A stretch of DNA of 64,000 nucleotides from Prorocentrum cordatum. Its lineage: Eukaryota > Sar > Dinophyceae > Prorocentrales > Prorocentraceae. The DNA lies in the NCBI GenBank assembly GCA_963575745.1, contig CAUYUJ010003925.1, forward strand, positions 137,501-201,500, written 5' to 3'. Under the pieces are notes generated by a model that searched no databases, was not told the DNA's origin, and worked only from the letters and a program-made list of their open reading frames with translations. Position numbers and translations under genes: made by a program. Shown here in pieces: positions 1 through 64,000 of this stretch; the stretch's first letter is position 1, and each line of letters begins with the position of its first letter.

Positions 1-800
1 CGGTCCCAAGGGTTCCAGAATGTTCCGGGGGATCCTTCAAGGTTCCGGAGGATTTCTGAATGATTCTTGAAGGAATTCTGCCACTTCAGGAGGGATTCTT
101 AAATATTCCGTCCAGATTCTTGCAGGATTCCTGAGCCCCCCACCCCACCTGAGGAATTCTTGAAGCAATCAAATAATTGAGGTGCTAGCACTATCGCTCG
201 GTGGCTTCCCACTCCTGGAATTGTTTATGTAATTCTGGGGGCTATTGATAACGGGGGGAGCGGTGCTTGGAGTTCACGGTTACGTGTCGCGCCATCCGTG
301 CCGAAAAGACAAATGTGCCATAAGCGCGCGCCCTTGCGCGCGCATGTTGACATCCGTCAAAGATAACGGGCGCCTGATTCAGTTCAAGCTGGAGCTATTC
401 AACCGTTCTGGTTAGGCAATAGTGGTTCAGAGCCGTACCAGGACGGCGCATCGGCAGTATCGGCTTGGTAATACACAGGCGCAGTAAAATTCGTGGAACA
501 TGCACGCGCAAGCGTGCCACTGCATTGCCTCGGCAAGCGTGCGCTGGCTGCGTTGCACCAGGGAGGCGCGAGGGTATGGTACACCACACTTTGAAACATA
601 TGTTCTTTCAATCTGGACTGCTGGGATTCCCCCGGGCATCGCCACTAGCCCGTCCGAGTCATAGATTGCGAAGGCCTGACGGCCGGTGCCGCCGACCCTG
701 TTCGCAATGCGCAGCAAGAGGCACGGGCTGTGGGATGGTTTGGGGGAACGGGGAGAAGGACGAGAAGGTGGGGGAGGGAGGTGTCGTATCTGACCCGGGA
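1..800. other. Non-coding flank
   Basis: No protein with recognisable motifs is seen here. The first 180 bases hold degenerate short repeats built around a GATTCTTGAAGG-like core. The rest is mixed GC-rich sequence, with short open frames that lack domains. Confidence 0.5.
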
Positions 801-1680
801 CTTCCCCGGGACTCCCCCGGGACCCCCCCCGGGACCTCCTCTCCCCCCCCCGTCGGGGAAGGGAAAGGGAAGGGGCTTCCCTTCGACTCAATGACGACGT
901 TGCTCAAGGTCGGTACGGGGGGGGGGCGTCGTATCTGACTCGGGGGGGGGGGTCGCTACCCCCCCCCGCTACCCCCCCCCCCCTCCCGGCGGGGGAGGAA
1001 TGAAAGGGAAGGGGCTTCCCTTCGACTCAATTACGAGGTTGCTCAAGGTCGGCTTGGCTGGAGCCCAGGGGAAGAGGAGTCCCAGGGGGGGGCGTCGTAT
1101 CTGACCCGGGGGGGGGGGTCGCTACCCCCCCCCCCTCCCGGCGGGGGAGGGATCAAAGGGAAGGGGCTTCCCTTCGACTCAATTACGAGGTTGCTCAAGG
1201 TCGGCTTGGCTGGAGCCCAGGGGAAGAGGAGTCCCAGGGGGGGCGTGGGGGGGTCGCTACCCCCCCCCCCCGGCGGGGGAGGGATCAAAGGGAAGGGGCT
1301 TCCCTTCGACTCAATTACGAGGTTGCTCAAGGTCGGCTTGGCTGGAGCCCAGGGGAAGAGGAGTCCCAGGGGGGGGCGTCGTATCTGACCCGGGGGGGGG
1401 GTCGCTACCCCCCCCCCCCTCCCGGCGGGGGAGGGATCAAAGGGAAGGGGCTTCCCTTCGACTCAATTACGAGGTTGCTCAAGGTCGGCTTGGCTGGAGC
1501 CCAGGGGAAGAGGAGTCCCAGGGGGGGGCGTCGTATCTGACCCGGGGGGGGGGTCGCTACCCCCCCCCCCTCCCGGCGGGGGAGGGATCAAAGGGAAGGG
1601 GCTTCCCTTCGACTCAATTACGAGGTTGCTCAAGGTCGGCTTGGCTGGAGCCCAGGGGAAGAGGTCTCCCAGGGAAAGGG
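800..1680. repeat. Tandem repeat array, 132-152 bp unit
   Basis: About six copies of a unit containing a G-run, a C-run, GGGGAGGGATCAAAGGGAAG, then CTTCCCTTCGACTCAATTACG and GGTTGCTCAAGGTCGGCTTG. The shared CAATTACGAGG (CAATGACGACG in the first copy) recurs at 889, 1028, 1180, 1312, 1464 and 1615, giving spacings of 139, 152, 132, 152 and 151. Length differences sit in the G/C homopolymer runs and in a skipped CGTCGTATCTGACCC block in one unit. Frames open across it are repeat artefacts. Confidence 0.9.
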
Positions 1681-2215
1681 AAGGACAGAGACGACGAGTA
1701 CAAAGAATGACGGAGATGACGGCTCGAACGGAAAAGCCCCTCACACACGCCGACAGGGTCGGCGGATTTGCACGAGGAGTTACACGCGTCATTGCGCATG
1801 TTGGGTTCCATTACCAAGTTCCGATGGGTAATTGCCCCCACGGCCTGTTGAGTGTTGCCAGAGAGTTGCGGGCGTGTTGGTTGGACGGTTGTTCGGGCAC
1901 TGGAGCTGGCGATTTCAAGCTCCTGCAGTAATTAGAACCGCGCGTATTACAATCCACAGCTTGCACCACATACATTTGACCCCGTATTTTGCACCACATC
2001 GATCTGGGAGGGGAAAGGCGGCGAGGAGGCAAGCGCGGGGCAGGCAGCCGCCATTCGTCGTTGGGGCTTTAGTACGGAGCTTGCATGCCCCCGTGTTCAA
2101 TATGGGGAGCTGGATGCGCCCTGGCACTCCCAACAGGAGAACGAAGAGGACGAGCACCTGTGACAGCAATGGGAGGAGAGGGGAATGGGCAGGGGCAAGG
2201 GCAGGAGGAGCTGGG
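1681..2215. other. Unassigned sequence after the array
   Basis: Unique-looking, mixed-composition sequence. Short open frames only; no domain or RNA recognised. Confidence 0.35.
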
Positions 2216-2275
2216 GATGAGCAGCAGCAGAAGCAACAGCATGAGCAGCAGCAGCAGCAGGAAGACCAGGAGCGG
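2216..2275. repeat. AGC-rich microsatellite
   Basis: Imperfect AGC/GCA trinucleotide tract. It would read as Gln, Ser or Ala runs depending on frame; no protein context supports coding. Confidence 0.75.
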
Positions 2276-2279
2276 GGTA

Positions 2280-5200
2280 AGCTGTTGGATGCACGTCGGG
2301 CCTTGTTCCCCAGCCAGCATTCCCTGGACTTTGTAAGCAAGTCTCAGGGTCAGTACGCTAGAAAACGTTGGAGTTGTAGGGCGGGTTATCCGGGAGGGTC
2401 GGTATGAGAGGATTGCAGGCATGAGCGCTCGTTTTGTGTGGATGTGTTGTCTTCGTAGGCGTTGGCAACGGTAGCGTGGGGCCAGCCACAGGTGGCCTCA
2501 TGGCGCGGGACGCGATACGCCGTCTTTGCAAGGACCTGGAGCAGCTGGAGAGGAGTAACAATCCTCAGCTCACGGTCGCGCCAAGGAGAGGATGCGGAAG
2601 GAAGAAGGCACGGCAAATGCAAAGAAGCAGGAGCGGTGCAGAGGAAGCGAATTGAGACGAAGAGGTCTGTGCGAGGAGCAGAATCAGCCGCTGTAGCAGG
2701 GGAACATCATTCGGATGACCTGCTGTTACGATTGCAGGTGCCAGCAGGAAGGGCCGAACCCTGTGGCGAAAGAGGTGCACGCTGGGGGCACTCCGGACCA
2801 CATAGGGCGTGGTTCGGCATAAAAGCATGTGTTTTATCGCAAGCAACCCACTCGACATGTGTCATGTGCAAGCGTGGAGATCTTGGCATACACCACTTCT
2901 GGCGTCAGGCATACTCGCCACTTTTTTGACGACTGTGCGTCGCGTGCTGATGTTTTGTTAGATCTGCACCCCTTTCCCCAGGAGGCTTACATCTCCATCG
3001 GGTGTCATGATGGACCAGGTATGGGGCAGTGGGTATGTATAGGTTTCGTTGTCCTAGGCCTTAGGGTGGCGGGTAGGACACTGACAGAGGGTCTTGCAGC
3101 TTCTCGGGTCACCGAGAGGGGTCGTGTCGACCGCTTGGAACGTCCCGGGGTCCTCTTCGGCTGTCTGAAGAGCGGTCGTGGTGCCCCAGATCGCCGACAG
3201 GTCCGCCCCTCGGAGGAGTCCATGCTCGAGTGGCATTTCGCGGTGCACCACCTGCCCGACGACACGGTCTATGCTGGTGGCTGCTACCACGGCGTTCGGG
3301 GGCAGCCCAATTTTGGCACACAGCCACGGGTGGAGCCCTCCCCACACTTGTCCCGACGGCCAGGCCAAGAGAGGGAGGGACGAGGAGGTGGGATCAGGCA
3401 GAAGGAGGATGAGAAGGCGGGGGATGGGGAGGATGAGGAGGAAGAGGAGGAGGACGAGGAGAGCGGAACATCATAAGAAGAAGATGAGTGAGTTTGGGTG
3501 AGGATTTTTCTGGTGTAAGCCCAATCGAGACCGCCTCCTCTCGCCTCTAAAAAAAACCTCCGAACACGTTCGCGAGATCTCTTGCTCTGTTCTGCTCGTG
3601 TATTGGCGACGTGCCTGCGGTTACCGCGTGGGTGCTGTGCAACTCGCTGCCGAGCATCACGGGAGAAAAACACCCCGACCCCCACAACTAGCAGTTGCTC
3701 AGCAATCACGGGCGTCCTAAACAGTCTGCCCCCTTTGGTTCCTTCCGCAGGTGCGTTTCTGATGAATGGGCCTCGCTTGCAGGGGGCGCTTTTTTTGCGA
3801 AGGCCTTATGCACACGGCCTCTTGCGGCGTTTCTGAAGGGAGACGACGACGATGACGATCACAGCGGCGGCGGCGGCGACGGCGGCGACGACGACGACGA
3901 CGACGCTGACGTGGGCCAGAGACCTCAAGGGTGTGTTCCTCGGGGTCTCTTAGGAAGGCTTTCGGGCGCCTCGGAGGAGGACTTCTGGGGCCTCTTGGGA
4001 GCGACGTGGGGGGCGCCAATCTTACGATGGGGGCGCTTTGTTTGCCCCCCTCGAGGAGGAAATGGAGTGAGCAAGGCGCGGCCGAGGAGGAGGAGGAGGA
4101 GGAGGAGGAGGAGGAGGAGGAGGGCGAGGAGGGCGAGGAGCGTCTGTTTTCCCCCCTCGAGCAGGAAATGGAGTGAGGAAGGCGCGGCCCACTGAGGCTC
4201 AGGCATCGGGCTCGAGGCGCGGCCGCCCGCCCTCCCCTCGCAGGGCACCCTACCCCATCGCCTCTTTCTGAGCGCAGCACTGGCCTCGGCCGTCAGGCTT
4301 CATTGGGTCATCGGGCTTCCCTCTTAATTCTCTCTCCGCCCCCGCTAGTGATCTGATCTTCCTGCGCCCCCGCGTTTGGACCCCCATTCTGGCTCGGGGC
4401 TTCGTCCACGCCCATCGCGGGGCCTTCTGAACATACGACATGCTACTTCCATCCTTACATGGTGGCCAACCAGGAGAGTAGGTCCCGAAATGCACCATAC
4501 GATGACGACGGTGCTTCTTCTCTCGCCCGTGCGGCCTTACAGGCCGTCGAGCTGCCCCTCGGCGGTCCTCGTCGCAGGAGGCCTGGTCCCCGTCGTCGGG
4601 CTTAGTCGTGTCGGAGACACGCGGTCCCCCAGACGCTCCAGACTCCGTTGCCGCTGGTCCTTGCGAAGCTTCCCAGGGTAACATGACTCTGTTCGCTGAC
4701 TTTGAAGATGATTGGGGTTGCGTGGTGGCCTGGTGGAGTCATCCCCTGTGGAGGGAGTGTCTTCTCCGGGGCATGGTTGACAATTGCACGAGTCTGACCG
4801 CACTCCCCGCGCTTCCCTCCGAGAGCAGGCATTTGCAGCACCAAGTTGAACGGTATCTCGTTTCGTTTGCGCACGACCCGCGCGGGGAAATCTTAAGGAG
4901 ACGGGCGCAGCTCTTCAGTGGGGCCGCGCCGCTAACCGACGAGGAAGGCATTCTCGTCAACACCATTTTCTGCCACATTGTTCCCCACCTCCCTCTCTGC
5001 ACTCTTTCCTCCTTCCTGCGGACTTTCACGAACTCACGGTGCCCGTCTGAGCGATTTGGAACAGCCAATTCGTGCATTGCTTGTCGAACGCTCCGGGGTG
5101 GCCACATTCGGCACATCACAGAGTGCTCTCTGTTTAACGAGATTGCGATCGCTTTTCCTCACCTCCCCAATGATTTTGCCATCGTTTTTTTGTTTTTGTT

Positions 5201-6190
5201 TTAACAAAAATGATTTTGCCATCGGGGATGGCATTTCAAGGCTGCGCTACTGGCGCCTGGTCCCTCTGCCCGTTGAGCCCCTCTTGTCCACTGCGCTCCT
5301 TTGCGACGTCGTGCGCAAGGCCTGCCACGGCATCCGACGTCGGCGTTTCGCCCGTGGCCGGCCGTTGGGGCTTGCGCAGGCTCGCCTCCAGCAGTTGGCA
5401 CGTAGGGGCCCGCGGGCCAGGGCAGTGATAGGGCGATTCTGACCTGCGGGGGCACGATTTGTCCGCCCACGGTGCTCGATTTTTCTTTGCTGCTCGTGGG
5501 CGTTGCCCTCCCGGAGGGCCGCGGACTTTCTCTCCCCCTCCTACTTCTCCTCCTTTTCCTCCTCCTCCTCCTCCTCCTCCTCCTCCTCCTCCCCCCCTAG
5601 CATCCTTAATGCATTAGCCAGTTAGCGCGCGCGTGCAATCCGGATACCGCCGCGCGAGACTCGACCAGTTTATCGGTCGAGTCTTGAGCTAGCTCCGAAC
5701 CAAGCGCTAGCCAAACATCAAATAATATATAAACCGGTGTCTCCAGTTGCGGGCGAAGAACAAACCGCGGTTCACATGCGACCGCTTCTCCCTGAAGATT
5801 TTCTGTTTTTTGGTCATGTTCGCTGCGTTTGTTTGCCTCTTCTTTCGGGGCGTGGCTTGTCGTTGGCCCACTGTGGGATGTCGCCCCCCCCCGCAGTGGT
5901 GACAAAGAGCTCCTCTCCGATAGCCGCGCCCCGAGATTCTTCATCTGACCCTCTCTGACCTCTTCTTGTGGCAGTGTTCCTCCTCCTCCTCCTCCTCCTC
6001 CTCCTCCTCCTCCTCCTCCTCCTCTTCCATCGCCCCTTTGGCACAATTTGTCCGTTTCTTCGGAACACACACAGTGGATGCCTCGAGCCCGCGGCGGGCT
6101 CTCGGCGCCCCGTGAGTTCCTATCGGAGCAGGCTGGTTCCAGCGGACGGCCTGGCGGGCAAAAAGGTGAGTGTCCGGTTCATGGTAGGTT
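2280..6190. other. Gene-poor region with microsatellites
   Basis: No reading frame shows a recognised domain. Microsatellites are a GAC/GGC tract (about 3841-3908), a GAG tract (about 4083-4141, flanked by two copies of a CCCCTCGAG-AGGAAATGGAGTGAG-like segment at about 4037-4075 and 4150-4180), and CCT tracts at about 5556-5590 and 5977-6024. A fairly long open frame at 4608-5204 (+) has no recognised motif. Confidence 0.4.
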
Positions 6191-6196
6191 ATTTGC

Positions 6197-6412
6197 TACT
6201 ATCGGGGAGACGTAAGACCCGGGTACGGGGGACTCGGAAATCCCCGACGAGGTCGTCAAAAAAATGACGAGACCGAGCCTGCATTTTGACGAGGCCTCCC
6301 GCTGCAGACATCCCACGAAACTCCTCCTCGTCAAAATCCGAGGCGCGGTCGTCAAAAAACGATGGCGAACCCGAGTCCCGGCAAACCCGGGTCTTACGTT
6401 CCCCCGATACTA
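6197..6412. mobile_element. MITE-like foldback element
   Basis: The two ends are long imperfect inverted repeats. The left arm starts near 6200 with ATCGGGGAGACGTAAGACCC. The right arm, read in reverse complement from about 6408, is ATCGGGGGAACGTAAGACCC. Similarity continues inward through a GGGACTCGG block to a GTCGTCAAAAAA block. Outside the arms both sides read ACT, a possible 3-bp target duplication. There is no coding capacity. Superfamily cannot be assigned from this alone. Confidence 0.7.
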
Positions 6413-6599
6413 GGTTTGCGAATGGTGCCGGGTACGAGAGGCAAACCAGAGAATGGGCGGCGTTGACCCCGCTGGCGCTCGTGCTCGTGATGTCCTGGCT
6501 TGGTGCTTCTGATGTCCGCGAAGATGGCAGGTCTCGCTCCAGCCGCGCCAGCAGCGATGATGGGGGCGACGTGGGCCCAGCTGGACGGGGCGCGCACAT

Positions 6600-6845
6600 C
6601 AATGGTCTCATCGATGGAAACTTGGGTCGGAGGTCAGCATTTTCAGATCGGACCCCACGGAGATTGTCTCGGTCAATGCCAGTTCGGCAGCTGGACGTGC
6701 CATCGACCTCGTCATGGCAGCAGCCGAAACGTTGGAGAATGCGGTACAAAGTGTTCCTGGCACGTGCAAGGCGCAGGTGGAAGCCGCGCTTGGGCCCGAA
6801 GGCGACGCGACGCCTTCGAGAGACGGTCCCAAGCTCAGCTCGACA
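6600..6845 (+). pseudogene. Coding-like patch, unidentified
   Basis: One plus frame reads through without stops and has a natural residue mix, including MAAAETLENAVQSVPGTCKA from 6714. It runs straight into the microsatellite at 6845. A second similar patch lies just beyond, at about 7160-7290 (GAVLKISAPEVVEKVGVTSS). The two could be parts of one decayed protein split by the microsatellite, possibly belonging to the LINE-like element downstream. No domain recognised. Confidence 0.3.
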
Positions 6846-6954
6846 CACACGCACACACTTGTGTGTTCTCTCTCCACATATATATATATAGACGGATGTA
6901 ACTGTATATATATATATAGATACATGTATGTGCGTGTGTGTGTGTGTCTATGTA

Positions 6955-7012
<58 letters not shown>

Positions 7013-7020
7013 CTCTCTCC
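6845..7020. repeat. Compound microsatellite (AC, TA, GT, CT)
   Basis: Successive CACA, TATATA, GTGTGT and (CT)n tracts; the CT part at about 6955-7019 is the longest. Frames across it encode only Ser-Leu or Arg-Glu runs. Confidence 0.9.
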
Positions 7021-8399
7021 ACCCGAGTGGAAGTCGTCTGTGGACGTGCCGACAAAATCGCAGCGACGCGGCAGAGACGCGATTGGCCATGGGCGAAACG
7101 CGGCGTGAATAGGCACTTGCACATCGAGCACCGCGTCCTCCAAAGCCACCCGGCGCTGGATTCCAGGGCGAGGTCAACGGCGCCGTCCTCAAAATCTCGG
7201 CGCCCGAGGTCGTCGAGAAGGTGGGTGTGACATCGTCGATTGACAAATGGCTCGAAGATGCAAAGGTCGACGGGTGCCAGCTCCTTGCGGTCGATCTCGG
7301 CCGCGCCTCCGCCGCGCTGGGGTCGTCGCTGTCGCGGGGCGGCGCGCGGTCCAAGCGTTCAGTGCTCTTTGTCTCCCTGGCGATGGTAAATGGGCGCGCT
7401 CACCCGTGGCGCCGACGAAATCCCGCGCCAGATCAAGCTGGAGATCGCTCGGAAACGGCGGGGGCGGCTCTTCGGGGGCAACGCGCGGATGCTGCGTTCT
7501 TCTTCGACCGCCAGCACGGTTGGATCGCTGAGGACTGGAACCCTAGTCTTCGCTGGGCGCCGCCGGCGTGATGCTGCTTTCGCACCGCGCGGGCGGGCCC
7601 GCGACCGGGGGGCGGCGCTGCTTCGAGCGCGCCCTCGTGCCCAGCGCCGCCCCCGAGCGGTCTCTCGAGCGTCTGCGACGACATCTTTGCGAAGACCGCC
7701 CGCGGCGGGATGGCCCTCAAGCGTGCGGGGCAGTCGTTCGCCTCCTGGAATGCGAGAGCCTTGCTCTGGCGGCCGGGCGCGCGTCGCGCGCGACGGCGAA
7801 GGCGGCGCGCCTGCAGAGGGCCGGGATCGCGGACGCGGCGCGCGCGACTCAGGAGGTCCATCAGACGCTCGGCGAGCTCCAGGCATCCATGCGAAGGGGT
7901 GCGCCGCCCCCTGCCGTCTTCGGCCCCGTCGAGGCGGGCCGCGAAAAGCGCGCTCGTGTTGGCGCGGCGACGGTGGCCCCCCTTCCACGCATTATTCCGC
8001 CTCGGCTTCGTCGGCCTTCCTCGTCGACGATAGAGCGCTTGAGGCCGTCGCGCGCGGCGCCCAGGCTGCGACGCGGCACTGCCGCATTCGTAGCCGCGGT
8101 TTGTCTGGCGCAGACGCGGCAAAAGGTCACTGCGGAATTGGACCTGGTTTTGGCGTGGGCCCGAGGCGATTTGAGGACCAGACTTGCGGTGGTTTGTAGA
8201 GACGCCAATGTTGCTCCTTATTCGCTAGTACAGTTGTCGCGCCCTGAAGCTGATCGGGACATTGTCGCCGCTGACCGCGCGCGCATTTGAACGGTTGGAT
8301 GACGGGCCCGGTTGGTTGCGCACTCGAGCGCCCGACGGAGGATCCCGCCCACTTCTGGAGAGGCATTCGGATTTTGGCGCAGTTTGGCCGTCTGCGGCT

Positions 8400-8560
8400 C
8401 TCGAAACCAAGCTAGTTGCCCTGCTAGCTCCAACGCTCGGCAACGGAAGTCTCTGCGCGAGAGGATTCGTTTGCCCGGAATGTCTCTGACCACGCTGCCA
8501 TTCGCGCTCATGTGCAACAGCGGCTAGTGGGGAATGCCCACTCACAGGTCGGCCCCGCCC
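8400..8560 (+). pseudogene. LINE endonuclease C-terminal remnant
   Basis: One frame reads RNVSDHAAIRAHVQQRL. SDH followed by a hydrophobic strand is the characteristic last motif of APE-type endonucleases in LINE elements. The upstream catalytic motifs (N, E, D, H boxes) could not be traced in one frame. Function is inferred from this motif and from the RT that follows on the same strand. Confidence 0.45.
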
Positions 8561-9449
8561 GTGGCCTAAAAGCAGCATGATTTCGGCGTTCGGTCGAAGG
8601 CGCTGCTGCGACAAGATGATGAGCTGGCCCGTGCTGCCACGTTTCCCCATCGCCAGCCTGGGCGGTGCAAGGGCGTCATAGATGCCGCGGCGCGTGGCGC
8701 CCTCCAGCAGCTCTCGGCGGACAATATCCCGCGTCTTTCTGCCCGGCGGATCTTCGCTGATCAAACGGCTCGCGCGACGCGGCGCCAGGGCTCGCATCTG
8801 GCGCAAGGGTTGCCGAGCATCGGGAGCGGCTCGCTCGCGCGTGGAAGTCTCGTCGCGCGGGGTTCGCTGCGGATCCTGCTGGATTTCAAGCCTGGGTCGG
8901 CGCTGCCAGCGCGCGGCTGCTAAAAGAGAGCCGGGGGGGGTGCGCCGCGCAGCGTCTCGTTCTGGCGGGCGCGCGAGGCCGTCGGCTGGCGGCATCTCCG
9001 CGACGCAGAGGATAGCGCGGCTCTGGGTCCTTTTTGTCGCTTACAGACGAGTTCTTCGCGCGATCGAAGTCATCGAGGTCGCCCGCTCCCATCCCGCGGG
9101 CCAGCTCAGCGCCCCGCCGACTACTGGGCTCCTATCTCGGCGCGCCTGCCGTCCATCCCGAGACATGCTGAACGCTGCGCTGAGAGATTCATCGCTCCGT
9201 GCTCGTTCGACCGCGCGGCGCCGCCATCCCTCGCCTTGCCCCCCCGCGCGCTGCCTCGGCTCTGACCGTCGAGGATTGCCCTTGGAGCGGATGGGCCACC
9301 TGGCGCTTCGCGGGCTGGTCGCTTTTGCGGGGCTCGCGTCTCCGTGGGGGCGCGCGTCTGATAAATGGGTGGGCAGCGCTGCCTCTACTCGGCCGCGGGG
9401 GCAAGCGCGCGGGCGTTCCTGACCGAGGTTAGCCTGGCCAGCGACAGTG

Positions 9450-10400
9450 ACAAGTCGGGGTGGCGCGCGCGATTGACGCCGTCAGAACTCTCGGACTTCG
9501 CAGCGCAGACATGGCGATCATTTCGGCCACCCTGATTGCTGCCCTGGCTCCGATCATCCAGCGGGCAACTTCGGTCACTCGAGGGTTTTTGCTTCGTTGG
9601 GCAGCAGCTCACTTCCAGCGTCCTCGAGTTCCACATGGCGGCCAGGTCGGCCTCGCTCATGCCCGATGTCGCGTCCCGTTAGCGGACCCTTGTAGGTCTG
9701 GATTTCGATCGGGCCTCCTCCGGCGTCAGCCAGAAGTGCCCCTTCGCTGTTCTCGACAAGCTCCGTTGGCCGTCTGCGCTCCTGGCGGCCACGCGTTAGC
9801 TCTATGGTGTGGTTATTGCTGTAAGGCGCGCCGGTGGGCTCGCCGTGGACCTATTGCGCATCTTCCCCGGGATTTTACCAGGGGCGCGCATTTTCTGGCA
9901 GCCCACATGCTGCTGCGACTTTGTCCTTCTTCCTCGTTTGGAAGACTCCCGCCGAGGGCCCGAAGTCAGGGGCGCAGGGGTCTTTCGGCCTTGCGCTGAC
10001 GATGTTGGATGGGGTGCCGTTTGGCCAGTTTCACTCGCGCCCCCCTGCGAGAGTCATGGCGGCCGCGGAAAAATGCTGCGAACCAGAAGCTCCCACCCCT
10101 TTTCGTGCGTTTTGGCCCGCCTCCAAGGGGCGCTCGCACTACGAATCCAAGATCACGCCCAGTCGCTCATCAATGAGGTCATCCCTGCGTGGTCAGAACT
10201 CACGGTGGAGGACTGGCCTGTGCATTTGGGCGGCCCGCATCCACTGCCAAGCAGGCTTGGGTGGCCCCCAGGGCAAAGCACAAGAGGCGGGTGGCAGCTC
10301 TCGCGGCCGCCTCGGTTCCGACGTCATTCAACGCCCTCAGCTACATCATCTGCGCACCCTCCACCATGGGACACGTCGCATAATCCCTCCCCCGCTGCCG
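9450..10400 (+). pseudogene. LINE reverse transcriptase domain, degenerate
   Basis: RT landmarks appear in order across several frames: ADMAIISATLIAALAPIIQ (fingers, about 9508), ALVGLDFDR-like text with one residue changed (the first catalytic Asp region, about 9690), VLDKLRWPSALLAATR, then CADDVG at 9992-10009, which matches the YADD/FADD catalytic box. After it, HPFSCVLARLQGALALRIQD and NEVIPAWSELTVEDW resemble the thumb. Frame changes and stops (for example after AATR near 9800) make it a pseudogene. Confidence 0.6.
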
Positions 10401-10899
10401 CCTCAGATCTTGCGCTTCGGCATCCGCGCGCTAGCGCGGCACTGCGACTTCCCGGCGGTCACTTTCGCTGCGTGGACTGCTTTTTTCTTGGCCGCGGGGG
10501 TGGCCTTGCTCCCGGTCGCTGGCCGCCTCCCCCGCGGCGGCGCCTGTTCGACTGGCGTGCGTCGCGCGCCCTGGGCATCGACGGCGCCTGCGCCATCTCC
10601 GCTCCGCGGCGGGGCGATCGTTTCAGCGCGGCCCCCTTCGGGATCTTCCTGGAGGGTTTTCGCGGCCCGCATGGGCCGCATCCGCGCGGCGGAGCACTGC
10701 GAGGCCGCGGCGGGTGCTTCCCGGGCGCCGCGCGGCGCCGAGGTCGCGGAGCTCCTGGCGGCCAAATCTGAGGCGCGGAAGCAAGTTCAGAGGGTGGCTT
10801 GCTCGGATTTCCCCAGCGACAAGCTGCGCCCCCTCGCTCGCGACACATGGCGGCGCGGCCTCTCTTCTTGTGGGCGCGATCGTTCGTTGGATTAATTGA

Positions 10900-12650
10900 A
10901 TGCCTGGTTGACGTCCTCGTCTTCAGCAGATGGCGCGGGGCTCGTTGCAGAAGGAGCTGCGCCCGCGGCCCGTCGCGCGGGCGTTCAGCGCGTCGCACGC
11001 CTCGGTCGGAGGGCGGCTCGCGCCTGCAAGGATTTCCGCGGCCGGGGGGCTACGCGGCTGCTTCGTCGGATGCGAAGATGGCACGAATGAGATCGGTCAC
11101 GACTGGGAGCGCCTCGGCCCCGCGCCAAATCCAGTGGGCGTCATCCGCTGGCTGAAGATGTTCAAGACAGGCGGGGGCTTCGTCGCGCGCGCGACCACGA
11201 CCTGATGAGTGCGCCGCTCATCACCATCATCAACCATGATGTCCCTCACATCGATGTTGAATCCACCTGGCGTCCGTCTCGATGGTGCTCGCACTGCCCT
11301 CCAAATGCGCGCCTTCGCTCGCCCCGATGATGACCGCCGGCTGCGGCGCGGCTCGAATCGGCCCCCGGGGCCGCCGGGGCTCTCGTGACCGACGGCCCCG
11401 CCCGCAGCTCCTTCCTGCCCCGCTCCCCCCCGGGTCATTCGTGGCAATCTGCCGCGAGGTCGCCCGCGAGCAGCTACCTCGTCGCGCGCGTTTTCCTGGG
11501 CTTCGCGGCGAGACGCGGCGCGTGGCGCATGCTCCTCACTTCGCGACTCGCGGATGCAGCAGTTCACCTGCTATTGCTGAGCCGTCGGCCAAGGCGGCGT
11601 CGTTGGCGCTCAAGCGGTTGTTACCCTTACCACTGGCAGACAATGGGTGCACTGCCTACTGGACGTCGTGCGGAGAGCGTTGCGTCGATTAACTTCTCAG
11701 GTTCTCTGTCCTCGAGGAGCTCCTCGCCGTTGCCCCCGCGCCCCCTGGAGACTGGGCTGTCTTGGCGCCGCGGTCTGCCATGCGGCCCAGCAAAGTCCTG
11801 TTGTCGGACGGGCCCGTCTTTCTCGGGCGCCCGTCTCCCCCCCGCCGCGGGCGAGACCATTTGCGGCTTCTTGCGCTGCCCATCCTCGCGGAAGAATATT
11901 TGTTGCAGCGGGATGTGGTTGCGCATGGTGAACGCGCGCCTCTCTCCTGCAACGTCGCGACTGCAGCGCCGCCGTGAGCTCTCGTTCCCTCGACGCACAG
12001 CGACGACACTGCATCTGCGGCTGGTTTCCGCGCAGCTTCCTGACCGCGCCTCTCTCATATGGACATGGGCACCACGGGGCCTCATGCTACGCGCAGCTTC
12101 CTGACCGCGCCTCTCTCATGGACCGCAGCGCCCCCCGCCGCCCCGCGCGCGCGGATGCGGCTTCTGGCGCGGGCGAGCCTGACGGAATCGCAGGCGGCTC
12201 GACCGCGGGCGCGGCGGGCGCTGCCCCGCGCTCACCGGCCAGCTGCATCGCCCCAGAGAAGGTTGAGACTCAGAGCCCTCGGACAGCGCAGACTTTTCGA
12301 GGACCCCGCCTCGGTCACCGGGAATCGGCCGTGGGGGGTCGTCTTTAACGCTCTGCGGCATCAGAACGCAAAGTCCTGAGCGAGCCCCCGCGGTGGGGAA
12401 CTCCTCGGGCTCAGGTTCGCCGTGTGTTGCTGACGCAAGTCTCGCGATTGCCCAGTCGGGCTGCGTCGCGGGCTCGCGGTCGCCACGCGCTGCGCGCGGC
12501 TCGATCGCTCGCGGTGCCTCGCTTGCGAGCGCCATCTGTTTGGCCGGCTCTGGGATTTATCACCTGGGCATCTTTTCGGGCCCCCATACCACTCCGCCCC
12601 CCTTCGAATGAGCTGCGGCGCCGAGCTCTTGCCGATCGCCCCCCGCGCTG
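10900..12650. other. Open in many frames, unassigned
   Basis: Very GC-rich sequence in which both strands have long stop-free frames, so length alone carries no coding signal. A local tandem duplication is visible: CGCAGCTTCCTGACCGCGCC occurs at about 12032 and again at about 12092. No domain recognised; it may be interior LINE sequence or a separate insertion. Confidence 0.35.
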
Positions 12651-13829
12651 CGCAGCCAGGAGGGCATTGATTTGAGACTGTGCGTGGATTGGCGTGTTGA
12701 GTACGTTGCTGATGTTGTGCGCTATCAGGGTCTCGCGCCACTCCTCGCCGCCTCACCGAGAATCGTTCCTGGCGCGCGCGCCGGCAGCTCACGTGGGCGG
12801 AGTCAGGCTTTCGAGTTGTGTTTGGCTGGGTGGTACTCATCGGCCATATCTCGCGAGCAGCTTCGATTGCAAATTGGCATTGGCACGCCTTGGCCGATGC
12901 GCGATCATCGGCGGCTGCCTGCGCTGCGTCGCCGCAGGATCGAACGCCCTCGCCATCGAAGCTGGGGCGCTGACTTCTCTCGCGGGCGGCCCGCCGAGGA
13001 GGGCGACATCTTGAGCATTCAGAGGGTGGCCAGCTTGGAAGCTTCGGCGGGGCCCCAGCCCAGCATCAATCCACTGCCAGCACGCCATCATGACGCGAAT
13101 GATGCAGCGCGCCCTGCGGGGGAGGCGCGTCTCCCAGCGATGCGGGGGGCAACCTCCCTGGCAAAGCTGAGGGCAATTTACCTTGACGGATGCACCATCC
13201 CGCCGGCTGAGGACATCGCGAGCATGGAAGCGGAGTCTGGTTCTGGCAGGCAGTGGCGCGCGGCTTCTCACCATGGACTGGGGGAGGGGCGTCCTCCGAC
13301 GACGAGATAACGGGTGATCGGGGGCGCGCGCGCCGCTGCGGCCCGATGTTGGGCGAGGCGGAGCACGTCGCGCATGCGCGGGCTGCGCTGGACCGATCGC
13401 GTGCAGAGTCGGATGATATTCGCCCCGGCCCAATTGACGCGGTTTCTGGTCCGGCCCTGGCTGGCCACGTCGACTCTGCCGGCGGCGTGGGTTTGGCGAG
13501 TAGAAGCGGGGTGGAGGAGAACAAGAGCTTCATTCAGGTTCTGGCGCAACGCAGCTTCGTCGCGGTCTACCCCAGCGGCTCGGTCGGCGGGGCGCCCGTC
13601 GAATTTGCGGGCGGCTGCGCAATCAGTATCTCATCGCTTGCCCCGACGGTGGCTGGGGCTTCCACCGCAGATCTGCACGCTGCCCCTCCCCATGCGATTA
13701 TTGAAGAAACTGTTTCTGATGGTGCGGGCGGCGCTTCGTTGTCTGATTTGTCGGCTGGAGTTCCGGCGGAGTTGGGGGCTCTCCCCGCGACTTCTCTTGA
13801 AGTTGTTAATACATTTGTCTCGTGAGATA

Positions 13830-14920
13830 GCAGCGGCGTGGACATCGGTTTCTTCGGTGCTCCAGATGGCAGACTCTTGGCCAATTCTTGGCGTTGAGAC
13901 CGCTGTTTTCCTTGACTTCGACCCTGGTCCTGACCCGGAAGAGACCGTTCATCACGACGCCCGCCCTTCCCCGTTTGGTGGCCAAGCTGGCGACATTGAC
14001 ATCGCCAGTGCTGCAGCCTCGCGAATTCCGCAAGATCGCCGTGCTGGGGATGCTGGTGCACCTGCATCGGGACTAGGCGCGCCCCCTTTCTCGCCACCTT
14101 TTCTTGGTCCGTCAGGGGGGCGCGTTTATCGAGCCTTCGTCCTCCGATCAGTTCATCATTTGCATGGAGTTCGCTATGGAAGACGCTTGTGAATCCGAAG
14201 TTCTCCTGGATGCGATAGTTATGCATGCTGCATTACTTCATCAAATTACTGGCTATGGCCGCCTCGTGCAGGAGACCGTCGGGGAGGAAGAGGCGGATGA
14301 CGCCGACATGCAGGTTTTGATTGGCGGCGGTGGCCCCGCTGCCGGTGGCGCGAAGTCCCACGTCCTCCAGCACAATGCGGTCACCGACGGCTCCCTGGAC
14401 ATCGCTGACGGCCACGCCGTCGCCGTCGCCGAACACTCGGACGACGGCTTGCGCGACGACTTCTCGATCGGGCGGCAGGTCGGTGTCCCCGACTCTCCCC
14501 TGGGGACACGCTCCGCGGCCTGCGCGGGCCGCGCGCAGCGCGCGGCCCAGGCGGGAAGCCAAGCCGACGCTTGACCCCCCCCCCCGCCCCGGCGCGCAGG
14601 CTCCCCCTCCCCCTCCTCGTCCTCCTCCTCCTCTGTCGCCCAACCCCCCCTCCTCCTTCTCTTCCGCGCCCCCCCCTGGCTTGAATGCGGTTTGTCTCAA
14701 GCGTGTGTTGGAATCACACGGTGTTGTCCAGCGTCCACGTTTCCTCATAGGCCTTGTGCATGGCGTTCCCGCCTGGTCTTGGGGCCCAATGTCGCGCCTG
14801 GGACGACGCCTCACCGAAATTCAACCATCGGACCCGCCTCGCCCGTCAATCTGATATGGTCTCGGGCTTACGTACGTTGTTCGTTGTTGTTTCCAGGTCA
14901 TTGTGTGCGCGTGTGTGTGT
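13830..14920. other. Unassigned open frames
   Basis: Opposed frames are open here (about 14104-14574 plus; 13567-14226 and 14233-14814 minus). None shows a recognised fold or motif, and neither strand is clearly favoured. A C/T-rich tract lies at 14575-14680 and a GT tract at 14904-14930. Confidence 0.3.
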
Positions 14921-15274
14921 GCGTGTGTGTCCACCCTCCCCTTCTGCCTCCACATCTATCCTCCCGGCGCCTCCGCCATCGAGAAATTGGAGAAAGGGGG
15001 CCCTTTTGCTCACGATTGGCCCTAAGAGTGCAATTGCGCGGAACTTCGCCACAAAACTCCAGTGCATCGGTCTTGGTGCTGAGCCCGGCCCGTGAACTTG
15101 CACTCTGTTGCCCAAGCCGCTTGCGTTCGCTGCATTGTTTCAGGATTTTGGCGGAAGGAGGCCAGGGGCGACTTTCATCATGCTTCCTATAGACTGCAGA
15201 GCGAGAGGCGTCAGAATCCCACCAGCCCTCTGGGCGTCGGTGGTTTAGAGCGTTTCCTTTTCCACCCCTCCTTC

Positions 15275-15320
15275 TACCCCTTCGGGGAGGGGTTTACCCC
15301 TCCCCCTACCCCCCCCCCCG
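15275..15320. repeat. C-rich homopolymer tracts
   Basis: Short runs of C within a CCCCTCC-type pyrimidine stretch; a 12-base G run follows at 15421. Structural low-complexity DNA only. Confidence 0.6.
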
Positions 15321-15599
15321 CTGACCTGGACAGAGGGGGCCGCGGGTAGTTAGAGCGTCCAAGATCGACTCCTGGGAAGGCTAAAATTCGACACCCCTCA
15401 CGAGGATCGTGGCTCCTGATGGGGGGGGGGGGGCATGTAATTAGGGACCCCCCCTTCGTTGATCGATCTCCTCCAAGATTGTTCCAAAAGACGTCTTGGA
15501 CCCCCTCTTGGGCTCTGCGCGCGGGCGGGCGGAGCGCCGCCCGCCCGCCCGCAAGGCCCAAGAGCCCACCAAAACGTTCGAATACACTTCCAATGCGCC

Positions 15600-15662
15600 A
15601 CCAGGGAGGAGGAAGAGGCGGAGGAGGAGGAGGAGGAGGAGGAGGAGGAGGAGGAGGAGGCG
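15600..15662. repeat. GGA microsatellite
   Basis: Near-perfect (GGA)n tract. The Gly- or Arg-rich frames over it are repeat artefacts. Confidence 0.9.
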
Positions 15663-15699
15663 GGGGCCGCGGATCAGGCGGCGGGGCAAGCAGCAACCC

Positions 15700-17411
15700 A
15701 GGGCGTCTGAGAGGCCAGGCGGTCGTGCAAGCGGCAACCCAGGGAGTCGGAGGGGGCAGTCACCCAGGAAGCAAAGCGGACGCGGCCAAAATGGCGCGCC
15801 GTACGTTTCCAGTCATGGTCGTGACAACCGACAACCGCATGGTGGTGGGAACCAGACTCCGTGCGAGAAAGTCAGCCCAGGGAGTCTGTCGGGTATGAGC
15901 AGACCGAAAGCGTAGCTGACGTCGTCCAGCAAGGAGGGGGATTCTGACAGCGCCAGCGAACCGTCGCAGCTTCAGAGAACGCATCCGCGGCAGATAGGGT
16001 GAGCCTGAGGTCGAAGACAACTGAGACAACCTCACAACAACTGCTGAGAGATGCGTCTGCGCGCAGGAGACCAGAGGTTGGTGCGCCGCAGTGCAGAAGT
16101 ACACGGGTACCCACCAACAGAGGGACACACGGTCAATCGGAAGTGGGCGTGTACCAAACGACTAAGTGACAGCCAGCGCCTCGCAACCCAAGCGACGCCA
16201 GGCCGAGGAAAACGCCCGAAGAGGAAGAAACTGCCGTATACCCACGTCAGCAAGCCCTTCACGGTCGCAGAGTCCCAGGGAGTGGTCGCACAACGAGGTT
16301 GCGCGTGGGAGCGACGATAGGGGGACCGAGTGCCCGTCACACGCCGAGACCGTGCATCGCAGTCCACGGGGTGGCAGAGCACGGCCAACCGAGGGAGGCG
16401 GCACTGAACGGGGCCACGTCAGCGGCACAGTCAGAGTACGGTGCAAGCGGACCAGGCGGGCATTCCGCCACCACGGCGGGGCGACCCACGACGAAGGACT
16501 GCCTGAACCTCCGAGCCCAGCGTCGCTCCCAGGAAAGGTAGAGAGCACGGCTGAAGGCCGTAGTAACTTGGGAAGCCCAGGGAGTAGCGGCGCAGATCTG
16601 GGAATGACGGGGCGAAAACCACCAGGTCGTCGGTCTCAGAGCTGCGCGCCAGGCAGAGCCTGGCAAGGTGAAAACAGAGACAGTGGGGCCAGAGGCCATT
16701 ATAGCCACACGCAACGCGAGATTGCAATGCGGACGGCATTGCTGGCACACACACTTGGATCCAAAGGCAGGAAGTGCACGTGCCAGGAGGGGCGGCAGGA
16801 TGCCGCCAGGCGAGTCTGTCATCCAAGGAGCAGCGTCGAGAATTATTTTATATCAGCGGCGACGTTGGTTCCTCCACTCCGTATTCTTGTTTAGCGATTC
16901 GCTGGCCAACAGCATCGTGCGCGCTGCATGTTGCGGCGCGTTTCGGGCTGTCGACAATTCCATGGCACGTTCAAAGCATGGTAAGATTGCAAGGCTTGCC
17001 TCAAGCTCACTGCCAGACGGCGCCCCCCTTCTTTCTGATGCATGGTCTGGTTGCGGTTGTTGGGCAATTTGGCGCCTCAGTGCGCCTTTGGCTTTGCCTG
17101 TTGCTGGTTTGCGGGGTGCGTTTCCTAGTGGAGGGTTGATTGTGTGGCAATGTGCTCATGGCGCTCCTCGGGGGCAGGAACAACCCCCACTTTGCTCCAG
17201 GCGAAGCGTCTCGATAGCAACTGCTGTTGCGTGCCCGTTGCTTCTCCTCGCCCATCTAAATAGTCTGAAGCCGCGTTGCGCGGCTGAACTGATCAGGGCG
17301 CGCTTTGACCGACTTACGCCGCCTCTTGGAGGCCGCCCCAACTTTGCAGACAAGCAGTCAGGCTTGGGGCGCCCCCCCCTCGCTCTTCTGCTCCCCCGGC
17401 TCCTATCGTGA
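15700..17411. other. Unassigned sequence before the nested elements
   Basis: No recognised domain. A loosely repeated CCCAGGGAGT word recurs at about 15739, 15878, 16272 and 16580, suggesting an old degraded tandem or dispersed repeat. This is a weak pattern only. Confidence 0.3.
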
Positions 17412-17505
17412 ACTTTTCTATTGAAGATGAATGCCTTTAGAGGGGAAGGGAGAGGCCGAATGCAGAATGCGTTGCGTCCTTTCAATAGCCTTCGGCTCTC
17501 GAGCT
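17412..17505 (+). repeat. Host element terminal repeat A1
   Basis: 94 bp beginning ACTTTTCTATTGAAGATGAA and ending CTTCGGCTCTCGAGCT; matches 39138-39231 with five substitutions and no gaps. It is the 5' outer repeat of a split-direct-repeat retroelement. Confidence 0.9.
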
Positions 17506-17916
17506 GGTGGGCCGCGGCGTGGCCGCGGCGCATGGCCGCCTTCCTGGGGCTTCCCGCGGGCTGGGCAGGGCTCATCGACCGCTGGGGCGCCCCTGCGCTC
17601 CAGGCGCGGGTCGCGCGCTGCCCGGCGGCGGAGCTCCCGCCGTGCCCAGCGCGCCCAGGGCGCAGCTGCCAATCCTGTCCGCCCCGTCCTGGAGCCACGG
17701 TGGGCGCGACCACGGGCACCGTCGCCCTCGCCTGCGGGGCGGCCGCGCTGGCTGGCGCGTCGCTCGGGGCCCTCGGCACGTTCGCGGTGCTCCGGCTCAC
17801 GGCGCTCCGGCTCTGGGCGCCGCGCTGGGGCGCGGCGGAGGGCCGCGGCCGGCCTTCGACGGTCGCCAGCGCGACCGGGTCGCCACCGCCGCTCGCCGCG
17901 CTCGCCGGGGGGCCTC

Positions 17917-19045
17917 ATGGCGGAGGCGCGCGCGCGGGTCCTGTACAACGTGGTCGGCGCGCCGCTGTTCCACCAGAGGAGGGTGGCGGGCCAGCTGGCA
18001 CTCACGAATGACGTCGTCATCGTGACCCCGGACGACATGGTCTACGTCGAGACCTTGTTGGCGGCGGGGCCCGACGTCTCGGCGGTGAGGTCCTCGGCCG
18101 CGAGGTGGCCGCCGCCGCCGGGGATCGACCCTGGCTCGACGTACAGGTTCCGACAGGCCCCCTCGGCGGCGCGCGAGGCGGCCTGGCTGGCGGCCGCCGT
18201 CGCGGCGGCCGACGCGGAGTTCGGCCGCCGCCACCCTGGGGTGCCCGCGCCGCCTGGGGGCACCCTGGTGCCCATGGCGGGGGGCCTGCTGCCGGGGTTC
18301 GTGGCGCCCGCGGCCGTGGCGGCCGCCGTCGTGGGGCCTGTGCCGCCTCCCTTGGGCGCTGCCGCCGCCCCGCCCGCGGCCGGGGTCGGCGCCGCCGCGG
18401 CGGCTGTTGCCGGGCCGCCCGCGCCCGACGGGCCGCTCCCCGTGGTGGCGCCAGGGCCCGCGGCTGGCGTGCCCATCGCGCCGGGCGCCCCCCCTGCCGT
18501 CGGCGCTCCTCCTGGGCCTTCCTGGAAGGGCGACGTCGGCGCCTCCCTAGGGGAGAACGGCGAGGCGCCAGCGGGCTGGTCGCGGTTGCTTGCCGGGGAC
18601 GCGGGCGGCCTCGCCTGCGGCTCCGCGGCGCAGGTCGGCCCGATCGGCGGCGCGCTCCTGGCCGTGCGGGCGGGCCGAAGGGCGACCGTCACCCTCGTCG
18701 GGGGGGCCTCCGCCGTGGCTTTCCTTCTTGAGGACTGGCGGCGGGGCGACTTCATTGACGAGTGGCGGGGAACCGACGCGAGGGCCCTGGCGCGCACGCT
18801 GGGCACGCGCCTGGCGCGGAGCTGGCTCGCGGTGACCGAGGCGGCGGTGGAGGTGGTGGACCCCAGCTTTCCCCTGCAGCCGAGGTCCGCGGGGTGGTGC
18901 GTGGCATGGTTGCTGAGGGAGGGCGGGCCCATCCAGCACCACGAGAGCTGGAAGTCCCGCAAGCGGCTCAGCTCCTCGGACTGGGGCGTCTCAGAGCACC
19001 ACGCGCTCTCCACCGCGCTGGAGGACCTTGCCACGCATGACGAGG
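17917..19045 (+). CDS. Host element Gag-like protein, 5' part
   Basis: The ATG at 17917 (MAEARARVLYNVVGAP) is preferred over earlier alternative starts because upstream residues are an Arg/Ala/Gly-rich unnatural mix. The product has an N-terminal globular part, an Ala/Pro/Gly-rich middle (roughly residues 120-210) and a second globular part rich in Trp and Arg (WRRGDFIDEWRGTDARALAR). The frame is cut at 19045 by the minus-strand insertion and resumes at 34630 at the same codon phase. The joined ORF is 478 codons including the TAA at 34932-34934. Gag identity is inferred from position before RT; no zinc knuckle was found. Confidence 0.7.
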
Positions 19046-19273
19046 GACCCCGCCCCCATAGTACGGCGCTAGCGAAAACGCGGCCTGCTTTAAGGCCGCG
19101 GGACGTGCCAGCCGCGAAGCGGTTGAAGCGGGCCCTCAGGAGAAGATGATGATGATGGCGGCAGCGGTGCAGCCCCCCCCGTTTTGCTGCTGCGCTGGCC
19201 GCGCGCTCCCCCCGCCGGCGTGGACACGCCGGGCGGGCCCCTCCTTCCGCCACGCGAAGCGGGCCTCGCCGCC
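19046..19273 (-). repeat. Nested element terminal repeat B2
   Basis: 228 bp from GACCCCGCCCCCATAGTACG to GCGGGCCTCGCCGCC (plus strand). Differs from 19473-19700 at five positions. It contains a CGGCCTGC-TTTAA-GGCCGCG imperfect hairpin and a GAAGATGATGATGATGG tract. Confidence 0.92.
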
Positions 19274-19340
19274 GGTGCCGTTGGACACCGAGGCAAAGCC
19301 CAGGGTGGGTGGGCAAAAGAGGGCCCCTTTGGGCCCTGGG
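19274..19340 (-). other. Spacer between B2 and A2
   Basis: 67 bp not shared with the A1 flank. It holds a GGGCCCCTTTGGGCCC hairpin. The host element has a shorter spacer (39 bp) at the same place. Confidence 0.6.
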
Positions 19341-19472
19341 AGGGCTTTGAGCCCCGAAGGCTTGAGCGGGAGAGAGGGAAAGGGAAGGGCAAGCAGAGGC
19401 AGGAGCAGGGAGAGGAGAAAACCCAAGCCGACTGGGGAGGGCGGGGTCCAACCGTTTAGGACAAACAACTAA
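19341..19472 (-). repeat. Nested element repeat A2
   Basis: 132 bp ending ...GTTTAGGACAAACAACTAA on the plus strand and directly abutting B1 at 19473. The TAA|GACCCC junction is what a circular intermediate would carry. Matches 34498-34629 with four substitutions. Confidence 0.92.
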
Positions 19473-19700
19473 GACCCCGCCCCCACAGTACGGCGCTAGC
19501 GAAAACGCGGCCTGCTTTAAGGCCGCGGGACGTGCCAGCCGCGAAGCGGTTGAAGCGGGCCCTCAGGAGAAGATGATGATGATGGCGGCAGCGGTGCAGC
19601 CCCCCCCGTTTTGCTGCTGCGCTGGCCGCACGCTCCTCCCGCCGGCGTGGACACGCCAGGCGGGTCCCTCCTTCCGCCACGCGAAGCGGGCCTCGCCGCC
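19473..19700 (-). repeat. Nested element repeat B1
   Basis: Internal copy of the 228-bp B repeat. It is followed on the plus strand by TTTGTTCTAATG, which is absent after B2. Confidence 0.92.
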
Positions 19701-20599
19701 TTTGTTCTAATGATACTGGTGCTGCTGCCAGTGCCCCTGCACACTGGCCGCCTGGTTGATTCTACGCGCCGGCGTGCTGCGTGGGCGCCCTGATGGGCGT
19801 CGCCAAAACTGGGTGCCAGGCGCTGTGCTGCCGGCACCGTCTAGGCGCTGAGTCACGCATCGCCTGGCGTGTGCGCTGGCGTGCGTGTGGGGCCCCGCTG
19901 GCCCTCCTGTCTGCCGACTGCCGCCAGGCAACTGATGCCGGCGTGCGCGGCTATCCTCCGTGAGGCTAGGCCTTGGGCTCGCGCCGGTGCCTTGATTGCC
20001 GGCGGAGCCCGACCTCGGGCTGAGGCCCGAAGGTGTCGCCGCTGGCGCTCGGCACGGGCCGGTACTTGGCGCCCCCGTCCGCGCCGCGGCCTCCAGATCT
20101 CCCGGCTCCCCGCCTCCACAGGTGCCCAAGGTGCACGGGGCGGGCAGGGTCCGGCCCCTGACAGAGGGGGTTCCCCGGGCCGGCGCTGGGGTGCGGGCCC
20201 GTGCCTGCGCATGAATTCTAGTGCTGCGGCCGCACTGGGCCGTCAGATTGCCAGCTACTGTGTCACAGCTGACGTCAGTATGCCCGGCACGACCAGGCTT
20301 GGTATAGAGAGCCGGCGTGCCGGGCGGGTTCCAGCATGGTCCTCGTCCAGGGCTGCAAGGGGACCCACAGTTTCCCAGGCACTAGTGGGGCCCTGACGGA
20401 CGAGCCTATGCGCATGCGTCTGCCGTGAGGTATTAGCCAGTGCTGAAGGCACAGGCGGGTGTACTCTGCGAGCGCGCGGCTGCTCGCCGGCGGGGCAGGT
20501 GGCTGGTGGCTGCGCCCAAGCACGCACGGCGGGAAGGCCGGCGGCTTGGGTTGGGCGCACGCCAGGTGCGTAAGCACCGGCGGCGCCCGCTGCGGCCCC
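19701..20599 (-). other. 3' non-coding region of the nested element
   Basis: About 900 bp between the recombinase stop and B1. No credible protein motif in any frame and no inverted repeat recognised. Confidence 0.5.
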
Positions 20600-23500
20600 T
20601 CATGGGCTCTCACGCCTGGCGCTCTCGGCGCCGGCGGCAGCTCTGCTGGGGGCGCTGTCCTTCGCCGGGTTGGTCAACGAGGAGGTGCCCCTGGCCATCT
20701 TGCCGGAGATGCCCTTCATCGGCTCGTGCGATTCCCACAGGTAGCCGTGGAACGCGTCCGACTGCCAGCGCCCGAATCGGCGCACTCGGGAGAGGTCCTC
20801 GGTCACGTGGTACATTGCAGTCGCCCCGCCGATCCTCAGGGAATGGCTGCCGATCTCCTCTCTGGAGAGGCCTACGGCCAGCCCCGCGACCGTCAGGAAG
20901 TGCTGCACCTCTGCCCTGCGGATCGGTGTACCTGACGCCCAGCGGAAAAGGGGCAGCCGTTCTTCGGTGCCCTTTATCCGCTGAGGATGGTGAGCCTGGA
21001 GCCGCTCCGTCGCCGCGATCGGGCAGAGCAACGTGCCGGCGCGGTAGTGGTTCCTCACCGTCCCGACGTTGAGCTGATCCGTCTTGCTGCCCTTGATGTA
21101 GATCACCATCTCGTCGGCGTCCTGGAAGCTGGCCACTCGCTTCCCCTCCTTCTTGGGCCCTACGTCCTCCCCGTGCAGCACGCGCTCGAAGGACCACGAG
21201 CGCCCGTCCTGGAGGAGGTACTCTGAGGCCCTCAGGAGGAAGAAAAACGCTGTCACAATAGCCGCCCAGATGACCACTGCATCCTCCTCGGGGAGCTTGG
21301 CCTCCTGCTGGAGAAAGCCGCGGAGCCATTCGAGCATGGCTGGCGTGACGGGCTTCTTCCGCTTGGTCTCGGGCCCCCGCCAGCGTTTCAGCCCTGCCAG
21401 CGTGCTCCAGAGGCGACCTCTGTGGAGCAAGGGGTCCGAGTAGCCGGCCACCAGGTGGGCGTAGCGCACCGCGAAGAGCTTCTGCTTGATGGTCCCCTCG
21501 GTCCTCCCGACGACCCGCGCTAGGAGGACGGCGAAGTTGATGAGCGCTTCCTCGTCGGCCAGGCGGTCCTCGCGATCACGTCCTGGGAGCCAAGGGCTAA
21601 GCCCTTGCGCCTGGCGCGCGGCCACCCAGAGCCGCCATCCTCCCTCGTAACCTGCCCTTGTGCCTTCGCTGAGTTTCTGCAGCATGGCCTCCATCTTCTG
21701 CTGCGCGAACCAGCCGGCGTAGTTGGCCCCGCCAGGCTCAGCGCGGCCGGCGGGGGCGAGATCTTTCCCGGGGTAGTTGTTCTTCCGAGCTACGCCCAGC
21801 GCTTGCGGCCTCACCAAGTCGGTTGCTGGCATCTCTTTGGCACGTCGAGGGCTCTTTTTGCGAGGGCTCTTCGAGCGAGTTACACCTTTGTCTAGCTTGA
21901 CCTTCTCGGCGGCCGGGGCCTCGCGGGGTCCGATGAGCGTGTCCTCGTCGATCATCTTGAAGCGGACTGCCTGGGCACGCCGGCGATTCTTGTGCATCTC
22001 GTCGGTGAGCGCTCCTCCGGCCCTCGCCTCGTCCTCTGCTGCCAGCGCCAGGGCGGGCTGATCTGGTGCCTGTGCCCAGGCGCGGAACCAGCGCTTGGTG
22101 GCCTCCCACGCGGCCTGCTCCTCTGGATCATGGCATGCCCCGGCACGCTGCGTGCTGGTGTTGTCGAGCGCCTCTGTCACTGCGGTCAGCGCCGCCTCCG
22201 CGGTCCTCGGCGGGAGCGCCCTGGCTGCGCCTTTCAGGAGTTCGTCCTCGGTGGAGCCCTGGGTTCGCAGGTGGGTCCACTCGTCGTTGGTCCCTCCCTG
22301 CGCTCGCCAAACCTCTTGGGGTGTCAGGGCGCGGACCGCGCCCCCGCCCCCTCCGGTGACACGGAGGAGCGTCGCTCCAGGTCCTTGGAGTTCTGCCCCT
22401 GGCCAGCGGATGGTGCCCACCGGCCCCTCCTCACTGTGGATCAGGTGCTTCACTCCATCCTTCTTGAGGTGCCCGACCGGCTTAAGGAGGAGGGGGTCGC
22501 TGGCGGACTGGATGTGGGGGTCCCATGACACTTCGCCCTGTTGATCGAGCCATAGGTGGTCTTTTCCCTTGTCCAGGAGAGGCTTGACGCTGGCAGCTCG
22601 CGAGCAGGCCGGCGGCATGTTAATGCGCGCCAGGCCCACTCCCGCTTTCCGACGCCCGCCCACGAGCACCCGCCTGGTCCGCGTCGCGGCGTCCCCGTGG
22701 TGCGTGCAGACCACCTCGAACTTCGAGACCATGTAGCCCAGCTGCTTGAGTGCCTTCTCGAACCTGGCTGTGTCTACCCCGGTCGGGGCGTCCACGACCA
22801 CCACTTCAGGGCTCTCCTGAGTTGCTGCAACGAGGAAAGCCTCCATCTCTCGGCCCTTGGGGTCCAGGGACAGCGACGCCATGAGCCATCCTGCCTTCTG
22901 GTTCTCCTCGGGCTCCGATCCCCCGAGGCGCTTGAAGGCCGTCGTGTGCGGGTTGATGAGACCCCCCACTTCTCGGCCCAGTTTCCCTCGGAGCGGGAGA
23001 GTCCTCGGCAGCCCATGTCCTCGCTGAAGTGCCCGGTGTCGAAGGGCAGCCTCGGCCACGGGGCCCGTCTCCCCGGGGAGTCTGAGAAGGCGCTCCTTGG
23101 CGTCCTCCAGTATCTGGCCCCAGGCTGCAGGAGGCTCTAGGCGCTTCCATCCTGAAGTGGCCAGCGTGTCGTGAACCTTCTTGACCTCTTCGCGAGTAAG
23201 CCAGTCAGCCACCTCGTTGTGGTAGGTCCTCACAAAGAACGAGACGATGCGGCACCCGTGCATGGCTTCGATCCTTTCCACCAGACGGATCAGGTGGCGG
23301 GCAAGGGCGTTCTTGGGGCTTCTCTTGGTGAGCCAGGCCTTCACATTCTGATTGTCCGTGACGTAAGACACCAACTCGCCTTCCCACTTCGAGCCCTGCT
23401 TCGTGGCCAACGCGACCACCGCCAACAGCTCAACCACCGCTATGATCCAGTCCTCCTCGCTGCTTTCGCCTCCGACCGCGTGACTCAGGGCCTCGAGCAG

Positions 23501-24919
23501 TGGTCCGGCGTCCGCGGCCACGTACTCCGGCGTCGGCGCGGCACCCCCTGCAGTTGCGCTCCCCCAGTCGATGGCGCCGATCGAGGAAGTGGTAGCATCT
23601 CCGCCTGTCCACCGCGTGGTACGTGCTGTTCCCGGCAGTGCGAGGCGTTCGCGCACCGACAGAGCCTGCGTGAAGCTGGCCTGGAAGGTCGTGCTCCAAG
23701 CCTCAGGGACGTCGAAGAGCATCCTCAGAAACCCCACCGACGCGTCCCACTCCTCCCAGGCGAGCTCGACTTCCTCAGGCGTGCCCTTCGGCTCTGCCCA
23801 GCTCGTCCCGCTGCTCAGGAGCCGGTCCAGGGCGGGGAGCTCGGGGCGGAGGGCCGGCTGTGCTGAAGCCCAGAACTGAGCACAGCCTCGCAGCTCTTGG
23901 GCGACCTTCAGTGGGACCCGCCTTGATCCTCTGAGCTCCGGGAGGGCGAGCAGGTACTGAGCCTTGATGCATTTGGGTTCTGGGAGCCTAACCACCTTCG
24001 TGTCGAAGTTCATGTGGAGGCCCCAGATCAGCTGCTCTGCCGCGAACTCCCCCTCGACGTCCAGTTTCTCCTCGTTAACTGCGTCCGGGCCCCAGACTCG
24101 CTTCATGGCCCCGTCGAGCTCCTCGGCCGAGAGCCAGGGTCGGAGGCCCACCAGCGGCTCGAGGACAACCCCGTCGTCCATGAGCCACTTGGAGGCGTAC
24201 CTGACGGTATCGTTGATCCTGGGCGCCGGCGGCTTCCTCCTCTCGTGCTCGCTCTTGGCCGCCCAGGCGAACGCCATGTACTCGCCCGGGCTGCCGGCCC
24301 AGCCGAAGACCAGCACGCCGTGGATCAGGATAACTCGCCCTGGCACTCCGACCTCCTTGCCCGGGAGCGTCGTCCCGAACTCTGGCACGGCCGCTGGCTC
24401 CAGGTGGTGCCACTTGAAGGCCCTGGCCACGTCGCGCTTCGCCACCACCTGCTGGACGCCCGGGCGCCTCGCCTCCCACCAGAGGCTGAGCCTCGCAAGC
24501 CCCCTGTGGAGGGGCTGCTTCGCTGGCGGGTGCTGCTCCTTCGGGGAGAAGGCGTTGGCCGCCCGCGTGTCGTGGATCGGCCGGCCCTCTTTCGAGATGG
24601 TCCGATCCGGCAACGCCTTGGGGGCCCTCCCGCTGGGCGACTCGACCAGCGCCGAGGCGGCGAGCACATCCTCGACCTCGTCCGAGGCCCAGAGGACAAC
24701 GCCGTAGCGGCTGTCCTTCCAGGCCTTCGAGTGCGACTTGGCCTGCGTGCGCGCCCGCTCCTCAGTGCGCCGCACGGGTACCCCCCCGGTGGCCATTGCC
24801 CGGAGGTAGGCGGCGTGGTGCGGGTCCAAGGACTTCTGCACGTCTTCCTGGAGTACGCCGCCCAGCGGGTTCCCATGGACCTCCTCCCGCGCGTGCTTCA
24901 GCAACTCGGCAGACCTCAC
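20600..24919 (-). CDS. RT-RNase H-MT-like-tyrosine recombinase polyprotein
   Basis: 1439 residues from the first possible start (GTG at 24919); probably made by a +1 frame change from the preceding ORF. RT: VAKRDVARAFKW (Asp163), VFGWAGSPGEYM (motif B), KWLMDDGVV (Asp248-249). RNase H: Asp451 or Asp441, Glu497, Asp522 in YVTDNQNVKAWL, and TYHNEVADWLTREE. A segment at about 690-880 resembles late C5-methyltransferase motifs: LGYMVSKFEVVCTHHGD then TRTRRVLVGG (motif VIII-like), and RALTPQEVWRAQGG (IX/X-like), but a motif-IV PC is missing. YR: Arg1230 in FFLLRASEYL, Lys1276/1279 in YIKGSKTD, HSLR (His1359, Arg1362), GRW (Trp1385) and Tyr1393. No internal stops; plausibly functional. Confidence 0.85.
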   Translation of the reverse strand: MRSAELLKHAREEVHGNPLGGVLQEDVQKSLDPHHAAYLRAMATGGVPVRRTEERARTQAKSHSKAWKDSRYGVVLWASDEVEDVLAASALVESPSGRAPKALPDRTISKEGRPIHDTRAANAFSPKEQHPPAKQPLHRGLARLSLWWEARRPGVQQVVAKRDVARAFKWHHLEPAAVPEFGTTLPGKEVGVPGRVILIHGVLVFGWAGSPGEYMAFAWAAKSEHERRKPPAPRINDTVRYASKWLMDDGVVLEPLVGLRPWLSAEELDGAMKRVWGPDAVNEEKLDVEGEFAAEQLIWGLHMNFDTKVVRLPEPKCIKAQYLLALPELRGSRRVPLKVAQELRGCAQFWASAQPALRPELPALDRLLSSGTSWAEPKGTPEEVELAWEEWDASVGFLRMLFDVPEAWSTTFQASFTQALSVRERLALPGTARTTRWTGGDATTSSIGAIDWGSATAGGAAPTPEYVAADAGPLLEALSHAVGGESSEEDWIIAVVELLAVVALATKQGSKWEGELVSYVTDNQNVKAWLTKRSPKNALARHLIRLVERIEAMHGCRIVSFFVRTYHNEVADWLTREEVKKVHDTLATSGWKRLEPPAAWGQILEDAKERLLRLPGETGPVAEAALRHRALQRGHGLPRTLPLRGKLGREVGGLINPHTTAFKRLGGSEPEENQKAGWLMASLSLDPKGREMEAFLVAATQESPEVVVVDAPTGVDTARFEKALKQLGYMVSKFEVVCTHHGDAATRTRRVLVGGRRKAGVGLARINMPPACSRAASVKPLLDKGKDHLWLDQQGEVSWDPHIQSASDPLLLKPVGHLKKDGVKHLIHSEEGPVGTIRWPGAELQGPGATLLRVTGGGGGAVRALTPQEVWRAQGGTNDEWTHLRTQGSTEDELLKGAARALPPRTAEAALTAVTEALDNTSTQRAGACHDPEEQAAWEATKRWFRAWAQAPDQPALALAAEDEARAGGALTDEMHKNRRRAQAVRFKMIDEDTLIGPREAPAAEKVKLDKGVTRSKSPRKKSPRRAKEMPATDLVRPQALGVARKNNYPGKDLAPAGRAEPGGANYAGWFAQQKMEAMLQKLSEGTRAGYEGGWRLWVAARQAQGLSPWLPGRDREDRLADEEALINFAVLLARVVGRTEGTIKQKLFAVRYAHLVAGYSDPLLHRGRLWSTLAGLKRWRGPETKRKKPVTPAMLEWLRGFLQQEAKLPEEDAVVIWAAIVTAFFFLLRASEYLLQDGRSWSFERVLHGEDVGPKKEGKRVASFQDADEMVIYIKGSKTDQLNVGTVRNHYRAGTLLCPIAATERLQAHHPQRIKGTEERLPLFRWASGTPIRRAEVQHFLTVAGLAVGLSREEIGSHSLRIGGATAMYHVTEDLSRVRRFGRWQSDAFHGYLWESHEPMKGISGKMARGTSSLTNPAKDSAPSRAAAGAESARRESP

Positions 24920-27900
24920 CCCGCTTCACGACCTCTGGCACCTTCTCGGGCTGGAAGGTGGGGTGGTCCGCGCACCACTTGACGTAGGCACGCGCCTCCT
25001 CCTGCGCCCTCCCACCGCTTGGTGCCGCCGGCGCCTCCCCCAAAGGGGGTCCCCCACAGCGGCCTCCCCGCGGAGGGGGCGGCCAAGGGGGCGGCATCAT
25101 CGGCGGCATGCCCGGCGGTCTGCAGATCTGCCCTGGGAGGAGTGGGCGCCACCCTGGAGGCCTCACCAGTGGCCGGACTGCGTGGTCCGGGGGCACGAGC
25201 TGCCTTGCTGGATCGTCTTGGCGGGGTCTGGGCTGCGATGGCTCCCCCTTGGAGGTGGCGCGCAGCTGGGCACCCAACGATCTCGGCTTGGGCCTGAGTG
25301 TGAGCTTCTCCCCGGACGTCCCTGCGCTGCCGGCGTCTGCCCTCCCGGTAGGGGGGTCTCCGCTGGAGGTTGTCGACCTGCCTGCGGCCCGCCTGGCTGC
25401 TTCCACGACCGTCATTGCCGAGCGGCTTCGCCTAGTTGGCGCGGCCTTCTGAGGGATCGTGGTGGGGAGTCTGCTCCTCTGATGCTGGGCTGGGTCTGAG
25501 GGGGTCTCCAGTACCTCGGGCGGCGGAGGTGCGCTCGGCGGTGGCCCTGCGCCTGCGGCGGGGGCGGGGCCTCCGCTGCCGCTGGCCCCAGGAGAGCTCT
25601 GGAAAGGTTCCTCCCTGCTCCGCCTGGCCGCTTCTGCTTGCCCGGGCCAGAGGCTCAGAGGATCTGGGTCCTCCGGGAGGGGGGGGTCTGGTCCCTCCTC
25701 GGTCCTCGCGTACGGCTTCCCCACCACCTCGTCTTCCGAGCTCTCGGCGGAGTCCGCGTCGTCGCTCGGGGGTTCCTCCTCCGCCTTCTCATACACGATT
25801 ATCTGGCGCTTCTTCGCGGGGGTGTCGTCCAGCTCCCCTGCCTTCACCATCTTGCGGGTCAGCCTCTCGAGGATGTCAACGTACTCGCTTGCGATCTCGC
25901 CCTGCTCTTCGTAGGGGGTGCCGGTCCAGCTCCGCGGTAGATCCTCGAACATGGAGCTGATGCCCTCGATCAGGAGCTCACGTGCTTTCCTCCTCCGATC
26001 AGGTCCTGTGGGATCGTCAGCTGAAACCCCGAGCAGGTTATTCAGGATGCACTCCGCTTCGTGGCACTTGTTCTCCCCATCCAGGATGGCCGAGGGCAGC
26101 GGGGTCTCGTCCTCCCAGGCTGGGTCGAGAGGGGTGGCCACGCTCTGCCCGCTGGGGGGTTCTGAGCTGGCCCGGCGGGGATGCCCGGCTTGCGCCTGCT
26201 CCGCCTCGCGCTTGCCGGCATCCCTCGCACGACGAGCCCGGCGGCGTTCCTTAGCCTCTGCCAGCTGTATCTGCAGCTCCTTGATGCGCTTCTCCTCCTC
26301 CTCCAGGACACCTACCTCGGCGGCTCTGGCAGCTTCGAGCTTCCTCCTTATGCTCTCCACCTTGATGCTGTCGGCTGAGCTGCCGCCGCTGCTGGACCCT
26401 CCAGCGGGTGCCTCGCGGCTTTGTCTCTGGAGGGCCTGGGCGGCAGCTTGCTGGAAGCGCTTCCCTCCTGAGTGCGGTGGGGGGGTCCGCCTGTTCCAGA
26501 CAACGCCAAGCTCCGGGCTGCCAAAGCCCTGGGAGCTGGCTCGGTCGGCGATCCTCAGCGTGACACTGCGGTGGGAAGCGGGAGTGGCTTCGCTGCGGTG
26601 CCACGGCGCCTCCTCACGCTCCTCGTCCACAGCCCTCTTGATCCAGCGTGGCGCCCAGGCTGCCCAATTCCCGATGTCTTCTTTCCCGATCCACAGGATA
26701 AGGCGTTCCCCGGGTTCGACTCGATCGTCGTCTTCCAAGGGCGGTCCCTCTGCTCCTGCGGTGTCTCCCTCGTCGGTGTAGACGAACAAGCGAAGCTCCT
26801 CGGGACTAAGAACGTCGTCGCGCAGCCACCTGCAGGTCATGAGGACGCTCTGGAGCTCGTGCGCGTACATGGGGGCCCCGGGGATCGGTATCCATCTGTC
26901 CCCCCGCTGCGGGAGAAGCACCTTGACTGGCTCGTCGGCTTGCTGCTCGGCTTGCCTGGACTTCTTGACCCTCCTGGGCGGCCCCTTCTCTTCCTCTTCC
27001 TCCTCTCCTTCTCCTTCGTCTCCCCCAGGTTCGTCGTCTCCACCATCTCCTCCAGGGCCCGGTGGTGGCGCTCCTCGGTCGGGGTCCCTCTTCCTCGCCT
27101 TGTTGCGCTTCCACCCTCCCCTCTTCTTGCCTCTGTTCGCGCACTGCCATCCTTTGAGCCCTGCTGGATGGTCTTCCTCCGCCTCCATCTCCATGACTGG
27201 CACGTCCTGGAAGCGAAAAGGAGGGGGGGGTTCCGCCAGGTGAACCCTGTCACCGGCTCCCGCCGCCATCTTGTCTCCGGCCCTCGTCGTGACGATGGGC
27301 TCGAGCTTCTTCAGGAGCTTCGCAGGGGGGGTCCCCGCCCCCGCAGCCTTGACGACCTCGGCCCAGGCAGCGCACAGCCTCGTCGGGCACTGGCCGGCGT
27401 AGCGGGTGCGTCGTAGTCCACGCTGACCGACCTGGAAGCCGAGGGTGCTCAACTCCTCCCGCAGGGCCTTGGCCAGCGGGGGGGCTCCGCTGGGGATGCG
27501 CCCGCCATCGTGCAGGTGTGGAGGCGACCGGTGTGAGATCTTGGCCGCGAAGTTGTCGGCTCGATCGCGCCCGTAGTACAAGGCCACGGCGCCTTCCGGG
27601 AGGTCCTCGAAGGCCCTCCCGGTGCGTGGTTCAACCCGGCTCCAGTGGAAGTTCACGGGCCCCAGTTTGCCGACGAGGTCGTTCAGCGGGCGCAGCAGCT
27701 CGGGTCCGAGCTGTGGGGTTTCCAGGGTCTTGGCGTCTGCGGCAAGACCCTGGGCCTGCACGCCTGCAAGGGCCAGTCGATTGGTCAGGCTCAGGATGTC
27801 TTTCTGCTCGGACTGGCTGAGCGAGAGCCTGGAGGAGTTGTAGTGGTCGATCTGGGTCTGGGTCAGGTCGTAGGGGAGAGGCCCCTCCAGGGCGACGTGT

Positions 27901-29699
27901 TCGTGCTGGTTGGTGCAGCGCCTCGCCAGAGAGAGCGCCCAGGGGTAGAGGCCCTTCGAGACCATCCAGAACGTCAGCTTGCGGTGCCGTTTCGCGGGCT
28001 CCTCTGGGGGCCCTAGCCCCCACTCGCACATAGCGACAGAGATAATCCGTGCCCCTGTGCGCTTCTGCAGCTGCTTGATCCTGGCCCTGTCCCAGATCTT
28101 CGGGTAGCGTCCGTCGCTGGCCGTGTTCTCGAGCATCCACTCCCGATCGTTGGCGTCGAGGCGCTCGCAGAGGTCGGCGGCGAAATATGTCATGATGTTG
28201 CTGTCGATCTCCGCCTGGACCGTCCCGTCGCCGTCCGGGTGCTCGAACGTGCGGGTCCCGCCGTTCTTGAGGCACCAAGCCGAATGGGTCGTACATGGTG
28301 GGGCCAACTGGTAGACGTTCGCCTCGTCGGGGCCTGGCGCGGCCCCAGCGTCGAGAAGGGGCCTCTCCCGCACCTGGGGGTCGAGGATGTCGTGCTCCTC
28401 TTGGGGCCCGGCCTGGGCCAGCGGATCCTGGAAGTACTCGACGGACGGGGCCGTCTGGAGTCCAGCTTCTCGCATCGCCTTGGTCCAGTTCCCCGTGCCT
28501 GCGAAGATCTCGCGGGCGCGGATGCCCCACGCGAAGGCGGGTCTGCGCAGGAGGGGCGCGAGGCCGGAGAAGTCCTCCTCCTCGAGCTCCTGGTTCCCGA
28601 CGGCGCCCTCACGCGTTGGGAGCTGAGCCTGTTGCATACGTTTGCAGTGCATGCAGGGAGGGGGCCGGCTAGGTATCACGGGCCTCGCGACCTCCTCTGA
28701 CTCCAGGTACATCTCCCAGCCGACTGTGAGCAGCTCGCGGACGGGCTTCCCAGCGAGTGTGCAGGTCTTGAGGATCTCCCCAAACGCCCGGCCTCGCTTG
28801 CTGGGGCTCTGGCTGCCGATGACCGGCGGCCGGAGCACCCGCATATGGCCTCGGTGAATCATGACGTGGACCTCCCTCTCGCTGGTCTGCGTCGGCAAGA
28901 CGGAGTCGATCTCGAGCTGGTTCCAGTGGTTGATCCTCCAGACCCGGACGGTGGTCGTGTTGAGGGCACTCAGGGGGAAGACCGCGATGCACCTGAAGTC
29001 CTTGTCGTGGTGCGGGTGCTGGACATCGTGGCAGCGCATCCGGAGCTCGGCTTCACGCGGTGAGACGAAAGGGGGGGCGTCCCCCAATGCGGCGGAGGCG
29101 GTGGTGGCTCCATCCCACAGCTCGCGGCGGAGCTGAGCAGCCAGGGCCTTCACGGCCGGCGCATCAGGCTCCTTATCTTCCCAGAGCAGGGCGGCCGCGA
29201 TGTGGAGCACCAAACACTGCCTGAGCTCTGCGTCACCTTCCTTGAGGCCGAGTCGGGTTCGCATCTCTTCATCGGGTTGGAGCTCGTCCTGGAAGTCGAG
29301 ATAGTCCCATTCTTGGTCCTGCACCGTGAGCTTCCCGCGGCCTACCCCAGCCTCCTCGTCCCAGGTGGCCCCTCCAATGCTGAGGTCCTGTGTGCTGCTC
29401 CTCCCCGCCTTTGATCCCAGCTTGTCGAGGGCCCGACCGGCTTCCTCGGCGAGGGTTGGCCCCCCGTCACGAGTCGCCTCCAGCAGTATCTCTTCCAAGC
29501 TTAGGGAGATGCCTTCTGAGCTGGCGCGTGCGAGCCTGGCCAGGGCGTGTGAATGCAGGTAGTCGCTGATGTCGCCCAGCGTCGCGATAGTCCCGCTCTC
29601 CAAGATCTTCTCGATGATGTTCCATCGTTCGAGGGCAGCTGGGTGTGTCGTCTCACCAGTCCCTTCCACCGCGGGCGCGTTGGCGTGGGCGTCCAGCAA
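24762..29699 (-). CDS. MT-like domain polyprotein (1645 aa)
   Basis: The frame is open from 29936 (TAA at 29937-29939) and the start shown is only a TTG, so it is probably reached by a -1 shift from Gag around 29.70-29.88 kb. Residues 396-402 (IFAGTGN) fit motif I of a methyltransferase. Then come LAPPCTTHSAW (466-475, PC motif), MLENTASDGRYP (522-533, ENxxS) and VAMCEWG...RHRKLTFWMVS (555-581), the same set seen in the host element MT. A segment near 250-292 (VRVWRINHWNQLEID...HRGHMRVLRP) is unassigned. Downstream are an acidic tract (near 27.0 kb), a likely coiled coil (about 26.37-26.19 kb, KLEAARAAEVGVLEEEEKRI) and a Pro-rich tail. It overlaps the next ORF by 158 bp in the +1 frame. Confidence 0.75.
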   Translation of the reverse strand: MLDAHANAPAVEGTGETTHPAALERWNIIEKILESGTIATLGDISDYLHSHALARLARASSEGISLSLEEILLEATRDGGPTLAEEAGRALDKLGSKAGRSSTQDLSIGGATWDEEAGVGRGKLTVQDQEWDYLDFQDELQPDEEMRTRLGLKEGDAELRQCLVLHIAAALLWEDKEPDAPAVKALAAQLRRELWDGATTASAALGDAPPFVSPREAELRMRCHDVQHPHHDKDFRCIAVFPLSALNTTTVRVWRINHWNQLEIDSVLPTQTSEREVHVMIHRGHMRVLRPPVIGSQSPSKRGRAFGEILKTCTLAGKPVRELLTVGWEMYLESEEVARPVIPSRPPPCMHCKRMQQAQLPTREGAVGNQELEEEDFSGLAPLLRRPAFAWGIRAREIFAGTGNWTKAMREAGLQTAPSVEYFQDPLAQAGPQEEHDILDPQVRERPLLDAGAAPGPDEANVYQLAPPCTTHSAWCLKNGGTRTFEHPDGDGTVQAEIDSNIMTYFAADLCERLDANDREWMLENTASDGRYPKIWDRARIKQLQKRTGARIISVAMCEWGLGPPEEPAKRHRKLTFWMVSKGLYPWALSLARRCTNQHEHVALEGPLPYDLTQTQIDHYNSSRLSLSQSEQKDILSLTNRLALAGVQAQGLAADAKTLETPQLGPELLRPLNDLVGKLGPVNFHWSRVEPRTGRAFEDLPEGAVALYYGRDRADNFAAKISHRSPPHLHDGGRIPSGAPPLAKALREELSTLGFQVGQRGLRRTRYAGQCPTRLCAAWAEVVKAAGAGTPPAKLLKKLEPIVTTRAGDKMAAGAGDRVHLAEPPPPFRFQDVPVMEMEAEEDHPAGLKGWQCANRGKKRGGWKRNKARKRDPDRGAPPPGPGGDGGDDEPGGDEGEGEEEEEEKGPPRRVKKSRQAEQQADEPVKVLLPQRGDRWIPIPGAPMYAHELQSVLMTCRWLRDDVLSPEELRLFVYTDEGDTAGAEGPPLEDDDRVEPGERLILWIGKEDIGNWAAWAPRWIKRAVDEEREEAPWHRSEATPASHRSVTLRIADRASSQGFGSPELGVVWNRRTPPPHSGGKRFQQAAAQALQRQSREAPAGGSSSGGSSADSIKVESIRRKLEAARAAEVGVLEEEEKRIKELQIQLAEAKERRRARRARDAGKREAEQAQAGHPRRASSEPPSGQSVATPLDPAWEDETPLPSAILDGENKCHEAECILNNLLGVSADDPTGPDRRRKARELLIEGISSMFEDLPRSWTGTPYEEQGEIASEYVDILERLTRKMVKAGELDDTPAKKRQIIVYEKAEEEPPSDDADSAESSEDEVVGKPYARTEEGPDPPLPEDPDPLSLWPGQAEAARRSREEPFQSSPGASGSGGPAPAAGAGPPPSAPPPPEVLETPSDPAQHQRSRLPTTIPQKAAPTRRSRSAMTVVEAARRAAGRSTTSSGDPPTGRADAGSAGTSGEKLTLRPKPRSLGAQLRATSKGEPSQPRPRQDDPARQLVPPDHAVRPLVRPPGWRPLLPGQICRPPGMPPMMPPPWPPPPRGGRCGGPPLGEAPAAPSGGRAQEEARAYVKWCADHPTFQPEKVPEVVKRGEVCRVAEARAGGGPWEPAGRRTPGRRAEVLGPAPRRLPPGNGHRGGTRAAH

Positions 29700-32600
29700 C
29701 CAGTCCTCCTCGGGGCCCTGAACGGCCTGCCTGAGCTCCTCCTCGAGGGCGGTGGTCTGGATCTCGTCAAAGGCGACAGGGGGGGCCAGACAGCCGGCGA
29801 GCCTCCCGCTCGGCTGCCTCCCGAAGAGGCCCCGGGGCCTTCTCCGGCGCTTGCGCCAGCCCTTTTGCTGTCCGCCTCGGCCTTGGCCTGGGCCCTGAGC
29901 TGAGCCACCATCCCGTCGACCGAGGCGGGGTCGACCTTAGCGCCAGACTTCAGGCCGCCACGCCTGATGAGCTGCGCCTGCACGGTCCAGTCCAAGCTGC
30001 CAAGCCCCTTGATGGCCTCGTGGGAGTGGGCGCAGGTCCCTGCCGCCTTGGGGCAGCCGGCCCAGGTGCAGGCGTCCCAGCAGATGACCTTCCCGTTCTT
30101 GTTACGGGGGGCGTGCTTGACCGAGCGCCCGATCTCGCTGGATGTCAGTGCCTTCCCCGCTGGGTGCGCCCGGGCGGCGGGCCGCTTCTTGGCAGCAGCC
30201 TTCTTGACGGCGGCCCCTGCCTTTCCTGTGCCCGGCCCAGCTCCTGCGGGTGCCTCCTGATCTGCTGGGGCGTGGTCGTCAGCCTTCCCGGCCTTGGGGG
30301 CCCTCGAGGGGCCGGCGTGGAGGTTCTGGTGGAGGAACCTCTGCAGCCGCCGGGCCTGGCGCGGGACGCACACCACCTGGCAGTGCCCATCCGGCGCGTC
30401 GAGGTCGTATACGTTCGGAAAGGTCAACCACGCACTCCCAGACGGCCCCGTGGGAGCGAGGGCGATGGTCTTGATGTCCTCCCGGCGCGGGTTGGTGAGC
30501 CCCAGGATGCGGCACACCTCCCTCCGCTTCTCCCGAAGCTGCTCGCACCAGGTTGCAGCGAGCTCTTCCCAGAGGCTGTGCACATAATCAGCTGGGAAGG
30601 CCACGTCGTCCTCCTCGTAGGCAAGGCGCAGGGTCTCCAAGGCTCGGCGCCGCCCTGGCTCGTGCATCCGCCCGTAGACTAGCCCGAAGACGGTGATGGC
30701 GTTCTCGGCCTGCCTCGCCCACTGAGAGAAGACGACTGGGTGCCGGGGGCGCGGCTCGAGCTTGCACGTGGTGGGCATGGTGTAGGCGTCAAACACCTCT
30801 GCTTTGCAATGGGGAAAGTCGGCCACGGAGATCGACCACTCGGCCAGATCCTTGTGGTCCCGTCCCCCCCAACAGAAGGCGGCGATGCCGTGCGCCATCC
30901 TGTTCGTCACCGTCGTCGGCCAGTTCACCGCCTGCATCGCGTGCTTCGCGTGCTCGCAGGCGCGCTTGAGGCCATGGAACAACTCTCGTCCGGTAAGGGT
31001 GCCGCAGACCTCCACGTCGAGGGTATCGCAGCCCCGCGCCAGGTACACGTCAAGCTCCTCGGCACGTCCGATGGCACCGAGGGTGCCCCGCTGCGCCACC
31101 TTTTCCTCCTCGCCGGACCTGCGGAGGCTGTCCACCGCCTGCAGCAGCCGCATGTTGTCCAGGTGCTGCTGCTCTTGACCGTTCTGGAGGACTTGTGCGT
31201 AGGTGGAGAAAGCGGCTGAGGGTTCGCCCTCTCCAGCTCCTGCGGCATACCTACGGTCGGGTTGCCCAGGGGTCTTAACCAGTCCCCCGTGTCCGTAGGC
31301 GCTCCGGTTGGCGAACATCTGCCCGAGATTCGGTACGAGGCCGGGCATCAAACCTGGCGGAGACAGGCGAGTAGCTCCCGGCACGCGCACGCCAGGCGGG
31401 GTAGCCGGCGGCGGCAATGGCGGAGCGCTCGCGGTGGCGTCCAGTCCAGGGGGAGCTCCAGGTTGGCCAGGTTCTTGGCTGGTGTCGGGCTTGCGCTCGG
31501 TGTCTAGCTTCAAGAGGCCACTGGCGAGGGGTGGGTTCACACCCTCATCTTTTTCGGCTCGGACCTGCTCCAACTTTCTTTCCCGCCTGTCGATGTGCGC
31601 CTGGTACTTGGCCCGCTCCTCGGTTCCGCTGCTGCGCATGAGGCGCCGGGTGTGCTTGATGAGGTGCCCCAAGACCGCGTTGACGTCCTCATCGTATCCT
31701 GCCGCCACGCTCTGCAGCGCCGAGGCGTCGTCCGATCCTTCCTCATGAGCAGCAAGGTACAGTCCCAGCATAGCCTCTCCGGTGTTCTCTTCTTCATGAT
31801 CCTTCCCTGCAGGACTGCGGGAAGAGCGTCGAGGGACTGAGGGGGCTGGATCAGCCTCCTCGCCCAGACCCCACCCGACGCCGAATAGGGGCTTGGGGGA
31901 GCTGCTGCGGTCGAGCCTCGCCCAGTGCTTCTTGAGCTGCGCGTCCAGCTCGTCGGAGGTGGGCTGCGGTGCTCCGGGGGCATCGCCGGAGGTGCCTGCT
32001 GGATGTCGGTACACAAGCAAGTCCCCGCGGGCCCGAAGCTGAGCCCACTGAGGGCGGCCGATCCTCTTGGTCTCCCCGCCCACGGGGACCCCGTTCCAAG
32101 GACGCAGCTTCTCCCACATGGTGTTGCTCACGACGACGCCGTGCACCCCGATCCCCATTTCCTCGGCACCGAGTGGAGGGTGATACAAGAGCTCCTCAAG
32201 GTAGCCGGCGGGGAGCCTTCCCTGGTCGCTGGCGACGGGAGCGTACTCGATCCCCGCGGTCTTGAGGGTGAAGCAGACGTTCTCCTGGCCCTCTGCAGAG
32301 TAGTCTTTGCAGCGCGGCTCCTCCACGTCTACTACAGTCGTGCTGCCATCTCCGGTGGGCCCTCCTCCGGGACGGGACTTCCCCAAGAAGATGACCCACT
32401 GCGGGCCGGCGGCCCAATGCACTCGTACACGCAGTACGAGAGAGTCACCTTGCTCGGCCTCCTCGTCTGGGGCAGGGCTGGCATCCCGCGGGAGGGGCAC
32501 CCTCGGAGAAGGCGGCGCTTCGAACCTGACACCAACAGGTGGACCTCGTGGTGAGGCTGATGCATCCCGTAGGTGTTGCCCAGAGGTTGCCTGTCCGCGG

Positions 32601-33049
32601 TGGCTCTCCGGTCCCCGAGCTCCGTCTGCGGGGGGGGCTGCGTTGCCTGGGACGCCCTGCTCGCGCGCCCGTGGGCTGCGACTGCGGACCGTCCGGCGTC
32701 GCAGGCCCAGACTCGAGAGGAATCCGCGGCCTTGGACGGCTGCGGCTGCCTGCGCTGCTCGGCCTGCTTCTCCACCCAGATGAAGGAGACATAGTGGTAC
32801 GCCCTCCGCATTGCCAACTTCCTGACGGTAACAAGTCACCTGCGAACATTTATCACGATACCGAGAGGCTCGGTAGACCTGGGCATGATGTGCGCAGAGA
32901 TGGGCGAAAGAGTTCCGCCCGTCACTAGGTGGCGGGAGGTCTGACGCCTGTCCGTCCTCGAAGAGCAGGGTGGTCGGCTCGGCCTCCGCGGCGCCCCGGC
33001 AACCGTCCGGTGCCAAGGGGCGGGCGCCGCCGCGAAGTACGATGCCCAC
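29501..33049 (-). CDS. Gag-like protein with two Cys/His clusters
   Basis: Open frame of 1182 residues from a GTG; the frame is really open up to a single TAG at 33074-33076, with no ATG just after it. Residues 50-90 hold a Cys/His cluster (HLCAHH, CSQVTC, PLCLLHL). A second, at about 987-1012, reads ICWDACTWAGCPKAAGTCAHSHE and resembles a CCCH-type finger. The middle is rich in charged and Pro/Gly segments. Gag identity is inferred from zinc-binding clusters and position before pol. After about 29.88 kb this frame becomes Arg/Ser-rich and loses sense, while the -1 frame takes over. Likely nucleic-acid-binding structural protein. Confidence 0.7.
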   Translation of the reverse strand: MGIVLRGGARPLAPDGCRGAAEAEPTTLLFEDGQASDLPPPSDGRNSFAHLCAHHAQVYRASRYRDKCSQVTCYRQEVGNAEGVPLCLLHLGGEAGRAAQAAAAVQGRGFLSSLGLRRRTVRSRSPRAREQGVPGNAAPPADGARGPESHRGQATSGQHLRDASASPRGPPVGVRFEAPPSPRVPLPRDASPAPDEEAEQGDSLVLRVRVHWAAGPQWVIFLGKSRPGGGPTGDGSTTVVDVEEPRCKDYSAEGQENVCFTLKTAGIEYAPVASDQGRLPAGYLEELLYHPPLGAEEMGIGVHGVVVSNTMWEKLRPWNGVPVGGETKRIGRPQWAQLRARGDLLVYRHPAGTSGDAPGAPQPTSDELDAQLKKHWARLDRSSSPKPLFGVGWGLGEEADPAPSVPRRSSRSPAGKDHEEENTGEAMLGLYLAAHEEGSDDASALQSVAAGYDEDVNAVLGHLIKHTRRLMRSSGTEERAKYQAHIDRRERKLEQVRAEKDEGVNPPLASGLLKLDTERKPDTSQEPGQPGAPPGLDATASAPPLPPPATPPGVRVPGATRLSPPGLMPGLVPNLGQMFANRSAYGHGGLVKTPGQPDRRYAAGAGEGEPSAAFSTYAQVLQNGQEQQHLDNMRLLQAVDSLRRSGEEEKVAQRGTLGAIGRAEELDVYLARGCDTLDVEVCGTLTGRELFHGLKRACEHAKHAMQAVNWPTTVTNRMAHGIAAFCWGGRDHKDLAEWSISVADFPHCKAEVFDAYTMPTTCKLEPRPRHPVVFSQWARQAENAITVFGLVYGRMHEPGRRRALETLRLAYEEDDVAFPADYVHSLWEELAATWCEQLREKRREVCRILGLTNPRREDIKTIALAPTGPSGSAWLTFPNVYDLDAPDGHCQVVCVPRQARRLQRFLHQNLHAGPSRAPKAGKADDHAPADQEAPAGAGPGTGKAGAAVKKAAAKKRPAARAHPAGKALTSSEIGRSVKHAPRNKNGKVICWDACTWAGCPKAAGTCAHSHEAIKGLGSLDWTVQAQLIRRGGLKSGAKVDPASVDGMVAQLRAQAKAEADSKRAGASAGEGPGASSGGSRAGGSPAVWPPLSPLTRSRPPPSRRSSGRPFRAPRRTGCWTPTPTRPRWKGLVRRHTQLPSNDGTSSRRSWRAGLSRRWATSATTCIHTPWPGSHAPAQKASP

Positions 33050-33073
33050 CCGAACAGCCTCACATGGCTTGTC

Positions 33074-34444
33074 CTAGGCCTCCACCTCCGACTCTGACTC
33101 CTGATCCAAGACCTCTGCGATGCTCCCTGCAACGCCTGGCTCCGCAGCGCCTGTCTTGCGACGGCGGCGTCGCCGGCAGCAGAAGGAGCAACCGCAGGAG
33201 AGGATGCAGTAGAGGAACACGATAACCTTCCAGATGCCCCTCCCCAGGTCGGCGACGGTCCGCCATAGCAGGAAGATGCCGCGGCAGGAGGTGAACCTGG
33301 CGTGGGAACCGATGTCCACGATCGCCTCGGAATCCAACGCAGCGTACTCTTTGCAATGAACTTCTCCAGGCTGATCTCTACAGACCATGTTGCGGCACAG
33401 GTGGATGGAACGGCCTTCGAGCGACTCCAGCTTCTGGCGGAGTGCGCGTGAGCTTGCCCCCTTCACGCCCAGGTAGTCTATCCAAAGGCCCTTCCTGTCG
33501 ATCCGCTTGGGCTCCGAAAGGTCGACCTTCAACCGGGCCACGTGGTCGTCGATCTTGATCAGCACGTCATTGGGTCGCCTCCCAGTCCCACGACCCTTCA
33601 CCTTCTTACTGTAGTACTCAGTGGTCGTGGCTGGTCCGGTCTCTGGCCCCATCCAGTTGATCTGGGTAAGGGCAGGCGGAGCCGGCGGCAGGTACCTTTC
33701 GGCAGCTGCATCGCCAGGCTCTCGCCGGCGGCACTTGGAGCACCGCGCCAGTAGACCAATCAGCCAGAGGGCGGCTGCGCAGGGGGCCAGTAGAGTACGA
33801 CAGATATGAGTAAGAAAAGCAAGCACCGCCAAGAAAGCCAAGAAGATGAACGCCCATGCCACGGCAGGCCAGGCGGCTCCGAAGACCGTCAGGCCCAGCT
33901 TCTCGAGAGCATAGAAGAACCATCCGCCATCCTTGGTCAGCCAGCCCGTCTCGGCGTGGGTGGAGAAGGCGCTCCCGAGGCTGTCAAGCTTCTCGTAGGC
34001 GACCTCGCCCATGCCACTCAGGCGCCAGGCCCAGGTGCCCTCACGTAGTGGCTTCAACCCTAGCGCCCAGACACCCCAGCCGCCCACCCAAGACTCCTCG
34101 CTGCCTGGGTTCTTGGTGGGATAGCTGCCATTCTCGACTCCTCCGGCGGCCTGGGCTGGAGGCGGGGGCGGCGCTCCCGGCGGCCCGCTGTCGGGCGGCG
34201 CCTGGGGGCTGCCTGCATCCCCACCCTCTTCCTCGTGCTCGCCGATCTCCATGCCGTACTCGGAGTCGTCGCAGTACGGCACGGTGCGCCCGAACGGGAC
34301 CTCCTGGGCCGCAGCCGGGCGGCCCCATCCGGCGCGGGCAACAGCAGAACTGAGCGGCCCGCGCCAGTCGTAGGCGGCCGCGCTGGTGATCAGCGCGATC
34401 AGCCCGCGTGCCGGGCCTGCCAGCGCTGGGCGCCAGGCAGCCAT
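33074..34444 (-). CDS. Membrane protein with signal-peptide-like N-terminus
   Basis: The ATG at 34444 begins MAAWRPALAGPARGLIALIT, a plausible cleavable signal ending near SAAAYDW. The frame is open further back to 34549, inside repeat A1, but without ATG. From the ATG: an acidic, Pro-rich extracellular-like region with one NGS sequon (about residue 105); a strong hydrophobic segment at 186-212 (AWAFIFLAFLAVLAFLTHIC) with another at 218-233; a soluble stretch with Cys residues; then hydrophobic 401-422 (IWKVIVFLYCILSCGCSFCC) followed by a run of Arg. It stops at TAG, beyond which the same frame continues into the Gag-like ORF. No family recognised; an Env-like role is only a guess. Confidence 0.7.
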   Translation of the reverse strand: MAAWRPALAGPARGLIALITSAAAYDWRGPLSSAVARAGWGRPAAAQEVPFGRTVPYCDDSEYGMEIGEHEEEGGDAGSPQAPPDSGPPGAPPPPPAQAAGGVENGSYPTKNPGSEESWVGGWGVWALGLKPLREGTWAWRLSGMGEVAYEKLDSLGSAFSTHAETGWLTKDGGWFFYALEKLGLTVFGAAWPAVAWAFIFLAFLAVLAFLTHICRTLLAPCAAALWLIGLLARCSKCRRREPGDAAAERYLPPAPPALTQINWMGPETGPATTTEYYSKKVKGRGTGRRPNDVLIKIDDHVARLKVDLSEPKRIDRKGLWIDYLGVKGASSRALRQKLESLEGRSIHLCRNMVCRDQPGEVHCKEYAALDSEAIVDIGSHARFTSCRGIFLLWRTVADLGRGIWKVIVFLYCILSCGCSFCCRRRRRRKTGAAEPGVAGSIAEVLDQESESEVEA

Positions 34445-34497
34445 GGCACGCGCGCTTCCGGGCGCCGAGGGCGCCCAGACCTCCTGAGGTCGGCTCC

Positions 34498-34629
34498 AGG
34501 GCTTTGAGCCCCGAAGGCTTGGGCGGGAGAGAGGGAAAGAGAAGGGCAAGCAGAGGCAGGAGCAGGGAGAGGAGAAAACCCAAGCCGCCTGGGGGGGGCG
34601 GGGTCCAACCGTTTAGGACAAACAACTAA
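34498..34629 (-). repeat. Nested element terminal repeat A1
   Basis: 132-bp outer 5' repeat of the minus-strand element, ending AACAACTAA at the host junction (host resumes with TCCACGTG). Transcription would presumably start in or near it, but no promoter motif is recognised. Confidence 0.9.
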
Positions 34630-34934
34630 TCCACGTGACGAACCTCCTCGGCGTGGAGCGGACGCTGCGGAAGATGCAGCTGATCGAGCACTTCTGGGAC
34701 GAGAAGCAGCGAGAGCAGGATGCTGGACAACTGAAGCTGCCGGTGGAAGATGTCTCCGCCTTCGTGGGCGGCGCGGGTCTGTCGAGCCGCCCGAGCAGCA
34801 TGGCGCGCCCCGCCCTGCCGGGCGTCGTCGGGAAGGAGCTCGAGCGCATCAGTCAGATCAAGAAGAACGCCCGCAAGCTGCGGGAGGAGGCGAAGGCCGC
34901 CGATGGGCCGAAAGCCAGCGGAGCCAAGGCGTAA
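34630..34934 (+). CDS. Host element Gag-like protein, 3' part
   Basis: Continuation of the frame that starts at 17917. The split codon is G at 19045 plus TC at 34630-34631. It reads on through NLLGVERTLRKMQLIEHFWD, a charged and probably helical segment, and ends in a Lys/Ala/Glu-rich helix (ERISQIKKNARKLREEAKAA) before TAA. Exact frame continuity over a 15.6-kb insert shows that the insertion neither duplicated nor deleted host bases. Gag decayed little before the interruption. Confidence 0.75.
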
Positions 34935-35047
34935 CTCTCTCATGCCCGGGGGGGCCCAGTGGCCCAGCCCCCCCGGGCGCTACGGCATCGGGGCCCGTCT
35001 CGGCGACAACCTGTGGCGCTGAGGGTGTACATGGCACATTCGACGGC
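34935..35047 (+). other. Host element Gag-RT spacer
   Basis: Short GC-rich interval with a GCCCGGGGGGGCCC-type hairpin soon after the Gag stop. No slippage signal recognised. Confidence 0.4.
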
Positions 35048-36442
35048 TTGGGTGCAGAGCGGCAGCGAGACCTCTTTCCGCTGCCAGTGCCCGGCGCCGC
35101 CGACCCTTGCGGGCTGGCTGCTGGCGCCTGTTCTCGAGCCGTGCGGCGGCGCGCTCGGCGCGCAGCGTCCGCGCCCTGGCTCGCGCGGCAGGCGGTCGAG
35201 GCGCTCAGTGGCCTCAGCGGCGCCGGGGCGCAGGGTGGCTCACTGCCGCGGGCTGGCGCGACGCTCGCGCAGCAGCACTGCCTGACGCGGATCGCGGACT
35301 CCGTCGCCCAGCTGGGTCCCCCGCCAGGCGACCCACAGCCTTTGGCAGCCCTGCAGGAGCTCCAGGCTGCTCTGTCCTACGATGGCTCGCTCTCGACGAG
35401 GGCAGAGGCGATGGGCGTCTCCCGGCTCTCGCTGCCCCCTCCAGGTAACCACCCTGTGGCGCTGGGGCAGCTTCTGGGCGCCGAGGTTTTCGACTCCGTC
35501 TATCGTGATATCTCGTGCAAGGTCTGGCCAAAGACCGAAGTTTTGCAGCAGAAGCAGCGCGTTGGCTTCAAGAAGCCGTACTCGGACCCCAGCCTTCGAG
35601 ACCCTCGCCGCGATGCAGAGCTGGCGAGGCGTCTCCACGAGGCCGGGGTGGTCGACCTCGTCAGCGACGCCGCCCTGGTGGTCGACGAGGTTGGCCATTT
35701 CAGCGTGGCCAAGAAGAGCGGGAAGCAGCGGCTGGTCGTCGACGCCCGCCCGGCCAACTTCTGGTTCGGCGACCCCGAGGGCGTCCACCTGGCCACCGGC
35801 GCTGCGCTGGCAGCGATCGAGTTGCCGGACGGCGCCAGCTTGTGGACCGCCTCGGCGGACATCGCGGACGCTTTCTACAACGTGGAGCTGCCGGACGCCT
35901 GGAGGCCGTATTTCGCGCTCCCTCCGCTGGACTCCTGGAGGCTTGGGCGCGAGGCCGTCCCCGGGCAGCCTCACCCGCAGCGGCTCTGGCCGCGGCTCGC
36001 GGTGCTGCCCATGGGCTGGCCCCGCGCGCTGGCCATCTGCCAGCGGGTGTCGGAGGCGGCCGCCGACCGCGCAGGGCTGTCAGTGCTGTCCAGGATCGCG
36101 GACCGTCGTGCCGGCCCTAGTCTGGGCGCGGGCGCGCACTTCGTGCACGTCGACAACTTCGCGCCCCTCGCCCTCGACGGGGACACCGCCGACCGCATGA
36201 AGGATGACATGGTCGCCGAGCTGCGCAGCGAGGGCCTCCGGGTACATGACGAGGAGCCTGCTTCGCTCCACGCGCAGGTGCTGGGCTGGGTGATCGATGG
36301 CGCGCGGGGAGCAGTCGCGCCTTCGCCTCGGAGAGCCTGGAGGATCATCCTGGCCACGCGTGCGCTCCTCGCCATGCCGAAGGTCTCGGCTCAGCAGGTG
36401 CGCCAGGTCGTGGGGCAGTATACACCTTCCTCTTCATGGTGA
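35048..36442 (+). pseudogene. Host element reverse transcriptase
   Basis: Open frame of 464 residues with RT landmarks: SGKQRLVVDARPANFWFG (fingers), ADIADAFYNVELP (motif A with the first catalytic Asp), VLPMGWPRALAICQ (motif B region), and HFVHVDNFAPLAL, where YVDD is expected but HVDN is seen, so the last catalytic Asp may be replaced by Asn. It sits just after Gag. The frame ends in YTPSSSW plus TGA because of an apparent TA dinucleotide duplication at about 36419-36422; dropping two bases restores QYTFLFMVRRPLL and reads on into RNase H. True 5' start uncertain. Confidence 0.75.
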
Positions 36443-37260
36443 GGCGCCCGCTGCTGGCTGTTTTCTCGGCCGTGTACCGCTTCATCGCAAAGGCCGGCGA
36501 GGCGCCCAGGCCCTGGTGGCCCAGCGTGAGCCGAGAGCTGGTGGGGGCCATGGGAGTTGTCCCGCTGGCGCACGCCGACCTCCGGGCCCGGTGGTTGGGC
36601 CGAGTTCTGTGCGCGGATGCCTCCGAGTGGGGCCGAGGGATGTGCGAGCGTAAAATAAGCGGAGACGTGGTGGAGAGGATGGGTAGGATCCAGTAGCGCT
36701 GGCGCTTCCGAGACCCCAGTGCCAGGGCGCCACGGGGGCAGCTCATCGAGCCCCTCGAGCCCCTGGAGGCCCGCGTCTACTCCGAGCCGTCCTCGAGATG
36801 TCACGTCTGCATCGCACCGTCGGACATCCAGGAGCCCATCGCCCCCATGGACAAAGGCAGCCCCCACGTGGAGCCCCAGGAGACCGACTTCGAGCCTCTG
36901 GAAGTTCATCACATCTCTGGGGACTGGGTCGTCATCTCGAGCGGGGCCTGGGAGAGGGGGGAGCACGTCGCAGCCTTGGAGGGGGGGGCTCTAATCCACG
37001 CCTTGAAGCACGTCCTCCGGGACGCCGGGCAGCACGGCCATCGCGTCCTCTCCCTCTCAGACATTCTCGTCGCCGTCCTGGCTCTGACCTAGGGCCGCTC
37101 CTCGCGGCCGAGGATGGCGCGCATTTGCCGCCAGTGGGCCGCCCTCGTGGTGGCAGGGGGCGCCACCGCGGCGCTGCGGTGGATCCCGTCGGAGGCGAAC
37201 CCGGCGGATCTGCCCTCCCGCCGGGCGCTGAGGATCGGCGCGCGGCTGCGCTGGGATGCT
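36430..37260 (+). pseudogene. Host element RNase H domain
   Basis: Frame +1 relative to the window carries DIRS-type RNase H landmarks: VLCADASEWGRGMCER (first Asp), GEHVAALEGGALIHALKHVL (Glu), HRVLSLSDILVAVLAL (second Asp), and RWIPSEANPADLPSRR, the typical C-terminal box of RNase H in YR retroelements. In-frame TAG codons at about 36694 and 37090 interrupt it, so it is not translated as one piece. Confidence 0.75.
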
Positions 37261-37509
37261 GTCGCCAGTCTGGCCGCCGCGCGGGTGGCCGGACAGGCAG
37301 GCGCTGGTGCCGGCGCGGCTCGTGGCGATGGCCCCGCGCCCGGCAGCGGCGGGGGGCCCCCGCCAGGCGGCGGCCTCGCAGCGAGGCTAGCGCCAGGCGA
37401 GACGCAGCCACCTGTCGAGGCCGGCGGAGGCGGGCGCCAAGCGTGCGGGGAGGGCCGCGGCGCAGACGCCCGAGGCAGCCTCCTTTCGCTTCTCGGCGGG
37501 CCATGTCCT

Positions 37510-38140
37510 GAGGGCCCTCTCGGTCTCGGCGGCCCCGAGGGCCAAGTACACGCGCCTCTGGGCCGATCTCGCGGTCTGGATGGCGTCCGTGACCGCGGTC
37601 CTCCGCACCGAGATGGCGGGCGACCTGCTGGGGCGCTGGATGGGCCAGCGGCGCGCCGAAGGTTGGAACCCCGAGCGCATGGCCTACCGGCTGGCGGCGC
37701 TGAAGTTCAGGATGCCGCAGATCGGGCGCGGGGGCCAGGGGTTGCCGAAGACGCAGGTCTACGACGTGCCGTTCTACAGCTCCCTGCCCAGCGCTCTGAG
37801 CTGGTTCAAGGCGGGGGCCCACTCCATCGAGCCGATGTTCCCGCTCACCCTCGGGCGCGTCAGCCCCCTGTTCAAAGAGGCGGCGGAGGCCGTCAAGCTG
37901 GCGTCGCTCACCCCGCGGCTGAACCAGCTGCGGCACTCGGGCCCGTCGGTGGAGTTGGCCCTGCAGCTGCGGACCCTGGCCAGCGTCAAGCTCCGCGGCC
38001 GTTTGCGGACCGACGCGTCGGTCGCGCGCCCCCCCAAGCCAGGCCGCGTCAGCGAGCAGCTGCAGAGGCCGGCGCCCAGGGTGCAGCGCGCGGTCCCGCT
38101 GGCCCCGGCACGGCTGGCCTCTCTCCTCGGCTGGCGCTGA
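37510..38140 (+). pseudogene. Host element tyrosine recombinase, catalytically dead
   Basis: The frame from about 37511 reads PRAKYTRLWADLAVWMASVT (core-binding region) to LTPRLNQLRHSGPS (box II, LRHSGPS in place of HxxR), then KLRGRLRTDASVARPPKPGRV. In related recombinases this last part is RGRW..DxSVxRYxK, so the catalytic Tyr has become Pro (CCC) and the conserved Trp has become Leu. The box-I Arg was not found. The product would integrate or circularise element DNA if active. Stop TGA at 38138-38140. Confidence 0.7.
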
Positions 38141-38159
38141 GGAGGCTGCTGGCCCCCCG

Positions 38160-38851
38160 CCGCCGGTGCTTCCCGGCGCCTCCGATCTTCGTGGAGGTTT
38201 TCTCTGGCGAGGGCGTGCTGTCGGCAGCTCTGCGGAGCGAGGGCGGCCTGGTCATCGAGTGAGACATCGCCTGGGGAGCCGACTGGGACCTCACGTGACC
38301 CGAAGGTGTCCCGGGCGTTGCGGGGCTGGCTGGACGCCGGCCTAATCTGGGGCCTGCACTTCGGGGTGCCCTGCGAGACGTGGTCCAAAGTCCAGGGCGC
38401 TGGGCCGCTGCGCGTGCCAGGCGGGCCTCCGTCCTGGCCAAGCCGCCTTCGCTCCGACTCAGAGCTCTGGGGGCTCGCGGCCGTAACGCGCCCGGCGGAC
38501 CGAGCTCAGATTATGACCGCCAATAGGTTAGTGAGGTGCTGTGAAAGTGTGATGGCAATTTGTAAGCGTATGCAGATCCCGTTTACAGTCGAGAATCCCG
38601 CGATGTCTAGGCTGTGGCTCATTCCGTCTCTGCAGTGTTTTCGAAAGCGACCACACTTTTTCTGGGCTGTCACGCATTTTTGCCAAGACGGGGCCGCGTG
38701 GAAAAAGCCGACTGGTCTCCTAGGCTATCGTGTAGATGTATCAGGCTTCGCTCGTTTGTGCACGGGCTCTCGTACGTGTTGTAGTAGGACTGGTCAGCCC
38801 CATCAGATTCTAAGAGGAAGAAGCTCCAGGAAGGCCTCTGTGGACTTCTAG
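38160..38851 (+). pseudogene. Host element methyltransferase-like domain
   Basis: Begins IFVEVFSGEGVLSAALRSEG, like motif I of C5/DIRS methyltransferases (FSGxG), then TGA codons where Trp is expected (VIE*DIAWGADWDLT*). After a frame change at about 38300 it continues WGLHFGVPCETWSKVQG (PC-x-T, motif IV-like), PFTVENPAMSRLW (ENP), and THFCQDGAAWKKPTGL (cys-containing strand followed by KPT), ending at TAG 38849-38851. Codon third positions turn AT-rich from about 38500. Enzyme activity is unproven for such domains. Confidence 0.65.
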
Positions 38852-38998
38852 TTGCGCAGGCCTACCCCGAGGCGCTTGCGAGACGATGGGCTCGCGCGCT
38901 CATCGGCGCCAGACTGCACTCCGAGGCTCTGTCAGTCACACCGATCTGGCTAGGCCGCTAACACAGAGGAGTAGCTCTCCGGATAGTTCGGGATGTTT
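38852..38998 (+). other. Host element 3' untranslated segment
   Basis: Between the methyltransferase-like stop and repeat B1. One frame stays weakly coding-like (AYPEALARRWARALIGARLH); it may be the real C-terminus before decay. Confidence 0.4.
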
Positions 38999-39135
38999 TG
39001 GCCGTGGGGCCGTGCGCTAACGCACACATTCGGTTGATGAATTATCTCTCTTGCCGGCCCCAGAGTCGTTCACGGTGCTGCCTCTTGCTGTCTAACAGAA
39101 TCCGACCTGGCCTCGGAAATAACATCGGCGGGCAT
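38999..39135 (+). repeat. Host element repeat B1
   Basis: 137 bp starting TGGCCGTGGGGCCGTGCGC and ending CATCGGCGGGCAT; matches 39271-39407 with seven substitutions and no gaps. Only GG separates it from A2. Confidence 0.9.
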
Positions 39136-39137
39136 GG

Positions 39138-39231
39138 ACTTGTCTATTGAAGATGAATGCCTTTAGCGGGGAAGGGAGAGGCCGAATGCAGCATGCGTTG
39201 TGTCTTTTCAATAGCCTTCGGCTCTCGAGCT
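39138..39231 (+). repeat. Host element repeat A2
   Basis: 94-bp internal copy of A1. It lies between B1 and B2, which is the diagnostic split-direct-repeat order and would be the template for a circular intermediate junction. Confidence 0.9.
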
Positions 39232-39270
39232 CCCACCCTCCCGCCCTGTTGCTGCTGTAAGGCTTCGCCG

Positions 39271-39407
39271 TGGCCGTGGGGCCGTGCGCCAGAGCACAAA
39301 TTCGGTTGATGAATTATCTCTCTTGCCGGCCCCAGAGTCGTTTACGGTGCTGCCTCTTGCTCTCTAACAGAATCCGACCTGGCCTCGGAAATAACATCGT
39401 CGGGCAT
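39271..39407 (+). repeat. Host element terminal repeat B2
   Basis: Outer 3' copy of B1, 39 bp beyond A2. The flank after it begins TACCACGATCATC. Confidence 0.9.
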
Positions 39408-39900
39408 TACCACGATCATCATCACAGTCATCATCATGTTCGTCATCATCATCTCCATTTACGTCTTTCACCATCATCAGCAGCACCCTTCCCGCTTTTT
39501 CTTCCCATCTTTATATTACTTTCCTGCTTCTCCTCTTGTTCCCCTGTCCTTCCCAGCACATGGGGCTGAGCAGGTGGCGAGCGGATACCGCCGCCCCCCA
39601 CAGGGAAGATCATCTTTCCCAAGATGTACCCGCTGTCGCCACCGGCCCTCGTGATGCTAACCCCCAGCGGGCGGTTCGAGGCGAACCTCCATCCATCCAT
39701 CCATCCGTCAGTGCTTTTCTCCATCCCTCCCTATTCCTCTTCCTCTATCTCTCTTTCGCTCCTCTCCTCAGTCCCTCTTCGGTGTAAGTGCTTCTCCTTG
39801 GTCGCACCACCAGACATGTCCGTAGGCTGGGCTGGGCGGTTCGCTTGATATCTCGTCACGTCGTATTGACCCAAGCCTTTAGATTTCCTGCAGTTGCACG
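39408..39900. other. Flank of the nested elements, low complexity
   Basis: CAT/ATC-rich stretch (39411-39480), then pyrimidine-rich DNA with an ATCC tandem at about 39690-39710. Nothing coding recognised. Confidence 0.45.
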
Positions 39901-40620
39901 GACGGAGGGCCCGTCGTTTTCAAAATGTGGTTCTCGCCTTATTGCCGCACGCATTCGCCGTAAGATATGCTAGCAGTGACGCGGACGGGGGCTGGCAAGT
40001 TATCAACATGGGGTTGTCGCATCCCTTTCGAGGAAACGTATAACCACAATTGCAAATTGGTACGAAGCATGCACATCTGGTTCAGTAAGTACGTCTTGAA
40101 GCTGAGTTTGACACACTTGTGAAGATTTATCTGACGTCTACGCGCTTCATGCTTGTAGTGGTTTTCAGTGGTGCTGCTATGTTGTTCATGTGCGATTGTA
40201 GTGGTTTGCGGCTTTGGATGATTGCTTTCTGACTCTCACTTGCGTTGCAGTGTACTGAAATGGTTTGTGTTTGTGTTTGGTTGCTTTCGGTGCTTCTAGA
40301 GGGAGGGCATGAGGAGGCACTAGAGATTATCAAAAGCCACTGAATGAGGATGTTTTTACAGGAACTTCAAACAAATCACGTAGGGATGGAGGGCGGCGCG
40401 TTTTCAAAATGGGGTTCCCGCTTGAGCCTCCCTCAAAAAACGGCCACAAGTGCGACAGTTGGCGATGCTACTGTGGATGGCAGGCGGTTCCTTTTCAAAA
40501 TAGGGCTCTCGCTTGTGACTTCGTTGGAGTTTACGACAAGACGTTTGACATTGTGCAGCAGCTGTGCGGATGCAGGGTGGCTCTTTTTCACAGCGGGATT
40601 GCCGTTTTTTTGGCATGACT
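39900..40620 (-). repeat. Inverted relatives of the 84-bp satellite
   Basis: Units with the core TTTTCAAAATGTGGTTCTCGC occur at 39913, 40401 and 40492; a weaker one is at 40583. The last three are spaced about 91 bp. Read on the minus strand the core is GCGAGAACCACATTTTGAAA plus a GGGCCCTCC-type block, as in the array at 56.5-57.5 kb. The 40000-40370 interval between copies is AT-richer and lacks clear units. Confidence 0.7.
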
Positions 40621-41660
40621 AATTTGTTTCGAAGAAAACGCTTTGTCGTATCTTCTCTAGCTCGAAGGCTGGAGGCAGTTCAGAAAATCCGTGCAGGGAC
40701 TAGTGAGGAGGGGACTTGGGAGGAGAGAGTGTATTGCCGCATCGTCGATTCATTGAGTTTGCCCTGGGTCCCTCCTCGTCCTCTTTCTCTGCTGATCTCT
40801 TGGTCCAGCCGCGGGAGCAACGCTCGAAACGTCATCCTCATCCGCCTCCTCCTCCCCGTCATCCTTACAGGCTTTACGTTATTGTGAAGCTGCGTGTTGA
40901 AACGGCAGCAGTCCGCATTGTCGGCTTGCCTTCCTTGTGCAACCTTCCAATACCGCATGAATGTGTACAGTCGAGGCCGTTTGGCAGGTGACGTGGCAGC
41001 AGATCGCCCAGCATTGAATCTTGAAGACAGCCATAGTGCAGATCGAGCCTGCCAAGCCTAAGGCTAGGCTCGTGAGCCCCGCGTTCGGCCGCCAAGCCCA
41101 CCAGCTCACTTCTTCGACCCCTGGATGGGCACAGATGATGCCACGAGGCCCCCGCCCCTCCCTCCTTCACAGCCACATGATGCTCGCGCTGCTCGCAGCC
41201 AGCTGTCGCATTGCGTGTGTATTGTCCTTCTCCGTGCCACGAAGCCAGCGGCGACTGCCAGCACTACTTGGGCGCCCGTGCCGAACACTGCTTGGGGAGC
41301 AGACCAGCCTTTCTTTGGCGAGTTGAGTGCCGATTTCTTCCAAACCGGACCAGAAGGCGATTGAATCAGATGCACAATCCAGAAATCCCTCTCTCGTCCT
41401 GCTGACCCCTGGGCGGGCGGACGCGAGGTGAACAAGAGGCTGTGCATCAGCATGACGGACTTCCACCCCGAGAGTTGGAACCCCGCGTGGACGCCAGGGG
41501 GGGCCCCCCAGCCACCAGGAGTTGGGCTCCGACGTGCGCGGTCTGAGGGAAGCGCGGGTCCTGGGCGGAGGAGGCGGCCTCCTTCCGTGAAGCCGCTGCA
41601 ACTTTCAGGCTTGCGGGGCCATAAACGGTGAGGGAGTCTCAGGCGGAACGCCTGGCCCAC
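40621..41660. other. No gene recognised
   Basis: Less GC-rich sequence with short frames on both strands and no domain. A remnant of a gene cannot be excluded. Confidence 0.35.
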
Positions 41661-41669
41661 CCTGCCAAC

Positions 41670-42220
41670 GCGTCTAGGGGAGGAGAGAAAGGAGAAGAAA
41701 CAGGAGGAGGAGGCGGAGGAGGAGGAGGATGGTAAGGAGGGTGAGGGGTGAGGCGGAGGAGGAGGAGGAGGAGGAGGAGGAGGAGGAGGAGGAGCAGGAG
41801 GATGGTGAGGAGCGTGAGGAGGAGGAGGAGGACGAGGAGGAGGGATGAGGAGTGGGGAGGAGGAAAAAGGAGGAGGAGGGAGGAGGTGGAGGAGGGGGGA
41901 AGAGAAGAGAAGAGAAGAGCAAAGGAGGGAGGATGAGGAGAGGAGGAGAGGGAGGAGCGGAGTAGGGAGGCGCGAAGAAGGGGAGGGGGAGGAGGGAGGG
42001 CGGAGGAGGAGGAGGAGGAGGAGGAGGAGGAGGAGGAGGGGAAGAGGAGGAGGGATAAGGATGAGGAGAAGGAAGAGGAGGAGGAGGAGGCAGAGGATGA
42101 GGCAGGTGGAGGAGGGAGCTGGAGGAGGAGGAGGTGGGGGGAGGAGGAGAAGAAGGAGGAGGAGGAGGAAGACGAGGAGGAGGAGGAGGAGGAGGAGGAG
42201 GAGGAGGGTTCGGAGGGAGA
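41670..42220. repeat. GGA/GAG purine tract, about 550 bp
   Basis: Nearly pure purine plus strand built from GGA, GAG and GAA triplets with few interruptions. Long Arg/Glu/Gly (plus) or Ser/Pro/Leu (minus) frames here are artefacts. Confidence 0.9.
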
Positions 42221-43290
42221 GGAGACGTTCCCCCTCATCTCCCCCCTCCCCCGCAGGTCCTGAGTGCGCGCGCGGGCGCTCGGTGGTGGAGTGCGCCGCG
42301 AACGCGACATAGCCGGGTCGGATGCGCCCGACGTGCGCGGTGTCGTCGAGGCGTGATCGACGCGGCACGATCTCTTCGAGCATTCGCCGCAATTCCCTAT
42401 CTGGCGCGCTCTAGGATGGGTTTCGCCATCGAGGGATCGAAGGAGTTGGCATCTCTTCCCCAGCGGCAGCTGGTGGGAGCACGGTGCAAGGCGGCGAAAG
42501 TAAAACGAGGCCGCCTCCGCTGGCGAAAGTTGGCGGAAGGCCAGCGGGAGTTAGATATGCCCCCAAGAGATGTCAACATTTTTGGGTTCAGAAATTCCGG
42601 AAGCGGGCCCAGCAACATCGGATGTTGGATCGGCGTGTACGGAGTGTTTTGCCGCGCATCCGCTCGCGGAGGTTCACGGCTCGTTGTCCAGTGAGTGGGT
42701 TTGGGAGATCATTGTACAGCTTCTTCCCCCAGAAGCCCACACGGTCACAGCCCGTCACAGCCCCTCTCGATCCGGTGGCTCGATGCCGATGCCAGACATT
42801 TCGATCCGATCCGATCTCAGCTTTCCGGCAAGCTGGTGCGGCCCAACGCCTGCGAGACACAGCTGTGCATCCCGGCGCAGCGGGTCCGGTTCGGCTCGGG
42901 CGCACCCTCCGACCCCAGCCGACGCCCCGACTCGATGCTGACCAGTCCGATCCAGACTTGCTGCCGAGTGACCCAGACATCCGACTGCTCAAACTTTTTC
43001 GATGCATGGGCCCAAGAGGTCTGGACCACTGCCCTGTGGGGCCGCCTTTTCGTCCCGAGTCGTTTTCTGACGGTCCCGAGGCCCAGCGAGGGCCCCTGGA
43101 GGCGAAAACGGCCAAAAACCACTCTAATTTTTTCGGAGCGTCGGATCTCTGGGGAGCTTCAATCCCTGCCGTGCAGATCGCCGCCACGCGGGCGCACGCG
43201 GTGCTAGCCGCCTCCTCTCCACTGGTCGGGGGGGCCAGCGAACTCCCGCCGGCCGGGCCGGATGCTCGGGTTGGTTGGGCGTATATGGAA
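42220..43290. other. No gene recognised
   Basis: GC-rich sequence; a long open frame from about 42484 runs on through the CCT repeat and shows no domain. Confidence 0.35.
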
Positions 43291-43340
43291 GCCCTCCTCC
43301 TCCTCCTCCTCCTCCTCCTCCTCCTCCTCCTCCTCCTCCG
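43291..43340. repeat. CCT microsatellite
   Basis: Perfect (CCT)n tract of about 16 units. Confidence 0.9.
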
Positions 43341-43450
43341 GCGGTCAATGATCAGCCTCGGCGGACCCCTGCGGCGGACCCCGCGGCGGACCCGAGTGCG
43401 GAGGGGCGCGCGGGGGATCCGGTCGGACGAAATGGGTCGGGGTTGGCGGT

Positions 43451-43530
43451 GCGTTTTCTCGGCGGTTCTCGACGGGTCTCCAGCCTCGGGGTGCTCTCCA
43501 TTAACTGCGCCTCGCCGAGAGCGTCCCGGG
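43451..43530. repeat. Dispersed repeat R1, copy 1
   Basis: Shares GCGTTTTCTCGGCGGTTCTC, CAGCCTCGGG and CCTCGCCG-type blocks in order with 48770-48850, about 80 bp at moderate similarity. Confidence 0.55.
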
Positions 43531-43609
43531 GGTGCTAGGATCCTTCTGGTCAGCCGCTGGAGTCCCGAGTTATATGACCGAAGCCAGACGACGAGGGGGG
43601 GTGGGCGGA

Positions 43610-43740
43610 GAGGGGGGGGGGGGTGCGAAATCTACTGCGCACAGCCAGCTTCGACCCCGCCGCGGGGCGCGTTCATCGATACTTACGTGGGCGCCTCGAG
43701 CCGGGAGGCACCAGGATAATCAGCTACGTGAGCTTATTTG
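43610..43740. repeat. Dispersed repeat R2, copy 1
   Basis: G-run, then TGCGAAATCTACTGC, CAGCTTCGACCCCGCCGC, GTGGGCGCCTCG and ATAATCAGCTACGTGAGCTT. The same order appears at 63786-63915. Confidence 0.75.
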
Positions 43741-43950
43741 CACCCCCCGCTGTACCAAGCCCACTTTAAGTGCGTCGTCCAACCAGATCAAAAAGCACAG
43801 GATGCGCGCTGCAGTGCCGAGATTTAATATACTTGCTCTGAGGTGGGATCACCATCGGCGGTGAGGCGGTTCGGAACGCCTCGAGAGTAAACGAATTACG
43901 TACCCATCTCAGACGACAGGTCTTCTGGACGTCCATGGCATCCGCCGATC

Positions 43951-44797
43951 AGCCAGCGTTGATTCCAAATAGATAGGAGGACAGGAAGAGGACGAGAGGA
44001 GGATGGGAGGAGGACGAACGGAGAACGGGAGCAGAACGGGAGGAGGACGGGAGGAGCAACATCAAGCAAGCGCAAGCAAGCAAGCTGAAGCAAGCAAGCG
44101 CAAGCGAGCAATAACAAGCAAGCAAGAGCCAGCGATCAAGGGCAAGCAAGCAAGGGCAAGCAATAGCAAGCAATTAATGGCAAGATCGCAAGAGCAAGCA
44201 AGCACGAGCACGCAAGAGCAAGCAAGGACAAGTAAGCAAGGGCAAGCAGGGCATAGGCATAGGCATAGGCATAGGCATATGAGCGCTCAGAGGTGGTGCA
44301 TAGGCATAGGCATAGGCGTAAGCGTAGGCATAGGAGTTAGGGGGAGGCATAGGCATAGGCATAGCCATAGAAATTGGGGGGGGGGCATAGGAATTAGGGG
44401 GGGGCAACGGACCAATAAGTAGGGTTTGAGTTAGAACTCCTATATGGCAAGCCTAGTTGGAGAGTATCAGCCAGCGTTGACTCCAAATACATAGGAGGAC
44501 AGGAGGACGAGAGGAGGATGGGAGGAGGACGAACGGAGGACGGGAGCAGGACGGGAGGAGAACGGGAGGAGCATCATCAAGCAACCGCATGCAAGCAAGC
44601 GGAAGCAAGCAAGCGCAAGCAAGCATAGGCATAGGCACAGGCGAAGGCGTAGGCGTAGGCATAGGAGTTAAGGGGGAGGCATAGGCATAGCCATAGCCAT
44701 AGCCATAGGAATTAGGGGGTGGGGGCATAAGAATTAGGGGGGGGGGAACGGACCAATTAGTAGGATTTGAATTTGGACTCCTATAGTGCAAGCCTAT
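43951..44797. repeat. Tandem duplication with CAAG and CATAGG arrays
   Basis: Two units, about 43951-44455 and 44470-44797. Each starts CAGCCAGCGTTGA(T/C)TCCAAATA, passes through GGAGGACGGGAGG-type repeats, then AAGCAAGC arrays, then CATAGG hexamer arrays, and ends with CGGACCAAT(A/T)AGTAGG..TTTGA and ACTCCTATA. Unit lengths differ because the inner arrays differ. Confidence 0.85.
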
Positions 44798-44799
44798 TC

Positions 44800-45700
44800 T
44801 GAGAAAAGAAGCATCGTAGATCCGGGGCCACTCAGGACAGTGGAGTCCATCCTGGTGGGCCTCATCTCGTTCATGGTCGACGAGCGGGAGACGAGAAGCA
44901 TCGGGGCCATGCTCGAGCCCCCAGAGGTGCGCCAGAGGCTGGCGGCCACATCCGCGGAGCCTGTTGGGGGGGGTCCGATATCGCGCCGAAAGTACACCGC
45001 CGTGGTTCGAAGAAGAACAACTTGCACGAACATAGATGTTCGGAGGTTCGAGTGGATCTCAGACAGTTCATGTTTCTGCAGCTGTGTGTTGCTCCTCTAG
45101 TGGCGAGGTGTTTTGTTTGCGGCTCTTGGCGTCGGGTTCTCGTGAGGATGACCAGAGTACGTTTGTGTTGTTCCCTGCTGTATTACAATCCGTTCGAATT
45201 TCGAAGGCGTTGGCTTCAGAGGCAGGGCAGCTCAGGGATCGGCCCCAGATGATTGCTAAGCTGTGTGCACGACGTCCCTAAAGGTTGTGTTCGTGCTTCA
45301 GCTTTCAAGGTGTGAGTTTGGGTCGATCTCGCCCTCGCCGTGGTCCATCCTGACTTCTTGCGCACGTGTTGAGTCAATGCTCCCATGCCCTTCTGCATGC
45401 ACATCGTCAGTGGTCTGTTTGGCTCAGAAGCGCCCCGCAGAGGACAAAACGTTAGCCCGATGCCGACAACAAGCTGCACCGGCGTGCTTTGATCGTCCAG
45501 CTTGAGTGTGTTCAATTTGACCCGGACTTGGGCGTCCCTTGCCTCCGCTTCCCGCCCCCTGGTGGGTCCGTTCGGGCCTCGGCCCGGGCTCCCCCCCGTG
45601 CCAGGAGTTCAACCGCAGCAGCCCCGAGTTCTGCGCGCTCTTCCCCGAACTCGCCGTGGGGCAGGCGAGCACGGGCAGGGGGGAGAGAGCCATCCGGGGC
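44800..45700. other. No gene recognised
   Basis: Mixed sequence. A short open frame at 44786-45100 (+) has a natural residue mix (RTVESILVGLISFMVDERET) but no family match from memory; it could be an exon or remnant. Confidence 0.3.
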
Positions 45701-45825
45701 AGCGCGAGGGGGTACGGTGGGGGCGTTTGGTAAGGAGTAGTCCCAGGAGGCGCCAGACCCTGGAGGATTCCTTATCCAATGCGGGCGGCGGTGATCTCCA
45801 TGGCCGGTCCACGATTGGAGTCCCA
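45701..45825. repeat. Dispersed repeat R3, copy 1
   Basis: Shares TACGGTGGGGGCGTTTGGTAAGG-like, CAG-CCCTGG and GGCGGCGGTGATCTCCATGG blocks in order with 48921-49043. Confidence 0.65.
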
Positions 45826-45988
45826 CTGGCTTCCAGAGCTTGGATTCCTCATCGAAGGGTTCCTCATCCCATGCCCTCACCGTGTCGGCTCAGGGCGGGG
45901 GAGAGCCATCAACGGGCAACGTGAAGGGGTGGGGTAGGCTCAGGGGAGGACGCGTCGACCCCCAGTCGCACATCCATCGCCGACAGCC

Positions 45989-46146
45989 TTAAGTCGGGCC
46001 TGTCCCTCGACAGGAGGAATATTCAAGAATAGTCCAGAAATAGTATGGGGACGATTTTTTGAGCATGTTTTAACCATTTGGGGGAATTTCGAATATTTCT
46101 GATTTGTCGTCCAAAATTCCCCTGTAGGAGGACAGGCCCGACTTAA
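45989..46146. mobile_element. Short inverted-repeat element, family GTCGGGC, copy 1
   Basis: 158 bp. Left end TTAA then GTCGGGCCTGTCCCTCGACA; right end in reverse complement TTAA then GTCGGGCCTGTCCTCCTACA. Inverted repeats of about 28 bp, no coding capacity. TTAA on both sides could be the target duplication, a piggyBac-type signature. Confidence 0.8.
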
Positions 46147-46186
46147 CGAATGTCGGGGAACAAGCAATGGCATAAGCGTAAACTTT

Positions 46187-46306
46187 CGGAGGTCCGCGCG
46201 GATTTCACGAATCGGCGCTGGGGCCCCCCTGGCGGTGCCCCTGGCGCGCTCCACGAGCCAGGGAGGGGGTCTGGCGCCGATCCGAGAAATTCGCACGGAC
46301 CTACGA
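46187..46306. repeat. Foldback, about 36-bp arms
   Basis: The left arm AGGTCCGCGCGGATTTCACG-AATCGGCGCTGG pairs with the right arm, which in reverse complement reads AGGTCCGTGCGAATTTCTCG-GATCGGCGCCAG. It lies 40 bp after the preceding element. Probably another small non-autonomous element. Confidence 0.6.
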
Positions 46307-46439
46307 ATTTTGTTGCTTATTCCCCGAGAGGCATCGACACCCCATCGCCAATCCATCACCGACAAGGGCCCCGATAGCGCACGCCGCCCAGGACCGTGCG
46401 GATTCGCAGCCGAGGGCCTATCGCCGATCTGTGGGCGAT

Positions 46440-46590
46440 GTACCTCCGATTCCAGCTCGATTGTTCCCCTCCCTGGGCAAGTCCCCCCTACAATAACGTG
46501 TGATCAAAGCTGTGATAAGAACTCCGAACAGGTGTGATGAAAACCGATTCCAGCTCGATGTTCCCCTCCCTGGCAACGCCCCCCCTGCAA
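46440..46590. repeat. Local direct repeat
   Basis: CGATTCCAGCTCGAT(T)GTTCCCCTCCCTGG appears at about 46448 and again at about 46547, roughly 99 bp apart. Confidence 0.7.
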
Positions 46591-46999
46591 GAACGAGAAC
46601 GTTGCCCCGCAAGGCAGGGACGGCCGGAGTCCCCCGCACGACGGCCGACCCTCCCGCTGGAAGGGTCCCGATCCCCCCGTGGCCGTCTTCGGAGGAGGGC
46701 CCCAGCTCCTGTCGTCCTCCTCGGGGCCCTGTGGAGGCTTCTCGTCGCCACAGCCAGAGCTGCCCCGAAGCGTGCGCCCGGGCGGTCCCGGGGCCCAGAC
46801 CTGCGACGCTTCCGCGTGCTCAAGACGCGGCCCCCGGAGGTCTGGGCCCCTTGCCCCATGTGGCCGGTGTTTCGCCCAAAGACCGAAACTTGCAAAGAGG
46901 GTAACAGCCTCCGTCGCATTTTTCTCATGACGCGAGGGGCTCTGGGTCAAGATGGATCCTGCGAGGGCACCCCATCGGTCGGGGCTGGGACAAGGGTCA

Positions 47000-47090
47000 A
47001 TCCGTTCCAGGGCGTTCTGGAACGCTCTGAGAGCGTTCCGAAACGCTCTGGGAAGGCCGCGGCGCCCGATATATCCTCCAGAGCCACCGT
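47000..47090. repeat. Dispersed repeat R4, copy 1
   Basis: TTCCAGGGCGTTCTGGA, TCTGAGAGCGTTCC and GGCCGCGGCGC blocks match 49313-49410 in order. Confidence 0.65.
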
Positions 47091-47752
47091 ATCTCAGAGA
47101 TTTGCGACCTGTCCTTGTCCGAATGTATCCTCGTCCTGCATCCCTCCTCGAAGTCAATCGCATTTTTGTTCCGCGACGTGGCGGCGCCCCAGGACCCCAA
47201 CGTGTGAATGCTCGCGCCGAAACTGGCGACTGCCAACACAAAAGTCTGACCCCGCGCAACACTGGCGACGGCCCCGAGGTCTGGCGACGGCCCCGAGGTC
47301 TGGCGAGGCCCCCTGGGAGCCGAAAACGGCAGAAAATCAAACTGCTCCAACATTTTCGGAGGTCAGATCTCACGGCGCCAACATCACAGAGCGGATTTCG
47401 TTCGGAAAACCATAGGATGGGCCCGGAGTGTCCTGGAGAATTTCGTTCCGGATTTCCAGGTGAATTTCGTGCGGCGCTTTTTGGCCAGGAATGAAGACTA
47501 AAAGAACCCACGTGAAGTTCACCTCGTTTTTCGCTCGCCGTGTCGGGGTTTTGTCCCGACAGAGATCCACGCAAGACTCCGCTGCAGCACGTTTGCAAGG
47601 CCAGCGCAGGGACCCCTGGGAATTCCTCCCTGTCCTGGCTTCGTCTTGCCCCGGGGGCCGACTCCGCGCAGACCTGGGACGGGCGGGAGGACCGCCGTGG
47701 CCTCCACCAGGCCAACCTCCGAGGCGTGCTGCCCGAGCGGGCGCAGGACTAT

Positions 47753-47912
47753 GTCGGGCCTGTCCCTCTGCAGGAGGAAGTGTGCAAGAATAGGCCCGAC
47801 AAAACAGCCAGGGGACGATCTGTCGATTCTGTGCTGACCGTCCGTGAAGTTTTGTTCGTTGAGTCTTTCTGGCTTCTCTTCCAAAATCGTCCTGTAGGGG
47901 GACGCGCCCGAC
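47753..47912. mobile_element. GTCGGGC-family inverted-repeat element, copy 2
   Basis: 160 bp from GTCGGGCCTGTCCCTCTGCA to a right end whose reverse complement is GTCGGGCGCGTCCCCCTACA. It shares size and the internal CAAGAATAG word with copy 1, but the TTAA is not preserved. Confidence 0.75.
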
Positions 47913-47977
47913 CCAAAGGGTAGGACCAAGGGCCCCCCTGAGCGGCACGGTGGCCACAGCGCGTGGTGCCTCCGTGG

Positions 47978-48062
47978 GGGCTCGGGGTGTCTGCAGGTCG
48001 GCCACGCTTGTGGAGGTCGGCTCGGGGTGTCTGCAGGTCGGCTCGGGGTGTCTGCAGGTCGG
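47978..48062. repeat. Minisatellite, about 24 bp
   Basis: Repeats of CTCGGGGTGTCTGCAGGTCGG at about 47978, 48020 and 48041, with a shortened GGAGGTCGG copy between. Confidence 0.8.
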
Positions 48063-48299
48063 TCAAGGTAGAGGCAGCATGTTGCCAAATAATTTCCAGC
48101 TGTCTAGAACATGCTTCAAACATGCCTTAAACATGTTTAGAACATGCGTTCCGACAGGGTGAACACATGTTTGAGGTCGACGACAGGATTGTTCGGGGGT
48201 CCACTGTCATGGCATCCACGAGGCCACGCGCAACAGCAAACACCTGCCCGAGCCCAGAACTTCGAACCTGCTCCCCTTCCCTTCCAGCCTGCCGGGGGC

Positions 48300-48560
48300 C
48301 AAGGCTGGGCAGCTTCAGACCCCCAGCCGGCTCCACGTCTCCCCGGGCCCCTCCTCTCGGGGCAGCGCGAGGCCCGAGTACGCCTGAGCTCGGGCCTGCT
48401 GGCGCTCCTTGACGGGCGCGTCCTGGATTTTGGCGGCCCAGTTTTCGGGGGACGCCTTGAACGGGGGCGCGCGTCGAAGACTGGGTCTCGTCATTTTCAT
48501 GATGCCCCGTCCGGCCGACCCGAGTTCCCCGAGCCCGAGTCTTACGTCTCCCCGAGCAGA
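48300..48560 (-). other. Possible coding remnant
   Basis: Within a minus frame open at 48315-49100, this part has a natural residue mix (GRGIMKMTRPSLRRAPPFKA; ENWAAKIQDAPVKERQQARA). No domain recognised, and the rest of the frame crosses the repeat elements, so only this stretch could be an exon or retroelement fragment. Confidence 0.3.
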
Positions 48561-48577
48561 GGGGGGTAGGGGGAGGG

Positions 48578-48690
48578 GGGATGGCTTCTTAGAGACACCC
48601 CTGCTTCTTAGAAGGTGCGAGCCTTGTCTACAGATGGAGGGCCCGCGCTTTCTAAGAAGCGGCATCCTTCTGAATAAGCCCTCGCCTCCC
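48578..48690. mobile_element. Foldback element, GGCTTCTTAG family, copy 1
   Basis: The left arm GGCTTCTTAGAGACACCCCT-GCTTCTTAGAAGG pairs with the right arm, whose reverse complement is GGCTTATTCAGAAGGATGCC-GCTTCTTAGAAAG. The spacer contains TGTCTACAGATGGAGGG. Related copy at 62718-62822. Confidence 0.75.
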
Positions 48691-48769
48691 CCGTATCCCC
48701 TTGTGCGCGCCGCCAAGCAGGGGATGGCGAGTTGCGACAACGTTTCGTGTTCAAGGCTCGAGGTGCTCA

Positions 48770-48850
48770 TGCGTTCTCGTCGGTTCTCGGCGAGTTTGCC
48801 AGCCTCGGGATGCCTCCCAGCGGCTGTGCCTCGCCGCGGGCTCTGCGGGG
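48770..48850. repeat. Dispersed repeat R1, copy 2
   Basis: Partner of 43451-43530. Confidence 0.55.
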
Positions 48851-48920
48851 GTGGCCGGATCGTCCCGAGCGGCCGCCGGAGAGCCGAGCTCGGGCCCGAA
48901 AGCCAGCGCGCAACGACAGG

Positions 48921-49043
48921 GAGCGAGTGGAGGCAACGGTACCGTGGTGGCGTTCGGTAAGGGATGCGCCCAGGGGGTCTCAGGCCCTGGGGGCTCCCTT
49001 CTCTGACAAGGGCGGCGGTGATATCCATGGTCCATCCACGAGG
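48921..49043. repeat. Dispersed repeat R3, copy 2
   Basis: Partner of 45701-45825, including GTGGCGTTCGGTAAGG and GGCGGCGGTGATATCCATGG. Confidence 0.65.
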
Positions 49044-49312
49044 AGGTCCGGGGGGAGGAGTTTTGCGGGTCTCCGCCGAAGGTCGCGGGCGATCTCTCAC
49101 CCGCGAGATCCGGGCGTTGCAAGTTCTTCCCGCACGGCACTTTTACACAGTTTCGCACGGATCGGTTCGGCTCGGAAAATGCTGCAGAAGGATAGGGGTC
49201 TGTGGTTCGGGTCGCGATGTGTTGTGATGCTGCAATGTTTGCATCTCAGGAAACGGCGGCGGCAGCTGGGATTGAGGCAAGGCAAGGCGACGCTCAGGTA
49301 GGCCAGATATGA

Positions 49313-49410
49313 GGTTAAACAGTTCCAGGGTGTTCTGGACCATTCTCAGAGCGCTCCAGCGCGCTTGGGAACGGCCGCGGCGCTAGACACATCCACCGAG
49401 CCCGCCGACT
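49313..49410. repeat. Dispersed repeat R4, copy 2
   Basis: Partner of 47000-47090. Confidence 0.65.
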
Positions 49411-50150
49411 CTTCGAGATCCACGGGTAGTTCAATCCGAGCTTGTCGTCATCCTGTCATCGTCTGAGAGGCGAGAAGGGACCAGCGAGGCTCCCTTGCCT
49501 CACCCAAGCTTCTTCCACCGACACGCCATTGGAGAGCAGCCAGCGGTGGCAATCGATCACTGTTCAGTGGCAAGATGATGATGATGCACCTTAGTGTTGG
49601 GCGAAGGTAACTGCACAAATACACCGACCATGTCCAGGCCCATGCAGGACTCAGGGTCGAGGCATATGCCTCCCTGGACAAGCAATGAGGGCATATGCAC
49701 CGACCCTTGGCTCAGCGTGGGCCAGACCAGGATCGGTGCATGTGATTAACGATGATTGCACTCATGGCTTCTTACTTGTCTCCCGAAGGAATCGGTTGGT
49801 ATGTCGAAGATTTGCCACGGTGTCGCCCATTGCTGCCCGTTGCCGCCTCGGGGGGTTTGTCGAGGTCCGCCGAGGTCCGCCACGCAGCCGCCCGTTAGTT
49901 GCCGCCTAATTGCCGCTGCACATGGTTTACACCTCGAACGTGCAATGGCTCACCACCGTTTGTTTGGCAAGCACTCTGTCACTGTGGAAGCAGCTCCCCT
50001 CAAGACGAGCGGCGGGAAACGGTCACACGTTTCCAACTGGGACCCCAGGGAAAGGGACTTGTCGATATCTCAAGCCGACATCTCAAGTCTCGGTGTCGCG
50101 CGCCATGAAGGCAACGCGGAGGGGGAGAATAAACAAGACTCCGTAGAGGG
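49411..50150. other. No gene recognised
   Basis: Mixed sequence. GGCATATGC-type and CATGTGATTAACGATGATTG words occur, with no domain or RNA seen. Confidence 0.35.
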
Positions 50151-50154
50151 CGAC

Positions 50155-50215
50155 GAGGAGGAGGAGGAGGAGGAGGAGGAGGAGGAGGAGGAGGAGGAGG
50201 AGGAGGAGGAGGGGG
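50155..50215. repeat. GAG microsatellite
   Basis: (GAG)n tract of about 20 units, followed by degenerate GGAGGAAGAGG. Confidence 0.9.
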
Positions 50216-50577
50216 GGGAAGGAGAGGAGGAAGAGGTGGAAGAGGAGGGGGAGGAGGCGCAGGTCTTGGGTGCACCGCCGCGGTCTCAGAGGCCCCCCTT
50301 TGCCGACGCCCCTTTCTGGGAAGCGCACCGAGCAGGCGGCGCAGGCTGCGAACATCTTGGTCTGCCGGGCCTCTGCGCACGCGGCTTCGCAGCGCGGGAC
50401 GAGCAGCGCGCCTGGGCGAGAGGCCACAGCCGTGTCCACGCCTCGGCGCACGGGCTGTCAGCGCTTCGCGGGCCCCGCGGTGGCCTACCCCCCCAAGCTT
50501 TCCCTGCCCGGAGCGAGGGAACGCGGGAACACGCGGCGGGGCAACGAGAGGGGGGGGGGGAAGCTTTTGTCTCCCCG

Positions 50578-50850
50578 AGGGGGAGGAGGAGGAGGAGGAG
50601 GAGGAGGCGGAGGAGGAGGAGGAGGAGGAGGAGGAGGAGGAGGAGGAGTAGGATGATGATGAGGAGGAGGAGGAGGCGGAGGATGAGGAGGAGGGGGAGA
50701 GGAGGAGGAGGAGGAGGAGGAGGGAGGTGGAGATGGAGGAGGAGGAGGAGGAGGAGGAGGAGGAGGAGGAGGAAGAGGAGGAGGAGGAGGAGGAGGCGGA
50801 GGGGACGGAGGAGGAGGAGGAGGGGGAGGAGGAGGACGAGGAGGACAGGA
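50578..50850. repeat. GGA-rich purine tract
   Basis: About 270 bp of almost uninterrupted GGA/GAG with a small GATGAT interruption. It generates spurious Arg, Glu and Gly or Pro and Ser frames. Confidence 0.9.
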
Positions 50851-50859
50851 CAAGGACAT

Positions 50860-51680
50860 CCGCACGAGGGGGGTAACGTCAGAGCACCTACTGGGGTGAT
50901 CTACGCGCTATTGCCAAAATCCTCTGCGCTTGGTTGTGCTACAGCCCTGCTTTTTCACTAGGGCCGGCAGGGGGCATACCCCGAAGCTCAAGGACCGAGC
51001 TCCGAGGTGGCCCCGTAAGAGAGGCTCGCTACCTTACATCGCGAGTCCCATGGGGCCAGTGCGGGGGGAGCAGCTGTTGGCCCTTCCGCGTGCCCTTGGG
51101 GAGGGGGGCGCGCGGGCTTAGCAGGGCGCCCAAGCCAAGGGTGGAGAGGGGACGACGACACGAATTCAAAAGGAGGAGCGAGGGGAGAAACGGAAGGCCG
51201 AGAGCCCAAACTGTTGCTGGGGGGGGGGGGTCCTGCTACTTCTATATGTTGGATTCCGTGCTCCCCTCTTCCACTCAGCTCACTTCTCGGTCGTTCCGAG
51301 AGATGCTCCATGTAATGTCTCTGTACTCTAGCCTGTGAGGTCGCCCATTTCCCCCTCGGAATGTATGCGGTAGAGCATACTGGAAGTCACGGTCATAGGA
51401 AGGGCCAATGAGGAACACCAAGGTGGGCATCATGATGATCACTTTTTCCTCCTCCCGCCCTGCAGATGTGTACCTGAAGGTATTCAAACATATGTCCCAT
51501 TGCGATGGCTGTGCAGGCGTACTGTTGTGCCCAAGTAGTCTGCCATGAGTAGCACTCCGAGAACCTCGCTAATGCTTCCCTTGGCTGCTTGTCGGCACGG
51601 CCAGCTCACAACTTGCCGAGAACAGCACTCCGGGAAACCTCGCTAATGCTTTCTCTTGGCAATATGCAGGCTCCAGTGGG
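50860..51680. other. No gene recognised
   Basis: Unique-looking sequence. Near-duplicate GAACCTCGCTAATGCTT/GAAACCTCGCTAATGCTT words occur at about 51562 and 51630 (about 70 bp apart). Confidence 0.4.
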
Positions 51681-51685
51681 TGCGC

Positions 51686-52516
51686 TCACTGGTGGCCGCT
51701 TGAGCTGGCCGTCGTTTTCTCCTCCGACTTGGGATCGCCGAACTTATCCGCGAAGGTCTCGGTGCCATCCAGCATGGTCTTGGTGCTGTCCTTGAGCTTC
51801 TGGCGCTCCTTCAGCCTCTTCACTTCCTCTGGGTCCATGTTGTCCTCGGTCTTCAGCTCACTCATGGTGACTTTCATTACTTTGTGGAGGTTATCCGCGT
51901 CGTTCCTCGCGATTGCCAGCGCTAGCTCGCACCAACTCTGCATTGTAAAGGCCTTCTTCCCATGTCTCTCCCATTAGTCCATCGGGTACCTCGCGATGAG
52001 GTCGCAGCCTTCCATCTTGTGCGTCATCTGGAAAGACACTGGGAGCACATCGAATAGCTCCTCTGGACTCATCTTCTTGGCCGCGTCGACAAACTCGTAG
52101 TGGCATTACTTGATGGCGTCGTCGAGTTGCTGAGGCAGCCTTTCCGCAATGGGCGCTTGCCATCCGTCTCCCGCTTTGAGCTCCACCTCCATCGATGGCC
52201 CGCTCTTGAACGGGAAGAACTTGCTCTCGCACCCGATCTTTGGCCATTTCTCGTAGTCTGGTCCAAACGCGCCCCTCAGTTTGTCCACCCATTCCGCCAG
52301 AAGCACGTCCTTTGAGTGATTATCCCGCGTCTTCACTAGCTGCACCCGGTCCACCTTGCACCAGAATTGCCAGTTGTCGCTCCTCGAGTTGGGACTGGGC
52401 CTCTCCACCACAACGTGTTCGGGAAGGACGAGGAGGAGGAGGAGGTAGGAAGAGGAGGAGGAGGCTCTGGAGTCTCTGGCTGATCGCGTAGCGATGCGAT
52501 GAAAATCCTCCTGCAC
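51686..52516 (-). pseudogene. Unidentified protein remnant with two in-frame TAA codons
   Basis: One minus frame reads for about 277 codons with natural composition. It runs WQFWCKVDRVQLVKTRDNHS, then KWPKIGCESKFFPFKSGPSM, to DDAIK, TAA, CHYEFVDAAKKMSPEELFDV, then YPMD, TAA, WERHGKKAFTMQSWCELALA, and a Lys/Glu-rich end (MDPEEVKRLKERQKLKD) before the terminal stop. Both stops are TAA where a Tyr codon would need one base change. The N-terminal part overlaps a GAG tract. No family is recognised; it could be a host-gene exon or a retroelement Gag. Coding nature is likely; function unknown. Confidence 0.6.
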
Positions 52517-53068
52517 CTACTGTAGGTGCTGCTTGCTCCTCTGGGCTTGCTCAGCTCTGCTGAGAACTGTGGGCCAGAGACCCGAATCAATGCGTCGTAA
52601 GTGCTCGCGCCCTGTGACCGAGGGTGGTTGACAGACTGCAGCCAGCTTCCCGACCTGCTGAGAGACGAAGGTCCCGCGCGAGGAGCAGAACCAAATCCCC
52701 AGCCCAGCGTGGAACCTCGGATGATGGGTTAAACGAATCCCCCCCCGCTGCGTGTACCTGCTTACCCAGGGGGGGTCTCATATAAGTGCCATCTACATTT
52801 TCGAGGTTGCGTCACTCTGTGTTATACCATTCAACACGGGTGCTAGCCGAAGCGAAAATTTTAGAGTTAGTGCAATTCCGACCAGTGTCGTCGAGCTGAT
52901 AGGGGAGTCCCAAAAGCGGCACACAGGGCGGGGGCAGGAGGTCGGACAGGTTGGGCTCTGGCTTTCCTAGGCTGCCGGCTTCCTACAGGGAAAGTTTGAT
53001 GCTGGGCCCGCTCGAACTCTACAGCCTCAAGGTTGGACCTCAGGAGTCTCATGCGAACGAGGTAGGCG
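52517..53068. other. No gene recognised
   Basis: Between the remnant and the LINE-like element; no poly-A or domain found. It may contain the LINE 3' untranslated region. Confidence 0.4.
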
Positions 53069-54238
53069 TCATTCTCGATTATCTGAATCCTCTGTCTGGT
53101 GTGTTTTTTCCACTCGGTGCTCCTCGGCCGCCACATGGGCGAACTCGTCTGCGACGGCGTTGCCATAGGCGAAGGAAGCGTTGGCATGGCCTCGAGCGAT
53201 GTCCTCGCCCGTCGCGTGAGAGTCGACGAAGGGCATCACGAAATCTCCTGATCGTCGGGCCTGCTCGACTCTAACCTGGTGCCAGAGGTCAGCGTCAGGT
53301 CCAGCAGGCGAGTGAGGGTGTCCGTTGTAGAAGTTTAGGTACACGCCATCGCAGTCTGCGATGTACACGACTTCGAGGTCCGTGACCTGCAGAGCGAGAA
53401 GGAAAGCTAACAGCTCGCCGCGGACCACCGTCTGCCTGTCGCCAGGCAGGGGCCCCCCACACATCGCTGTCTGCAGTTGCATGTCATTGATGCTGAGACT
53501 GCTGAAGGCTGCTATGCCGATGCCCACTCGGCGCAGCACTGGTGAAGCCGTGTCGCCCCCCCCGCTGGCGTCACCGAAAATATACATAGTCGAGCTGGTG
53601 CGCTTGGTCTCGGGGCACTGCGGGGAGAAGGCCTCGACGCCGTGCGTGGTCCAGGCGCGCGCTGCAGCCGGTGGTGGTACCTGCGTCCATGCCTGGGGTA
53701 TGAGGCCGCGCGTCCAGTAGCACTCGTACATGTCCTGCTGTGCGGTCGCCTCGCCTATCATGCGCTCCGTGGCTTCGTGCACGGGGCAGTTCAGGTGGGC
53801 GGCGCACTCTCAAGTGCGATGAAATGGTGTTTCCTTCTTCAGCTGGCAACGTGGGCACATGCCGTCGGTGATGGTATCGGTCTGTTTCAACACTCGCGCC
53901 TTCGACCATGTGGCCCCCGCTGCGATGGTGAGTATCAGGGTAGATAGCCGTCGACCCTGTTTCATTTTCGCCAGGTACAGCAGCAACTTGCGGTATGACC
54001 TGTTGTCTATGCCATTCCCCATGCCTGATCCTCTGTAGTGCTGACTCGCCCGTGCCCAATATTTACCTTGTATACTGCGGTCAATGTCCTGCAACAGCGC
54101 GTCGGGGATGTCCGCGCGCGGGTTCCCCGTGAGCTGCAGGCGATCGAACTCCCAGGTGTCCTGTCCGCCATGCCCGATTATGGCCGGTGGGAGTGCCCAC
54201 TCGCGCGGCCGTTTCGGGTCCCAGCCCAGATTCAGGAG
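53069..54238 (-). pseudogene. LINE zinc-knuckle linker and RNase H
   Basis: After the TAG the same frame gives a linker with CPRCQLKKETPFHRT, TGA, ECAAH; the TGA at 53810 replaces the Trp expected in this CxxC...H motif. RNase H follows: MYIFGDASGGGD (first Asp), VVRGELLAFLLALQ (Glu), VVYIADCDGVYLN (second Asp) and GNAVADEFAHVAA (last catalytic region). Active-site acids are present, so decay is recent or limited to the two stops and one frame change. Confidence 0.7.
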
Positions 54239-55219
54239 CTACATAGTAATGGCAGGCTGCGGCCCCTTGATGCGGCGTACGCGTCGTGCGATGGGTAGTG
54301 ACTGAAAATGCTTGAGGACAGTGTCCCATGTGTGATGCATGGCCTTCTCCATCGGCCCCGCCTGGATCCACGTCGCGAGCCGCTGCTGGATAGCTTCCCG
54401 CGGGAGCCTGCTGGCGGGGTCGGAGGCGGCAGCCTTGAGGTCGAGCAAAGTAGTCAGACATCTCCCTTGTAGCCTTGGCCCCAGCGAATCTCCGAGGCGT
54501 CGGCGGAAGAGGACTAACTGCGTGCCGAACACTCCGTCGAGTTGATGTCCGTAGCTGCCTGCGGTCTGTGCCCCTTGGAGGGCTAGCCTGCCCGTGGCAT
54601 GATACCGTCGAGAGGCACGGGTGAGGCGCGCGATCTTCTTGTGCTGCACCCCTTGCTTGATGTGCCTCTGCGTCCTTGTGCCTCGGGCTGGTCGTACTCC
54701 TGCGCCGAGATCTGTACCGAGGTACGCTGTCTGGGCCTGAGGTACTACCTTGAAACCGTGCCGAGCCAGACCGCGCGCGATGTACCTCGAGTCGTCCATG
54801 CTGGAGCACAGAACAATGCTCTTATTGGCAATGCTGGGCCCCCGTTCGCGAAGTGCGCGGCAGGTGTCCAGTGGGCATTTGAGGAGGTCACGTCGGATGG
54901 ACTGGTGCGATCCCTGCATGCGCCGTGGCAAATCATCCACCCATATGCGGTGAGAGCACCTCGCGTGAGCTTGCGCGACTCGTCGCATCGCCTTATCTGT
55001 GATGCACTTGGCGAAGCGAGTCCCTGATCTGAGTCCTTGAACTACCGAGCGCGTCGGCTGAAAGGGCACCGTGTAGCTGCCGCTCTGGGCGAGGGCCCTG
55101 GGGGCAATGCGCTGGATGAGCTCTAGGCCGAAGACCTCCGCGGGGAAGTCCAGCTCGAGGGCCTCGGCCGCCAGGTCGCACCCACTGATTGAATCGTAAA
55201 GCTGTGAAATGTCTAGGAG
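54239..55219 (-). pseudogene. LINE RT, palm and thumb
   Basis: The frame read from 55219 gives FPAEVFGLELIQRIAPRALA, then VPFQPTRSVVQGLRSGTRFA (motif B, QG-RSGT) and SHRIWVDDLPRRMQG, where WVDD is the catalytic box. The thumb continues with YIARGLARHGFKVVPQAQTA. A TAG at 54239 interrupts the frame, which continues LLNLGWDPKRPREWALPPAI. Confidence 0.7.
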
Positions 55220-56228
55220 GCCGTGCCCCTGCGGTGGCTCGCACGTGGGCGGCGAGCTCTTCCTGCAGGGCCCGCTCGTGGGCCTCCCTCAGGGCGGAGT
55301 TGCCCCGTGTCGCTGCATCCCACGGGGCGTAGCAGTCGCGGTTCCGCGTTCGTGTTGCGTCCTCGCGGCACATGGGCCGCAGGCGTGCGATCTCGGGAAG
55401 AAGCCAGATGATGCGATCGCCACTGTCCTTCTTAGCGCGCATGGCCCCGATCGTCATCAGGAGCTGGTGCGGCCACATCTGCATCCACTCCGTGATGTTA
55501 ACCGGGCGGGCGAGTTCCTCGAGCGCCTCTTGTGGCAGGCGCAGGAGGTCCAGCGGGCGAATGCGGTCCGCGCCCAGGCCCGCGCGTGCTCGCTGCCGTC
55601 GGAGGGCGCGTCGCACATCGTCTCCAGAAAGTGGCAGGAGACCATGATCTTGAGTATTGTCCAGGATCTGTTGAAATAAATCGGGGTGCCCACCAAGTGC
55701 TTGCCTTGCTGGGGCCCATAACTGGTGCCAGCTGGTGAGCTTGCGGTCCAGCAGGTCCGTGGTATTTACGAGGGTGCGGTTGCCAATCTGGGTCGACTCC
55801 GCTGGCTCGGGCTGCGGCTTGAGGGAGCGGTGAAACGTGCTCAAGGCTGGGGCCGTGATAGCCCATTCCCGAAATTCAAAGAGAGACTTCCCAACTGCTC
55901 GTCGCTGCACGCGTCGGGCGAGAAAGCCAGCCGCTCCTGCGTAGTCGACCAGTTCCTCGACAGGGGTGGTGCGAACTCGACCGAGCAGCTCCAACCACTT
56001 CGGCCAATGTCTGTCGCCCTTCGGCTTGATGATAGCGGCGGCGCCAGCGGGCGCCCCCTGCTGTAGACGGTCCACGGCCTCGTGCAGCTGCCGGAGCTGC
56101 CGTTGACCGTTGCCACGAGTTCGGCGGCGGTAGATGTGCTGTAGCGTGGTGTGCAACCGTGTCCACCACGAGCTGTTCGAGTCACGAAGGGCGGTGGTTC
56201 GCTTGGTCTGGGCCTCCCGCACCGTCAC
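55220..56228 (-). pseudogene. LINE RT, N-terminal part
   Basis: Starts VREAQTKRTTALRDSNSSWW and reaches LPLSGDDVRRALRRQRARAG (pre-RT helices), then DRIIWLLPEIARLRPMCRED (RT motif 1-2 region, like the IxLLP..RL pattern of LINE fingers). The sense frame shifts near 55220, where QGHGLLDISQLYDSIS (motif A region; one Asp is in DISQLYD) is found one base off. After that point the original frame becomes Arg/Pro-rich and meaningless. Confidence 0.65.
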
Positions 56229-56539
56229 ACCATGAAACTCGGGGGAGGAGGAGGCGGATCAGTGCAAGCCCAAGACTCATCAACGGTGTTGGAAGAAACC
56301 CTCCCTCCGAGCTCAATCTGCACACCACAGGCCCCTACAAGGCCCCGTTGGGAGACAACCGTTTGAGGATCCTGAAGCGTGCCAAGACACCCTTCTCGGG
56401 ACTCCAGCGCCACGAATCAACTTGATTGTGGCGTCTTGACGATCCCTGGTCGAGCCAGAACACCATTCCTGGGACGTCAACATTGCGATGTATCGTAACT
56501 TTTGCGCCCTGACAAGCTTGAATCGCTCGAAGGCGCGAT

Positions 56540-57500
56540 TTCTGTTACGTGAACCTTGGGAATCCTTGAGGCCCCCACAGATGTTTCAGACGAGCGCGCG
56601 CAGCGTTAAGGCGAGAGCCAGATTTTGAAAAGGAGCCGCCTTCAATCCGTGAAGCTCTTGCCCATGGCCAAGACGATTGTGCGCGGCGCTAAGGCGAGAG
56701 CCACACTTTGAAAACCTCCCGCCCTGTGAAGATTCTGCAATGTGTTAACACGAATGTGCGCGGCGCTACGGCGGGAACCACACTTCGAAAACAACCCACC
56801 CTCCATCCGTGAAGCCCTTGCACGTGTTTAAGACGAATGTGCGCGACGCCAAGGCGAGAGCTACACTCTGAAAATGGCCCGCCCTCGTTTGGTGAAAAGT
56901 CTGCCATGTTGTATGACGAGTGTGCACGGGGCTACGGCGAGAGCCACACTTTGAAAACGGCCCACTTTCTATCCGTGAAACCCTTGCACATGTTTAACAC
57001 GAATGCGCGCGGCGCGAAGGCGAGAGCCACAGTTTGAAAACCACCAGCCCTCAGACCGCGAGGTCCCCTCGAGTGCTTAAGATGAACGCGCGCGGCGTTA
57101 ATATGCGAGAGCTACACTTTGAAAGCGGCCCGCCCCAAATCCGTGACGCGCCTGCAGCGGTTTAGGACGAATGCGCGCGGCGCTGCGGCGACAACCACAT
57201 TTTGAAAACGGGCCCGCCCTCAATCCGCGAAGATCCTGCACATGGTCAAGACGAACGGGCGCGGCGCTGCGGCCGGAGCCACACTGCGGAAACCATCCGC
57301 TCGCAGACCACGAAGCCCTTGCAGGATGCTAAAGACGTATGTGCGCGGCGCTGAGGCGAGAGCTACACTTTGGAAATGGCCCGCCCTCCGCCGATGATAC
57401 GTCTGTTATGTGTTTAAACCGGATGTGCGCGGCGCTACGGCGAGAACCGCATTGTGGAACCGACCTGCCGTCCATCTGTGAAGCTGCTGCCAACTACTAA
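56540..57500 (+). repeat. Satellite array, about 84-bp unit, 11 copies
   Basis: Unit core: GTGCGCGGCGCTA-GGCGAGAGCCACA, CTTTGAAAAC, GGCCCGCCCTC, ATCCGTGAAG, CCTTGCA, TGTTTAAGACGA. The GCGCGGCGCT word or variants fall at about 56594, 56681, 56758, 56841, 56924, 57006, 57088, 57174, 57259, 57342 and 57426, spacings 77-87. Copies are diverged (about 15-30% by eye). No long frame is conserved. Confidence 0.88.
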
Positions 57501-57607
57501 TGAGCTCAAGGGCCATGAGTGGTAAGGACGTCTCAGGCGAAACGCCCGACCCGCCCTTCCGATTGCCCTCCTGGCGCGATAGGGGGGAGTTATTCACAAG
57601 GGAAAGG

Positions 57608-57680
57608 AATGGAGGAGGAGGAGGATGAGGAGGAGGAGCAGGAAGGAAACGGAGGAGGAGGAGGAGGGAGGAAGCGGAGG
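57608..57680. repeat. GGA microsatellite
   Basis: Interrupted (GGA)n tract. Confidence 0.8.
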
Positions 57681-57689
57681 AAAGGTCGG

Positions 57690-58130
57690 TTAGCGTCAAG
57701 GTGTTCCAACCTATCTGAGCTTTGGCAGCCAGAAAGAATTTCGAGCACCAAGAAGGTACCGAAATTAGATGGTTTTCACGTGTCGGGCCCTCGGAGACGA
57801 TGCTCGTTCGACACTATTTCGGTACTTGTCTGGGTGCTCGAAATTATTTCTGGGATGTGGCCCTTACGTACAGTTGGAGCAACACAAGGGTAGCGGAGGG
57901 AGCTCAGAGTCAAGATGCAGCGAGTCCTCACGTGGGGGACCAGTCCTGCAAAAGGAGACACGGCGGCGCGAGATGATGACGCAGACGAACGATCAAGACC
58001 AGCCGCAGCAGTGGCCGCGGCAGCGACGAATGGACAACAGCAGCGGCGGCAAAAGGGCAAACCTCGGGAGGCGCCTTCGCAGCGCCTAACTGAGAGGGGC
58101 TTTATCCTGCAGGGCTGTTTGCCGCTCAGC
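57690..58130. other. No gene recognised
   Basis: Unassigned; an open plus frame (about 57769-58089) has no domain. Confidence 0.35.
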
Positions 58131-58134
58131 CTGA

Positions 58135-58410
58135 TATTCGAGGCGTCGTGCACGGCCAGCCTCAGGATCATAAGAAACGGTAGACACGGACATTGAGGCC
58201 CATGGGTCTGCACCTGCATCCAAGGGGTTGTTGGCGGTGCGGCGGCTGCCTTTCTCCTCGCGGAGACCTCTGTATTCGAGGCGTCGTGCACGGCTAGCCT
58301 CAGGACCATAAGAAAAGGCAGACATGGAAATCGAGACCCATGGATGCGCACCTGCATCCCATGGGTCGCTGTCTTTCTCCCCGCCGAGACCTCTGCGCAC
58401 ATCCTCCTCG
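58135..58410. repeat. Two-copy tandem repeat, 138-bp unit
   Basis: TATTCGAGGCGTCGTGCACG begins at 58135 and 58273. Both units continue with GCCTCAGGA-CATAAGAAA, GGCCCATGGG/GACCCATGGA, CACCTGCATCC and CTTTCTCC-CG-GAGACCTCTG. Confidence 0.85.
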
Positions 58411-58559
58411 GCGAACGCAAGTCCTCTTCGGCTGAAGTCTGCTCTGGCAGACGTCAGCTTCGGACTTGTGCCTCCTCCTCCTTCCCGCCCTCTGCACCTA
58501 CCTCCTCAGGAACAGTAGGATGGACAGCCTCTTGAGCATGAGGACCGTGCGGACAATAT

Positions 58560-58587
58560 GGAGGTCGCTCATTGTGAGCGACCTCCC
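58560..58587. repeat. Perfect 12-bp-arm hairpin
   Basis: GGAGGTCGCTCA, loop TTG, TGAGCGACCTCC. No terminator role is implied in a eukaryotic context; it may be a foldback footprint. Confidence 0.75.
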
Positions 58588-58789
58588 TGAAACAAACATG
58601 AGTCCGACGATGTCCGTCAGACAACGCGGCGGACAACTGGCACGGCCCGGGCGCAAAAGGAAGAGGGACCCAACCGACAGAAGGAGGCGCAGGAGGATGC
58701 GGAAGAGAAGCATCAGCGCCTCGATCAACTCGTCCTTGAGGTGACCCACCGCTGTCCGAAGCCAGTGTACTTCATACACCTTCGCTCAG

Positions 58790-58894
58790 GTCGGGCAGTT
58801 CCTCCTACAGGCGGATCTTGGAAGAAGAGTAAGAACTAGTCCAAGCATCTGGAAACATAGCCAGCTCCCTGTAGAGGGACCTGCCCGATTTAAA
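58790..58894. mobile_element. GTCGGGC-family inverted-repeat element, copy 3 (short)
   Basis: Left end GTCGGGCAGTTCCTCCTACA; right end in reverse complement ATCGGGCAGGTCCCTCTACA. About 100 bp, shorter inside than copies 1 and 2. Confidence 0.65.
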
Positions 58895-59325
58895 CCTTCG
58901 CAGCACCTGCGCTGCGGCCCGTGCAGTGGTTGCCACTTCGCCCGGCCTTGCGTCGCGAACCGGTCCGCGCTGGCGCGCCGTGCTGCGAGGGCGTTGCTTG
59001 CGCCTCCGCTGGGCGGCTCCCGGGGGCTGGCCGCTGGAGCAGTTCGCCATGCAGCGGGTGCCGGGTGTGCGTGGGGGGTGGGAGTGGCGTCTGAGTGATG
59101 CTCCTCCTCCTCCGGCCCTCTGCGCGGCCGCCCTGGTCCTTGTCCTTCCTCGTGCACGCCAGCCAATTCGCCATCCGGTTGCCCCGATTAGCCTCACGCT
59201 GGAGCGGACTGCCTCTGCCTCGCCGCGGGAGGAGAATGTGTGTGGGGGGGCATCCAGAGAGAATGCGTCCCCCCGAGTCGGGGAAGAGCTGGCGGCCGAG
59301 CGTTGGCCCATGGAGGCATCTTGAG
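58895..59325. other. No gene recognised
   Basis: GC-rich, open on both strands, without motif. Confidence 0.35.
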
Positions 59326-59329
59326 AAGG

Positions 59330-59533
59330 GAGAAGGAGGAGGTGGTGGAGTCGGAGGATGAGGAGGAGGAGGAGGAGGAGGGTGAGCAGAAGGAAGAGGG
59401 AATTGGCAGAACACGTTCCCACTCAACTTCGGCTGGACCGCAGGTGGGAGCAGGAGTGGAGAAGAAAGAGGGCGGGGACGAGGAGGAGGAGGAGGCCCAG
59501 GAGGATAAGGAGGCGGGATGATGAGGATGGTGT

Positions 59534-59585
<52 letters not shown>

Positions 59586-59907
59586 GATGGTGGTGCGAAT
59601 GATGATGGTCATGATCATGCTGGTCATGATGACCATGATGCTGGTGTTGGTGATGCTGGTGGTGATGATGATGATGATGATGATGATGCTGATGCTGATG
59701 CTGATGCTGATGCTGATGCTGATGCTGATGCTGGTGGTGGTTAGCATGCGTTGGTGAGGATGATGCTGATGATGACGACGACGATGCTGATGGTGATGAT
59801 GATGCTGATGATGGTGGTGGTGGTGAGATGAAGATAAGGATGATGATAATGATGATGAGGATGATGATGATGATGATGAGGATGATCATGATGATGATGA
59901 TGATGAC

Positions 59908-59985
<78 letters not shown>

Positions 59986-60025
59986 CATGAGGAGGAGGAG
60001 GAGGAGGAGGAGGAGGAGGAGAAAG
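59330..60025. repeat. Compound microsatellite block (GAG, GAT, GCTGAT, GAG)
   Basis: GAG tract at 59340-59400 and 59480-59515; (GAT)n at 59530-59590; (GATGCT)n at 59680-59735; imperfect GAT to 59990, then (GAG)n to 60022. All long Asp, Met, Ile or His frames here are repeat translations. Confidence 0.9.
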
Positions 60026-60099
60026 AGGTTGCGGATGGGTGACGAAGAAGACGACGACGACAGGAGTCAACCATAAAAGGCCTTTGCGGATCGTTCGCC

Positions 60100-60330
60100 C
60101 TGTCAGCCTCTTGGAGCCATCTTGTAAGTCTCTCATTCGGGCCCTCTTGGCGGTCCTCCTTGGGTCATCTTGGAGGACATGCCCAACACCAGGGAGTCCT
60201 TAATGAGCCAGCCGAAAAGTCGTGAGTTTTCTTGGGACGGTCTTCGGGCGCTCTTGGGCGTCCTGAGGCCGTCCTGCGGACCACCTTGGGGCTTTATTGC
60301 AACACTGGGACCATACCTATTGTGGCTACA
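60100..60330. repeat. Degenerate CTTGG/GGCCATCTTGGAGG repeat
   Basis: Loosely repeated words of the type GGGCCCTCTTGG, CCTTGGGTCATCTTGGAGG and TCTTGGGCGTCC. The same style resumes at 60710-60960. Looks like one diverged minisatellite interrupted by unique DNA and a GGA tract. Confidence 0.5.
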
Positions 60331-60614
60331 GATGCCCATCGGAAGCGAACAGGCGAAAAGCTCCAACAACATAGAAAAGCAACATGCCATTCAATGACGG
60401 TGGCCTCTCGGAGGCGTCCTTGGCAGGATGCGATGCGACGCCACTTGCAGCCGTATCGGGGTGTTTGGGAGGCATGATGGAGGCTATCTTGACCAAGACT
60501 CTTCACGCTTCGTGTCCCCACCAGTCCAGTCAGAAACGTTGCCCATGAGAGCTGGCGGGAACCGGGAGGAAGAGACACACATAGCGAAACGAAGCGGGCA
60601 GCCATGGTGAATTG

Positions 60615-60690
60615 AGGATGCGGAGAAGGAGGGGGAGGAGGAGGAGGAGGAGGAGGAGAAGGAGGAGGAGGAGGAGGAGGAGGAGATAGA
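60615..60690. repeat. GGA microsatellite
   Basis: (GGA)n with one GAA interruption. Confidence 0.85.
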
Positions 60691-60709
60691 TGGACGACGA
60701 CCTGTTTCT

Positions 60710-60960
60710 TGGGGTCCTCTTGGGGCAATCTTGAGGCCCTCGTAGGGCCCTCTCTGGGCCCTCTTGAAGCCCTCGTGGGCCTCCGTGACCCTGGAGGGCC
60801 TCTGTGGGCCATCTTGGAGGCCATCGATCAAGGGAGGGGGTTCCCTGATGTGTGCCCCCCTTCCTGGGCCCTCAGAATCGCCTCTTGGGGCCCGCTTGGG
60901 GCGATCCTGGGAGCTCTCGGGGCCATTTTAGGAGCCTCCTGGGCCCCTCGTCTTTGAAAC
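60710..60960. repeat. Degenerate GGGCCCTCTTGG minisatellite
   Basis: Successive 12-24 bp words: GGGGTCCTCTTGGGGCAATC, TTGAGGCCCTCGTAGGGCCC, GGGCCCTCTTGAAGCCCTCG, GGGCCATCTTGGAGGCCATC and so on. Register drifts, so copy number is uncertain. Confidence 0.6.
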
Positions 60961-61160
60961 TCTTTGGGGTTCTCACGGTGTTCGCCACGGTGTTCTCTGT
61001 GCTCGCACCGTGCCAATACCTGCGCGACGGGTCCCGCTTGTGGCTGGCGTCGGAGCACACAAACGGCCTCCGTCCTGCCAGGATGGCTCGGAGACCCCCC
61101 CCCCCGAGGCTTCGGAAACGGGCCCAAGATGCCCCGGGGAGGCCTTCCCTGTCCTTCGCT
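60961..61160. other. No gene recognised
   Basis: GTTCTCACGGTGTTCGCCACGGTGTTCTC short tandem near 60970; otherwise unassigned. Confidence 0.35.
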
Positions 61161-61200
61161 CATCTCTCTCTCTCTCTCTCTCCCTCTCTCTCTCTCTCTG
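61160..61200. repeat. CT microsatellite
   Basis: (CT)n with one CCCT interruption. Confidence 0.9.
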
Positions 61201-61517
61201 CACCTCTACCTTTTGGCTACTGCCTCGAACTCGTGGTCGGGCACGTGCGCTCCTCCTCGAGCGTTTCTTCTTTACGATTCGCTCCGCATTCGTGCGCGAG
61301 GCGGTGGAACAGTCCATGGCATTGCATGGACACTTTGTGGTCCGCGGACGCAAGAAGACACGTCAGTAGAGCGACAGGAGAGACATTCGGGAAGTAAATT
61401 GGGCACGACACAGGGACGAACAGAGGAGGGAAGCGCGGGGGAAGCGGAGCCGCGCTCAGAACGTGCAATCCTTGCACGCGAATGCAGGAGATGCACAGTA
61501 GCGTTGCACTCGCACAG

Positions 61518-61635
61518 CAAAGAGAGAGAGAGAGATTTCTCTCTCTCTCTCTCACTCTCTCTCTCTCTCAGAGAGAGAGAGAGAGAGCGAGAGAGAGAAA
61601 GAAAGAAAGAAAGAAAGAAAGAAAAAAAAAGAGAG
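61518..61635. repeat. Self-complementary GA/CT array
   Basis: (AG)n then (CT)n then (AG)n then (GAAA)n and a short A run. The adjacent AG and CT blocks can fold on each other. Confidence 0.85.
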
Positions 61636-61639
61636 GAAA

Positions 61640-62020
61640 AACCATAGACCCAATGAGAGGCCCCAGGCAGCAGCATGCGTGTTAAGGAATGTTGCTCCAA
61701 AGGCGGTCCCAGCCTCCTGGAGGCGCGGGTCTCTGCGCCTTGCGCCCCCCAGCTGGCTCGTGGAGGTCCCATCGTTGTTCCCGTTTTCGCGGGGAAGTCC
61801 CGAAGTTGGTGCGCAGTCCTAGGAATCCAAGCGAGATCCACCTGGCTTCCCCGGAAGCCCAATCACTGCGCTCATTTTACGTGTGATGCGAATGGCACGC
61901 GTGCGAGCTCTCACTGTATTGATGTTGTGTGCATCGACACTCCCACATTGGAACCGACAAAAACGAACAACAAAACCAACAAGACAACATAGTTAGACAC
62001 ATGCACAACGAAACCACATG
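61640..62020. other. No gene recognised
   Basis: Unassigned, with an AACAACAAAACCAACAAGAC stretch near 61967. Confidence 0.35.
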
Positions 62021-62079
62021 GATAAGAGGAGGAGGGGGAAGAGGAGCAGAGGGAGGAAGAGGAGGAGGAGGAGGCGTCA

Positions 62080-62340
62080 ATATTACCGCCGTTATAGGAG
62101 GAGGAGGAGGAGGAGGAGGAGGAGGAGGAGGAGGAGGAGGAGGAGGAGGAGGAGGAGGAGGAGGAGGAGGAGGAGGGAGGAGGAGAGGAGGAGGAGGAGG
62201 AGGAGGAGGAGGAGGAGGAGGAGGAGGAGGAGGAGGAGAGGAGGAGGAGGAGGAGGAGGAGGAGGAGGAGGAGGAGGGAGGAGGAGGAGGAGGAGGAGGA
62301 GGAGGAGGGAGGGAGGAGGAGGGAGGGAGGAGGAGGAGGC
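62080..62340. repeat. GGA purine tract, about 250 bp
   Basis: Mostly perfect (GGA)n with occasional GGAGA shifts. It causes frame jumps and spurious Gly, Glu and Arg or Ser and Pro frames. Confidence 0.92.
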
Positions 62341-62581
62341 AGAGGCTCACTCTCGCACGCAGGAGGTGGGGCGCAGTCACCGCCGGGGCGAGACAGGTCA
62401 TGGGTGTGGGGGGGAGCCTGCGCCCCCGATGCGGCGAGGCGACGCAGCACCCGCACCAGCCGCTCTCCGCGGTGCTCGGCGGCGGGGGGGCCCAGGAGGA
62501 CCCGGGGCCGGGGCGGCCAAGCTGGGCGGGGGGAGGGGCCCTGATCTGGCGGCGCGCACAAGGGGGAAGCACCCCTGCTTC

Positions 62582-62695
62582 TCAGGAGGAGGAAGAGGAG
62601 GAGGAAGAGGAGGATGAGGAGGAGGAGGAGGAGGAGGATGAGAAGGAGGAGGAGGAAGAGGAGGAGGAGGAGGAGGATGAGGAGGAGGCGAAGTT
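62582..62695. repeat. GGA/GAA microsatellite
   Basis: (GAGGAGGAA/GAT)n purine tract directly before the foldback copy at 62718. Confidence 0.85.
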
Positions 62696-62717
62696 GGGAA
62701 GGGGGCAGGAAGGACGG

Positions 62718-62822
62718 CTTCTCAGAAACACCCCTGCTACTTAGGAGGCGCGGCCCTTATCTTTCGATGTAGGGCCGGCGCCTCCTAAGAAGCAGCCTCC
62801 TTCTGAGAAGCTTTCCCCCCTC
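62718..62822. mobile_element. Foldback element, GGCTTCTTAG family, copy 2
   Basis: Left arm GGCTTCTCAGAAACACCCCT-GCTACTTAGGAGGCGC; the right arm is GCGCCTCCTAAGAAGC then CTTCTGAGAAGC. It shares order and flanking CCCCTTTGTTCGTGCCGCCAA-type sequence with copy 1 at 48578 (CCCCTTGTGCGCGCCGCCAA). The spacer carries GATGTAGGG. Confidence 0.78.
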
Positions 62823-62829
62823 TCCCCGT

Positions 62830-63360
62830 GACCCCTTTGTTCGTGCCGCCAACTGATGGTGCTGCCATTTTTTTCACACCAGGCGTTTTCGCCCGGCTTC
62901 GGACCCCGGGACCCTCACAGACCGATTTGGCCTGAAGAGTGGCGCATGCAGATGGGGTGCGCAGCTAAGGTGGTGATTTGCTGCGGCGTTGGATTTTCTG
63001 TTTTTTTCCAACGTCATATCTGAGGTGAGGAGCTCCCGGCCCAGCGGGGTGGCCGAGGTCGGAGTCTCGCTCTCCTCCCCCTTCCTCATCGTCCCTCCTT
63101 CCTCCTCCTCCTCCTCCTTTCTCCTTCCGTCTTCCTGCTTCCTCCTCCTCCTCCTCCTGCTCGAGGCGCCCAGGAAAACCAGCCACGTGAGCCGTTTCGC
63201 TGACCCACCCCTTGCTCGCTTACCGGTCCGTCTGGCCCGGTCCCTCCTCCCTCGTCGTCGTCCTTCTCTCCCCTCGGAAGGAGAACAAACATCAGAGGGC
63301 GTACGAGCATAATAAAGAACTGGAGTGCGCATACCGATGCGCTCGGACGCGTGCGCTCAA
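62830..63360. other. No gene recognised
   Basis: CCT-rich stretch at about 63080-63160, ending in GAGGCGCCCAGGAAAACCAGCCACGTGAGC, which resembles the 3' part of repeat R2. Confidence 0.45.
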
Positions 63361-63368
63361 GCCGAGGG

Positions 63369-63421
63369 GGATGACGACGAGGACGACGAGGACGACGAGG
63401 ACGACAACTCCGACGGCGACA

Positions 63422-63492
<71 letters not shown>
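63369..63492. repeat. GAC microsatellite
   Basis: (GAC)n/(CGA)n tract of about 120 bp, nearly perfect from 63419. Confidence 0.92.
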
Positions 63493-63785
63493 TCGACTCC
63501 GAGGGGCTCAGGGTCGGGGTTGGGGTGCGCGCCCCAGCTCGCCCGCCTCCGTGCGCAGCCTCGGTTCCGTGCTGCGCCCTGCGCTCGTCACGGCTGCCCG
63601 ACCGCGTGCCACGCAGGCTGTCGCGCGCAGCCTCGCTCCCGGGTCGGTCGGCACCCGTACGCGGCGGCGGTGCCAGAGATCGGAGGCGCCTCGGACGGCG
63701 AGCACCAGCTGGGCGCCAGCAGACTTGCGGCACATTCGCCCCGACTGGGAGTTGTGGGTCGGGCCGGACGAAAGGGGGGGATTGG

Positions 63786-63915
63786 GGAAGGGGGGGGTAA
63801 TTACGAAATTTGCTGCATGCAGCTGGTTTCAGCCCCGCCGCCGGGCCCACTCCCCGTTACATGGGCGCCTCCCGGCGCCAGGAGGCGCCAGGAAAATCAG
63901 CTACGTGAGCTGATT
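63786..63915. repeat. Dispersed repeat R2, copy 2
   Basis: TACGAAATTTGCTGC, CAGCTGGTTTCAGCCCCGCC, ATGGGCGCCTC, CAGGAAAATCAGCTACGTGA; partner of 43610-43740. Confidence 0.75.
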
Positions 63916-64000
63916 CTCCCCCCCCCCCTTTGCTATCCCCCCCTTTCGCCCGGTCCAAGTGGACGTCGCAGCATTCAATCATGTGGGCGAGTGAACGTGA

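Follow-up and report, generated by a model that had tools for sequence, protein, structure and literature searches.

Within the window, by which we mean the whole 64,000-nucleotide stretch of Prorocentrum cordatum DNA analysed here, lies a unit of 15,584 bp with the layout A1-ORFs-B1-A2-B2, which carries split direct repeats of 97-98% identity and four long open frames on the minus strand. Its limits are based on the split repeats, on an outer element that surrounds it and on the join of its flanks. The features are as follows (P numbers denote proteins of relatives).

19046..34629, minus strand: whole element, 5' end at 34629
34498..34629, minus strand: repeat A1, 132 bp, 5' terminus, 97% identical to A2
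33077..34444, minus strand: ORF1, 456 codons counted from the first ATG, putative N-terminal part of the polyprotein (homologues P0024, P0023, P0035, P0017)
33746..33865, minus strand: two neighbouring hydrophobic segments of ORF1, transmembrane candidates
33074..33076, minus strand: in-frame TAG between ORF1 and ORF2, a place where P0023 continues in frame
29504..33073, minus strand: ORF2, 1190 codons, named Gag-like for its position and its Cys/His cluster
30020..30082, minus strand: CCCH-like Cys/His cluster of ORF2, residues 998-1018
29779..29785, minus strand: C7 run in the ORF2/ORF3 overlap, with the frame change at the run or shortly upstream
24765..29936, minus strand: ORF3, 1724 codons, in relatives continuous with stretches of ORF2 and POL
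27867..28559, minus strand: MT-like domain of ORF3, residues 460-690 (F-A-G-T-G, P-P-C, E-N-T...GRYPK), from an alignment of relatives
20603..24925, minus strand: POL, 1441 codons
23726..24748, minus strand: reverse transcriptase (RT) region of POL, approximate limits
23126..23653, minus strand: RNase H of POL, approximate limits
22211..22888, minus strand: C5-MTase-like C-terminal segment between RNase H and YR, approximate limits
20696..21703, minus strand: tyrosine recombinase (YR) of POL, approximate limits, PF00589 E=0.0067
19473..19700, minus strand: repeat B1, 228 bp, 98% identical to B2
19341..19472, minus strand: repeat A2, 132 bp, adjoining B1
19046..19273, minus strand: repeat B2, 228 bp, 3' terminus
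17409-17505 and 39135-39231: first repeat pair of the outer element, 6/97 differences
38999-39135 and 39271-39407: second repeat pair of the outer element, 7/137 differences

The split-repeat arrangement proposed in the initial annotation was borne out: the A copies differ at 4 of 132 bases and the B copies at 5 of 228, B1 lies directly against A2 (GGGGTC followed by TTAGTTG), and 67 bp separate A2 from B2. Blastn with the repeats across the window returned no copies beyond these four, and tblastn with the four ORFs and 39 relatives, run with the element masked, returned no other match in the window (E<=1e-3). A second split-repeat element (17409-39407) encloses the whole 15.6-kb unit, which therefore entered as one piece; the unit is one insertion inside another split-repeat element. 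This nesting gives the order of insertion without need of a divergence test, and the divergence itself (9/360 for the inner repeats, 13/234 for the outer) is only suggestive (Fisher p=0.07). Upon removal of the element in silico, the flanks met as GAGG and TCCA with no target-site duplication. The rejoined flanks keep a 639-codon frame, which is weak evidence because a 408-codon frame on the opposite strand likewise crosses the joint. A tRNA search, an Rfam search and exact matching of the spliced leader gave no match in the window; in Pfam, the only hit from 20 neighbouring ORFs was a weak one to RT.

Read from stop to stop, the four minus-strand frames span 512, 1190, 1724 and 1441 codons, and three long open regions accompany POL, as had been claimed; the MT-like protein, put at 1645 aa in the initial annotation, belongs to the frame of 1724 codons. 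When the element was resampled 500 times with a first-order Markov model, the longest frame did not exceed 597 codons and the fourth longest 315; on these figures and on the homologues, chance ORFs in GC-rich DNA are rejected. P0023 runs in a single frame across the ORF1/ORF2 and ORF2/ORF3 joints, and P0002, P0003, P0009 and P0010 do so across the ORF3/POL joint, where the window copy has a frame change and lacks 10 residues that are present in all seven relatives with letters there; a further 11 residues, present in 9/9 relatives, are absent from its POL. On this comparison of sequences, the best reading of the window's ORFs is a single long polyprotein that has been interrupted by a TAG, one frame change and a small deletion. 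The stop, the frame changes and the losses of 10 and 11 residues indicate that the window copy has probably lost full function.

RT, RNase H and YR with the expected catalytic residues had also been reported, and all of these were found in POL: D165 and D250-D251 (LMDD) in RT, D443, E499, D524 and D574 in RNase H, and R1232/K1281/H1361/R1364/W1387/Y1395 in YR, which we take to be the catalytic ones. Across the 15 rows of alignment A1 (the window copy and 14 of an initial set of 24 relatives), the four RNase H residues are identical throughout; among rows with letters at the position, the DD pair of RT is kept in 13/13 and D165 in 11/12, and the first Arg, the Lys and the second Arg of YR in 13/13, 11/11 and 12/12. 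Two of 12 rows depart at the His, two of 12 at the Tyr and one of 12 at the Trp, so that some relatives must be damaged or misaligned. YR shares the RT frame here and forms one protein with RT in P0002, P0003, P0005, P0006 and P0025. The C5-MTase-like segment matched phrog_116 (E=2.2e-8) and, by profile, residues 94-286 of M.HhaI (E=0.0073), a match that starts past the catalytic Cys. The segment has no catalytic motif, the ENV position of M.HhaI being aligned with DAP-like residues; Pfam DNA_methylase gave no match in any of the 15 members, and no Dam-type MTase was matched in Pfam or NCBIfam, the POL match being to a cytosine MTase. The C5-MTase-like segment recurs in distant relatives, P0017 and P0033 among them.

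The MT-like domain of ORF3 matched a DNA methyltransferase family weakly (phrog_363, E=0.003) and nothing in a PDB profile search; a longer ORF3-RT profile retrieved only three unrelated PDB chains (E 0.3-0.8). The positions of motifs I, IV and VI read F-x-G, P-C and E in all eight rows of alignment A5, from which P0014, P0017, P0025 and P0031 were left out; in a ten-row alignment, P0025 is without both Cys and Glu. We recognised nothing further after motif VIII. The name MT-like rests on position and motifs and is weaker than that of the C5-MTase-like segment. ORF2, for which neither the profile searches (no convincing match) nor the PDB profile search yielded an assignment, is called Gag-like on the same grounds; the two Cys/His clusters ascribed to it correspond to the CCCH-like cluster and to an N-terminal stretch rich in Cys/His, both read from the sequence, and its residues 632-1070 match P0023 at 46%. 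ORF1 contains one N-G-S sequon (residue 105), and its hydrophobic segments were called by Kyte-Doolittle hydropathy only (19-residue means 2.55 and 1.75). The membrane protein of the initial annotation thus stands as hydrophobic segments but not as a separate gene, since relatives join the parts; a separate envelope-type gene was rejected, as relatives carry the membrane and Gag-like parts in one protein. With the four "genes" joined in relatives, the membrane part appears to form the N-terminal portion of a Gag-like polyprotein. In P0017, P0024 and the window copy, N-glycosylation sequons lie ahead of the hydrophobic segments, and there is none at that place in P0023 and P0035, whose N-termini may be truncated; P0017 has a signal-like hydrophobic beginning, as judged by eye.

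Protein searches, in each of which the 7,999-8,000 candidates sharing most words were scored, found 39 relatives among these candidates; nine have organism names, and all nine are dinoflagellates. Symbiodinium has the lineage, and Polarella and Prorocentrum have it in part. A single protein, P0035, contains homologous stretches of ORF1, ORF2, ORF3 and POL in the same order and is the sole relative collinear with all four; ORF1-ORF2-ORF3 (membrane, Gag-like, ORF3) are joined in P0023 and P0024, ORF2-ORF3-POL in P0015, and ORF3 is joined to POL in 12 of the 39 proteins. P0017 unites hydrophobic segments with ORF1, ORF3 and POL stretches, including YR; its ORF1 match, like that of P0035, is short (E about 1e-5). 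Gene order was read from proteins, several of which bear the label partial or could have arisen by automatic gene prediction that joined exons; scans of viral contigs and genome contigs for the relatives' DNA gave no locus, and the split repeats are known from the window copy alone. In a midpoint-rooted RT tree the deepest split, which is touched by a long-branch warning, separates P0035 from the window copy; the label "ORF3 part present" takes 4 changes, with 69/500 shuffles as low, and is not strongly clustered. At the protein level, P0035 supports the proposed giant YR-retroelement lineage with a recurring gene set across that deepest split, and the question whether related copies lack the membrane and MT parts is answered in favour of the element by P0035 (all four parts), P0023 and P0024 (three) and the twelve ORF3-POL proteins.

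The best explanation, to which we assign a probability of about 0.88, is a single DIRS-order retroelement of a dinoflagellate lineage encoding one very long polyprotein (short N-terminal region, hydrophobic transmembrane segment(s), Gag-like region, MT-like ORF3, RT, RNase H, degenerate C5-MTase-like segment and YR). Building on the observed repeats, domains, catalytic residues, gene order of the relatives and lack of target-site duplication at the present site, we propose that A1 would serve as the transcription start region and that the transcript would be translated into one polyprotein, which may then be processed. The membrane-anchored Gag-like part could draw the RNA and the enzymes together at a membrane, RT/RNase H would produce cDNA, the split repeats would allow the cDNA to be closed into a circle with the B1-A2 sequence as its joint, and YR would recombine this circle into the genome without target-site duplication; the MT-like parts might carry out some methylation. 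It is a tentative and rather unlikely extension that such YR retroelements assemble membrane-bound particles, with a luminal N-terminus and a cytosolic Gag-like part, that perhaps enter vesicles by budding or exit the cell; the signal-like start of P0017 and the sequons noted above would fit a luminal N-terminus, and the lack of a sequon in P0023 and P0035 speaks against it. If this were true, no earlier YR retroelement with a virus-like enveloped phase would be known to us.

An ordinary 5-7 kb Ngaro/DIRS element that encloses unrelated neighbouring ORFs by chance would agree with described sizes (3,974-6,283 bp for 28 annotated DIRS1-like elements in PMC3266345, about 6-7 kb for the Cafeteria Ngaro of PMC12220804), but the terminal repeats bracket the full 15.6 kb and stretches of all four ORFs are ordered in one protein of another genome. 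We consider this explanation extremely improbable, and chance assembly of neighbouring ORFs is rejected on the gene order in relatives and the single insertion in the outer element. The stop and frame changes might instead be programmed (TAG read-through, frameshifts at C7 and near ORF3/POL), with the copy active and regulating its Gag-to-Pol ratio; this is less far-fetched but still unlikely, given that, wherever a relative has sequence from the two sides of a joint, a single protein carries both (P0023, P0024, P0035; 12 for ORF3-POL), that residues kept by relatives are gone at ORF3/POL and in POL, and that C7 could be a homopolymer sequencing error, even though just one stop and two frame changes interrupt about 14 kb of frames, the repeats are merely 2.5% apart and the C7 run sits at the ORF2/ORF3 joint. 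Somewhat less probable again is a split C5-MTase, in which ORF3 would give motif I and the catalytic Cys, and POL the target-recognition part and motifs IX/X, re-assembled after polyprotein cleavage. The ORF3 motifs that end at VIII and the late start of the M.HhaI match, past the catalytic Cys, are compatible with such a division, but a motif VI/VIII-like stretch in both pieces points to overlap; the clean split is retained as a minor alternative. The ORF3 MT is also weakly supported in databases, and P0025 departs from its motifs.

It is likewise improbable, to much the same degree as programmed recoding, that the element is a true Ngaro that acquired extra genes and later gained its MT-like segment: with YR followed by the split direct repeats, and RT, RNase H and YR sharing a strand, the layout is as expected for this, but the C5-MTase-like segment is shared by the distant relatives, and the published feature rules, as given in PMC4157794 and PMC3266345, assign split repeats with an MT to PAT/DIRS and describe Ngaro without an MT. 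The Ngaro label of the initial annotation is for this reason unsupported and probably wrong, a judgment based on features. For the single DIRS-order element favoured here, 15.6 kb is two to three times the usual length of the class and about 2.5 times the longest of the annotated DIRS1-like elements of PMC3266345 (6,283 bp). The YR retroelements described in the papers cited here are small; a giant lineage with a membrane-anchored Gag-like polyprotein and MT-like parts would widen the known cargo of the order, would bear on the repeat load and unusual DNA methylation of dinoflagellates, and offers a direct test of membrane use by a non-retroviral retroelement.

RT, RNase H and YR in one element, together with the lack of target-site duplication, are DIRS-order features, and the present element has them all. 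The element shares split direct repeats and an MT domain with PAT, where the Gag of Pat1 has a zinc finger (PMC4157794), but differs in its one long polyprotein (its open frames total about 4,800 codons) and perhaps in the type of its MT, which looks C5-like, that of the DIRS class being described as a Dam-like adenine MTase (PMC5890265, section 6). With Ngaro it shares the split direct repeats, but not the lack of an MT nor, for the Cafeteria elements, the size. As described in PMC3266345, DIRS1-like elements have the same RT-RNase H-MT order in Pol and no target-site duplication, but they have inverted terminal repeats, YR in its own ORF and lengths of 3.97-6.28 kb. The nearest described relative, compared by description, is SymbioDIRS-Dnmt3 (de Mendoza et al. 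2018; PMC5890265), whose diversity is reported as common to several Symbiodinium species and which is likewise a dinoflagellate element with A-coding-B-A-B repeats, RT and a cytosine-MTase-type segment in Pol, and YR. By that account its YR is a separate ORF, whereas here YR is fused to Pol, and its DNMT is detectable by Pfam with conserved catalytic positions, whereas the MT of POL here has neither Pfam match nor catalytic motif. The present lineage also joins membrane and Gag-like regions upstream, unlike SymbioDIRS-Dnmt3 as described in PMC5890265, where the word "gag" has no occurrence in the text. Apparently new, in comparison with these systems, are the size, the fusion of YR to Pol and the fusion of a hydrophobic (membrane) segment to the Gag-like region.

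The 15,584-bp giant YR retroelement is one insertion within an outer element, and the split direct repeats initially claimed for it, in the order A1-ORFs-B1-A2-B2, are present, with 4/132 mismatches between the A copies and 5/228 between the B copies.

Nested elements and their repeats (window coordinates)
34629 to 19046, minus strand: giant element, in the order A1 (132 bp), four long frames, B1 (228 bp), A2 (132 bp), 67-bp spacer, B2 (228 bp)
17409 to 39407, plus strand: outer element, with a second split-direct-repeat set around the giant element
17409 to 17505, plus strand: outer repeat A1'
38999 to 39135, plus strand: outer repeat B1'
39135 to 39231, plus strand: outer repeat A2'
39271 to 39407, plus strand: outer repeat B2'

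The case for a single insertion is made mainly by the outer repeats, which bracket the giant element; this is stronger than the plus-strand frame of 639 codons that spans the joint when the flanks are brought together (19045|34630). That frame is weak evidence alone, because the G+C level permits long frames, and one of 408 codons likewise spans the joined flanks on the opposite strand. No duplicated bases, as a target-site duplication would leave, were found at the joined flanks. Once the 15,584-bp insert is removed, the outer element measures 6,415 bp, which is an ordinary size for the DIRS order. It holds an RT-like frame (34508-36442; RVT_1, E=0.00024), and no intact YR was seen in the frames read. 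A further frame (38141-38851, plus strand) carries MT-like motifs, read manually as GVPCETWS ... VENPAMSRLW; the outer and giant elements may therefore both have an MT-like domain. Elsewhere, positions 41684-42242 hold imperfect repeats with a 9-bp step.

Stop to stop, the four long frames of the giant element (ORF1, ORF2, ORF3 and POL, 5' to 3') measure 512, 1190, 1724 and 1441 codons; in 500 Markov resamplings of the element, the longest frame never exceeded 597 codons and the fourth longest never exceeded 315. G+C is higher at the third than at the second codon position in all four. Perfect 10-bp inverted arms, GGGCGGGGTC (19482-19473) and GACCCCGCCC (19448-19439), lie 24 bp apart around the B1|A2 joint (19439-19482, minus strand) and may be recombinase-binding arms. 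No further copies of the repeats or coding parts were detected in the rest of the window.

The catalytic residues of RT, RNase H and YR are present in POL (RT D165, D250 and D251; RNase H D443, E499, D524 and D574; YR R1232, K1281, H1361, R1364, W1387 and Y1395). They are largely conserved across protein alignment A1, which comprises the window and 14 of the 24 relatives known at that stage: counting rows with letters, the four RNase H residues match in 15/15, the RT DD is kept in 13/13 and D165 in 11/12, and the YR residues in 13/13 (first R), 11/11 (K), 10/12 (H), 12/12 (second R), 11/12 (W) and 10/12 (Y). Pfam PF00589 matches the window YR weakly (E=0.0067) and reaches E<=1 in 10 of the 15 members including the window (best, 8.5e-5). 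Between RNase H and YR, a segment matches the phage DNA-methyltransferase family phrog_116 (E=2.2e-8; 4/15 members at E<=0.1). Pfam DNA_methylase matches none of the 15. Profile A2, built from 10 sequences and including this segment, matches residues 94-286 of M.HhaI, a solved cytosine-5 methyltransferase (E=0.0073). Because the catalytic Cys of M.HhaI precedes the match, and D-A-P-like residues of POL align to the ENV position, the POL piece should be noncatalytic on its own.

A second MT-like domain lies in ORF3, with the motifs F-A-G-T-G, P-P-C and an E-N-T that precedes GRYPK. Its F, G, P, C and E do not vary across protein alignment A5 (the window and seven relatives, with P0014, P0025, P0017 and P0031 omitted); in a ten-row alignment, for which P0017 and P0031 were too partial, P-C is kept in 9/10 rows, P0025 having P-S and lacking the E. 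Phrog_363 matches the window ORF3 piece at E=0.003 (3/8 members at E<=0.1) and the whole frame at E=0.039, and a PDB profile search with the domain returned nothing at E<=10; database support is weak, and we term the domain MT-like rather than MT. ORF2 appears Gag-like from its position and a CCCH-like cluster at residues 998-1018; profile searches with it gave no convincing family match. The Gag-bearing relatives P0022, P0023, P0024 and P0035 carry the Pfam label PF26692.1 in search tables, which hmmscan with the Pfam copy used did not report. In ORF1, numbered from its first ATG, hydrophobic segments span residues 194-212, 215-233 and 404-422 (hydropathy window only), and there is a single N-G-S sequon at residue 105.

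The joints between the frames were compared with relatives. At the ORF1/ORF2 joint the window has TAG where P0023 continues without a stop, and at the ORF2/ORF3 joint P0023 stays in one frame where the window changes frame at, or a little ahead of, a C7 run (29785-29779). The ORF3/POL joint of the window shows a frame change too, together with the loss of 10 residues present in 7/7 relatives with letters aligned (P0002, P0003, P0005, P0006, P0009, P0010 and P0017); an eighth lettered row, P0018, was not alignable there. POL lacks 11 more residues, which are kept in 9/9 relatives covering the site (P0004 starts inside it). The separate ORFs are most simply read as a single long polyprotein that has suffered damage; recoding may instead be programmed, or the C7 homopolymer may contain a sequencing error.

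Three protein searches, each scoring only the 7,999-8,000 candidates sharing most words, gave 39 relatives, known here from proteins alone and mapped against the four ORFs. The nine with a named organism are all dinoflagellates: Symbiodinium (six), Polarella glacialis (two) and Prorocentrum cordatum (one); from them a dinoflagellate origin seems probable for the window as well. The four-part gene set does recur, in P0035 (2856 aa), which carries ORF1 313-420, ORF2 663-1068, ORF3 66-685 and POL 5-717 in the window's order. P0023 covers ORF1, ORF2 and ORF3 as far as residue 640; P0024, ORF1, ORF2 and ORF3 to 244; P0015, ORF2, ORF3 and POL; P0018 and P0022, ORF2 and POL; and P0017, ORF1, ORF3 and POL with YR included. 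The initial annotation had asked whether relatives share the membrane and MT parts, and some do: ORF1 is matched in 4/39, all four with a hydrophobic segment overlapping or just upstream of the match, and ORF3 occurs with POL in one protein in 12/39 (P0008, P0009, P0010, P0014, P0015, P0017, P0019, P0025, P0031, P0033, P0035 and P0036). The remaining relatives show POL stretches only, although missing parts are little informative because of search length limits and short contigs, and joined parts likewise because gene models may fuse exons. A DnaJ label falls on P0005, P0006, P0012, P0016 and P0025 (confirmed by hmmscan in P0025 and three members of protein alignment A1), the domain following YR in P0005, P0006 and P0025. 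P0029 and P0032 have a tRNA 2'-phosphotransferase domain (Tpt1/KptA, PF01885; E=1.2e-28 and 2.2e-27) downstream of RNase H, placed in P0029 between RNase H and YR.

In a midpoint-rooted RT-RNase H tree of 34 rows, the window's neighbor is P0008 (66% identity over 483 columns; support, 100/99). Proteins with an ORF3 part, and likewise proteins with a membrane part, fall to either side of the deepest split, the window counted, which suggests that both parts are ancient within the lineage; the ORF3 label shows no strong clustering (69/500 shuffles equally low). The DnaJ and KptA domains are probably later additions: four DnaJ rows lie on one side of one branch, in a ten-row clade whose other six rows are unlabeled (P0025, which also has DnaJ, branches just outside it), and the rows with KptA, P0029 and P0032, form a pair. 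Terminal branches are long for P0011 and P0019, and a long-branch warning applies where the KptA pair joins the ten-row clade containing P0035 and P0017.

We propose that a membrane-anchored Gag-like polyprotein would be made first and reverse transcription would follow; the split repeats would allow circle closure, and YR would insert the circle without target duplication, and this last feature is seen directly at the present insertion site. A possible role of the MT-like parts is to mark cDNA, by analogy with a proposal, in the portion of PMC5890265 available, for dinoflagellate DNMT retrotransposons.

The Ngaro label first given to the element does not hold under published feature rules: the sections consulted of PMC4157794 and PMC3266345 assign split repeats to PAT and Ngaro alike, and since MT, present in PAT/DIRS, is described as absent from Ngaro, the predicted domains would place the element outside Ngaro by these rules, with the caution in PMC4157794 that such features are homoplasious and unfit as the sole basis for classing. 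Lengths of 28 DIRS1-like elements are 3,974-6,283 bp (PMC3266345, partial text). Cryptophyte viruses carry nested RT-bearing elements of ~4-9.5 kb, often with direct repeats, which the accessible part of PMC12220804 does not class as YR elements. A literature search, with most subscription journals outside its coverage, found no paper on a comparable element, and the available text of PMC12721341 contains nothing on one; in the excerpts at hand, PMC6338049 and PMC12344493 cite the 2018 work (PMC5890265) on this subject. The dinoflagellate DIRS elements of that work are nearest in kind to the giant element: their Pol contains a Dnmt3 domain, and their repeats are arranged as A-coding-B-A-B. The paper's text never uses the word 'gag' (0 occurrences), and their description, as far as available, gives neither element length nor a membrane part. 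As described there, they have YR in its own separate ORF, whereas the giant element has YR within POL.
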